Shown here in pieces: positions 1 to 64,000 of a stretch of 64,000 bases of DNA. Position 1 is the first letter of the stretch; each line of letters begins with the position of its first letter. The notes beneath the pieces were generated by a model. That model saw only the letters and a program-made list of their open reading frames with translations. It ran no database searches and was not told the DNA's origin. The position numbers were made by a program, and so were the translations under genes. The DNA comes from Coptis chinensis (taxonomy: Eukaryota; Streptophyta; Magnoliopsida; Ranunculales; Ranunculaceae): positions 38,537,001 to 38,601,000 of the forward strand of contig CM027378.1 in the NCBI GenBank assembly GCA_015680905.1, in the 5' to 3' direction.

Positions 1-828
1 CAATTTTAAGTTCCAACTACTAGTCGGGCTACACAAAAGGTTTGTCCTAATTAGATCACCAGTTTCCTTACAGATTTCTGGTTACCATTTTCGATTAGTA
101 CTCATGAAGCTCAGGCCATTTCCCATCAAAGAAAGTCCCTCGCTCTCTTCATTTGCTAATGGCCTGGATTCTTCATGTTTTCATCAATCATTTTCTTTGC
201 TAAAGTTTTTCTTCACATTACACTTGTGCGCAACTCACTACTAAACTTCTCCTCCCTTGAGAGTCTCACGTCTGCTACAGCAATCAAAAGGGCACCTAGA
301 CTATGAGCATACACGTCTAGCCAAGGGAGCTTTATGTCGAATAAGATCAGACTCGCACCAAACTTGTCCTCAGTCATAAAAAAAGCACATTCACCTTAAA
401 CTGCATATAGCATGCAGCCTTATGCACAGGGTCGTCTAAGGTCAACAGAGATGTTTCAAAGCATCACAACCTATAAAACATGACTAAGAAACTAATTATT
501 CACAAAACCTACTCACATTAAACAAGTCAAGAGTCACAACCTACTTAACAAAGCATACACAATCTTTCCTAGTAGAACAAAATTTACACTGCACCTAAAA
601 TCAGCATGGTATTCACACAAAACAGGAAAACATATAGATCCAAACATATGACTCAACCATTAATCATCTTAAAAAACATCAGCACTACTGGTCTTCAACA
701 AAACAAAATGGATCTAGTCTTCAAAACCCATACAACTAGGGAGTCAAAATACTGAAACACAATAATATCTTTCTAAAACAATAACAACCAAAGTAAAAAA
801 AAAGTAGTGAATCTCCTTGATTGAACAT
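1..828. other. Unassigned DNA downstream of RPL29
   Basis: No convincing coding region, RNA gene or repeat is seen here. The right end must hold the 3'UTR and poly(A) signals of the minus-strand RPL29 gene that stops at 829. The rest is AT-rich DNA without long reading frames. Confidence 0.5.
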
Positions 829-1111
829 TTACTCTTCCTCGGTCCCAGTTTCAGCTGACTTGTTGTTATGCTTCCTTGCATACCTCTGGTTCCTCAAAAA
901 CTTTGGGTCCATCTTTAAATTCACAAACAAAAAACATATATTAAACATTTACATCAAAAGAAAATATATAGTAAAATGAGATAGGGGCAAAAAAAAAAAT
1001 GATGGTTACCCCTTTGGTGGAAGCGTTTCTGTGCTTCCTTGGCTTCTTGATACCATTCTTGTGAGCCTTATGAGACTGGTTATGAGCTGTGTGATTCTTT
1101 GACTTTGCCAT
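829..1111 (-). CDS. RPL29: 60S ribosomal protein L29 (eL29), two coding exons
   Basis: Cytosolic large-subunit ribosomal protein eL29. Coding exon 1 runs 1111 to 1010 (34 codons, starting [13 protein letters not shown]). A GT-AG intron occupies 1009-913, with donor GGG|GTAACC and acceptor AAAG|ATGGAC. Exon 2 runs 912 to 829 (27 codons plus TAA) and begins [19 protein letters not shown]. The joined product is 61 residues, the usual plant eL29 length, and is very basic apart from an acidic tail ending EEE. The family core ([33 protein letters not shown]) is intact, with no stop or frameshift. The start is the first ATG after a likely 5'UTR intron. It is the only host gene recognised in the window, lies about 3 kb from the TE block, and is probably functional. 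Confidence 0.96.
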
Positions 1112-1115
1112 TTCT

Positions 1116-1198
1116 CTATAAAAAAAAAAAGATCGGATTCAACTTATAAAGATTGTTAAAGATTAGCCAAATAACGAATGAGGAAGAATTTTGTTTAC
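1116..1198 (-). other. Probable 5'UTR intron of RPL29
   Basis: On the minus strand a consensus donor TTCAG|GTAAAC sits at 1199/1198. A T-rich tract ending ATAG (1117-1116) lies just before the ATG at 1111, so the acceptor would be 5-7 nt from the start codon. A leader intron next to the start is common in plant ribosomal protein genes. The acceptor could instead be the AG two bases further on. The intron call is inference from splice-site strings only. Confidence 0.65.
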
Positions 1199-1282
1199 CT
1201 GAATTGTGGTAAGGAGGAATGAGTTTTCAGCCGCTGTCTCGTTTTTGTGAATGAAGTCAATAAGAGATGTTTTCTAACTTTG

Positions 1283-1360
1283 AAACCCTAGTGAGAACCT
1301 GAGCAAATTACCGACTTGTCCTCCAGTGTTATCAAGCCCATTAGGCTAGTTTGTGGGCCT
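1283..1360 (-). promoter_or_regulatory. RPL29 promoter: telo-box and site II motifs
   Basis: A telo-box (AAACCCTAG on +, CTAGGGTTT on the gene strand) lies at 1283-1291. Two site II-type TGGGCY elements lie at 1335-1340 (as AGCCCA) and 1354-1359 (TGGGCC). A telo-box beside site II elements is the established signature of plant ribosomal protein promoters, where site II is bound by TCP factors. Spacing to the leader exon (about 1199-1260) fits a core promoter here. Confidence 0.75.
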
Positions 1361-4059
1361 CACTCGGTTCGCTATGAGTGTTCTCAATTGGGTAAGTGGT
1401 ATTCGAATTTTCTTGGGCTTATACTGACTCAACTACAGTAGTGTTCTTGATGATGTCATAATTACTCCAATATAAATAATTTTTTTATATATGAAAAATT
1501 AGTAAAAGTGTTTTTTTTTTTCAATTCAATATTTATTTGATTTATCTCTATTCTAATATATATTAAACATATTTATATTTATGGGTGCTTTGAAACTGCT
1601 CCAGAACACAGAGTTTCCCAACTTAGACGCTCTCACGGTCCCGTTTCTGCTCCCGCTGCATTATCTGGTGACTAAGATGCCTTGTGTATTCAAATTTGAA
1701 GGAGCAAATGAAAAAAAACATCCTTCCAAATTTCCAATGCTGCTACTATATGGGCCTCTACTAGATGTATTGTTATGCAATGGGCGTGAGTGTAGAGAGA
1801 GAGAGGTTGGGTATTGTGAATAAGAAGTATAGAAAGGGTGAGGAGGGGTATAAAGACAAACACCAACGAAGTGAAATTTAGTGTGATTTTTGAACCCGAC
1901 CCAAGAGTTCGCTACGCTCACAGATTATTACCATCCTGGAAAAGGTCTCCAAACTTATCAATAGTTTTGAAGGAATTGATACAAATTTCTAGTTAAGTTT
2001 GAGAACAAGGTTCAAACGTATAAGCAACGTAATTGGTCAAGGTTCTATCCATAGTCTTTTAAATTGTGTGAAACCTAAAATTGAGCACCAATGTGTCATT
2101 GATAACAAAAATCATAAATTTAGTTTGCTTTTTGAATTACAAAACATATGTCACTAAACTTGCATTGATTGATCGAAAATTGTTGCCATCAAGTTTGTAT
2201 ACGTACATGCTACTCAAACTACCAACTGGGGGCTATACCATTACATCACCTGAGCAAGGAAATGGATATTAGTTTCCTAGTTGGGGCTAAAACAGTTGTG
2301 ACACCCATGCGTGTTTATGTGCATACTAAATACAACTATGATTTGAGCACACTGCCTCAAATATTAAAAATGTTTTCTACTAATTCATTCCTTTTTTAGT
2401 AGTTGGTCAATTTATAACTGGTCAATAGTTCATTGGAGCTTGAACAGGCACTGTCGTTACTCCAAGTCAATTTCAGGAGGAATAACAAGCTCTTATAATG
2501 AGGACGCAAATAAAAACTCAAAATCTTAATGACGCTTTGAGTTTTTTTCGAAGACAATAACTATATGTTTTTAATAGCAACGACCTATGGTTTTCTTAGA
2601 AAGGAGAAACTCCATAGTTGGTTCTTACATTCGGCACAACATGGACCACTTTCGGAAAAATATTTGAACAGATTCATTCTGAGCTGAATCGATCACATAA
2701 CTGGCATTTTCAATGATTAATATTGGCATTTGACATTGGACATTTTTAGTGCCACCTTGTAGGTCATCCACATATTGACCCCCTCCCCAATATGCAAGTG
2801 TTCCGACTAAAACTATCGACCTTGATTATACTACTAATTTCTATATCTACAGCTCGACCTAATGCAGATCGATTACACTCCGAGTTGGCGCTTGCTACAG
2901 CGATCAGCACAAGTACAAGCCAGTTATAATTTGAGCTCAATGCTCTATTTTTCTCTAAATTCTCATTGATTTGCACTAATTCTTTTTTGGAACTAGCTCG
3001 ATCTAGTGCAGGTCAATCAAGCCTCAAAACTGGGGCTAGCTACATTAACACCCACAATGGGTACCATACTAACGTATTGATACCTTACTCAGGATCAATA
3101 TCTTCAAATTATGAACTCCAAACCACTAGCTAGCTATTGTCAACTGCACATGTTCAATTCAGTTACTACCAGTAGTTTGTATTTACCCTTTGGTGCTAGT
3201 TCACATTTTTGCAGGTCAATTAAACTCCAAAAACCGAGGCTTCATATCAACCAACCAATTTAATTTGGCATATACAAATCAAATGCAAACATAGTAACGC
3301 CCCCAAAAGTCTAACTATCAACCATAGTAACGCCCCTAAAAGGCTAGCTATCAACTAATCAACTTGATACCCTGCTAAGGATCAAGTTCAATTAAACTAT
3401 AATCACGCCAATTCAAGACTAACTATCAACTGCGATCTCCAAAATTACGATCTCCAAATTGAGATCTTCAAGTGACAACAGACACCACTTAGATGAATTC
3501 AATATCTTATGGTTGCCTTTCGTGGTTGTTTAGCATGCTTCGTCTTATATAGGCATGCCAAACCATGGAATGGTTGGCAATTGGAGACCTTTTAATTCAA
3601 ATTTTTTTTTCCCTTCTGTGAGCGATTTTTAGTTGTTTCGAGTTTTGTCTTACAATCTAGTTGGAATGACTTTAACGAGGGCTAACTAGAGAGTAGGAGA
3701 GGAGAGACTAGATTATCTAGAAATAAAGCTAGTCATCTTCACTAGATTCGCTTTCTTGCAAAACAAGGAGGTGCACAATTTAGGGAGGCCAAACCATATG
3801 ATGAGTTCTCAATTAGAGTCGCTTAATTTCAAACATTTTTTTTCATTCTATTGGGAGAATCACTTTTCATTATAGTAATGATTCTTAGTAGTTTTCTATT
3901 TTTCTGTCATTGTTTTAAGTAATTTAGGAACAAAAACCCAAAAAGGCAAAAAGAAAAACCCTTCTCTCACTCTTTCATAAAAGTTATTGTTTTTCCTGTG
4001 CTTATAATAGAGTTTCTCGATACAACACTAGTCATGTATTTTTCAAAACACGGGCAATG
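1361..4059. other. Unassigned intergenic DNA
   Basis: No gene with recognisable homology is seen. Short reading frames (for example 1581-1823 and 2764-2976) have no family signature. Around 3050-3370 there are weak short repeats: a 'catagtaacgcccc-aaaag' phrase occurs twice at about 3295-3345, and 'gatacc-t-ctcaggatcaa' phrases recur near 3078 and 3364. This may be old degraded repeat DNA. Confidence 0.4.
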
Positions 4060-4505
4060 GATTCCACATAGACCAACCCTTAGAAGTACGCAATCTCCAT
4101 TCTTCTAAGGGCGGTTTGAGAATCAGTTATGTGTTACTAAGGGTCGCCCATATCACCATGATATTCATATGAGGCATCTTACGTCTTGCACAGTAAATCC
4201 CCAAACACACATAACTGAAACCACAGTCTGACTGGATTGGTTCAATAAAGAGCCGATACGAAAGTTGTCTAAGATCATCTGTTATGGTTTGTTTTCAAAC
4301 ATAGCTTTAGAAATCATAACTTTTGTACGAGTTATCTTTTTAATATCTCTACATAGTTTTCAAAACTTAAGGATATATATAAAAATTTAAAATCTTACGT
4401 CCCAGAGTAACCAAAATGATACTGGATAAACGTATGATTTTATTCTCTTGTAGAAACCCTCTATATGGTTAGAGATACATTTAGATTGAGAAAAACAATT
4501 TATTG

Positions 4506-4549
<44 letters not shown>

Positions 4550-4557
4550 CACACACA
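4506..4557. repeat. Poly(A) run plus (AC)n microsatellite
   Basis: A run of 30 A residues (4506-4535) is followed directly by about eleven AC units. It is absent from the inverted paralogue around 48.4-48.6 kb, so it arose or expanded after the two copies diverged. Read depth or polymerase slippage could affect its length. Confidence 0.9.
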
Positions 4558-6227
4558 TACACACATTTTATATGTGTATGTATAGATAGTTGTTTACATA
4601 CTTTACATATCACACTGTTTATTTCTTAACCTGTTAGCATTATATTAGTATTATGTTAGTAGTATGAATGCATGTTTAGAATTTTGTTTATGCGGAATTT
4701 GGTATATGAGTAGAAGGTAATACAAATACATCATGCCAAAAAATTTCGTATTTCTGTATTATATATGTTTTTCAAATATAAATATAAAAACCCAAAAATT
4801 TCATAGTAGAATAATTACGTAGCTTACTATTTAGATAAACCATGTATTTCTTGTTCTATATCCAACAACAAACCATGTATTTCTTGTTCTATATCCAGCA
4901 ACACGCGCTCCAAATTTGTTTAAAGGTGGTATATTTTTATCACGAAGAACAGAGTACTGGTGTACAGCCGTTTTTGTTCATGTTCCTATGGTAATTTCTT
5001 TTCTTACCTCTTCATACTTTGAGGATAAAGCATATTTTTATTTGGGGGTGGTATAGTAACATTTTGCAAAAACTAAGCATTTCTTATATTAGATATATTA
5101 GTATATTTCTTTCTTTCTTAAAATAGCCTAGAAGAGAATTTCTTATATTAGGTATATTAGTATATTAGGATACTAGGCATTTCTTATAGTAACACTTGCT
5201 TGATCACCACACCATATCCTAGAAGAGAATTTAGGCCTTTTTTGGATCGATATAGCCAAATAAAAGTTAAAAACCCAAAAAGATAGTTTTTTTTTCCCCT
5301 TTAGTTACCCCTTTTTTAGCCTTCAAAAATTTCTAAAAGCCTTTTTGTTCTTCACCATCAATCCCTAACCCATTACTACACACAATATATAAAAAGCTTA
5401 CGTAACTGACGAGTTGAAAATTAGATGAACGGTAAAAAGAGAAGAGAAGACCTTGTACAAAAATAGAACAGTTAGTTGCTTTGAAAAGAAAAGAAAAGAA
5501 AAGAAAAGATTCAAAAATCGAAATCTCCCAAAAGTTCAAAATCAAATGGAGTCAATTTTAAAAAAAAAAAAAAAACACAAAGTTAGAACTCCTAAAAATC
5601 AAAATCATATGGAGTCACAAAGCCAAAGGGCTAAAGAATGAATCACAAATTCGGAAGCAAAGAACAAAACGAGATTCTTCTCTAGTTACAAATATCCTGA
5701 AGACCCAATTTCTCAACTTATCAGAGTTTGTTTTCCCTTCCTTTTTATTTCAAAACCACTACCTTAGCCCCCGTAACTCCTAATAAAAGACCTCTAGCTT
5801 AACTAGGAATAGGATGGTGTGATAGTTTGTGGATATTGTGATCAATCGACCACGGTTTCTTTGGACGTCATTCGTGTATGTAAGGAATATAAGTGCCCTC
5901 TGCACTTGAGAAAATAAAACTTGAGTGAATCTATCCGAGAGTTGTGATTACAACACATTTCTGTGAGAACCCACCTTAAGAATGCTATCCAAAAGTTTCG
6001 GAAATGACTCTGCTTTTGCATTTCACTGCTCATGTTTTGCACGTTTATTTTGAGATGATTAAATTACTGTGTATATGTTATTCTAAGTTCAAAGGAGCTT
6101 TTCCTTATTCCCCCGCTAATGAGATGTATAAACCTCTGAGAATAAAGAAGGAAACAAGACCTTTGTACTAGATAGAAGAAGTTTGTGAGTACTTTCTATG
6201 GAAAACTCTCATGAGGCTTAAGCTCAT

Positions 6228-6248
6228 CCACTAGGGAATTCCTAGTGG
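6228..6248. repeat. Conserved palindrome in retroelement 3' region (E0p)
   Basis: Inverted repeat with arms CCACTAGG and CCTAGTGG around a central GAATT core. Equivalent palindromes lie at 11827-11847 (E1), 46319-46339 (E0m) and 51948-51968 (E2), about 110-160 nt upstream of each element's PPT. The neighbouring 'gagtgcgattgcattgacca' stretch is also conserved between families. Confidence 0.8.
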
Positions 6249-6373
6249 TTTAAGGCCTTGTTTCATATGATCAATGCAATCGCACTCTGCGAAACAAGAC
6301 TAGTATAATAAATCACACATTTGTGATCTTAGTTTTTTCTCTCTCATCTTTGCTTGAGGACAAGCAAAATGCT

Positions 6374-6386
6374 ATTTGGGGATAGT
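6374..6386 (+). other. Polypurine tract of E0p
   Basis: ATTTGGGGATAGT lies directly upstream of the LTR start TGATCAG. It is preceded by GAGGACAAGCAAAATG, the usual context before the 3' LTR in plant Athila/Tat elements. It would prime plus-strand DNA synthesis. Confidence 0.75.
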
Positions 6387-7303
6387 TGATCAGTCCTCAA
6401 ATGTGCGTTTAATTACCTTTACAATGCTTCAATTATGCCCTTCTTATGTTTAATGAACAAACAACTTATAGCTTTTGCTACCTTTTGCAAGATACAAGCC
6501 ATTTAGGGCGTATATTCATAATACGTGCATTTTAGCATAAAAAAGGATTGCTATCGACGCTGCTTGGGAAAATTCTAGCTTAGGAGAAAAAATGCTGAAA
6601 AGTCAATGTCAAAGTCAACGGTCAATAGTTAGGGACTCAAAACCAAAAGATAGAAGATCATGTCCTTAACCCACAAGACCAAAGATTATGTTAACAACTT
6701 AAAAGTTGGCATCATTAGCAGGCTTGTTCAAGAAGATACCAAAATCCTAATGAGGTGTCTTATTTCTAAAGGATGAGGGCAAAGTTGTAATAGGTAAATG
6801 GTGAAGTATATAAACCAAAGTGAGAAGAGAGAGAATTTTACCCTAGAATTAATCTTTGGTCATTAGGAGTAGTTTAAATGTTTTAAATATATAGTTTAAT
6901 TGTTATTTACTTTGTTTTCCATTTTCATTACTTAAAGCTTGAAGCTTGTTTGAATATTATTGCTTTTCTTCCATTCAAGTTGTGTTATCTTGATTTTCAT
7001 AACAATATAGTTTTTCAAAACATCTCTTATTTCATTCATTCACCCAACATAAGTTGGTTATACTCATTTGAATCAATCAAATGAGTATAACTTGCTAATC
7101 AAGTTATCTTGTTCATATCATGTTCTTCATACTTTTCATTATCAAACAACTCTTATTTCAATGTTTTCAACATCAAAACAACAATAGCTAGTTCTAAACT
7201 TCATTATTCATCAAAAACAAACCCAAAAACAATAGAGGAATCAAGAAAAATGTGGGGTTTTCTCCATCACCATTCTTCCCACTTAGATTTAAGATGAACA
7301 ACA
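6387..7303 (+). mobile_element. LTR of E0p (plus orientation)
   Basis: Begins TGATCAG straight after a PPT and ends in ...AAGATGAACAACA. The start and end resemble the reverse complement of the E0m LTR (8733-9296 plus 45910-46176), which ends ...AAGATGAACCACATCA. Length is about 917 bp. A GTCAA cluster lies at 6602-6631. The right boundary is set by comparison only and could move by a few bases. No TSD was found. Confidence 0.65.
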
Positions 7304-7332
7304 AAAACCCCAACTCAAACCATGATTTACTA

Positions 7333-8013
7333 ATGCCAGGTATCAACGTAGTGAACCATCAAATCAACGAACTCTCTTAGTGACTTGCTCAGAGTGCTGT
7401 TAAATGCGACGCCACTCAGATCGTCCAAAAGATGCAAAAGACGTATCGGGCTTCCCCGTTCACAGTTGAGGTACTCAGTAAACCCTCTCCTCAAGCCTTC
7501 ATCCAGCCTAGGCTTGCGATGTACAACGACATCACGTGTCCAGGCCAACACATAGCTCGATACATCCAAATCCTCACACTCTATAGTGCTCAGGAGTGGG
7601 ACCATCTACAATGCCGATTGTTCCCCGCCAGTCTCAAAGATGGCGCATTGGAATGGTTCTATACACTATAACCAAATTCGATAGAAAGGTTCGAAAAGCT
7701 TACTGACCAGTTCGTTGGATAGTACGTTCACAACTGACGCAAGAAGGTCGACCTCAATTCACTATTCTAACTGTCTCAGAAAAGTGACGAATCAATCCGC
7801 TCCTTTTTAGGATGATTCAAGACAGAGTTGTTGTCCATGGAGAGCGGCCTCAACGAGTCTTTTGCCACCTTAACCTTCACCAATGCTATTTAGAAACACA
7901 CCTAGTTGTCCAGGTTGCTAATGAAAGAGCGTCCTGAGAAACTGGAAGACTTGTACACTCATGTGGACAAGTATATCAAGCTGTAGGAGGGGCTGGAGCG
8001 TAAAGTAGACTAG
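7333..8013 (+). pseudogene. Ty3/gypsy gag pseudogene with many stops
   Basis: Retrotransposon gag (capsid) domain in one continuous frame. Recognisable elements are SPFTVEVL, a PRLAMYND segment, FPASLKDGALEWFY, then SIERFEKLTDQFVG and SDESIRSFLG, matching the Tat/Ogre-type 'SPFT...' gag family. The frame is broken by a TAG-TGA pair at 7378-7383 and by nine more stops, at 7669, 7720, 7735, 7768, 7813, 7891, 7903, 7984 and 8011. No frameshift separates the nine. All are compatible with C-to-T change of CAA, CAG or CGA codons (or G-to-A of TGG). It sits between the E0p LTR and an inverted LTR fragment, and no primer-binding site is recognised between the LTR and the gag start. It is non-functional. 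Confidence 0.85.
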
Positions 8014-8035
8014 TTTGGAGTATATCAAAGATTTT

Positions 8036-8698
8036 GATGTGGTTCATCCTATATTGTTTAGAGTTTGAATGTTGAGAGTTGAAGAAAGAAAATTAGACTC
8101 TTAGTTTAGGACTTGTTTAGTTTTTAGTTATGAAGAACTTTGAAAACTTAAGTTGTTTTGAAGATTTAAATGACATAAACTATGAAAGAAAGGATTGAAA
8201 TGAAGATTGAAACAAAGAATAACAAAAAGAAGATTGATTGATTGAATAACAAGAAAAATAACAAGATTGAAATAAAGAACAATAAAGTAAATAACTTGAA
8301 TGAAAAAACGACTAGAAATTAAATCCTACATGACACTAGATTAAGTCTAGGTGCATTTCTCTCTCCCTAACTTTTAGTTTATATACCCCTACTTTATATT
8401 TTTTTATTGATTTGCCATTCTTCATTACATTTAAGACACCTCACACTTTAGTTTATGCTTTTGCTTTTTGATTTCTTCTTGATCAAGATAGGTTTTGGAG
8501 AATGTCATATTTAGTGATAAAGACCTCTATCTCTGGTCTTCTAAGTTGAGGGCTTTGACCTTTGACTTTGACTTTTTCAGAACTTTTTTATAGTAGTTTC
8601 TGATCTTCATAATAAGTGTGATTAAAGCTCCTTTTGGTGCTAAGTCGTAGCTTTTATGATAAGTGGTATAAATTTCTCTATAACCTAAAAAAGGTGAA
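8036..8698 (-). mobile_element. Partial duplicate of the E0m LTR
   Basis: Tandem partial copy of the LTR segment that follows at 8733. Both start TGATGTGGTTCATC and share the 'gtttagagtttgaatg' and 'gaaattaaatcctac' stretches in the same order. The duplication also includes about 35 bp outside the LTR (8002-8035 versus 8699-8732), so it looks like unequal exchange rather than a second insertion. It ends after 'ggtataaatttctctataacc', equivalent to about 46070 in the full copy. Confidence 0.7.
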
Positions 8699-8732
8699 GT
8701 ACACTAGTTTAGAGTATCTCAAAGTTTGTTTT

Positions 8733-9296
8733 TGATGTGGTTCATCTTAGATTGTTTAGAGTTTGAATGATGAGAGTTTGAAAGAAAAAGGTAGATTCTT
8801 AGTTTAGAGCTTGTTTAGTTTTTAGTTTATGAATGAAAAATATTGAAAGTTAAGTTGATGAAGATTGAAATAACTCAAAATATTGAAAGAAAGTGATTGA
8901 AATGATAGATTTAAACAAGAACAACAAAAGAAAGTAGATTGATTGATTGAAATAGAGAAAAATAACAAGATTGAAATGAAAAGAAATGAAGAACAATAAA
9001 GTAAAAATGACTTGAAAAATAAAAGACTAGAAATTAAATCCTACACGACACTAGATTAAGTCTAGGTGCATTCTCTACTCCTACAAACCAAATAGTTTGG
9101 ACCCTAAATGCAATGGATGCTTTCTCTCTCCTTCACTTTTAGTTTATATACCCCTACTTTAGGCTTTTTACTGATTTGTCCTTCTCCATTACAATTGAGA
9201 CACCTCACACTTCACTTTTTGTTTTTGCTTTTACTTTTTGATTTCTTCTTCATCAAGATAGGTTTTGGAGAATGCCATATTTTGAGATATGGACCT
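8733..9296 (-). mobile_element. E0m LTR, left part (split by E1)
   Basis: LTR of the minus-strand element E0m, 3' portion. It is interrupted at 9296 by E1 and resumes at 45910. The uninterrupted equivalent is visible in the partial duplicate at 8500-8560 (GACCTCTATCTCTGG), which confirms the split. A spacer-like 50-bp insertion near 9070-9120 distinguishes it from the duplicate. Confidence 0.75.
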
Positions 9297-11692
9297 TGAT
9301 AATTACAAGTTTATGTAAACTAACTATCTATGCGTAAACACAAATAATCAATCAACTAAATAAGTGCTTAGATTAATATTCATACTCTCAAATAATAATG
9401 AAGTAATATAAAGAGTACGGATTCGTTCCACTCCTAAACTACCAATAAATAAAAGAAATTCAACTAATTTAAATCACAAAGAAACAATGGTGAGAGTAAT
9501 ATTATGTTGAGAGATTTCTATTCTATGATTATACTATGGATCAAATAAATCTAAATTAACTAAACTAATAAAAATATGGTTTTGATGGAAGAGAAAATTA
9601 TAGAAAGAGTAATCAATCCACCTAATGATTAGTTTCAAACAAAAATAGAATTATCTATTGAAAAGAGATCATCTTTAGGTTTTCACACAATGATCCAACC
9701 TAAAGCCTCAAACTTTATCATCCCTAGCAACAACCTACATCTCTATAGTCATTATTACTAGCATGTATGATTATTACAACAAAGTCTCTCGACTTAATTA
9801 TAACAATTCCTAGTTTAATTTACTATATGCTTATTTTGGAAGTCATACAATAAACTAAACTCATAGAAATACATACACAATTCAATAATTCTATTAAGCA
9901 ATATATTCCTCATTAGGCTTCATAATCACTCCCTCTAATGGGGGATTAACCTAATATCATTGAATTAATTAAACTAAAATAATGAAAGGAAGACATAATG
10001 TAAAGAAAAAGTAATTGAATTGAATAAACTAAAGTTTTTATTAAATAGTTCTAATGGAGGCTACAAACTAAACTAATTAACTAAACTTAAACTAAAAGGG
10101 AGAGAGAGATATTAATTAATTAACTAAGAGGTGAGTGAGAGAGAGTTTAAGGTTTTTATTCTCTTATATAATGATATAAAATCGTGCATGGGTTTTTAGG
10201 CTAGGTTATGGACCCATAAATCAACTCCATAACCCAATTGGTTGAATCCAAGACTTCTAATTCTAGTCGTGTTACTGTAGTATGTGTTTTCACTAACGTA
10301 TACTTCTCTGATCGAGTTAAGGCCTAGACTATTGGAAAGAGCTTTCTGAGCCGGTCATTTTGATATAAAATGGGCCCAAATCGAAGGCCTGAGTCTAAAG
10401 ATATGGCCTTTTGAAGTTTTATTGACTTTTCTTCAGCTCTCTAATCCGGTTTGACTTTCACTTAACCGTTTTGACTTGGGCTTTTTAAAGGCTTTTTCTC
10501 TATTAAACTTGGTCTTTCTTCATGAACTTCTCTAGCAATCACTTTAGCTCATTTTAGCGCCTAATTAGTAACGAATTGACATTTATTCAACTCTGAAGCT
10601 TGAAATACTAAAAAATACGTAATTAGTGATAAACCTATATTATTAATACCATGATTGGCCAAGGCTCTGTTTGGCAGTACCTACATACCCTGCATAATGA
10701 TGCACATATTCAGTAGTTGTGCAACCAAGACAACAGTAGTGTAGAAATTATTTCTTTAGCTTGCTCAGTGTTTGGTTGTGGTTGGATTGTGTAAAACATT
10801 AGACAATTATTTAGAAGGAAAAATGAAAATGGACAAATTAAAAAGAATATATGAAATAACGTCAAAGTCCACTGAAATCGCTATAACAAAATCTACCATC
10901 AACTTCATCAAGCAAATATGGATGCTTCAAATTACAGAGAACCTAAAAAAAAAAAAAAAAAAGTAAACAACATGTTTTAAATTGGTACTCAATTTCCGAC
11001 TGATTTATTTATTCAACTAATCCTCAAACCCAAACCCAAAGTCCATCTAAACATTATAAATAACAAATTCTTGAAGTGTTGGTATTTCTTTCCCTGAAAT
11101 AGAGTTGATTCATATATGCAGTGAAACTCTTCTTCAAATCAAAACCCCAAATGATTAATCCCCAATTCTACCCAAATAATTAAATGTGTTATTCTTCTTT
11201 GAAATTCGAATGATTGGTTCTCTATAAAATGGTTGAAGAGAGGAAAAGATTTTAATAGAGGTTGTGAGGCTTGATTGGGTAAAAGAGTCACCAGGAACAT
11301 ATGAAGAGATGAGGTTGGGTTCTTGGATAGGGGAGTTTACTTGGAAGTAGAGACTGGAGAGAACACCGAATGGGCGAGGAAGAAGAAGAAGAATGTACAA
11401 TATTTCCTTTTTTTTTTTCTTTTCTAATTTACTCTTTTTTTATTGAGATGTCCCGTGGTTTCACAATGTTGTATAACCGCATCCTAACTTTACCCATAGA
11501 TACTGTTATACCCACTTTCCTGGTTTCGCCACACATAAGTTATATACACTATACACAAAACAGACGGACCAAACCAAAAATAGCCCACCAGGCCTCTTAT
11601 ACACTCTACAAGTCAGCTAATCTAGGGTACCAAACAGAGCCTAAATAGAAATACTATTAAAGGGTTTAAACTACAGTTTTGGGCTCTTATCA
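9297..11692 (-). mobile_element. E1 3' LTR (contains a MITE)
   Basis: Minus orientation: begins TGATAAGAGCCCAAAACTG at 11692 and ends ...CTTGTAATTATCA at 9297. It aligns along its length with the 5' LTR at 44504-45909 once the MITE at 10663-11641 and its 3-bp duplication are removed (about 1.41 kb each). A TATA-like TATATAAG lies at 10163-10170, about 0.55 kb into the LTR. The same box is at 45361-45368 in the other LTR. TTGACTTT clusters lie at 10430-10480. Confidence 0.85.
10663..11641. mobile_element. PIF/Harbinger-like MITE or small non-autonomous DNA transposon
   Basis: Terminal inverted repeats: GGCTCTGTTTGGCAGTACC at the left and the complement of GGCTCTGTTTGGTACC at the right. Flanks are CAA (10660-10662) and TAA (11642-11644), a 3-bp TWA-type TSD with one change. 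The empty site is preserved in the E1 5' LTR near 45851-45862 (ATTGGCTAAATAG). The 979-bp body has a poly(A) run near 10947-10963 and no transposase. A minus-strand open frame at 11155-11400 (81 codons) and a plus-strand one at 10772-10966 have no recognised family; captured host sequence is possible but not shown. Confidence 0.82.
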
Positions 11693-13748
11693 AACCATCC
11701 CCAAACAACATTTTGCTTGTCCTCAAGCAAATATGTGAAATTAAAATAAGTGGCCAAAAATGTATTTTTAATTAGTCTCGTTTCACTGAGTGCGATTGCA
11801 TTGACCATATACAATAAGGCCTTAAACCGCTAAGAATTCCCAAGTGGACGAGTTATAGCCTCGTGAGAGTTTTCTAGAGAAGGTACTCACAAACTTCATT
11901 TATACTACAACGACTAAAAAATAAAAGTAATTGTTCCCTAATTTTATCTCAGAATCTATACATCTCACTAGTATTTAAACAAAGATGATTATTCTAAAAC
12001 TTAAACTAATACATACATAATAATCAAATCATCTTATGATAAACAACTATATAATGAACTATGATATGAAATGCAATGGAATGTCTGTTTCTGAAGTTTT
12101 TGGGTAGCATGCCTAAGTAGGTTCTCACAAGGAATGTGTCAAAACACATAACACTCTGATTTTTCCACTCAAGTTTGCTAACTCCAGTGTGCAGTAGGCA
12201 CATGTTTCCTCGCAACCTTAATGACAATCCAAGGAAGCTGAGGTCGATCAAACACATCTACCTCTTACTATCACACCAACCTATTCCTAATTGAGCTAGA
12301 GGTCTTTATTAGGTGATACGGGGCGTAGGTGTTGGTTAAAGAAGGAAATAAATGAATATTCAAAAAAACAAGTCTGAGAAAATAGGGTCTTCATATTATG
12401 TAACTTAGAGAAAATCTTGTTCTTTTGGTTCTACACTTTTTGTTCCATACTTTGCCCTTATTTTGGCTTTTGACTCCTTTTGATTCTATTTTTGGAGTTC
12501 TAACTTTTATTTTTCTTTCCTTTTGGAAACTTTCTTTTCTTTTCTTTTTCTTTGGATGTAAACTTTCTTTTCTTTTTCTTTTCTGAAGCAACTAACTAAT
12601 TTTTGTTTACACAGGTTTTTCTCTTATCTTTTTTTCGCTCATCCTATTTCTCAGACTTATCCAGATAGGTAGGCTGATTTTATTTTGATTTATTTTTTAC
12701 TTGGTAAAGGATTTGTGGTTTGTGAAAAGGGTAATGAAAGGCTCAGTGGGGCGATTAGCGGATAATAAATTTCATATAGGTGTGAATTTCTGGCTATATC
12801 GATCTAAAGAGGGCCTAAATTCTTGCTTAGGATATGGTGTGGTGATCAAGCAAGTGGATGTGTGATTTCTCTACTCGGATTTGACTTCTCCCTTGTATCA
12901 TCACTTAGATATTTCACTCTTATGAGGCTTTTAGGCTAGATGCTCACAGAATATGTATTAAGTACTTTAACCAAGGTCTCAGAAAAATACTGTCAAGTAC
13001 AATGAAAGATGCTCATGTAAGATGTTCGTGAAAAGATACAATGACTATTACCTACGTATTAATCTAAGTTTCAAAAATTAAATCCTAATTCAAGTACTAC
13101 GTGAGATTTCTAGACTAATATCATCATGGAGAAGGAAAAATACCATTATCACTAAGTGCATAATATAAACAATATTTATGCTTTTTAATATTTTATAAAA
13201 AAAAAGTGCATAATTTACATCCTAAAAGTGCCTAATTTTTTGCAAATGTTTCTATCCCACCCCCAAACAATCGAACGCTTTGTTCTCAAAGTGTAAAGAT
13301 ATAAGGAAAGAATTTACCATAGAAACGTGGCAAAAATTGGTAGTACCTGTAACAGAAATATTGTAAAGATGATATGATAACATGAATCACGATTAAACTG
13401 TTACATACCAACTAACATCAACTCAACTGGATTAAACATGACAGACAAAGGGTGGCAAAACATTTTAAAATGAAATACCAAACTACGCCACCCCCAAACA
13501 AAATGTGGAAACTTTTTTTAAGATTGAAATTTTTTGTGGCCTATACTCCAGAAAGGTGGTATGTTACAAAAAATTATATGGGTTTTTTTAAGTCAGATTC
13601 TCTAGACTTAATGTGATATATATGTATTAACATGCAGTTTGCCATATATCAATAATCTAAATAATTGTGGATCTTTCCATAAATAGTTAACACGGAATGC
13701 ACCATCAAACAGAATTAAGCACCAAAATTTTCTATGACGTGGCTTAGT
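11693..13748 (-). mobile_element. E1 3' non-coding internal region with PPT
   Basis: Begins with the PPT (complement of 11693-11706, TTTGGGGATGGTT) preceded by the GAGGACAAGCAAAATG context. It contains the conserved palindrome (11827-11847) and pyrimidine-rich TTTTCTTTTC tracts near 12530-12580. Two further PPT-like modules lie at 13257-13268 and 13488-13499. The block at about 13620-13740 (atatatcaataatc...ttccataaatag) is shared with E2 at about 59165-59290. No protein-coding frame is supported. Confidence 0.75.
11827..11847. repeat. Conserved palindrome in E1 3' region
   Basis: Diverged version of the shared palindrome: CCGCTAAG-AATTC-CCAAGTGG. The arms still pair mostly, but with mismatches compared with the copies at 46319 and 51948. 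Confidence 0.65.
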
Positions 13749-16692
13749 TTAATGGGAGTGAATTCTGATGGATCTAGAACCTAATCGAGCATACAGTTTC
13801 TTCTTTTTCCTCTTACGAAAGGGATGCCAAGTGAATGAGCGCGAGAAAATGGATGGTTTTGGAAAATACGTGGGATGTGGACAAGTTTTAGAAGGAAGGA
13901 ATGGGAAAAAAAATGAAAAAGTGTCAGGTGGCTTGTCTTTGGGTATTATTTCTGTATTAGGAGGGTTTAGAAAATCATGAAACACAGGAAAAGCAAGAAG
14001 GTCAAGTGCAAACTCAATGGTTCTTTGAAAAAGTATAGGGAGAGGAACATTCGTGATGGAAGGTGAATGAGTGACATGAGGATGTGAGGTGGGTGAATGG
14101 TGCTCAACTAGTGTTCTTAGTTCTATATCATCAAAGCCTTGAGATATGCAAGACATTCCTGTATAGGAGGGTCAGAAGAATCACGGGGATAGAGGGTGAA
14201 AAATTCTTCTTCCGTCATGGCGTCAAGGGATGAATGGATGTCAATAGAAGGGGACTCGCGAGGTGGTAAAGAAGGGTTGCAAAAGAGTCGAAGGAAATCT
14301 TTCTCGATGTTATCTACATCTAGGGAGTAGAAATTGTGATCTTTGTCTTCTTCCATAAAAGGGGTATCTACTTGTGTAGGGACGAAAGCGTCAGCCGCAC
14401 TAATGTGAGATACAAAACTCTCAATAGACTTCACTTCTCCTTCTACAAGCAAACCTAGTTGTCCCTACTTTTGTCTAAACATGTTAACTTCCACATAAAG
14501 ATTTTCAAAAGAAAGAGTCATCAAGCCATCCCGACAATTGATTTGGGCATTGGCGGTTACCAAGAAAGGACGCCCTAAGATGATGGGAATGGAATCATGA
14601 GCAACTTCTGTGTCGAGAATAACGAAGTCGGTTGGATAGTAAAAATCCTGAACTTTAACGAGAATATTTTTAACTACACCGTTGGGATACTTAATAGAAC
14701 GATCAGCTAACTGCAAAGTCATTTTGGTTGGTTGAAGTTTTGTTAGACCTAGTTGTTTATATAAATAAAAAGGGAGTAAGTTAACACTCGCCCCCGGGTC
14801 TAATAGAGTAGTTGTTATAAAGTAATCCCCTAAGGTGCATTGTACAGTAGGACAACCAAGGTCCTTGTACTTAATAATTCCGTTATGTTCAGATAAAGAG
14901 GGATATTGTTCAGTTAAGAAGGCTTCATTGGGTATGTTGGTTTTCCTCTTCTTGGTGCACAACTCTTTTAGAAACTTAGCGTGTCCAAGTTGACTTTTTA
15001 TATCATCTAGAAAAGGTAGGTTTATAGTCAGATTTTTAAACACTTCTCTAATCTCATCAAAATTCTCGTCCTTTTTAGACACAATTAGTCTCTGGGGATA
15101 CGGTGGTTTATCTCTATATATAGCATAAGGGCAAAAGTATTATTAGTATTTGCTTTATCTTTAGCCATTTTCCATCTAGGTGTCCATATTATAACCTCTA
15201 CAGGTGTAGGATCATCAATTTCTATGGTGGTATTTAGTAAGGTTGTATCTTTTGGTTGTGGTTGGACTGGAACTTCTACAGTTGTAGGGTCTTCAGTTTA
15301 TATGACAGTATTTGGTATGGTTTCATTTTCAGCTTCTGTTTGCGGGCGATCTTCAGGCATAGTTACTTTGTTATCAACTACTCTCCCTGAACGAAGGGTA
15401 GTGATTGCATGTAGGTCTCTTGGGGTTATATTACAATTACACTAAATACTGTTTATTTCGAAGGCGGTGTTTGTTGACTTAGGATTAGGCACTGCTTGAC
15501 CTGGAAGCACGCTTGTTTGGTTATTATTTTGGTTAGGAGACATGTCAATAACCTTTTGGCACAAAGACTGCATAATTTGCATCGTTTGTTGCATCATTTT
15601 AGAGTTTTGATCATGCTGATCTTTCATCAAGTTTGAGTTTTGTTGCATAATTTGATTTTGTTTTTCTAACAAGATCACTACTACTTCGTCTGTAGATAGT
15701 TGAACTGGAATTAAGGCTTGTTGAGCATTTATGTCTTGATGTTGATAGTTCTGGGTCATGGGCACTAAACCTCTATTCTGGTTACCTAAGTTTCCTTGTC
15801 CTTGAGGTTGAGTTAACTGGTTGAAGTTTGATGGTTGTGGTGGTGGTTGTGCATAGACAAGAGGACAATAGAAGTCGGAATTCTCAAGACTAAAACAGAC
15901 ATTACAACGAGTAGAGTTAATGTTCATGACTGGAGTGGGTTGTTGTTGAACAGAGAGGACATCTATATTTTTAGTGAGGGAATCGATAAGAGTTTTAAGC
16001 TCGGGATCAGGTTTAACCTCAAAAGAAGAAGAAGTGGAGAGGGAAGAGTCGTTACCTCCCTAATTGTTGTTCCTCTTAGATTGATCTTCTAAGAATTTAT
16101 AAGCCTCCAAGGCTCCTTTACTAAGAAAACTACCCCAAGTCATGATATCTAGAACCTCTTTATGATGATGTAAAAGCCCCTTAAAGAAGGCACGAACAAG
16201 CGTGTCTTTCGCAAGATTATGATGCAGGCATTCAATGAGAAGGTCAATGAAACGATTCTATGCCTCTGAAAAGGATTCATGAGGATTCTGGCAGAAGAAA
16301 TGAATCTTTTGAAGCATTTCATCTGTTTTCAGTGGTGGGTAAAACTGTTCCATGAACAATTGAACAAGATTAGCCCATGAGTCCACAGAGTTTGGCGTTT
16401 GGGCAGTTAACCAAGAGGCCGCCTTGTCGACTAGGGCGAATGGAAACACCCTAAGTTTAACTTGATCTGGACTTACGCTCAGATGATGGAATGTAGTGAG
16501 AACTTGTTCTGTCCTACGCATATGTTGATAAGGCTTCTTGTGGTCTAAACCATGGAAAACCAGTAACAAGTTAAATATATTCGGGGGAATTCAAAAATCC
16601 CCCACTAGGTCTGCAAGAATGATGCATGACTTTGGGCCATCATTTAGTGCTTTATAAAAGTTAGAGAGAGGAGTCTTTGGTTCTTTAGCCAT
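13749..16692 (-). pseudogene. E1 gag-protease (Athila-like), broken
   Basis: Starts MAKEPKTPLSNF at 16692. The retrotransposon gag domain follows at about 16570-16150 (KLRVFPFALVDKAASWL, LVQLFMEQFYPPLKT, EAYKFLEDQ). A degenerate zinc knuckle CNVC...NSDFYC lies at about 15880; its histidine is replaced by Asn. A Gln/Asn-rich linker follows, then a KFLKELCTKKRK segment. The aspartic protease has active-site DPGA (usual plant form D-[ST/L]-G-A) and flap-distal ILGRPFLVTA at 14465-15082. In-frame stops occur after VGDF, after SEA, and near 15442, and frameshifts lie between 15442 and 15082 and near 14156-14123. No RT or integrase follows the protease. It would make capsid and protease if intact, but is now non-functional. 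Confidence 0.85.
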
Positions 16693-17833
16693 TGATGCAA
16701 GTGTAGTGTGTGAAATTCTAGATAGGCGTGTGGTATTTTGTCTTCGAAAAACAAACCTGATTATACTTGAATTAAAACTCCTCTGACAGAAGAAACGAGG
16801 AGTGGAAGAAAGAGTACCTGAATACCTCCTTGCTAAGCGTATGAATAACGTCTTTAACACGCAATCTCAGTGTATTGAAGAGAGCCTGTGACTAACCTGT
16901 GCAAATCGGGCTTTTCTTCAGAGGGGTGCGGGCGCACTCTGAAATAAGGTACACAAGGGCACAAGGTGCTTTCGTGAAGTAATCTTGATAAAAAAATTGT
17001 TGTTCCAAAGAATAACAAGAGGGAGGTGCGTTCGAAATAGGGTACCAAGCTGGGATTCAGAGTAATCTTATTCGATTTGTGTGTGTGTGTGTGTGTGATG
17101 AATGAACAGTAACAAGAGCGTGAGCATGCTCAGAATATAGGTATAATAGAGCGCGGGCGCGTTCCAAAAAATTTGAAAATTTTACAGTAGTTTGTTAAGA
17201 CATCCAGTAAGTTGCCTGTAAAATTTCAGAACAATCGGAGTTATGAAAGTCCTTCTACTACCCTGCAAAGTTTGTGAAGCAGTTTTCGGAAACAATACAA
17301 ACAACCGAATGGTTAACCAATCAAAACAGAGCCAAAAATCGTCAAATTTTACTGGAGACTCTTGACAGATCATGCATGTTCCTGTAAAAAATGTAGAGCA
17401 ATTGGATTTCTACAAACCCTTCTTATTGGCTGTTGTTCCAGAAATTAAGTGGTGCAAAATTGCAGAAACACACTGGAAACAATCCACTAGTTAGTTGGTC
17501 AAAATAAATAAAAAAACTCTTCAAATTTTTACGGCAAATGCCTGACTTATGAAAGATACTCCTGTAAACATCTTAGAATTTTTGGAATTTCCTAAGCAAC
17601 CTTACTCGTCAGATTTTCTCAAAACTTACGGTGTGAAAGCTGAATACAGTAGTATAAAGATGGTAATAGTTCACTAAGTATAACATCTAGGAAAAATCTG
17701 AAACAATTCCAGTAAATCAACAACACCGTAAAGATTACGCCTGAAAGATTTCATAATTTTTGGAAATTTAGAAATACCTTTACCACAGTATTCTTCACTG
17801 TGAGTCCGCAATCATAAGGGAGTGCAGGCGCGC
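16693..17833 (-). mobile_element. E1 leader, gag-proximal part
   Basis: Non-coding leader between PBS and gag, read on the minus strand. It is cut off at 17833 by the tandem array and resumes at 44303. It contains GC-rich 'gcgggcgcgctc' phrases at about 16921-16940, 17150-17166 and 17820-17833, the family seen also in the E2 leader. A (GT)n microsatellite lies at 17079-17097. Several 'aaatt-tttggaa' phrases recur. No gene is seen. Confidence 0.7.
17079..17097. repeat. (GT)n microsatellite
   Basis: About nine GT units in the E1 leader. Confidence 0.9.
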
Positions 17834-19343
17834 TGTCACACCCCAAATTTCCAGAAAAATTAAAACCGATATTCAATCATCCGAAACCTGTGGTGAAACA
17901 AAACCCACTAACATATTATCAACCACAATATTTAAAATCTAAGATCAAATTAAAACTGAAAGAACAACGCTTCATTTACAAATAAAATTTTTTCTAACCA
18001 ACTCTATTACCTTTGTTTCAATTCAAAACTATACACTTTCGAAAAACTTAAACCAGAAGACTCCAAGAGCAAATCCAAGTCACGTGTCTTCATCCACTGC
18101 ACTCCACCATCTATGTTTCCAAGAACACACCCACGTTGCAAAACAAAGCAAACATGGGTCAAGAAATTGAATTTCTTTGGTATGAGTAGACTAACAACAA
18201 CAAAATATATATAATAATCTTTCAAATGAATAATATAACATTACAAACAATTTCAACTTGGAAGACAATATAGTTCCGTTTTCCAAAAACGGCGTGTAGT
18301 TTCTTCCCAAGTAAGATTTCACCCCTAACATACAAATTCCAAGAATCTCATATAATAGTACTCGTCATTCCCACTTTCCAAAATAACTCACAATACAATA
18401 CCACTTACATTTCATTTATTAACTGCACCTATGATAACCTAATTAAATATGAGTTTGGTATACCTTACCTTTAAGCCAACACGTCGTCTTAGGGTAGGAT
18501 ATTTACGTCCCTGCAGAAAAGATTAATAGATCCTACCCTCCCCAGAAAACAGAGTTAGACATCACAATAAATTGATTTTATCTCACCAAAATTTCATTCA
18601 TGACCACACCTCCTTTAAGACATTTAAGTCTAATTGATATAACTCGTTTAGTCCAAGATATTCGGGAATACCACTTATCATAATACCTATGTTAAGGGTA
18701 GTCATTCATATGACATCATTACGTCATAAAGTTTTGCGTGCATAATCATAGATCTCGGACTATCACAAGTCATTAATAGTTTAAGTAATAACATATCAAG
18801 TTATAGTCATTTCACGTCACATAGAAATTACAATCATTTACTAATATTATTCACCGTCACACTTCATATCCATAACATCACACAATTCATATACTTTTAC
18901 TTTAGTATCACTCGCCTACTTATGAGAGCGAGGAAAAGTCACAACCAAGGAGTACATTCATCCCTTTGTGAGTATCAACTCATACAAACCACGTAAACAT
19001 TTATCATAAGAAATCATATACATCATATGCAATAACTCCATCACACGTAAAATCAATATTTTACTTTGCTTATTACTTATCTCGTTGACTCATTTATTCA
19101 AACCACCCAACCTTTAGTTCCTACTCCACGATTTGCACTACACACATTTGCCAAATCACACATATCCGTCGCCTCGCCACTCACACCGAAAGTACCACTA
19201 CAAGACATACGCCCCAAGCGGGATATCGCCTCCGTGAAACATACTTTCATCTTGTAAACTCAGAACTTGTGAGTCCACCCATGACCATCTCGGGCTTTCC
19301 ATACACATAATCACAAAGCTCTTTTGGGCATAACAAAATATCA

Positions 19344-19630
19344 GGTCATTCATGGCACATTCAATGAATACCTTGGGTCATTCCCGCCACATTCAAGGAA
19401 TACCCATCATAACACTAACGGGCCATTCATGGCACATTCAATAAATGCCCTGAAGTCATTCCCGCCACATTCAAGGAATACCCAAACCTACATTCCCGTA
19501 CATTCAAGGAATACGACCAACCCCAAGGCTTAATACCTTAGTTCCTCTCTAGGGTAGTCCAAACTATTGGGTCATTCATGGCACATTCAATGAATACCGG
19601 GTCATTCATGGCACATTCAATGAATACCCA
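19344..19630. repeat. Minisatellite inside array LTR (copy 1)
   Basis: About eight degenerate units of roughly 28-40 bp built on GTCATTC-TGGCACATTC then AATGAATACC, in two flavours ('catggcacattcaatgaatacc' and 'ccgccacattcaaggaatac', each written only in part). Matching blocks lie at 24734-25020, 30124-30413, 35521-35806 and 40915-41203. Confidence 0.85.
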
Positions 19631-20590
19631 TCTATCACATGACATCACAAGTCATAATATCTCATTACTAAAATCGAGGGTGGAGAGTTCTAAAGATGTG
19701 GGCGACACATTAAAACATTATTATCACTTATAATTATACTAGCATTACTCATGTCAAAATAGACCACACATGCAAAGAGTCACTTTTCGTGGCGTCAAGG
19801 CAAATCAAGCACTTAAATATCATTAAATGTAAAACGGACTTATAATCAAACAAATACAATTTATCTAACCATACTCATATATACAATATCGTAAACAAAT
19901 AGTTCATTAGCCCAAATTCAAGTCCACACACACTAATGTCTAAAACATATCCACATATACTAAAGTCTATATTCATATACAACTTCTATCTCCCACATAT
20001 ATATTTATGTAGTCTCAAAACAACAGTAATTTCTAACATAATCACATAGTTATCACACAAACTAATATATATATTATAGATATAGTGTAGTGGGCGACTT
20101 TTTGCTCAAAGTCGCGCCACGATGATCCAAATCTTTCAAGATTGGAATCAAGCCTTCGTAGTTCTTATTAGCCACATAATCAATGCTAAGGTTTTTTTCC
20201 TACATTCATCCAAATGACATGTAACTTAATTATTTAGAAACTAAGGTATTTAGATATACTTTTTTTCATGTAGAACTCGAAGTCCCAACCTTAGCCCATC
20301 TAAAAGAAAATTTAGGTTGAAAACGGTCAAAATCCTAATTTCAGAAATTGATTTCTGACGGGATATCTTTCGAATGGAACAACTCTTTTCCATTGTGTAT
20401 CCAAACGCATCGAAGCTTTTTGTGTTGCAAAGCTGACGCACAGAACTTACTTTCTCTTGTTTAACAAAAATACCCAATCATCAAGGTCAAATCTTTCTTA
20501 GATAAATGACAACCAAAGTTATACAATATCCGACAGTATTTTATTACTATATATATATCCATATAAACAAACATATGAAAAACTGGAAAA

Positions 20591-20850
20591 GTCAACATTC
20601 ACAGTCAACGGTCAAAGTCAACGGTCAACATTCAAAGTCAACAGTCAACGGTCAAAGGTCAACACCTCATGGTCAAGGTCAAACTCAACATGTCATGGTC
20701 AAAGTCAAACTGACAAAGTCAAACTGTCCAAGTCAAAGTCAAAGGTGAAAGTCAACCGTCCATGGTCAAAGGTCAAAGTCAACGGTCAAACTGTCCTTGT
20801 CAAAGTCAAACTGTCAAAGTCAAAGGTGAAAGTCAACATTCACAGTCAAT
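20591..20850 (-). promoter_or_regulatory. Dense TTGAC (W-box core) cluster in array LTR (copy 1)
   Basis: A hand count gives about 27 GTCAA pentamers on + (TTGAC on the element strand) in 260 bp, many as TTGACC/TTGACT, the core bound by WRKY factors. Matching clusters lie at 25981-26240, 31375-31636, 36769-37028 and 42164-42421. The cluster is about 1.7 kb downstream of the TATA box, so it may be an internal enhancer, an RNA-level feature or simple repeat expansion. Function is inference. Confidence 0.6.
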
Positions 20851-22719
20851 AAATGCCCACCTAACCTATGACATCAACAGTCATAAAACTTAATTCCAAA
20901 ACTTTAGACGTGGAGAGTTCTAAAAGAGTGCGGTAACTTTATTTACGCATTATTGAACTTTATTTTATATATCATTTCAGAGAACGAATGAGTATCTTGA
21001 TTCCTGTAATTTTTATTTACGCGTTATTAATTTCAGGGATGTCTTAGTGTCATAACGTTGCATATCATAAAATACTGCAAAATCACATAGTAGTTAATAC
21101 ACATACACACGTATATATATAGAGGTCTTTAATTTAAATCAAACACGTTAATAGTCCTAGACTTATCCTATTAGACCCGAATTATAATTTTAGGAAAAGT
21201 CAAATTTTGGGTCAATCCGGTCAAAGTCAACTCGGTCAACGCGGTCAACATTGGTCAACCCGACCTAAACTCCAAAACCCAAAAGCCCAAATCCTAAGGC
21301 CCATATTCTAATCTTAAAGTCAAAATTGAAATCCAAAACCACTCAAGCCCACTTACTCGAAGTCGGCCCAAGCCCAATCTAAACTTATTGTTCATAAATT
21401 ATAACTTGACCCATTTGGATTTATAAAACCAAATTTCACACAATAAAAGAAAACCGCCCATGTAAGCAAAATTAGAATCCGCCCCAACAAAATAGAACCA
21501 CCCAACTAAAACCAAAACCGGGCCCAAACCAAATAGAATTCGCCCAAGGCCCAACCGAAATAGAGTCAGATTGGTGAGATGGGGAGCACCGGATCCAAAT
21601 CGCGATCATCCCTCCACCACACGGTTCGGTTTCCGACCACCACCATCCTCCAAACCTAACCAAAATTATTCCCATCAAAACCAACAACATTTAATAAACG
21701 AAAATCCACAAATCATTCACTATGTATTCTTCATCAAACTAGATCGAATTTGGGTCGCCATTATTGGCTTCTCCGAAGCTCCACTCGACAGCCCTCATCA
21801 CTCCACCGATATCATCACAATCAATCCTAAATAAACCAACACGATCCATCCAAAAACAGTTCGAATTATTATCGAGGAAATGGGCGCGCGCCATTAATGG
21901 TGGCCGGGAGCTTTCCACAAAGACTCGCCTCCCACCGAATCTACACTCAATCCTCGCGACAATCAATTCAAGATACAACCCAAAAACAACCACCATCCAC
22001 ATTTGATCGAAACCCTTCCTCCACATTAGATGGCGCCATTGTTACTCGCTTCTGAGCTTGAAAAATTTCATCCCATCACCGACCACCAACCTCCGAAGAT
22101 TTAACCCCGACATCAATCCACAAATTTCCAACGGTTCAACAGAGAAACAAAGAAAAGTGACGAGTCCTGTCTGGCTTTGGACTCGCGACGCCATTATTGA
22201 CGAAATTCAAGCTTTGAGCGATTTTAAGTTTGAGTTTGAAAACCCGACCAAACCGAAGTTTAAACGAAACCCAAGCCGACCTCTTTTCTAACAGTTCAGC
22301 GGTTTAATCACAAATCGAAATTTAAATAAGGTTTAATAAAACAAATGGCATTTAAGTCCAACACAACAAAGATAATGAATGAGCAATATCAATACGAGAA
22401 AACCATACGTTCGGTGAAATAGCAAAATAGCTACTCACCTGTATGAACAGCTCGACGAATCCTCCTAGCCCGATTCGTCGCGCTCCAATGCTCCAGCAAA
22501 CCAGTTTCTCTCTGCCTCCATTTTTAATATATTATATTATCTTCTGAACCCTATTTTCTAGAAAAAGTGTTTATATACTTGGGTCCGAAACCCAAGCCCA
22601 ACATGAACTTCGGCCCAAAACTAGGCCCGTATCCCGAAGTCCAATCAAATTTAATTTTAAATAAATAATTTAATTAATTAATAAATATAAAAATACGTAT
22701 AAAAACACGGGGTGTTATA

Positions 22720-23221
22720 ATATACACACCTTAAAAGGATCTCGTCCCGAGATTCAAGGTAGAGAGTAGATCAACCAAGCAAACACTACGCCAAACAATA
22801 AATCTTCAAAAGCTCTAAAGTTAATGGATTATATCCCAACCACTAAGCTTCAAGAAATAATCTAAAACATGCCATCAAAATTAATTAAACATGTTATTTA
22901 TAGCTTGCACCCAAAGGTCATTGTAAACAAATATTAAAAAAAAAATATAAGTGTATACCCCAAGTATACACACCTTAAAAGGAATACACGTATACAATAT
23001 CGTGATAATCTTACATGTAGACATACGTAGATACAAACCACATAATGAGATGCACCACCCTTTAAAACAATGTATAAAACCAAAATCCAAAATGAGAACA
23101 AAACAAACATGAAAACAACATCTAAACTTAACACAAAAAATACTCTTACCACCCATTACCACAATCCGAGGGGATCACCTAGACCTTCTCATTCTAGGCT
23201 AACCTAAGCTCGATACCAAAA
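22720..23221 (-). mobile_element. Array internal segment 1
   Basis: 502 bp. The left end (element 3' side) reads TCTCGGGACGAGATCC then TTTTAAGGTGTGTATAT on the minus strand, resembling the conserved stretch before the 3' LTR in chromovirus-type gypsy elements. The right end has the primer site at 23208-23218, TGGTATCGAGC, with one base missing from the iMet consensus. No open frame. Confidence 0.8.
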
Positions 23222-26200
23222 TGTCACACCCCAAATTTTAAAAATTAAAACCGATATTCAATCATCCGAAACCCAGTGGTGAAACAAAACCCACTAACAT
23301 ATTATCAACCACAATATTTAAAATCTAAGATCAAATTAAACCGAAAGAACAACGCTTCATTTACAAATAAAATTTTTTTTCTAACCAACTCTATTACCTT
23401 TGTTTCAATTCAAAACTATACACTTTCGAAAAAACTTAAACCGTAAGACTCCAAGAGCAAATCCAAGTCACGGTCTTCATCCATCGACTCCACCATCTAT
23501 GTTTCCAAGAACACACCCACGTTGCAAAACAAAGCAAACATGGGTCGACAAATTGAATTTCTTTGGTATGAGTAGACTAACAACAAAATATATATAATAA
23601 TCTTTCAAATGAATAATATAACATTACAAACAATTTCAACTTGGAAGACAATATAGTTCCGTTTTCCAAAAACGGCGTGTAGTTTCTTCCCAAGTAAGAT
23701 TTCACCCCTAACATACAAATTCCAAGAATCTCATATAATAGTACTCGTCATTCCCACTTTCCAAAATAACTCACAATACAATACCACTTACATTTCATTT
23801 ATTAACTGCACCTATGATAACCTAATTAAATATGAGTTTGGTATACCTTACCTTTAAGCCAACACGTCGTCTTAGGGTAGGATATTTACGTCCCTGCAGA
23901 AAAGATTAATAGATCCTACCCTCCTGCAAAACAGAGTTAGACATCACAATAAATTGATTTATCTCAGCCAGTCAAAATTTCATTCATGACCACACCTCCT
24001 TTAAGACATTTAAGTCTAATTGATATAACTGGTTCGTCTCCAAGATATTCGGGAATACCACTTATCATAATACCTATGTTAAGGGTAGTCATTCATATGA
24101 CATCATTACGTCATAAAGTTTCTGCGTGCATAATCATAGATCTCAGACTATCACAAGTCATTAATAGTTTCGTAATAACATATCAAGTTATAGTCATTTC
24201 ACAGTCACATAGAAATTACAATCATTTACTAATATTATTCACCATCACACACTTCATATCCATAACATCACACAATTCATATACTTTTACTTTAGTATCA
24301 CTCGCCTACTTATGAGAACGAGAAAAAAGTCACAACCAAGGAGTACATTCATCCCTTGTGAGTATCAACTCATACAAACCACGTAAACATTTATCATAAG
24401 AAATCATATACATCATATGCAATATACTCCATCACACGTAAAATCAATATTTTACTTTGCTTATTACTTATCTCGTTGACTCATTTATTCAAAAGACACA
24501 TCCAACCTTTAGTTCCTACTCCACGATTTTGCACACTACACACATTTGCCAAATCACACATATCCGTATCTCACTCACACACCGAAAGTACCACTACAAG
24601 ACATCGCCCCAAGGGATATCGCCTCCGTGAAACATACTTTCATCTTGTAAACTCAGAACTTGTGAGTCACGACCATCTCTGGGCTTTCCATACACATAAT
24701 CACAAAGCCTCTTTTGGGCATAACAAAATATCAGGTCATTCATGGCACATTCAATGAATACCTTGGGTCATTCCCGCCACATTCAAGGAATACCCATCAT
24801 AACACTAACGGGCCATTCATGGCACATTCAATAAATGCCCTGAGTCATTCCCGCCACATTCAAGGAATACCCAAACCTACATTCCCGTACATTCAAGGAA
24901 TACGACCAACCCGCAAGGCGAATACCTTAGTTCCTCTCTAGGGTAGTCCAAACTATTGGGTCATTCATGGCACATTCAATGAATACCCGGGTCATTCATG
25001 GCACATTCAATGAATACCCATCTATCACATGACATCACAAGTCATAATATCTCATTACTAAATCCTGAGGCGTGGAGAGTTCTAAAGATGTGGGCGACAC
25101 ATTAAAACATTATTATCACTTATAATTATACTAGCATTACTCATGTCAAAATAGACCACACATGCAAAGAGTCACTTTCGCGCGTCAAGGCAAATCAAGC
25201 ACTTAAATATCATTAAATGTAAACAGACTTATAATCAAACAAATACAATTTATCTAACCATACTCATATATACAATATCGTAAACAAATAGTTCATTAGC
25301 CCAAATTCAAGTCCACACACACTAATGTCTAAAACATATCCACATATACTAAAGTCTATATTCATATACAACTTCTATCTCCCACATATATATTTATGTA
25401 GTCTCAAAACAACAGTAATTTCTAACATAATCACATAGTTATCACACAAACTAATATATATATTATAGATATAGTGTAGTGGTCGTGACTTTTGCTCAAA
25501 GTCGCCTAATGATCCAAATCTTTCAAGATTGGAATCAAGCCTTCGTAGTTCTTATTAGCCACATAATCAATGCTAAGGTTTTTTTCCTACATTCATCCAA
25601 ATGACATGTAACTTAATTATTTAGAAACTAAGGTATTTAGATATACTTTTTCATGTAGAACTCGAAGTCCCAACCTTAGCCCATCTAAAAGAAAAATTTA
25701 GGTTGAAAACGGTCAAAATCCTAATTTCAAAGAAATGGATTTTCGCCGGGATATCTTTCAAATGGAACAACTCTTTTCCACGTGTATCCAAAACGATCAA
25801 GCTTTTTTGTGTTAAAAAAGCCGACGCCATTTAACTTACTTTCTCTTGTTTAACAAAAATACCCAATCATTAAGGTCAAATCTTTCTTAGATAAATGACA
25901 ACCAAAGTTATACAATATCCGACGAAGATTTTATTACTATATATATATCCATATAAACAAACATATAAAAAACTGGAAAAGTCAACATTCACAAATAACG
26001 GGCCAAAGTCAACGGTCAACATTCAAAGTCAACAGTCAACGGTCAAAGGTCAACACCTCATGGTCAAGGTCAAACTCAACATGTCATGGTCAAAGTCAAA
26101 CTGACAAAGTCAAACTGTCCAAGTCAAAGTCAAAGGTGAAAGTCAAGATCCATGGTCAAAGGTCAAAGTCAACGGTCAAACTGTCCTTGTCAAAGTCAAA

Positions 26201-28124
26201 CTGTCAAAGTCAAAGGTGAAAGTCAACATTCACAGTCAATAAATGCCCACCTAACCTATGACATCAACAGTCATAAAACTTAATTCCAAAACTTTAGACG
26301 TGGAGAGTTCTAAAAGAGTGCGGTAACTTTATTTACGCATTATTGAACTTTATTTTATATATCATTTCAGAGAACGAATGAGTATCTTGATTCCTGTAAT
26401 TTTTATTTACGCGTTATTAATTTCAGGGATGTCTTAGTGTCATAACGTTGCATATCATAAAATACTGCAAAATCACATAGTAGTTAATACACATACACAC
26501 GTATATATAGAGGTCTTAGCCAGAAATCAAACACGTTAATAGTCCTAGACTTATCCTATTAGACCGAATTATAATTTTAGGAAAAAGTCAAATTTTGGGT
26601 CAATCCTGGTCAAAGTCAACTCTGGTCAACAGTCGACATTGGTCAACCCGACCTAAACTCCAAAACCCAAAAGCCCAAATCCTAAGGCCCATATTCTAAT
26701 CTTAAAGTCAAAATTGAAATCCAAAAACCACTCAAGCCCACTTTACGAAGCCGCCCTAAGCCCAATCTAAACTTACTGTTCATAAATTATAACTTGACCC
26801 ATTTGGATTTATAAAACCCCACACAATAAAAGAAAACCGCCCATGTAAGCAAAATTAGAACGCCCCAACAAAATAGAACCGACCCAACTAAAACCAAAAC
26901 GGGGCCCAAACCAAATAGAATTCGCCCAAGGCCCAACCGAAAATAGAGTTGCATTGGTGAGATGGGGGACCTTTGGATCCAAATCGCAGTCATCCCTCCC
27001 ACACCATCCCGGTTCGGTTTTCACCACCACCATCCTCCAAACCTAACCAAAATTACTCCCCATCAAAACCAACAACATTTAATAAACGCAAAATCCACAA
27101 ATCATTCACTATGTATTCTTCATCAAACTAGATCTCAATTTCGGTCGCCATTATTGGCTTCTCCGAGCTCCACTCGGCGACCCTCATCACTCCACCGATA
27201 TCACCACAATCAATCCTAAATAAACCAACACGATCCATCAAAAACAGTTCAATTATTATCGAGGAATGGGCGTGCCGCCATTAATGGTGGCGGGAGCTTT
27301 CCACAAAGACTCACCTACCCTCCCCACTAATCTACACTCAATCCCTCGCGACAATCAATTCAAGATACAACCCAAAACAACCACCATCCACATTTGATCG
27401 AACCCTTCCTCCACATTAGATGGCGCCGCCATTGTTATTTACTCGCTCTGAGCTTGAGCAAATTTCATCCCATCACCGACCACCAACCTCCAAGATTTAA
27501 ACCCCCCGACATCAATCCACAAATTTCCAGCGGTTCAACAGAGAAACAAAGAAAAGTGACGAGTCCTTGTTGCCGGACTCATGCGGACGCTTATCGATTA
27601 ATGAAGCTTCGAGCTTGAAGCTTTTAAGTTTGAGTTTCAAAACCACCACCAAACCGAAGTTTAAACGAAACCCAAGCCGACCTCTTTTCTAACAGTTCAA
27701 CAGCGGTTTAATCACAAAACGAAATTTAAATAAGGTTTAATAAAACAAATGGCACGAAGTCCAACACAACAAGATAATGAGCGATATCAATATACACGAG
27801 AAAACCATACGTTGGTGAAATAGCAAAGCAAAATAGCTACTCACTCAGATGAACAACTCGACGATTTAATCCTCCTAGCCCGATTCGTCGGCCCAATGCT
27901 CCAAACAAACGGTTTCCATTTTTCCATTTTTAATATATTATATTATCTTTCAACCCTATTTTCTAGAAAAAGTGTTTATATACTTGGGTCCGAAACCCAA
28001 GCCCAACACAGACTCGGGCCCAAAACTAGGCCCACGTATCCCGAGTCCAATCCGACGAATTTTAAATAAATAATTTAATTAATTAATAAATATAAAAATA
28101 CGTATAAAAACACGGGGTGTTATA
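23222..28124 (-). repeat. Array LTR copy 2
   Basis: 4903 bp, same termini as copy 1. TATA box 27982-27976, TTGAC cluster 25981-26240, minisatellite 24734-25020. Non-coding. Confidence 0.85.
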
Positions 28125-28622
28125 ATATACACACCTTAAAAGGATCTCGTCCCGAGATTCAAGGTAGAGAGTAGATCAACCAAGCAAACACTACGCCAAA
28201 CAATAAATCTTCAAAAGCTCTAAAGTTAATGGATTATATCCCAACCACTAAGCTTCAAGAAATAATCTAAAACATGCCATCAAAATTAATTAAACATGTT
28301 ATTTATAGCTTGCACCCAAAGGTCATTGTAAACAAATATAAAAAAAATATAAGTGTATACCCCAAGTATACACACCTTAAAAGGAATACACGTATACAAT
28401 ATCGTATAATCTTACATGTAGACATACGTAGATACAAACCACATAATGAGATGCACCACCCTTTAAAACAATGTATAAAACCAAAATCCAAAATGAGAAC
28501 AAAACAAACATGAAAACAACATCGAAACTTAACACAAAAAAATACTCTTACCACCCATTACCACAATCCGAGGATCACCTAGACCTTCTCATTCTAGGCT
28601 AACCTAAGCTCTGATACCAAAA
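28125..28622 (-). mobile_element. Array internal segment 2
   Basis: 498 bp. Intact primer-binding site TGGTATCAGAGC (complement of 28608-28619), matching the 3' end of initiator methionine tRNA, three bases from the LTR end at 28623. The chromovirus-like pre-LTR signature is at the left end. Non-coding. Confidence 0.85.
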
Positions 28623-31600
28623 TGTCACACCCCAAATTTCCAGAAAAATTAAAACTGATATTCAATCATCTGGAAACCCAGGGTGAAACAAAACCCACTA
28701 ACATATTATCAACCACAATATTTAAAATCTAAGATCAAATTAAAACTGAAAGAACAACGCTTCATTTACAAATAAAATTTTTTCTAACCAACTCTATTAC
28801 CTTTGTTTCAATTCAAAACTATACACTTCAAAAAAACTTAAACCGTAAGACTCCAAGAGCAAATCCAAGTCACGTGTCTTCATCCACCGACTCCACCATC
28901 TATGTTTCCAAGAACACACCCACGTTGCAAAACAAAGCAAACATGGGTCAGCAAATTGAATTTGCTGGTATGAGTAGACTAACAACAAAATATATATAAT
29001 AATCTTTCAAATGAATAATATAACATTACAAACAATTTCAACTTGGAAGACAATATAGTTCCGTTTTTCCAAAAAGCGGTGTAGTTTCTTCCCAAGTAAG
29101 ATTTCACCCCTAACATACAAATTCCAAGAATCTCATATAATAGTACTTTCGTCATTCCCACTTTCCAAAATAACTCACAATACAATACCACTTACATTTC
29201 ATTTATTAACCTGCACCTATGATAACCTAATTAAATATGAGTTTGGTATACCTTACCTTTAAGCCAACACGCCGCCTTAGGGTAGGATATTTACGCCCCT
29301 TGAGAAAAGATTAATAGATCCTACCCTCCCAGAAAACAGAGTTAGACATCACAATAAATTGATTTATCTCACCAAAATTTCATTCATGACCACACCTCCT
29401 TTAAGACATTTAAGTCTAATTGATATAACTGGTTCGTCCAAGATATAGGGGAATACCACTTATCATAATACCTATGTTAAGGGTAGTCATTCATATGACA
29501 TCATTACGTCATAAAGTTTTCAAGTGCATAATCATAGATCTCGGACTATCACAAGTCATTAATAGTTTCAGTAATAACATATCAAGTTATAGTCATTTCC
29601 GCAGTCACATAGAAATTACAATCATTTACTAATATTATTTCGTCACACTTCATATCCATAACATCACACAATTCATATACTTTTACTTTAGTATATCACT
29701 CGCCTACTTATGAGAACGAGGAAAAGTCACAACCAAGGAGTACATTCATCCCTTGTGAGTATCAACTCATACAAACCACGTAAACATTTATCATAAGAAA
29801 TCATATACATCATATGCAATAACTCCATCACACGTAAAATCAATATTTTACTTTGCTTATTACTTATCTCGTTGACTCATTTATTCAAAGACCACCAACC
29901 TTTAGTTCCTACTCCACGATTTGCACTACACACATTTGCCAAATCACACATATCCGTCGCTTCACTCACACCGAAAGTACCACTACAAGACATACGCCCC
30001 AAGGGATATCGCCTCCGTGAAACATACTTTCATCTTGTAAACTCGAACTTGTGAGTCATGACCATCTCTCGGGCTTTCCATACACATAATCACAAAGCCT
30101 CTTTTGGGCATAACAAAATATCAGGTCATTCATGGCACATTCAATGAATACCTTGGGTCATTCCCGCCACATTCAAGGAATACCCATCATAACACTAACG
30201 GGCCATTCATGGCACATTCAATAAATGCCCTGAGTCATTCCCGCCACATTCAAGGAATACCCAAACCTACATTCCCGTGACATTCAAGGAATACGACCAA
30301 CCCGGCAAAGGCTTAATACCTTAGTTCCTCTCTAGGGTAGTCCAAACTATTGGGTCATTCATGGCACATTCAATGAATACCCGGGTCATTCATGGCACAT
30401 TCAATGAATACCCATCTATCACATGACATCACAAGTCATAATATCTCATTACTAAATCCTGAGGCGTGGAGTTCTAAAGATGTGGGCTTACACATTAAAA
30501 CATTATTATCACTTATAATTATACTAGCATTACTCATGTCAAAATAGACCACACATGCAAAAAGAGTCACTTTCGTCACAAGGCAAATCAAGCACTTAAA
30601 TATCATTAAATGTAAAGCGGACTTATAATCAAACAAATACAATTTATCTAACCATACTCATATATACAATATCGTAAACAAATAGTTCATTAGCCCAAAT
30701 TCAAGTCCACACACACTAATGTCTAAAACATATCCACATATACTAAAGTCTATATTCATATACAACTTCTATCTCCCACATATATATTTATGTAGTCTCA
30801 AAACAACAAGTAATTTCTAACATAATCACATAGTTATCACACAAACTAATATATATATTATAGATATAGTGTAGTGGGTGCACTTTTGCTCAAAGTCGCC
30901 ACGATCCAAATCTTTCAAGATTGGAATCAAGCCTTCAGTAGTTCTTATTAGCCACATAATCAATGCTAAGGTTTTTTCCTACATTCATCCAAATGACATG
31001 TAACTTAATTATTTAGAAACTAAGGTATTTAGATATACTTTTTTCATGTAGAACTTCGAAGTCCCAACCTTAGCCCATCTAAAAGAAAATTTAGGTTGAA
31101 AACGGTCAAAAAATCCTAATTTCAAAGAAATTGGATTTCGGACGGGATATCTTTCAAATGGAACAACTCTTTCCATTGGGTATCCAAACGATGAAGCTTT
31201 TTGTGTTGCAAAGCTAATTTTACACATAACTTACTTTCTCTTGTTTAACAAAAATACCCAATCATTAAGGTCAAATCTTTCTTAGATAAATGACAACCAA
31301 AGTTATACAATATCCGACAGTATTTTATTACTATATATATATCCATATAAACAAACATATGAAAAACTGGAAAAGTCAACATTCACAGTCAACGGTCAAA
31401 GTCAACGGTCAACATTCAAAGTCAACAGTCAACGGTCAAAGGTCAACACCTCATGGTCAAGGTCAAACTCAACATGTCATGGTCAAAGTCAAACTGACAA
31501 AGTCAAACTGTCCAAGTCAAAGTCAAAGGTGAAAGTCAACCGTCCATGGTCAAAGGTCAAAGTCGGCGGTCAAACCGTGTCTTGTCAAAGTCAAAACAAT

Positions 31601-33500
31601 CAAAGTCAAAGGTGAAAGTCAACATTCACAGTCAATAAATGCCCACCTAACCTATGACATCAACAGTCATAAAACTTAATTCCAAAACTTTAGACGTGGA
31701 GAGTTCTAAAAGAGTGCGGTAACTTTATTTACGCATTATTGAACTTTATTTTATATATCATTTCGAGAACGAATGAGTATCTTGATTCCTGTATTTTTTA
31801 TTTACGCGTTATTAATTTCAGGGATGTCTTAGTGTCATAACGTTGCATATCATAAAATACTGCAAAATCACATAGTAGTTAATACACATACACACGTATA
31901 TATAGAGGTCTTAGCCAGAAATCAAACACGTTAATAGTCCTAGACTTATCCTATTAGACCGAATTATAATTTTAGGAAAAGTCAAATTTTGGGTCAATCC
32001 CGGTCAAAGTCAACTCGTCAATAAATGCATTGGTCAACCCGACCTAAACTCCAAAACCCAAAAGCCCAAATCCTAAGGCCCATATTCTAATCTTAAAGTC
32101 AAAATTGAAATCCAAAAACCACTCAAGCCCACTTACCTGAGTCGGCCCAAGCCCAATCTAAACTTATCGTTCATAAAATTATAACTGACCCATTTGGATT
32201 TATAAAACCAAGCCCACACAATAAAAGAAAACCGCCCATGTAAGCAAAATTAGAAGCCCCCAACAAAATAGAACCGAACCCAACTAAAACCAAAACCGGG
32301 CCAAAACAAATAGAATTCGCCCAAGGCCCAACCGAAATAGAGTTGCATTGGTGAGATGATGGGGAGCGATGGATCCAAATCGCGATCATCCCTCCACTAC
32401 ACCACCGGTTTCCACACCACCATCCTCCAAACCTAACCAAAATTACTCCCCATCAAAACCAACAACATTTAATAAACGCGAAAATCCACAAATCATTCAC
32501 TATGTATTCTTCATCAAACTAGATCTCAATTTCGAACGCCATTATTGCTTTCTCGAGAAGCTCCACTCGACAGCCCCTCATCACTCCACCCGATATCACC
32601 ACAATCAATCCTAAATAAACCAACACGATCCATCCAAAAACGAGTTCAATTATTATCGAGGAATGGGCGTGCCGCCATTAATGGCTGGGGGGAGCTTTCC
32701 ACAAAGACTCCACGCCCTCCCCACTAATCTACACTCAATCCACCGCGACAATCAATTCAAGATACAACAAAAAACAACCACCATCCACATTTGATCGAAC
32801 CCTTCCTCCACATTAGATGGCGCGCCATTGTTATGCTTCTGAGCTTGAGCTTGAATTTCATCCCATCACCGACCACCAACCTCCGATTTTAACCCCCGAC
32901 ATCAATCCACAAATTTCCAACGGTTCAACAGAGAAACAAAGAAAAGTGACGAGTCCTTGCTTCTTTGGACTCATGACGACGCCATTGACGAAGCTCGAAG
33001 CTTGAACGGCTTTAAGTTGAGTTTGAAAACCACGACCAAACCGAAGTTTAAACGAAACCCAAGCCGACCTCTTTTCTAACAGCGGTTTAATCACAAACCA
33101 AATTTAAATAAGGTTTAATAAAACAAATGGCACGAAGTCCAACACAACAAAATATAATGAATAAAAGATCAATACACGAGAAAACCATACGCGGTGAAAT
33201 AGCAAAATAGCTACTCACTGTATGATGAACTTTCGACGAATCCTCCTAGCCGATTCGTCGGGCCCAATGCTCCAAACAAACCCGGTTTCTCTCTGCCTCC
33301 ATTTTTAATATATTATATTATCTTCTGAACCCTATTTTCTAGAAAAAGTGTTTATATACTTGGGTCCGAAACCCAAGCCCAACACAGACTCGGGCCCAAA
33401 ACTAGGCCCACGTATCCCGAGTCCAATCCGACGAATTTTAAATAAATAATTTAATTAATTAATAAATATAAAAATACGTATAAAAACACGGGGTGTTATA
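28623..33500 (-). repeat. Array LTR copy 3
   Basis: 4878 bp. TATA box 33358-33352, TTGAC cluster 31375-31636, minisatellite 30124-30413. In its TTGAC cluster, 'gtcggcggtcaaaccgtgtc' replaces the phrase of copy 1, a short CG-rich local difference. Confidence 0.85.
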
Positions 33501-33998
33501 ATATACACACCTTAAAAGGATCTCGTCCCGAGATTCAAGGTAGAGAGTAGATCAACCAAGCAAACACTACGCCAAACAATAAATCTTCAAAAGCTCTAAA
33601 GTTAATGGATTATATCCCAACCACTAAGCTTCAAGAAATAATCTAAAACATGCCATCAAAATTAATTAAACATGTTATTTATAGCTTGCACCCAAAGGTC
33701 ATTGTAAACAAATATAAAAAAAATATAAGTGTATACCCCAAGTATACACACCTTAAAAGGAATACACGTATACAATATCGTATAATCTTACATGTAGACA
33801 TACGTAGATACAAACCACATAATGAGATGCACCACCCTTTAAAACAATGTATAAAACCAAAATCCAAAATGAGAACAAAACAAACATGAAAACAACATCG
33901 AAACTTAACACAAAAAAATACTCTTACCACCCATTACCACAATCCGAGGATCACCTAGACCTTCTCATTCTAGGCTAACCTAAGCTCTGATACCAAAA
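33501..33998 (-). mobile_element. Array internal segment 3
   Basis: 498 bp. Primer site TGGTATCAGAGC at 33984-33995 (complement). By eye it is almost identical to internal segment 2. Confidence 0.85.
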
Positions 33999-36900
33999 TG
34001 TCACACCCCAAATTTCCAGAAAAATTAAAACTGATATTCAATCATCTGGAAACCCAGGGTGAAACAAAACCCACTAACATATTATCAACCACAATATTTA
34101 AAATCTAAGATCAAATTAAAACTGAAAGAACAACGCTTCATTTACAAATAAAATTTTTTCTAACCAACTCTATTACCTTTGTTTCAATTCAAAACTATAC
34201 ACTTTCGAAAAACTTAAACCAGAAGACTCCAAGAGCAAATCCAAGTCACGTGTCTTCATCCATCGTGACTCCACCATCTATGTTTCCAAGAACACACCCA
34301 CGTTGCAAAACAAAAAGCAAACATGGGTCAACAAATTGAATTTCTTTGGTATGAGTAGACTAACAACAAAATATATATAATAATCTTTCAAATGAATAAT
34401 ATAACATTACAAACAATTTCAACTTGAAGACAATATAGTTCCGTTTTTTCCAAAACGGCGGTGTAGTTTCTTCCCAAGTAAGATTTCACCCCTAACATAC
34501 AAATTCCAAGAATCTCATATAATAGTACTTTCGTCATTCCCACTTTCCAAAATAACTCACAATACAATACCACTTACATTTCATTTATTAACTGCACCTA
34601 TGATAACCTAATTAAATATGAGTTTGGTATACCTTACCTTTAAGCCAACACGCCGTCTTAGGGTAGGATATTTACGCCCTCGCAGAAAAGATTAATAGAT
34701 CCTACCCTCCGCAAAACAGAGTTAGACATCACAATAAATTGATTTATCTCACCCGGTCAAAATTTCATTCATGACCACACCTCCTTTTAAGACATTTAAG
34801 TCTAATTGATATAACTGGTTCGTCCAAGATATTCGGGAATACCACTTATCATAATACCTATGTTAAGGGTAGTCATTCATATGACATCATTACGTCATAA
34901 AGTTTCTGCGTGCATAATCATAGATCTCAGACTATCACAAGTCATTAATAGTTTCGTAATAACATATCAAGTTATAGTCATTTCACAAACCACATAGAAA
35001 TTACAATCATTTACTAATATTATTCACCGTCACACTTCATATCCATAACATCACACAATTCATATACTTTTACTTTAGTATCACTCGTCTACTTATGAGA
35101 ACGAGGAAAAGTCACAACCAAGGAGTACATTCATCCCTTGTGAGTATCAACTCATACAAACCACGTAAACATTTATCATAAGAAATCATATACATCATAT
35201 GCAATAACTCCATCACACGAAAAATCAATATTTTACTTTGCTTATTACTTATCTTGTTGACTCATTTATTCAAAGACACAGCCCAACCTTTAGTTCCTAC
35301 TCCACGATTTTGCACTACACACATTTGCCAAATCACACATATCCGTCGCCTTTCACTCACACCGAAAGTACCACTACAAGACATACGTCCCAAGCGGGAT
35401 ATCGCCTCCGTGAAACATACTTTCATCTTGTAAACTCGTAACTTGTGAGTCACGGCCCATCTCTCGGGCTTTCCATACACATAATCACAAAGCCTCTCTT
35501 TTGGGCATAACAAAATATCAGGTCATTCATGGCACATTCAATGAATACCTTGGGTCATTCCCGCCACATTCAAGGAATACCCATCATAACACTAACGGGC
35601 CATTCATGGCACATTCAATAAATGCCCTGAGTCATTCCCGCCACATTCAAGGAATACCCAAACCTACATTCCCGTACATTCAAGGAATACGACCAACCCG
35701 CAAGGCGAATACCTTAGTTCCTCTCTAGGGTAGTCCAAACTATTGGGTCATTCATGGCACATTCAATGAATACCCGGGTCATTCATGGCACATTCAATGA
35801 ATACCCATCTATCACATGACATCACAAGTCATAATATCTCATTACTAAATCCTGAGGCGTGGAGAGTTCTAAAGATGTGGGGCTTACACATTAAAACATT
35901 ATTATCACTTATAATTATACTAGCATTACTCATGTCAAAATAGACCACACATGCAAAGAGTCACTTTCAAGGCGTCAAGGCAAATCAAGCACTTAAATAT
36001 CATTAAATGTAAACAGACTTATAATCAAACAAATACAATTTATCTAACCATACTCATATATACAATATCGTAAACAAATAGTTCATTAGCCCAAATTCAA
36101 GTCCACACACACTAATGTCTAAAACATATCCACATATACTAAAGTCTATATTCATATACAACTTCTATCTCCCACATATATATTTATGTAGTCTCAAAAC
36201 AACAGTAATTTCTAACATAATCACATAGTTATCACACAAACTAATATATATATTATAGATATAGTGTAGTGGCTGACTTTTGCTCAAAGTCGCCTTTTCG
36301 TGATCCAAATCTTTCAAGATTGGAATCAAGCCTTCGTAGTTCTTATTAGCCACATAATCAATGCTAAGGTTTTTTTCCTACATTCATCCAAATGACATGT
36401 AACTTAATTATTTAGAAACTAAGGTATTTAGATATACTTTTTTTCATGTAGAACTCGAAGTCCCAACCTTAGCCCATCTAAAAGAAAATTTAGGTTGAAA
36501 ACGGTCAAAATCCTAATTTCAAAGAAATGGATTTCTGACGGGATATCTTTCAAATGGAACAACTCTTTCCACAGGTATCCAAACGCATCGAAGCTTTTTG
36601 TGTTGCAAAGCTGACGCACAGAACTTACTTTCTCTTGTTTAACAAAAATACCCAATCATTAAGGTCAAATCTTTCTTAGATAAATGACAACCAAAGTTAT
36701 ACAATATCCGACAGTATTTTATTACTATATATATATCCATATAAACAAACATATGAAAAACTGGAAAAGTCAACATTCACAGTCAACGGTCAAAGTCAAC
36801 GGTCAACATTCAAAGTCAACAGTCAACGGTCAAAGGTCAACACCTCATGGTCAAGGTCAAACTCAACATGTCATGGTCAAAGTCAAACTGACAAAGTCAA

Positions 36901-38903
36901 ACTGTCCAAGTCAAAGTCAAAGGTGAAAGTCAACCGTCCATGGTCAAAGGTCAAAGTCAACGGTCAAACTGTCCTTGTCAAAGTCAAACTGTCAAAGTCA
37001 AAGGTGAAAGTCAACATTCACAGTCAATAAATGCCCACCTAACCTATGACATCAACAGTCATAAAACTTAATTCCAAAACTTTAGACGTGGAGAGTTCTA
37101 AAAGAGTGCGGTAACTTTATTTTACGATTATTGAACTTTATTTTATATATCATTTCGAGAACGAATGAGTATCTTGATTCTCGTAATTTTTATTTTGGCG
37201 TTATTAATTTAGGGGATGTCTTAGTGTCATAACGTTGCATATCATAAAATACTGCAAAATCACATAGTAGTTAATACACATACACACGTATATATAGAGG
37301 TCTTAGCCAGAAATCAAACACGTTAATAGTCCTAGACTTATCCTATTAGACCGAATTATAATTTTAGGAAAAGTCAAATTTTGGGTCAATCCCGGTCAAA
37401 GTCAACTTCGGTCAAATCGACATTGGTCAACCCGACCTAAACTCCAAAACCCAAAAGCCCAAATCCTAAGGCCCATATTCTAATCTTAAAGTCAAAATTG
37501 AAATCCAAAACCACTCAAGCCCACTTACCTCGAAGTCGCCCAAGCCCAATCTAAACTTACTTGTTCATAAATTATAACTTGACCCATTTGGATTTATAAA
37601 ACCCAGCCCACAATAAAAGAAAACCGCCCATGTAAGCAAAATTAGAACTGCCCCAACAAAATAGAACCGAATCCAACTAAAACCAAAACCGGCCCAAACC
37701 AAATAGAATTCGCCCAAGGCCCAACCGAAATAGAGTCAGATTGGTGAGATGGGGAGCTTTGGATCCAAATCGCGGTCATCCCCCTCCACCACACCCCGTT
37801 CACCACCACCACCCCATCCTCCAAACCTAACCAAAATTACTCCCCATCAAAACCAACAACATTTAATAAACGAAAATCCACAAATCATTCACTATGTATT
37901 CTTCATCAAACTAGATCTCAATTTCGGGAACGCCATTATTGGCTTCTCCGAGCTCCACTCGGCGACCCTCATCACTCCACCGATATCACCACAATCAATC
38001 TAAAAATAAACCAACACGATCCATCCAAAAACGGTTCGAATTATTATCGAGGAATGGGCGTGCGCCATTAATGGTCTGGCTGGGGAGCTTTCACAAAGAC
38101 TCACAACCCCTCCCCACGAATCTACACTCAATCCCTCGCGACAATCAATTCAAGATACAACCCAAAACAACCACCATCCACATTTGATCGAACCCTTCCT
38201 CCACATTAGATGGCGCCGCCATTGTTACTCGCTTCTGAGCTTGAAAAATTTCATCCCATCACCGACCACCAACCTCCAAGATTTAACCCCGACATCAATC
38301 CACAAATTTCCAACAGTTCAACAGAGAAACAAAGAAAAGTGACGAGTCCTTGCTCTTTGGACTCGCGACGCCATTGACGAAGTCAAGCTTGAGCGATTTT
38401 TAAGTTAAGAGTTTTGAAAACCACGACCAAACCGAAGTTTAAACGAAACCCAAGCCGACCTCTTTTTCTAACAGTTCAGCGGTTTAATCACAAATCGAAA
38501 TTTAAATAAGGTTTAATAAAACAAATGGCACGAAGTCCAACACAACAAGATAATGAAGCGATATCAATACACGAGAAAACCATACGCTCGGTGAAATAGC
38601 AAAATAGCTACTCACATCAGATGAATATTTCGACGAATCCTCCTAGCCCGATTCGTTGGCTCTCCAATGCTCCAACAAAACCCGGTTTCTCTCGCCTCCA
38701 TTTTTAATATATTATATTATCTTCTGAACCCTATTTTCTAGAAAAAGTGTTTATATACTTGGGTCCGAAACCCAAGCCCAACACAGACTCGGGCCCAAAA
38801 CCAGGCCCACGTAACCCGAGTCCAATCCGACGAATTTTTAAAATAAACAATTAAATTAATTAATTAAATAGAAAAATACGTATAAAAAACACGGGGTGTT
38901 ATA
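33999..38903 (-). repeat. Array LTR copy 4
   Basis: 4905 bp. TATA box 38757-38751, TTGAC cluster 36769-37028, minisatellite 35521-35806. Its last 80 bases differ slightly from the other copies (AATTAAATTAATTAATTAAATAG region). Confidence 0.85.
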
Positions 38904-39400
38904 ATATACACACCTTAAAAGGATCTCGTCCCGAGATTCAAGGTAGAGAGTAGATCAACCAAGCAAACACTACGCCAAACAATAAATCTTCAAAAGCTCT
39001 AAAGTTAATGGATTATATCCCAACCACTAAGCTTCAAGAAATAATCTAAAACATGCCATCAAAATTAATTAAACATGTTATTTATAGCTTACACCCAAAG
39101 GTCATTGTAAACAAATATAAAAAAATATAAGTGTATACCCCAAGTATACACACCTTAAAAGGAATACACGTATACAATATCGTATAATCTTACATGTAGA
39201 CATACATAGATACAAACCACATAATGAGATGCACCACCCTTTAAAACAATGTATAAGACCAAAATCCAAAATGAGAACAAAACAAACATGAAAACAACAT
39301 TGAAACTTAACACAAAAAATACTCTTACCACCCATTACCATTAATCCGAGGATCACCTAGACCTTCTCATTCTAGGCTAACCTAAGCTCTGATACCAAAA
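38904..39400 (-). mobile_element. Array internal segment 4
   Basis: 497 bp. Primer site TGGTATCAGAGC at 39386-39397 (complement). Carries a few single-base differences (for example 'ttacaccc' near 39089, 'tacatagata' near 39204) that look like ordinary substitutions. Confidence 0.85.
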
Positions 39401-42400
39401 TGTCACACCCCAAATTTCCAGAAAAATTAAAACTGATATTCAATCATCTCGAAACCCAGGGTGAAACAAAACCCACTAACATATTATCAACCACAATATT
39501 TAAAATCTAAGATCAAATTAAACCTGAAAGAACAACGCTTCATTTACAAATAAAATTTTTTTTCTAACCAACTCTATTACCTTTGTTTCAATTCAAAACT
39601 ATACACTTTCGAAAAAAACTTAAACCGTAAGACTCCAAGAGCAAATCCAAGTCACGTGTCTTCATCCATCGTGACTCCACCATCTATGTTTCCAAGAACA
39701 CACCCACGTTGCAAAACAAAGCAAACATGGGTCAGCAAATTGAATTTGCTGGTATGAGTAGACTAACAACAAAATATATATAATAATCTTTCAAATGAAT
39801 AATATAACATTACAAACAATTTCAACTTGGAAGACAATATAGTTCCGTTTTTCCAAAAAACGGGTGTAGTTTCTTCCCAAGTAAGATTTCACCCCTAACA
39901 TACAAATTCCAAGAATCTCATATAATAGTACTCGTCATTCCCACTTTCCAAAATAACTCACAATACAATACCACTTACATTTCATTTATTAACTGCACCT
40001 ATGATAACCTAATTAAATATGAGTTTGGTATACCTTACCTTTAAGCCAACACGTCGTCTTAGGGTAGGATATTTACGTCCCTGCAGAAAAGATTAATAGA
40101 TCCTACCCTCCTGCAAAACAGAGTTAGACATCACAATAAATTGATTTATCTCAGCCAGTCAAAATTTCATTCATGACCACACCTCCTTTAAGACATTTAA
40201 GTCTAATTGATATAACCTGGTTCGTCCCGCATATTCGGGGAATACCACTTATCATAATACCTATGTTAAGGGTAGTCATTCATATGACATCATTACGTCA
40301 TAAAGTTTCTGCGTGCATAATCATAGATCTCAGACTATCACAAGTCATTAATAGTTTCGTAATAACATATCAAGTTATAGTCATTTCACAGTCACATAGA
40401 AATTACAATCATTTACTAATATTATTCACCGTCACACTTCATATCCATAACATCACACAATTCATATACTTTTACTTTTAGTATCTTTCGCCTACTTATG
40501 AGAACGAGGAAAAGTCACAACCAAGGAGTACATTCATCCCTTGTGAGTATCAACTCATACAAACCACGTAAACATTTATCATAAGAAATCATATACATCA
40601 TATGCAATAACTCCATCACACGTAAAATCAATATTTTACTTTGCTTATTACTTATCTCGTTGACTCATTTATTCAAAGACACAGCCCAACCTTTTAGTTC
40701 CTACTCCACGATTTGCACTACACACATTTGCCAAATCACACATATCCGTCGCCTTCACTCACACCGAAGTACCACTACAAGACATACGCCCCAAGCGGGA
40801 TATCGCCTCCGTGAAACATACTTTCATCTTGTAAACTCAGACTTTGTGAGTCACCATCTCTCGGGCTTTCCATACACATAATCACAAAGCCTCTTTTGGG
40901 CATAACAAAATATCGGTCATTCATGGCACATTCAATGAATACCTTGGGTCATTCCCGCCACATTCAAGGAATACCCATCATAACACTAACGGGCCATTCA
41001 TGGCACATTCAATAAATGCCCCGAAGTCATTCCCGCCACATTCAAGGAATACCCAAACCTACATTCCAGGTACATTCAAGGAATACGACCAACCCGCAAG
41101 GCTTAATACCTTAGTTCCTCTCTAGGGTAGTCCAAACTATTGGGTCATTCATGGCACATTCAATGAATACCGGGTCATTCATGGCACATTCAATGAATAC
41201 CCATCTATCACATGACATCACAAGTCATAATATCTCATTACTAAATCTCGAGGCGTGGAGAGTGGAAAGTTGTAAAGATGACACATTAAAACATTATTAT
41301 CACTTATAATTATACTAGCATTACTCATGTCAAAATAGACCACACATGCAAAAGACTTTTCGGCGTCACAAGGCAAATCAAGCACTTAAATATCATTAAA
41401 TGTAAACAGACTTATAATCAAACAAATACAATTTATCTAACCATACTCATATATACAATATCGTAAACAAATAGTTCATTAGCCCAAATTCAAGTCCACA
41501 CACACTAATGTCTAAAACATATCCACATATACTAAAGTCTATATTCATATACAACTTCTATCTCCCACATATATATTTATGTAGTCTCAAAACAACAGTA
41601 ATTTCTAACATAATCACATAGTTATCACACAAACTAATATATATATTATAGATATAGTGTAGTGGCTGCACTTTTGCTCAAAGCTGCCTACGTATCCAAA
41701 TCTTTCAAGATTGGAATCAAGCCTTCGTAGTTCTTATTAGCCACATAATCAATGCTAAGGTTTTTTTCCTACATTCATCCAAATGACATGTAACTTAATT
41801 ATTTAGAAACTAAGGTATTTAGATATACTTTTTTTCATGTAGAACTCGAAGTCCCAACCTTAGCCCATCTAAAAGAAAATTTAGGTTGAAAACGGTCAAA
41901 ATCCTAATTTCAGCAAATTGGATTTCTGACGGGATATCTTTCAAATGGAACAACTCTTTCCGGGTATCCAAACGATCGTGAAGCTTTTTTGTGTTGCAAA
42001 GCCGACGCACGTATTTAACTTACTTTCTCTTGTTTAACAAAAATACCCAATCATTAAGGTCAAATCTTTCTTAGATAAATGACAACCAAAGTTATCAATA
42101 TCCGGCCGATTTTATTACTATATATATATCCATATAAACAAACAAACATATGAAAACCGAAAAGTCAACATTCACAGCGGTCGGTCAAAGTCAATCGGTC
42201 AACATTCAAAGTCAATAATCGGTCAAAGGTCAACACCTCATGGTCAAGGTCAAACTCAACATGTCATGGTCAAAGTCAAACTGACAAAGTCAAACTGTCC
42301 AAGTCAAAGTCAAAGGTGAAAGTCAACCGTCCATGGTCAAAGGTCAAAGTCAACGGTCAAACCGTGTCTTGTCAAAGTCAAATGTCAAAGTCAAAGGTGA

Positions 42401-44302
42401 AAGTCAACATTCACAGTCAATAAATGCCCACCTAACCTATGACATCAACAGTCATAAAACTTAATTCCAAAACTTTAGACGTGGAGAGTTCTAAAAGAGT
42501 GCGGTAACTTTATTTACGCATTATTGAACTTTATTTTATATATCATTTCGAGAGAACGAATGAGTATCTTGATTCTCGTAATTTTTATTTACGCTGGCGT
42601 TATTAATTTGAGGGGATGTCTTAGTGTCATAACGTTGCATATCATAAAATACTGCAAAATCACATAGTAGTTAATACACATACACACGTATATATAGAGG
42701 TCTTAGCCAGAAATCAAACACGTTAATAGTCCTAGACTTATCCTATTAGACCGAATTATAATTTTAGGAAAAAGTCAAATTTTGGGTCAATCCTGGTCAA
42801 AGTCAACTCTGGTCAACAGTCGACATTGGTCAACCCGACCTAAACTCCAAAACCCAAAAGCCCAAATCCTAAGGCCCATATTCTAATCTTAAAGTCAAAA
42901 TTGAAATCCAAAAACCACTCAAGCCCACTTACCTGAGTCGGCCCAAGCCCAATCTAAACTTACTGTTCATAAATTATAACTTGACCCATTTGGATTTATA
43001 AAACCAGCCCACACAATAAAAGAAAACCGGCCCATGTAAGCAAAATTAGAACTGCCCCAACAAAATAGAACCGACCCAACTAAAACCAAAACCGGCCCAA
43101 ACCAAATAGAATTCGCCCAAGGCCCAACCGAAATAGAGTTGCATTGGTGAGATGGGGAGCTTTGGATCCAAATCGCAGATCATCCCTCCACCACACGGTT
43201 CGGTTTCGACCACCACCATCCTCCAAACCTAACCAAAATTACTCCCCATCAAAAACCAACAACATTTAATAAACGAAAATCCACAAATCATTCACTATGT
43301 ATTCTTCATCAAACTAGATCTCAATTTGGTCGCCATTATTGGCTTCTCCGAGCTCCACTCGGCGACCCTCATCACTCCACCGATATCACCACAATCAATC
43401 CTAAATAACCAACCAACACGATCCATCCAAAACGGTTCGAATTATTATCGAGGAATGGGCGTGCGCCATTAATGGTCTTTGGGAGCTTTCCACAACGGCA
43501 CTCCTCCCCTCCCCGCGAATCTACACTCAATCCTCGCGACAATCAATTCGCGATACAACCCAAAACAACCACCATCCACATTTGATCGAACCCTTCCTCC
43601 ACATTAGAGATATTTTGCCATTGTTTTCTTCTGAGCTTGAGCATTTCATCCCATCACCGACCACCAACCTCCGATTTTAAACCCCCGACATCAATCCACA
43701 AATTTCCAGCGGTTCAACAGAGAAACAAAGAAAAGTGACGAGTCCTTGCTAGCTTTGGACTCGCTGACGCTTACCATTACGAAGCTCGAAGCTTGAGCGG
43801 CTTAAGTTGAGTTTGAAAACCACGACCAAAACCGAGTTTAAACGAAACCCAAGCCGACCTCTTTTCTAACAGTTCAACAGGTTTAATCACAAACCGAAAT
43901 TTAAATAAGGTTTAATAAAACAAATGGCACGAAGTCCAACACAACAAGATATAATGAAGCGAGATCAATAATACACGAAAACCACGCGTTGGGTGAAATA
44001 GCAAAAAATAGCTACTCAATTGTATGAGCAATTTCGGACGAATCCTCCTAGCCCGATTCGTCGCGCTCCAATGCTCCAGCAAACCAGTTTCTCTCTGCCT
44101 CCATTTTTAATATATTATATTATCTTCTGAACCCTATTTTCTAGAAAAAGTGTTTATATACTTGGGTCCGAAACCCAAGCCCAACACAGACTCGGGCCCA
44201 AAACTAGGCCCACGTATCCCGAGTCCAATCCGACGAATTTTAAATAAATAATTTAATTAATTAATAAATATAAAAATACGTATAAAAACATGGGGTGTTA
44301 TA
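39401..44302 (-). repeat. Array LTR copy 5 (rightmost, 5' LTR of the block)
   Basis: 4902 bp. TATA box 44160-44154, TTGAC cluster 42164-42421, minisatellite 40915-41203. Its right end GGGGTGTTATA is followed directly by the second TSD copy CGCGC, which fixes the element end and shows the TA terminus is real here. Confidence 0.87.
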
Positions 44303-44503
44303 CGCGCTCTATGCAAGGCAAAAGGGAGGGTGGGCACGCTCTTAGTGTGAAACAGTGAATTTCAAGCTTGAACAGTAACGAAAATTTGAGAAGAAAGAAT
44401 GAAAAATTAAAAGGGTGGGTGGTTAGAGAATGGGGGATTGCCCCTTGGATTCAACCAATTGAATTCTTGTCCTAAATGAGTTTAAGATGGCAGTGACGCC
44501 ATT
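44303..44503 (-). other. E1 leader remainder and primer-binding site
   Basis: PBS-proximal part of the E1 leader. The complement of 44486-44501 reads TGGCGTCACTGCCATC, close to the tRNA-Asp-type PBS of Athila elements (TGGCGCCGTTGCC). It is separated from the LTR at 44504 by two bases. Another GC-rich phrase (gtgggcacgctc) lies near 44330. Confidence 0.75.
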
Positions 44504-45909
44504 TGATAGAGACAAATTTATGTAAACTAACTATCTATACGTAAACACAAATAATCAATCAACTAAGCAAGTGATTCCTACTCTCAAATAGTAATGAAGT
44601 AATATAAAGAGTACAGATTCGTTCTACTCCTAAACTACCAAGACATAAAAGAAATTCAACTAATTTAAATCACAAAGAAACAATGGTGAGAGTAATATTA
44701 TGTTGAGAGATTTCTATTCTACGATTATATTATATATTCAAATAAATCTAAATTAACTAAACTAATAAAAATAGGGTTTTGATGGAAGAGAAAATTATAG
44801 AGAAGAGTAATCAATCCACCTAATGATTAGTTTCAAACAAGAATATAATTATTCATTGAAAAGATATCATCTTTAGGTTTTCACACAATGATCCAACCTA
44901 AAGCCTCAAACTTTATCATCCCTAGTAACAACCTACATCTCTATAGTCATTATTACTAGCATGTAGAATTATTACAACCAAGTCTCTCGACTTAATTACA
45001 ACAATCCCTAGTTTAATTTACTATATGCTTATTTTGGAAGTCATACAATAAACTAAACTTATAGAAGTACATACAAAATTCAATAATTATACTAAGCAAT
45101 TTATTCCACATTAGGCTTCATAATCACTCCCTCTAATGGGGGGTTAGCCTAATATCATTGGATTAATTAAACTAAAATAATGAAAGGAAGACATAATGTA
45201 AAGAAGAAGTAATTGAATTGAATAAACTAAAGTTTTTATTAAAAGGTTCTAATGGAGGCTACAAACTAAACTAATTAACTAAACCTAAACTAAAAGGGAG
45301 AGAGAGATATTAATTAATTAACTAAGGGGTGAGTGAGAGAGAGTTTAGGATTTTTATTCTCTTATATAATAATACAAAATCGTGCATGGGTTTTTAGGCT
45401 AGGTTATGGACCCATAAATCAACTCTATAACCCAATTGGTTAAATCCAAGACTTCCAATTATGGTCGTGTTACTGTAACATGTGTTCTCACTGACTTATA
45501 CTCCTTTGATTAAGTTAAGGCCTAGACCATTGGAAAGAGTTTTCTGAGTCGGTCATTTTGATATAAAATGGGCCCAAAACCGAGGCTTGAGTCCAAAGAT
45601 ATGGCCTTTTGAAGTTTTGTTGACTTTTCTTCAACTCTCTAATCCGGTTTGACTTTCACTTAACCGTTTTGACTTGGGCTTTTTAAGGGCTTTTTCTCCA
45701 CTAAACTTGGCCTTTCTTCATGGAACTTCTTTAGCAACCACTTTAGCTCATTTTAGTGCCTAATTAGTAACGAATTGACATTTATTCAACTCCGAAGCCT
45801 GAAATACTCAAAAAGACATAATTAGTGATAAACCTATATTATTAATAACATAATTGGCTAAATAGAAATACTATTAAAGGGTTTAAGCTACAGTTTTGGG
45901 CTGTTATCA
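44504..45909 (-). mobile_element. E1 5' LTR
   Basis: 1406 bp, minus orientation, TG...CA termini: starts TGATAACAGCCC at 45909, ends ...GTCTCTATCA at 44504. TATA-like box at 45361-45368. It has no MITE, so it preserves the empty site for the insertion in the 3' LTR. Scattered substitutions relative to the 3' LTR indicate an older insertion than the array. Confidence 0.87.
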
Positions 45910-46176
45910 GACATCCATCTTTGGTTTTATTAGTTGAGGGCTTTGACCTTTGACTTTGACTTTTTCAGCACTTTTTCATAGCAACTTCTGGTCTTCATAA
46001 TAAGCGTGATTAAGCCTCCTTTTGGTTCTAAGATGTAGCTTTTATGATAAGTGGTCTAAATTTCTCTGTAACCAGAAAATGACAATAAAAGCTATGAGTT
46101 ATCTTTTCATTAAACGTAAGAAGGGGTATAATGTAGTAATATAAGGGTAATAAAATGCATATTTGCGAGCTGATCA
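45910..46176 (-). mobile_element. E0m LTR, right part
   Basis: Continues the LTR broken at 9296. GACAT at 45910-45914 is the second TSD copy of E1. It begins (element sense) TGATCAGCTCG at 46176, matching the E0p LTR start TGATCAGTCC. Confidence 0.75.
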
Positions 46177-48993
46177 CCACCCCCAAATAGCATCTTGCTT
46201 GTCCTAAAGCAAGGATGAGAGAAAAAACTAAGAGCACAAATGAGTGATTTATTATAAGTTATAATAATCTCGTTTTGCAGAGTGCGATTACATTGACCAT
46301 ATGCAACAGTGCCTTAAACCACTAGGAATTCCCTAGTGGACAAGCTTTAAGCATCGTGAGAGTTTTCTAGTGAAGGTACTCACAAACTTCTTCTATTTAG
46401 TACAAAAGGTTTTGTTTCCTTATTTATTATGTTAAAAGTTCATACATCTTATTAGCGGAGAATAAGGACAAGCTCCTTTGAACTTAGAATAATATATGTA
46501 CAGTAATTTAATCATATAAAGATAAATGTGCAAAATATGAGCAATAAAATGCAAAAGCAGAGTCGTTTCGGAGACTTTAGGAGAACGTCCTTAAAGTAGG
46601 TTCTCATAGGGGTGTGTTACAATCACAACTCTTTGATAGATTCAGTCAAGGTTCGTTCTCTCAAGTGCAGTGGGCACTTATATTTCTCACATACTTAAAT
46701 AACGTCCAAAGAAACCGGGGTCAATTGATCACACTTGCCACTTACTATCAGTCTATCATACCATCCTATTCCTAATTGAGTTAAATGTATTTTATTAGGA
46801 GTTACGGGGCTAAGGTCATAGTTTATAAAGAAAAATGAAGGGAAAATAAAATCTAATATGTTGAGAAACTGGGTCTTCAATATAATTATAACCAAAGAAG
46901 AACCTCATTTTGTTCTTTTGTTTCCAAATTGTGTCATTCTTTTAGCCCTTTGGCTTTGTGACTCCATATGATTATGAATTTTGGGAGTTCTAACTTTGTT
47001 TTTGTTCCTTTTTGCTTTTGTTTATGATATCGTCTCCTTTTGATTTTGAACTTTTAGGAGATTCAATTTTTAACTCCTTTGATTTTTTTGGAGTTTTGGT
47101 TTTTTATGAGCCTTTCTTTTCTTTTCTTTTCGAAGCAAATAAATGTTCTGTTTTTGTACAAGGTCTGCTCTTATTTTTTTTTTTTATGATATACATCCAA
47201 TTCTCAACTCGTCAGCTGGGTAAGCTTTTTATTGTTTGTTGTAATGGGTTAGAAATTTTTGGTGAAGAATAAAAAGGCTTTTAGAAAAGGTTGAAGGCTC
47301 AAAAAGGGTAACTAGAGAAAAAACTATCTTTTTTGGGTTTTAACGTTTATTTGCCTATATCAATTCAAAAAATGCTTAAATTCTCTCTTACGATATGGCT
47401 TGTTGATCAAACAAGTGGACGTGTGGTCTTTCTATCCGGACATCTTTTGTGTCATCACTCAATAATCATTCAGATGAGGCTTTTTGGCTAAATTCTCATA
47501 GGATATGGAACTTAATTGTTCTAACCTTGGCTTTGGAAACTCACTGCTATATACTAACAAATGTTGATGTATGCCATTCATGAAAAGATGCAGAAACTAT
47601 TGTACGTATATTAGTCTAAGTACGAGAACGAATCCTTACTCTATTGCTATAATGAGACTTCTAAACTTTTTATTCGTCATAAAAAAGGAAACAAGACTTT
47701 TTAATACTAAACAATAAAATATTTTTGGTCTTTTTCTCGAAATTTTTTAGAAAAGAAGAAATATACTATTATATCTAATATATAGAAAATATCTAGTTTT
47801 TACAAAATATTACTATATCACCCCCAAATAGAACTATGCTTTATCCTTTAAGTATAAAGAGATAAAGAAAAAATTACTATAGAAACATGAGCAAAAATGG
47901 TGATACGCCTATATTATGTTCTTCCTGATGAAAATACGTCACCCCCAAATAAATTTGGGGCGTGGGTTGTTTGATATAGAATGAGAAATACATGGTTTAT
48001 TATACTAGAGATAATTATTCTACTATGAAATCTTTTTGGGTTTTTATATTTTTGAAAGAAAAATGGAAAGAATTTGGCATGATGTATCTGTTTTACCTTC
48101 TACTTATATACCAAATTCCACAAGAAAACAAATAAAACAAACATATATTAAACATATAACTAAACTTATACTAAACGTCATAATAAAGAAAAATAAACAA
48201 AAGATAAAAACATAGACTATAAACTATCTATACGGACACTAGGGAGCTGCCTAGTCAGAATCCATGCGTGACTTGTCTCGACGTCGAGAAGATCCTTCTC
48301 CTTGATGACGTCGGGTCCTAGCATGTCTATCACTACGAGGGAGCGCAAATAGAGAGGTGGAGGCAAAAGATAGAATTAAACAGATACTAGTATCACTTTG
48401 GGTTACTCTATTTTGTTTAATTCTCGTTTGGAGATGCCTCATTTTTTTTAGTTGATTTTCTCAAGAAAAAGATATCTCTAGCCATATAGAGGTTTTGACA
48501 ATAAGATAAAATTATACGTGAATCCGGTATCATTTTGGTTACTCCAGGGCATATACTTTTCATTTTTATATCCTCTAGTTTTGAAAACTATGGAGAGATG
48601 TTTAAAATACTCGTACTCAAAAAGCTGTGATTCTAAACGCTAAGCTTTTGAAAACAAGTCATAACAGGTAATCTCAGGCAACTTTCGTGTCGGCTCTTTA
48701 TTGAACCCAATCCAGTTAGACTGTGGCTTCAGCTATGTGTGTTGGGGGATTTACTGTGCACGATGTAATGGAAGGGTTTATCTGATTGGACACTAGTGGA
48801 TGGTGGAACTAAGTCTCTTTGGTGGATTTTGGTAGTTCTGGTTAAAATGGGATGGAAACCAATGCTCTGTTATGATTGTTGTAGGTACCTTGTTCTTGTG
48901 TAAATGTATTTGTTGGTTGATGTGATGATATGTTGGTGAGCAAGGGACAATTGGTATCTATATGGTTTAAACTAAGAAAGAAAGTGCATGGTG
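46177..48993 (-). mobile_element. E0m 3' internal region
   Basis: Inverted relative of 4150-6386. PPT (complement of 46177-46188, ATTTGGGGGTGG) abuts the LTR. The palindrome lies at 46319-46339, and further PPT-like modules at 47818-47829 and 47939-47950. A pyrimidine-rich CTTTTCTTTTC run lies near 47114-47130. A basic 63-codon minus-strand frame at 48251-48442 (…RTRRHQGEGSSRRRDKSR…) may be the tail of a lost ORF; no family is assigned. From about 48770 to 48985, 215 bp replace a 28-bp stretch of the paralogue. Confidence 0.72.
46319..46339. repeat. Conserved palindrome in E0m 3' region
   Basis: Arms CCACTAGG and CCTAGTGG around AATTC. The arms are perfectly complementary here. Confidence 0.8.
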
Positions 48994-49000
48994 ATATGGG

Positions 49001-50348
49001 GGGTTTTTTTTTTTTTCTTAAGTTCAGAGGTTATGACCGACCTCAACCTATATTAAGATAATCTCTAAAGTACATAGTTCCTTTCCTGTCTCTTCTACAA
49101 TAAAGTGTAACTTAAAGTCCAGAGGAGGGGAGAAGAAAATTACCTGATCAACTGATGATCTATACAACTTCGAAAGGTAGTTAGCTGCCTGATTACCCTC
49201 TCTATACACATGCTTAAAAATCAAATCCACAAAAGCACTTTTAAGGGATATTATCTAGGCCACTATATTAGTGCAGTACCACGGACTTCGAGCAAAGCCA
49301 TTGATGATGTTGATAGCACCTAGAGAGTCAAAATTTATTTCCAGTTTTGCTATACTTAAGAATTATGCTTGTTTAAGTCCCACAACAATAGCAAAGAGTT
49401 CTTGGAAGATGACAGAAGGCTTAGAAAAACTTCCCACAAATCCCATAAGAACATTTCCCTGAGAGTCTCTGATAGTACCTCTATACCCATTACCTGATTG
49501 TTGTACTGAACCATCTGTGTTGAGAATATAATAATCTTCCTCTGCGCTTTTCCAAGTGCAACCGATTTGTTCATGAACAGTGAAGTTAAGGTCTAGTCCC
49601 AGTCTAGCAGCTAGAGCTCGATTCGTTAGTGAGGCATTAACTTCTAACAGGTTTCACTGAAGATAGATCTTCATATAGGACATGATCTTAAAATTAAGTT
49701 GTTGTTCCGTGAGCTTCAGGTTCTTTTTCTTCCTTCTATTTCTTTCGCACCAGAGCTCATGCACCATGGCTCCAACAAAAGCTTTGTAAATCTTCACTAC
49801 TGAAGAAGTATGCCTATAAATTCTAAAGATATTGTACTATTCTTCCGTAGAGTTCTTTACAATACTAGATATACCAATGTTACTTTTAACCATTTCCCAA
49901 ACTTTTTTCGAGTACTGATAGTCGAAGAAAAGATGTTTGGAGTGTTCTGCAGAAGAATTGCAAAAGCTACACAGAGATTGGTGCAAAACTTTCTTCTGGA
50001 TCAATCTCTCTTGGGTGGGCAGACAGTTAGCAAGAAGTTGCCATATAGTGAAGGAGTGTTTAGGAATGGACAATTTACCCCATACAACTCTATACCATTT
50101 GACCTTGGCACTAACTCTCTTGAGGACTGCATAGATAGACTTAACCGAGAAACCACCAGAGGTACTTGGAAACCAGACAACCTCATCTTTTTCTAGATAT
50201 CTATTCACTTCTATATCCATGATTGATTTCTTAATGTTACCATCCGGAAGGGAGGTGATTAAAGAAGACCATTCTCCATGTTCTAGAATATCACAAACCT
50301 TTGCATCATCTTGAAGGTTAATGAGATTTCTTGTTTCAAGCAAATCCC
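49001..50348 (-). mobile_element. 5'-truncated LINE (L1-like) retrotransposon
   Basis: Carries the C-terminal part of a LINE ORF2 followed by a short 3' end and a poly(A) tail (poly-T on + at 49004-49016). The TSD is ATATGGG at 48994-49000 and 50349-50355. The uninterrupted target (…GGTGATATGGGCGACC…) is preserved in the inverted paralogue around 4143-4158. The 5' truncation and A-tail next to a TSD are the normal products of target-primed reverse transcription. The element is decayed. Confidence 0.87.
49048..50343 (-). pseudogene. LINE ORF2 C-terminus: zf-RVT and RNase H-like domains
   Basis: From 50343 leftward: the reverse-transcriptase zinc-binding domain (zf-RVT), with GGFSVKSIYAVL, IPKHSFTIWQLL, LPTQERL, then CSFCNSSAEHSKHLFFDYQYS (given in parts; Cys, Cys, His spacing as in the family). 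Next is a linker with HELWCERNRR, a plant RNase H-like domain (RVT_3) with LNTDGS, QELFAI and NFDS, and finally FKHVYREGNQAANYLSK. The catalytic D, E and D are present, but the usual Asp near the end (ADALAK-type) is Asn here. In-frame stops interrupt it near 49836, in the linker, and twice in the RNase H part. The reverse transcriptase palm and endonuclease are absent through truncation. Confidence 0.85.
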
Positions 50349-50360
50349 ATATGGGCGACT

Positions 50361-51813
50361 TGATAATAGTGAAAATGATAGTTTTACCTACGAATAAGCG
50401 ATTAAACTAAAATGTAAGTAAAACTAAAACTATTCTCTTGCTTATTGTTATCAAAGATTTTTCTACTCTCGTTATCGTTTTATATATTTAGAGTAAAGAA
50501 TTTGTTCCACTCCTAGTTCTTTAGAATTAACGTTAACTACGATTATCAGTCTATCAAAGTTAATGAGAGTAATTATGGAATTATACTACGATGAGAAACT
50601 ATTAATCAATATGCGAATAACGAAATGACGGAATTCAAATACTAACTTGACAATAGATAATGAATTAGGGGAATTCGATTCCACCTTAACTCGACTTAAT
50701 CAACTAATAGAGAAATGTCGTAATCCAAATTTCAATGCTTTCGCATAACAAATTGGTATTTCTAATCCCTAATTATTCATGGCAATCTCTACCAAATAAT
50801 AACTAGCATGTGAAGCAATCAAATCCATTCTCATGGTGAACTAATTACTTTTTAGAATTGAATAGATTATCACGACGATTTCTAAGCTAACAAAATCAAG
50901 TTTTCATTAAGGCTTCCTCAAACCCCTCTAAAGGAGGTTTTAGCCTTGAATCATTAAATTATCATTTCTATATGAATTTAAGCAAGACAAGATATAAAGA
51001 TTATAAATTTACTTATTTGAATTAAAATGGAAATCTAATAATGCAAGATTGAATTGAAACTAAGAAATGATAACAACTAATAACTGAATTTAGATCTAAG
51101 TAATTTAATAAACCAAAACTAAATTTATGAATAACTAACTACTTTTATTAATCTAATGAAGAATTATCAATGATTCAATAACTAAATTAAAAAACAAGAT
51201 AATAAAACTAATTAATGAAGTCTAGGCTAATTTATTTTCTAATCTAGGTCTAACTCATTGAGTCTGCCTCTTTCCTCCCTTCAAGAAGAGAAAGAGATCC
51301 CCAATTTCGTGCATGGGCCTGGAGCCATGTTTTGGGCCGAAAAATCGAGCCCAAAACCCAATTTCTTCAATCCACAGAGCCCTTTTCAGCTGAATTTGAC
51401 TTCAGGAGACTTTTCGTCTACTTATGCTCCTCTGATTGGGTCAAGGTTTAAACCATTGGAAAGCTTTTTCCAAGACGGTCGTTTTGACATAAGTTAGGCC
51501 CAATTCTGAGGTCTGAGTCCAAAGATACGGTCCTCGAGAAGTTGACTTTTTGACTTTTTTCGCTATTTGCGTTAACTTTGACTTTGACTTTTCAGCTTTG
51601 GACCGGGCTTTAAAAGGCTTTTCTCCTTGAATCTTGGCCTTTAATCACAGAACTTCTTAGCAACCAACCCTTGCTCCTTTATCTCGCAAAAGTGACACAT
51701 TTTTGCACATAATCGACTCCAATGCCTGAAATACATAAAAACACGTAATCAGCATTAACTCTTATTTATTACTCGCATAATTAGTCTAAAACTACAGTTT
51801 TGGGCTCTTATCA
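50361..51813 (-). mobile_element. E2 3' LTR
   Basis: 1453 bp, TG...CA. Begins TGATAAGAGCCCAAAACTG at 51813 and ends ...TTTCACTATTATCA at 50361. The solo LTR at 52322-53801 is a plus-oriented relative. A TTGACTTT/GTCAAAG cluster lies at 51540-51595. Confidence 0.87.
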
Positions 51814-52321
51814 AACCACCCCCAAACAGGATTTTGCTTGTCCTCAAGCAAATATGAGAAATTAGCATAAGTGACCAAAAATGGAGTTCTAACTAATCTC
51901 GTTTCACCGAGTGCGATTGCATTGACCATATACAACAAGACCTTAAACCACTAGGAATTCCCTAGTAGACGAGTTATAGCCTCGTGAGAGTTTTCCAGTG
52001 AAGGTACTCACAAACTTCATATATACTACAACGACTAAGAAATAAAACTATTGTTTCCTTATTTATGTTCCCCATTATCTATATATCTCACTAGCAATGA
52101 ATACAGAATAATCAAGTCAAAACCTAAGTTAATATATGCATAATAATCAATCATCTATGAATAAACATAAATACAATGAGTAATACTATGAAATGCACTA
52201 GCAGGTCCGTTTCTGAAAACTCGGAATAGTCTCCTTAAGTAGGTACTCACATAAATGTCAAGACAAAAACCATTCTGATTTTTCTGCTCAAGTTTCGCTA
52301 CTCCAGTGTGCAGTAGGCACA
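51814..52321 (-). mobile_element. E2 PPT and 3' non-coding region, LTR-proximal part
   Basis: The PPT (complement of 51816-51827, GTTTGGGGGTGG) lies directly before the LTR, with the GAGGACAAGCAAAATC context. The palindrome is at 51948-51968 (one mismatch in an arm). The region ends at the solo LTR insertion, TSD GCACA at 52317-52321. Confidence 0.8.
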
Positions 52322-53801
52322 TGATAAGAGCCTAAAACTGTAGTTTTAACCCCTTAACAATCATACTTTTAGATCAATTATGTGAGTAATAATTAAGAGT
52401 TAATACTGATTACGTGTTTTTATGCATTTCAGGCTTCAAAGTCAATTATGTGCAGAAATGTGCCACTTTGATGAGATAAAGGAGCAATGGTTGGTTGCTA
52501 AGGAGTTCTGTGATTAAAGGCCAAGATTCAAGAAGACAAAGCCTTTGTAAAGCCTACTCAGACCTTGAAAAGTCAAAGTCCACGCTTGGCGGCTTGATTG
52601 CACAAAGTCGATTAGAACTTAGAAGACCGTATCTTTGGACTCAGACCTTGGAATTGGGCCTACCTTATGTCAAAACGACCGGCTCGGGAAGAGCTTTCCA
52701 ATGGTCCAAGCTTTGGCCCAATCAGAGGAGCAGAAGTGGACTAAAAGTCTGTTGAAGCCGAATCCAGCTGAAGAGCCCTTTTTGGACTGAAGAAATTGGG
52801 TTTTGGGCCCGATTTTCCGGCCCAAAACATGGCTCCAAGCCCATGCACGATTTTGGATCTGATTTCCTCCTTGTCAACAAAGAGGACTTAACTCTTAAGA
52901 TATCTAGGAGCTTAGGATAGAAAGTAGCCATTAGAATAGCTTCTAGATCTAGTTTTAATAGTTTTTAATTAAGTTTAGTTTCATTTCATTCCTTGTTTTA
53001 GATTAAACCTTTAAAATATTGTTATTCATTTGATTAGATTAATAAAATAGTTTATTATTATTCAATTCATTTTTTTTGTCATTACATTTATAGATCTAGT
53101 TTAAATTCTTGTTGATATCATTTCTTAATTATTAATTAGATTTCAATTATTCTTTGTTAAATTAGTAAAGTTGGAATCTTGATATTATGTTTAGTTTAGA
53201 TTCATATGGAAATGATTGCTGAATGATTCTCGGCTAACCCTCCATTAGGGGTTGAGAAGCCTTGATGAAAGCTTGATTCGATTATCGTGAAAGTCGTAAG
53301 TAATTTCTATTCCACTCTAGAAACGATTAATTCACCATGAGAATGGGTTTAATCGTTCACATGCTTGTTATGAATTGGTAGAAGTGCCATGTGTAATTAG
53401 GGATTAGGAAGAACCAATTGTTCTGCGTAGCAGTTCAATTCGGATTACGACGATTCGTCGTTAGTAAGTTAAGTTGAGTTAAGGTGGAATCAATCCCCCC
53501 TAATTTCTTATCATAGAATCAACGCAGCATTCCGTATTTAATTAGTCGTATCTTGTGGGTAGTTGCATCATAGTTTATAATTCGTAAATCTCTCATTAGA
53601 CTTTAGTTAAGATTGATTAGACTTAGAAAACATTACATGTGAAAGAACTAGGAGTGGAATGAATCATCTACTCCACTATATCTCAATAGGATTGAGAGTA
53701 GAAATATTTGATAAATAAGTAGCAAAGTAGTTGTAGTTTACTTTCGTTTAGAGTTTCATCGCTTTAGTCATTAGTAAAACTATTTATTTATATGTTTATC
53801 A
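52322..53801 (+). mobile_element. Solo LTR of the E2 family
   Basis: 1480 bp, begins TGATAAGAGCCTAAAACTG and ends ...TATATGTTTATCA, flanked by perfect 5-bp TSDs GCACA (52317-52321 and 53802-53806). No internal sequence or second LTR follows; host E2 sequence resumes immediately (ACTTTACCTTAC...). The E1 paralogue near 12190-12202 (GCAGTAGGCACATG) shows the empty site. Solo LTRs arise by recombination between the two LTRs of a full element. Confidence 0.92.
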
Positions 53802-55122
53802 GCACACTTTACCTTACAATCTCAATGACACACAAGAAAGCCGAAGTCGATCAAATACATTTGCCACTTACTATCATACTAACCTATTTCTAACTAAGCT
53901 AGAGGTCTTTATTAGGTGTTGCGGGGATTAGGAGATGGTTTAAGAAGGAAGGAAATGGATATTCAAAGAGGACGAGTCTGAGTTAATAGGGTCTTCATAT
54001 TACGTAACTAGAGAAACTCTTGTTCTTTTGCTTCTACACTTTGTTTCCATCCTTAGCCTTTTTATTTTGGCTTTTTGACTCATTTTATTCTATTTTTTGG
54101 AGTTTTTATTTTGTTTCTATTTTTATTTCTCTTTTCTTTTCTTTGGATGGAAACTTCTTTTCTTTTTCTTTTCTGAAGCAACTAACTAATTTTTGTTTAC
54201 ACAGGTTTTCCCTTTCTCTTTTCTCCACTCATCCTATTCTCAGACTCATTCTATAATGGGTAGGTTGATTTTTTATTTTGTTTTGTTTTTTGTAAAAGGG
54301 TAAAGGATTTACGGTTTATGAAAGGCTAAAGAAAGGCTCAGAGGGATGACGACTAGCGGAAAATAATTCATAGGTTTGAATTTCTGGCTATATCGATCCA
54401 AAGAGGGCCTAAATTCTCGCTTAGGATATGGTATAGTGATCAAGTAAGTGGACGTGTGATTTCTCTATCCGGATTTTACTTCTCCCTTGTGTCATTTCTC
54501 AATTTTTTTTTCACTCATATAAGGCTTTAGGCTATATTCTCACAGGATTTGTAGAATAAGTACTCTAGCCTAGATTTCAAAAATTTACTGCCAAATAATC
54601 ATAGATACTCATGCAATATATTTATAGAAAGATGCAAAAATTATTATCTACATATTAACCTAAGTTTCTAAAAACTATTCTAACGCAAAAGCTACGTGAG
54701 ACTTCTAGATTATTAAGAGCATAGAGAAAGAAAACAATACCAATATTCCTAAGTGTATAGCATAAATTTTTTATTTATATTTTTGAATTTTTGAAAATTT
54801 TAAATTTTTACTAGAAAACAAGTGCATATTATACATATCTATATCCTAACAGATGTCTTAATTACACGTGTTTCTATGCCACCCCCAAACAAGAAGCATG
54901 TTTTATCCTCAAAGTATTGAAATAAAAAGGGTAGAAAAATACCATAGAAATGCGTGAAATTCTAAAACATCTACAAAATAAGGTTAAAACATAGTAATAT
55001 AGAAAAAGAAAAACAGATGCAACTCTATATGAGTTCCACCCGTTATGGGGTTAACAAGAATCAAATTGCTTGGGACATAAGCAGACACTAATTGAAATAA
55101 AAACTTACCTTAACTCCCGCGT
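53802..55122 (-). mobile_element. E2 3' non-coding region, distal part
   Basis: Alignable with E1 at about 12205-13270: the vegetative order of 'gctagaggtctttattagg', the CTTTTCTTTTC tracts (near 54125-54175), 'tttgtttacacaggttttc' and 'ggatatgg' phrases is kept. A PPT-like module lies at 54879-54890 with its ATGTTTTATCCTCAAAG context. No gene is seen. Confidence 0.7.
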
Positions 55123-56145
55123 TTAAGCATCATCCTCATCCTCATCCTTTTCATAGGACCAAGGCTCTTTTGCGTCCTGCCACGCTATAATAACTTGCCA
55201 CGCCCTTCGCCGTGTGTCATCAACTCGTGCTAACCTGTCGAGTGTTACTCGGTCTAATGGGGTGTAATGAGCAACCAAATGAGGTTGCACCTGCCATCCC
55301 AGCCAAGTCATAACCCAAAATGAACGAACCACGCAATTGGTGGGTCTCATGACTTCAACCCTTTTCCAATCCGTGAACTGGGTATAGAATATAGGTAAAC
55401 AACTGCGCATGATGTGGCAAACCAAAACAGGCATAAGAAGATACTTATGCCTCATGCTATGGGCTCTCTTTAGACTAGCCACTAAAACTCTAGGAATCTC
55501 ATATAGGCGACGTCCCTCAGCTAAAGCAAGGAAAACATCAGCAGCGGTACTATTTGCAGAAGTAAACTACCACTCCCCTAAAATATTCATCAGGATGAAT
55601 AACATGGTGGTGCCTACATTCAGGGACAGGCTACCAAGGGCTATGTTATATTGCCCTTGGTCTATTATACGAAACACCCCTCCCCCATAATACTCGTGGA
55701 AATATGCATAATCATAGAGGTATGCATTATCAGTCATATATCCCCACGTGTGTGTAAGATTAGGCAAAGGCAATCCTGAAACTAAAGCTACCAAATTCTT
55801 ACTGAATTCTAGTGGCGTGTCATCAACTACGATGGAGAATTGTTGTTCTCCATCTTAGTTACAATAGAATTTAACATTATTGTAAAAATAAGTAGTAAGC
55901 TGAGGTGAGTACGAGTCGTCGTCACTTACTAGTAGATGCCTCCATCCTAACTGCAAGATCCTGTCGCAGAACCAACCTCCATAAGTCTCGCTTCCCAACA
56001 AGTCTTCGAAAGACTGCTCTAGTATGACTGTGGGAGATGTCATCAAAAAACTACTCTCTAGAACAGCTGCAAACGATCCTGGAACAACCCACAAAAAATT
56101 GGAATTTTTCGTGCCCACGGATGTCAAAGCGCGGGGGGCTCTCAA
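55123..56145 (-). pseudogene. E2 ORF A: putative plant transposon protein-like, decayed
   Basis: One frame of about 340 codons with two in-frame stops (after ...VKFYCN near 55857 and after ...NILGEW near 55567). Visible segments are FCDRILQLGWRHLL, a YFYNNVKFYC stretch, LVALVSGLPLPNL, LFILMNILGEW, and HKYLLMPVLVCHIMRSC, followed by a basic/Trp-rich tail and an acidic end (EKDEDEDDA). The order resembles the 'putative plant transposon protein' domain (Pfam Transposase_32 style) common in Athila-related ORFs. The true start is unclear, since the upstream end runs into a GC-rich motif tract. Function of the family is unknown. Assignment is from pattern only. Confidence 0.55.
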
Positions 56146-56410
56146 ACTTTGCCTTGTATGGGCACGGGGTGCACTCTAGCTATGATCAAGTTCGAGGCAC
56201 TTAGGTGCAGGGCGCGCTCAATTTTTGCCTGGGATGGGTGCAGGGTGCGCTCATGCCTTGGGGAAGTTCCAGTGTTTTGAGCACGGGTCGCGCTTGGATT
56301 TGGTCTTGTGAGGGAGCGGGGTGCGCTCAGGTCTAAATTGAGTAACAGGTGGTTTAAGCGCAGGGTGCGCTCACTGAGGTGCAGGGCACGTTCTGTATAG
56401 CTTGAGTGCT
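56110..56410. repeat. GC-rich degenerate motif tract in E2
   Basis: Seven or so spaced phrases of the type GTGCAGGG-GCGCTC (for example near 56205, 56240, 56285, 56320, 56365), 35-60 bp apart. The same phrases occur in the E1 and E2 leaders. Confidence 0.7.
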
Positions 56411-56503
56411 GAAGTGAAGAAACAATAGAGAAAAAAAATTGAGAGTGAAAGGTGAGAGTGCAAGGTTTGTAGTGTGGGTTTTGAGTGTAGAATGAAGGAA
56501 GTG

Positions 56504-56509
56504 TATATA
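56504..56509 (-). promoter_or_regulatory. Possible internal TATA box upstream of ORF A
   Basis: TATATA within CCCTATATACAC on the minus strand, followed by a pyrimidine/CA-rich stretch without ATG and then the GC-rich tract and ORF A. It could be a promoter for a separate ORF A transcript, or a remnant of another element's LTR. Weak evidence. Confidence 0.3.
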
Positions 56510-56510
56510 G

Positions 56511-57000
56511 GGTTTTAGTTTCTAAAACGAATTAACAAGTTGCCAAAAAGCTTTAAGGCAATTACCGGAAACAAAATATTTCCAAAACTTAAAACGGAAA
56601 CAACCCATATTCATTATTCTAAAACAAACCTAATATCTTTTAGATTGAATTTAGAAAAGTAACTTCTTAACTCATTGAAATTTCATCCTACCACAATATC
56701 TAATCATAGGCATGCCAATATCGGCAACATTCCCAACAATCATCGCAAAATTACTTCTAAATTGTGGGTCATATAAAAACCATGCTAAAAGAAATAATAC
56801 CACCCCCAAACTTACCGGGAAGGTGAGATTAACACTAAAATCAACGCATAATTTGAAAAGAACCAAATTAAATTAAAATCGAAATTCAAATACAGTTAAC
56901 TATCGAATTCAAAAAGTAACTACTAAATTCAACAACTTAACATCTGAACTAATAAAAACAATAAAAACAACATCAATCAATAAATTCCCTAAACCATGCG
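56511..57000 (-). other. Spacer between E2 ORF B and ORF A
   Basis: AT-rich, no supported gene. It contains one PPT-like module at 56800-56811 (CCACCCCCAAAC on +). Confidence 0.5.
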
Positions 57001-58113
57001 CTACTGGTTGAAAATGGAACATGAGTAGAAGATGGGTCCTGAGATCCCGATGGGCCCGAGAGCCATCAATCCTTCCGGCAATGGCGCTTTCGTGCCTTCT
57101 TGAGGGGCCTCCTCCTCAGAAGAAGAACCCCCGTGGGGTGGGAAGCATTCAAGCATTTCTTCTCGAAACTTGCGCTGTGCTTCCATCTCTGCCTTCATCT
57201 CTTCCCAACGCTCATCCTCGCGCTGGGCACAAGTTTCGTAGTTATGATGTTTGGTAGTCTGCCGAGTCCGAAGATCTTCACAAATTGTATTAAGAGAACA
57301 CATGCCACGATAAAGCACAGTCATGCATTCTGCATCAGAAGTACACCTCTCCAAGGCATCGGCATCAAAACATGTCGTGTCCTCCTCATCATCCGACTCA
57401 GTCTCTTCCACTACCCTCTCTCCAGGCAACCTCCAAACCTTCTGAATACAGTCTGTATAAGCTATGACATTCGTATGCAACTTAATCATAGTGCGCTCAG
57501 TTTTAGGAACAACTCTACAATTCATCATGATCTTAGTGATCAATACAGGGAAAGGTGCAATACTCTTCCCAACTCCTCTAATCATATTTATAAAAAACTC
57601 GAGGATACAGAATTCATACTTTCTCTCTTAGAGTATCCATAGAACGTGAAGACAATTCATACTGATGTCACTGACTTTCTCCTTGCTAATGGCATTCCTA
57701 CCAATCCACTGAGCTATAGCCAGCTGGTTGATTCGCAGAGACGATTGGCGAACACAATGCGAACTCGCATTGTAGTTTCCCTCCAAAACTGTCTCATTCA
57801 TCAAAGGCTTGATCCCACCAATTTAGGATTCCTGCAATGTGGCTACTAGATTACGTCCTTCCTTCATGCCGAAAATACGAGCTAACAAATTTCTATCAAC
57901 TTCCCTCCTTATTTTATTCACTTTCACAAAAATTTTATAACCATCCAACTCCTTCGTCTTATAGAATTTTTGGACCAAATCATTGTGATAAAAGTCATCT
58001 GTCGAATACCACAACTTCTTCCAATCCCTACAAATCATCTCATCACTGTAAAACGACGCGAAGTGGTCTATAGTAAAAGCTTGTTCCGGCAAAATTCCTC
58101 GTTTTTGAGCCAT
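57001..58113 (-). pseudogene. E2 ORF B: putative plant transposon protein, decayed
   Basis: Start ATG at 58113 in a good context (TTCAATGGCTC), product beginning MAQKRGILPEQ. The recognisable domain includes FYSDEMICRDWKKLWYS, VQKFYKTKELDGYKIFV, NKIRREVDRNLLARIFGM and, later, INQLAIAQWIGRN and FPVLITKIMMNC. This is the order seen in the putative plant transposon protein (Transposase_32-like) domain of Athila-related elements. After the domain come an acidic stretch (VVEETESDDEEDT) and a charged probable coiled coil (REDERWEEMKAEMEAQRKF). Two in-frame stops (57823-57825 and about 57629) break it, with no frameshift. Its role in the element is unknown. Confidence 0.72.
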
Positions 58114-59447
58114 TGAAGTTTGGAGTTGATTTGTGGGCTTGAGACAATATAGGAATGGAGTTTGAATCAACCTAACTCAAAATTTTGAGAGGTGGCGCGG
58201 TGGTGGTTCAAATTTTTTATAGTTTGGTGATTTTTTTGTATTTTTTGTGGTGAAAAAGGTTGGAAATGGTGGTGGAGAAGTGTTGGAGTGGGGGAATTAT
58301 AATTGGCGTGGTGGTATTTACGTTTTTTTTTTTTTTTTTTTTTAGGGTTAAAATTGTTAATGGTGAAAGTGGAAACAAAACTCGCAATCTGTTTTTGATT
58401 TGAGGAAGGAGACGCACGTGCCGCGCACGTGCATGCGGTATTTGGGCCCAAGCCCAATTCGATTTCTGAAATTTTCCGATTTTTTCGCGCAGCTTCAAAC
58501 TAAAATTGCCGATTTGTTACCGGTCCGATTTTTACGAATGAGATATGGAAACGATTAAGAGAGAATTTTCAATCCAATGATCCATAAAATACTCTATTCA
58601 AACTGTGGGTGACATATAAGAAGATGGAAAACGTCTCAAAGTGCGAGTGTGACGTAAGTTATGCGAACGAATGAAATCTAAATTCATAAATAATGTCAAC
58701 CCGAATCAAAATACGATTAAACGGCATAAACAACATAATTGAAAAGTTTAGCAATCACGGACGGAAAGACCAACACCCCACCCCCAAACAAATTTTAGAC
58801 AACAGAGTTTAGAAAATTTGTTTTAAACATGGGTCTTTTAAAGTCAGATTCCAGAGACTTCCTAAATTACTCTTTATGGTTTAAATTTTTTTTACTTTTT
58901 ATGAATAAGATTTAATATAAGAAAAATGAAAAGTCATAATGACATAATTCACACCATAGAGGAACATGACTCAAATACCGAGAAAACATGCAAGAGTGAA
59001 AAACGTGAATTATGTTAAACGTGGACTTAGGATATGGTGCTTACAGCCACACACTCTATAGGGAGGGCCCGGTTACCTGAATGGTGCACTTACCAATATA
59101 TGGAAGTGAAAGGAAGTACACCAAACAACAAAATGAGTCTTTTATAGTCAGATACTCAAGAATATATTTAAAACATATGTATATAATGAACATGTAGTTT
59201 ACCATATATCAACAATCGAAATAGTTGTGGATCGTTCCATAAATAATTACCATGGAATGCACCCCCAAACATAATCAAGCACCAAGATTTTCTACTACGC
59301 AACTTAGTGAAATGAAAGCGAAGTCTGATAGATCTAGAACGTAACGGAGCATGCACCTTCTTCTTCATCTTTGAACGAGAGAGTGTCCAAGTGAATGATC
59401 GTGAGAAAATTGATGTTTGTAGAAGATATGTTGGATATGTATAAGGT
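58114..59447 (-). mobile_element. Non-coding region between E2 protease and ORF B
   Basis: Contains a poly(T) run near 58322-58344 on +, GC-rich 'cacgtgccgcgcacgtgcatg' context near 58415-58435, PPT-like modules at 58778-58789 and 59259-59270, and the block shared with E1 (about 59165-59290). This is where reverse transcriptase and integrase would be expected in an autonomous element; none is present. Confidence 0.65.
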
Positions 59448-62313
59448 TTAGAAGGAAAGAATGGAAAAAATGGGAATGTGGGTTTTATTCATGGTGTAGG
59501 TAGGAACTGTCTCAATTCTGAAAATGAAGGTGTCAAGTGCCTTTTCCTTGGGAATTATTTCCGTATTATGAGGATTTAGAGAATCATTAAGCATAGAAGA
59601 AGCAAGAGGGTCAAGTGCAAACTCAAGGTTCCTTTGAAAAGGTGGAAAGTATGGAAAATTGGTGAGGGAAGATGAATGAGTGGCAGGATGATGTGAGGTG
59701 GATGAATGGGGCTCGGCTAGAGCTCTTAAGTCTAGATCATCAGAAGCCTTGAGATATGTAAGACATTCCTCAATAGGTGGGTCAAAAGAATCACTAGGAT
59801 AGAGGGTGAAAAATTCATCTTCCGTCATTGCGTCAAGGGATGAATGGATGTTGGCAGGGTGGGACTCGCGAGGTGGCAAGGAAGAGTTGCAAAAGAGACG
59901 AAGGAACTCTTCCTCAACTTCCAGGGAGTTCTCATCAAAGTTAGAATTTCTAAAGGAAAGGAATTTGTGCATCTGATCATCTGGAAACGTGGTTTTGAAA
60001 TAATCTTGAGCTAAGCTCTCGATCATGCTAACCTCTCCATCCAAAGTCGTATCTAGAAATTGTTTCGTCATTTTAAAAACATTTACCTTAACAGAAAGAT
60101 GGCCAAAGGACAAGGACATCGAACCATCGCGGTAGTTTATGAGTGCGTTAGCAGTAGCCAAGAAAGGACGCCCTAAAATGATCGGAACAGAGTCGTTGGC
60201 AACTTCTGTATCAAGGATAATGAAATCAATAGGATAGTAGAAATCCTGAACCTTAACAAGCACGTTTTCAACCACACCCTTTGGATACTTAATCGACCGA
60301 TCAGCTAATTGCAACGTCATTTTAGTAGGTTGCATCTCTTGTAGACTTATTTGTTTGTATAGATAATACGAGAGTAAGTTAACCAGGTCTAATAAAGCGG
60401 TCGTCGTGTGGGAATCTCCTAAGGTGCATTGTACAGTAGGACGACCAAGGTCTTTGTACTTAACGATTCCATTATGTTCTGATAAAGTTGGAAACTGTTC
60501 AGTTAAAAAGGCGTCTTTAGGAATATTTGTCTTACGCCTAGTAGTGCACAACTCTTTGAGAAACTTAGCATGGTGAGGTAACTTTTTAATTGCTTCGAGA
60601 AAAAGTATGTTTATCGTTAGATTTTTAAAAACCTCCCTAATTTCGTCAAAGTTTGTATCCTTGTTTAACATAGCTAATCTCTGGGGAAATGGTGTTTTCT
60701 CTCTATATTTAGCATATGGATCAACAGGATATTTATCCTTGCCTTTTTGTTTCTTAGGTTGTGGTTTAACTGGTACCTCTACAGGGGTAGGATCTTCAAT
60801 TATTACTTCGGTATCTAGTTCAATATCTGGTGTATGGACTACTGGTGGGGTAACTATAGGTATAGTTATGGCATTATCAACCACTCTGCCAGAATGGAGA
60901 GTGGTGATGGCATTTAGCTCACCTACGTTTGCATTTTCCTTACTAGTATTACCGTTTACCTCAAAGGCTGTGTTTATTGTTTTAGGATTAAGTGTCGCTT
61001 GTCCTGGAAACACACCTTTGGGTTATACTTTCTCTTGTGCTAACTGCTATAAGGAAAGTTGGATGGCTTATAAAATCTGTTGTTGAGTTTGCATAAAGGC
61101 GTCAAAACGATCCGATTGTGGATGAGTGTTAGCTATAGGTTGTGTGACAGGAACTATGTCACGTTGATTATTAATGGGTGGGTTGTGATAGTTATTATTT
61201 ACCGAAACGATACCTCTATTAGCATTATAATTATTATTGTTATAATTATTATAATTACCCTGACCTTGTCCTTGTCGTGGTGGAGATTGATTGTAGTTGT
61301 TTGCTTGCCTAACATTTTGGTTATTAAACCTTGGAGGTGTAACTTGTTGATTATTTCGCCAACCGTAGTTGGGGTTTTGTCGCCAAGGTGCATTAGGTTC
61401 GCTATTAATGGAACAAACATTGTCTTGTTGTGATGTTTGTTGTTCGTAAGCGAGAGGACAATAGGAGTCGGGATGCTCAAGACTCAAACATAAATTACAT
61501 GGATTGGAGTTGACATTCATGATGGGGATAGGCTTTTGTTGAACAGAAATAGCCTCTACCTTTTTAGTGAGAGATTCGATTAAAGTTTTCAGTTTAGGAT
61601 CGGGTTTAATCTCAAACATAACGGCGGCCTTAACTGTTGTAGAAGAACTAGCGGAGCGGGAGATATCGTCATTATCCCCCCCAGTTATTATTACGCTTTG
61701 TTTGATCTTCTAAAAATTTATAAGCCTCTGAGGCTCCTTTACTGAGGAAACTACCCCTATTCATTATGTCAAGGACTTCTTTATGGTGGTGTAAAAGTCC
61801 TTTGAAAAAGACACGAACTAACGTTTCTTTCGCGAGGTTATGGTGTGGACACTCTATAAGAAAGTCGGTGAAACGATTCCAAGCCTCTGAAAATAATTCA
61901 TGAGGATTCTGACGAAAGAAATGAATCTTGGAAAGCATTTCATCTGTCTTCAGTGGTGGGTAAAAATGTTCCATAAATAGTTGAACAAGTTTGGCCCATG
62001 AGTCCACAGAATTAGGCGCTTGGGCAGTTAACCAAGATGCCACCTTATCGGCTAAGGTGAAAGGAAACACCCTCAATTTAATTTGTTCAGCACCAACCGT
62101 GGAATGGTGGAATGTAGTAAGGACTTGTTCAATCCTATGCAAGTGCTAATAAGGTTTTTCATGGTCTAACCCATGAAAAATGGGTAACAAATTAAATATA
62201 TTTGGTTGGATTCGGAAATCCCCCACTGGATCTGCAAGAACGATGCAAGATTTTGGGCTATCGTTCAAGGCTTTGTAAAAGTCAGAGAGAGGAGACTCTC
62301 TTTCTTTAGTCAT
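59448..62313 (-). pseudogene. E2 gag-protease (Athila-like), broken
   Basis: Start MTKERESPLSDFYK at 62313. The gag domain lies at about 62150-61690 (KLRVFPFTLADKVASWL, LVQLFMEHFYPPLKT, AWNRFTDFLIECPHH, EAYKFLEDQ). An intact zinc knuckle C-X2-C-X4-H-X4-C lies at about 61499-61458 (CNLC...H...C). An Asn/Gln-rich tract follows, then the PFPQRL motif typical of Athila gag-pro. The protease region (59448-61013) reads LLDLVNLLSYYLYKQ at the active-site position, so the Gly-Ala-Ser of D-x-GAS is deleted; ILGRPFLATA is kept. Breaks are a stop after EKPY, a frameshift at a run of seven C (61676-61682), and three stops at about 61067-61020. No RT or integrase follows. Confidence 0.87.
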
Positions 62314-63053
62314 TATTTCAGGTGGAGTGTGTGGTATATTAGCTAGAGGGGTAGTGAGTGGTATACTAGAAAGGCGTGTTTGTTGACGTTGTCAGTTGAT
62401 TACGTTAGGCGTTTTTCTTCTACCTGACCTTAATCTCATGCAAGGCTAAGACCAATCTTAACTAAACACAACAACACTCAAAACAATCCTGATATTCTAG
62501 TATAAACCTCTAACAGGAGATGCGAGGAGTGGAAGAAAGAAGTACCTAAATGCCTCCTTGCTTCGCTTATGAATAACGTCTTGTATACGCGAGCTCAGTG
62601 TGTGTAACAAGTTAGAAACACTGAATAACTTGAAGTAACGGAAGTTTGAACTAACCAGTGAAAATTGGGCTTTTTCGAAAGAGTGGGTCGCTGCCCAAAT
62701 TAGTTGGTAGGGCGCTGGTCGCTTTAGGTCCAACTTCGACTTCCGTGACCCGGTCGGGGTAGGGCACGGTCGCGCTCAAGTCCAATTCGAGTTCCAAGTG
62801 CTAGGGGCGCTCAAACTTTGCCTTGGTAGGGCACGGGTCACACTCAAGTCCAATTCGAGTTCTAGGCGCTTCAGCGCTAGGGGCGCTCGAACTTTGCCTT
62901 ATATGGGTGCGGGGCATGCTCAGGCTTGTTTTTTGAAAAAATTTTAGTTTCTGAACCAAACAATCACTGTTAGAAACAAACAAGGGTGGCTAGGTTTTAC
63001 TGGACTTTGAAAAGACTAACAATACTAATGAAAACAATTCTAAACGGAACAAA
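62314..63053 (-). mobile_element. E2 leader
   Basis: Non-coding leader. GC-rich phrases (gggcgctcaaactttgcctt, gggcacggtcgcgctcaag) repeat at about 62690-62935, with a 'caagtccaattcgagttc' block present twice (62777 and 62847). It is equivalent to the E1 leader where the array inserted. No gene is seen. Confidence 0.75.
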
Positions 63054-63069
63054 GATGGTAGCGGTGCCA
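63054..63069 (-). other. E2 primer-binding site (tRNA-Asp type)
   Basis: The complement reads TGGCACCGCTACCATC, two bases from the LTR end at 63072. It resembles the Athila tRNA-Asp PBS (TGGCGCCGTTGCC) and the E1 PBS. Confidence 0.75.
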
Positions 63070-63071
63070 TT

Positions 63072-63913
63072 TGATAATACATAATAGTGAAAACGATAGT
63101 TTTACCTACGAATAAGCGATTAAACTCAAATGTAAGTAAAACTAAAACTATTTTCTTGATTATTGTTATCAAAGTTTTTTCTACTCTCGTTATCGTTCTA
63201 TATATTTAGAGTAGAGAATTCGTTCCACTCCTAGTTCTTTAGAATTAACGTTAACTACGATTATCAGTCTATCAAAGTTAATAAAACTAATTAATGGAGT
63301 CTAAGCAAATTTATTTTCTAATCTAGGTCTAACTCATTGAGTCTACCTCTTTTCTCCCTTCAAGAAGAGAAAGAGATCCCCAATTTCGTGCATGGGCCTG
63401 GAGCCATGTTTTGGGCCGAAAAATCAAGCCCAAAACCTAATTTCTTCAGTCCACAAAGCCCTTTTCAGTTGGATTTGACTTCAATAAACTTTTTGTCCAC
63501 TTTTGCTCCTCTGATTGGGTCAAGGTTTGGACCATTGGAAAGTTCTTTCCAAGACGGTTGTTTTGACATAAGATAGGCCCAATTTCGAGGTCTGAGTCCA
63601 AAGATACGATCATCGGAAGTTCTACTGACTTTTGTGCGTTGTTTCTGCCTGCGTTGACTTTGACTTTTTAGCTTTGACCGAGCTTTAAAAAGGTTTTTTC
63701 TCCTTGAATCTTGGCTTTTAATCACAGAACTTCTTAGCAACCAACCCTTTCTCCTTTATCTAGCAAAAGTGACACATTTCTGCACATAATCGACTACAAT
63801 GCCTGAAATACATAAAAGCATGTAATCAGTATTAACTCTTATTTATTACTCGCATAATTGGTCTAAAAGTATTATTATTAAGGGGTTAAAACTACAATTT
63901 TGGGCTCTTATCA
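63072..63913 (-). mobile_element. E2 5' LTR with internal deletion
   Basis: 842 bp against 1453 bp for the 3' LTR. Both ends align (TGATAAGAGCCC... at 63913; ...TATTATCA at 63072). The missing part corresponds to about 50574-51203 of the 3' LTR, and the junction lies at AGTTAAT/AATAAAACT with a short AAT overlap. Confidence 0.85.
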
Positions 63914-64000
63914 TGACCCTTAGTAACACATAACTGAACTTCAAACCGCCCTTAGAAGAATGGGGATTGCGTACTTCTAAAGGTTGGTCTATGTGGAATC
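63914..64000 (-). mobile_element. E0m internal region resumes after E2
   Basis: Reverse complement of 4060-4150 (cttagtaacacataactga..., ggttggtctatgtggaat). TGACC at 63914-63918 is the second E2 TSD copy. The element continues beyond the window. Confidence 0.85.

Follow-up and report, generated by a model that had tools for sequence, protein, structure and literature searches.

The window, i.e. the whole stretch of 64,000 nucleotides analysed here, carries a tandem LTR-retrotransposon array of 26,469 bp (17834-44302), in which self-comparison of the assembled sequence reveals five LTRs alternating with four internal segments (ints). An earlier note on this DNA had described five LTRs of ~4.9 kb and four ints of ~0.5 kb running head to tail, and this layout is borne out with exact boundaries (LTRs of 4878-4905 bp, ints of 497-502 bp). 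The array is oriented on the minus strand, which corrects that first reading. Its period is direct and strict (5.38-5.41 kb across 17834-44302 in self-comparison), colinear self-matches of 21.4, 15.9, 10.5, and 5.0 kb occur at offsets of one to four periods, respectively, and there are no N letters in the window. The array consists of the following features:

17829-17833, left TSD, CGCGC
17834-22719, minus strand, LTR1, 4886 bp, outermost 3' LTR in element orientation
22720-23221, minus strand, int1, 502 bp, primer site short of one base
23222-28124, minus strand, LTR2, 4903 bp
28125-28622, minus strand, int2, 498 bp, identical to int3
28608-28619, minus strand, primer-binding site TGGTATCAGAGC in int2
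28623-33500, minus strand, LTR3, 4878 bp
33501-33998, minus strand, int3, 498 bp
33984-33995, minus strand, primer-binding site TGGTATCAGAGC in int3
33999-38903, minus strand, LTR4, 4905 bp
38904-39400, minus strand, int4, 497 bp, the odd one among the four ints
39386-39397, minus strand, primer-binding site TGGTATCAGAGC in int4
39401-44302, minus strand, LTR5, 4902 bp, outermost 5' LTR in element orientation
44303-44307, right TSD, CGCGC

All four LTR-to-int junctions read GTGTTATA followed by ATATACACACC, and all four int-to-LTR junctions read CAAAA followed by TGTCAC. Because the four junctions of each type are alike, none has a TSD of its own, and the earlier claim of a TSD at the outer ends only is confirmed, with CGCGC outside and no TSD at any of the eight inner junctions checked. 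With an LTR at both ends, shared inner LTRs, and one TSD, the array has the structure of a tandem LTR-retrotransposon; it is limited to five LTRs and four ints and is thus no satellite in the sense of a long homogeneous array of many monomers.

The primer-binding site TGGTATCAGAGC was found three times (at most one mismatch allowed) against 0.21 expected and lies 3 nt from the 5' LTR in int2 to int4, giving these three ints the primer site of an LTR retrotransposon; one base of it is missing in int1. We take this motif to fit the initiator tRNA-Met. On the minus strand the LTR begins with TATAACACCCC and ends with GGGGTGTGACA, the int end opposite the primer site contains GGGACGAGATCCTTTTAAGG, which presumably resembles the 3' end of Tekay elements, and beside the 3' LTR, where a polypurine tract would lie, only a weak purine stretch was seen by eye. 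Stop-to-stop frames of at least 100 aa number 12 in the array, the longest reaching 131 aa, and searches of the window with Rfam (gathering threshold) and for tRNAs gave no match. The U3 att site of the array, TATAACACCC, agrees at nine of ten positions with the Del site TGTAACACCC, which is given as the commonest U3 att site of maize and sorghum Del (Tekay) in PMC4029996. Given the end motifs, the primer site, and the lack of any frame longer than 131 aa, we would call the element non-autonomous and Tekay/Del-like, as judged from its sequence. TRIMs have short LTRs of about 100-250 bp and a short, non-coding interior; the ints of ~500 bp found here come with LTRs of 4.9 kb, which sets the array apart from that class. 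LARDs have LTRs of about 4-5 kb, a size class that the array shares together with its non-autonomous nature, but their non-coding interior is about 3.5 kb long instead of 0.5 kb. Sukkula is an element called LARD (PMC7215508).

The surroundings of the array contain remains of other elements, of which the following concern the insertion site:

9296-10659, minus strand, left copy of a 1.36-kb direct repeat, possibly an LTR of the target element
14465-15139, minus strand, aspartyl-protease region (PF13650, E 6.2e-05, 24.1 bits, slightly below the cut-off of 24.3)
44503-45858, minus strand, right copy of the 1.36-kb direct repeat, possibly the 5' LTR of the target element

The two repeat copies are 92.6% identical and a primer-site-like stretch adjoins the right one. 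Because no TSD was found for this pair, we infer rather than observe the nesting: the array apparently sits inside another, minus-strand Ty3/gypsy element, to which the aspartyl-protease region probably belongs. No empty insertion site of the array was found within the window. The segments 13910-16712 and 59521-62333, which are 77-83% alike, in the same orientation, and ~45.6 kb apart, are diverged gag-protease copies of a Ty3/gypsy element, one of them near the array insertion and the other carrying the gag domain PF03732. Among the 120 listed of 3352 relatives of the gag-protease frame in this second copy, most are gag-protease proteins and the organisms, where given, are flowering plants only. 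We assume this gag-protease element to be Athila-like. Outside the array, an inverted 1.3-kb repeat (80%; 5193-6476 and 46087-47417) flanks it on both sides, and a minus-strand frame at 49837-50406 with a zinc-binding reverse-transcriptase domain (PF13966) is probably a LINE remnant.

The search for further two-LTR and multi-LTR copies that the earlier note had proposed was successful, as simple copies (L2I1, six with TSD), three-LTR arrays (L3I2, arrays A and B), and another five-LTR array (L5I4, on C6) were all found in the genome. The best 40 of 1220 int candidates comprised the four focal ints, two each from arrays A and B, and 32 non-neighbouring ones, i.e. arrays at three of 35 loci; ten of the 32 single-int loci were read over 20 kb, none with a second int. 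A perfect 5-bp TSD occurs at both outer ends of nine out of nine loci (the focal array, arrays A and B, and six simple copies), a comparison that left out the C6 array, with one end cut, and four of the ten single-int loci, with the second LTR cut, rearranged, or unmatched. The TSDs of the six simple copies are CTTGG, GCAGC, GTGGT, TATAT, GTCAG, and ATAAG. Array A (C5:11.70 Mb) is bounded by GGAAT, and array B (C5:27.34 Mb), with a shortened middle LTR, by the homopolymer GGGGG. Four matches on C6, spaced 4159, 8297, and 4148 bp, were among the best 40 of 2133 candidates for the LTR right end, and the region (C6:36.002-36.028 Mb) contains five right ends of LTRs, of which four lead into the start of an int and the last into flanking sequence. 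One int there, 1148 bp long, was read with its primer site up to where the following LTR begins; the positions of both LTR ends put the LTR at 3000 bp, and the reading covered these parts of the units. In the outer LTR the first ~206 bp are missing next to a CACTA-like end, and no TSD could be demonstrated for the C6 array. The C6 locus is a second L5I4 array, from a related subfamily. Simple, three-LTR, and five-LTR states thus coexist in the same genome, so the focal array is not unique.

Raw divergence is 4.8-5.5% among the five LTRs and 0-1.4% among the ints. Clusters of at least three hold 706 of the 774 variable LTR columns, and variability is concentrated at CG sites (461 of 1131 columns at most 2 bp from a CG vs 32 of 1113 at more than 20 bp). 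A CG is present in 68 of the 84 clusters, compared with a mean of 38 (largest 51) over 300 random placements, and the clusters are garbled, with indels, and often recur at the same place in several LTRs, each differing. LTR pairs of five simple copies vary likewise (0.20-0.27 near CG vs 0.03-0.08 beyond 20 bp); the sixth, which has short LTRs, is without CG clustering (three of 44 variable columns clustered), and the 1.36-kb flank repeat, serving as a control, has a weaker rise at CG (15 of 103 vs 59 of 830, with 47 of 100 columns clustered). The CG-centred clusters are probably errors of the consensus at methylated CG, in a family that is young and present in many copies. Dating by the raw LTR divergence of ~5% was rejected since the differences are mostly clustered at CG, and because such differences dominate LTR divergence, LTR dating of this family in the present assembly would come out inflated. 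Isolated variable columns (ungapped, the nearest other variable column being more than 5 bp away) amount to 11 of 5069, which is a lower limit on true LTR divergence and no measure of it; their small number suggests that the array is young.

At 211 aligned columns the five LTRs have a letter in common that occurs in none of 13 LTRs from six other loci, and their non-CG divergence (10-bp margin) is 1.3-2.0% among themselves vs at least 6.55% to the 13 others. Private shared columns number 16-132 in the five simple copies and 129 in array A. The 211 private columns together with the low mutual divergence mark the five LTRs as one lineage, which would trace back to a single insertion or a single source molecule. 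Within this lineage, LTR columns 2609 (G to A) and 2729 (C to T) are derived in LTR2 to LTR5, LTR1 having the state of all 13 other LTRs, and int column 372 is derived in int1 to int3, with G in int4 and 12 of 14 other ints; both ints of array B have T. None of the 13 LTRs and none of the 14 ints has the respective derived states, those compared being few of thousands of candidates. These three nested private changes and the identity of int2 and int3 match what stepwise exchange of right with left LTRs predicts, the order resting on three sites of which 2609 lies at a CG. Two of the 11 isolated columns conflict with it, column 33 grouping LTR1 with LTR2 and column 945 grouping LTR2, LTR4, and LTR5. 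Both lie at CG and either state occurs in other copies; these columns, and the many mutually contradictory two-against-three patterns seen in 124 variable columns clear of gaps, are treated as noise.

A further pattern concerns the right end of the LTRs, where six linked changes in the last ~105 bp (plus strand) form a haplotype common to LTR1, LTR2, LTR3, and LTR5. At these columns LTR4 instead agrees with between 11 and 13 of the 13 other LTRs, and its divergent tract reaches from the right end into int4. The haplotype recurs at 98% in the related subfamily (C8, C6), where its letters were read, so the array appears to be a mosaic of two right-end haplotypes, produced either by later conversion or by mixed templates before integration. 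An origin of the haplotype inside the array, as proof of homogenisation, was dropped because of this 98% match at other loci. At locus L020, an older, diverged family LTR (1363-3417; 79% at the right end) has a partial right-end haplotype and lies 1.7 kb from a younger copy.

The single outer TSD, the uniform inner junctions, and the 211 private columns support a single insertion that has become a multi-LTR chain. The earlier note had left open whether one insertion was amplified or a concatemer integrated; the single insertion stands, and the three nested private changes favour growth in place without proving it. We give a somewhat better than even chance to one insertion that grew in place by unequal LTR exchange, plus conversion. 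An LTR retrotransposon with LTRs of 4.9 kb and an interior of 0.5 kb would have inserted once in minus orientation, creating the CGCGC duplication. Because a single copy is ~95% LTR, misaligned pairing of the right LTR with the left one could then occur between sister chromatids or between homologues. Every unequal exchange of this kind would insert further int-LTR units while the outer TSD stayed as it was, and the partner would end up shortened or as a solo LTR. Two or three such rounds would lead to L5I4. An exchange that duplicates a left int would leave the inner LTRs with left and middle portions taken from the rightmost LTR, and int1 to int3 would stem from one int. Exchange alone does not give a haplotype that is present in both outermost LTRs but absent from LTR4; later ectopic conversion may have supplied the right end of LTR4 and int4 with common-family sequence.

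Mixed pre-integration templates would explain this mosaic as well, because the haplotype occurs in the related subfamily, and both haplotypes are present elsewhere in the genome. They would fit a ready-made concatemer that integrated once with one TSD, arising by read-through transcription of a one-LTR circle or a different array, by template switching between co-packaged RNAs, or by cDNA recombination. Such a concatemer would equally leave one outer TSD and none inside, a circle route has been proposed (PMC11899658), and Cassandra transcripts of two to five units are reported in PMC7215508. The derived states at 2609 and 2729, absent from all 13 other LTRs, and at the int column, absent from all 14 other ints, speak against it, within a comparison of few of thousands of candidates. 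It would also need a cDNA of 26 kb. To our knowledge, this far exceeds known element cDNAs, and we regard the concatemer as rather unlikely. A simple or L3I2 copy expanded by the assembler is less likely still: the noise in the assembled copies of this family speaks for it and only reads could confirm the number of units, but the garbling differs from LTR to LTR, LTR1 and int4 have real variants of their own, there is no N, and three further regular arrays exist in the genome. Independent nested insertions, or recombination between two neighbouring ones, are refuted by the identical inner junctions without TSD and by the common lineage of the five LTRs; no evidence in their favour was found and we consider them extremely improbable. 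Because the family holds simple, three-LTR, and five-LTR states together, growth in place and a concatemer could be told apart by comparison of accessions.

Tandem LTR-retrotransposons are common in plants, with 266 in a rice pangenome, an enrichment of Tekay (82% of the gypsy tandems in Nipponbare), and an origin for which both recombination and tandem transcripts are considered; at one rice locus, haplotypes of tandem, single, and solo-LTR form occur (PMC11899658). The array described here resembles them in its alternating LTRs and ints, shared LTRs, and one short TSD, and one of them lies within another TE, as apparently here. The two rice loci given in detail, however, comprise three LTRs with two ints, and coding domains are present in the 28 selected tandems, unlike the 0.5-kb interior of our array (PMC11899658). 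TA-TRIMs are found in 35 of 43 genomes, and L3I2 is the commonest form in maize with 63 of 93 arrays, according to PMC4717578. The same paper describes maize Zma-SMART, which is likewise L5I4 with one TSD (ATAAT) and a short interior, but measures 862 bp by its coordinates vs 26.5 kb here with 4.9 kb for each LTR. Cassandra arrays are likewise LTR-int chains, and the Cassandra search pattern includes TGGTATCAGAGC, the primer motif of our array; their LTRs are short and 5S-bearing, unlike those in the window with no Rfam match, and up to 13 LTRs and 12 ints were reached by PCR (PMC7215508). The earlier note had called the array unusual, which holds for its size but not for its form, given the published L5I4 of Zma-SMART, the second L5I4 array on C6, the longer Cassandra chains, and the commonness of tandems. 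This type of array is already known in plants and the present one is notable for its size, its LTR-dominated build, and the similar arrays in the same genome. It extends the L5I4 form from a TRIM below 1 kb to 26 kb; an L5I4 array of 26-kb size was not found in the literature on tandem arrays, within a search that left most subscription papers outside.

More generally, LTR-dominated plant retroelements might be recurrent array formers, as at least two L5I4 and two L3I2 arrays from related subfamilies in one genome could hint, by way of single insertions, nested exchange, and conversion between subfamilies. We put this forward only tentatively and think it doubtful; if true, the LTR fraction would set the rate of array growth, and through such arrays a dispersed element would be able to turn into a macrosatellite. 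Satellites that arose from tandem repeats within Ogre elements are known (PMC7004042). The idea in the earlier note that the array could seed a satellite found no direct support, and no array with more than four ints was present in the part of the family seen.

A minor observation concerns the ints themselves, each of which contains a 19-base TATACACACCTTAAAAGGA stretch twice, with the copies 240-244 bp apart and one of them at the LTR border. In int1 they lie at 22721-22739 and 22965-22983, and the pair is perhaps a duplicated 3' border of the ancestral interior.
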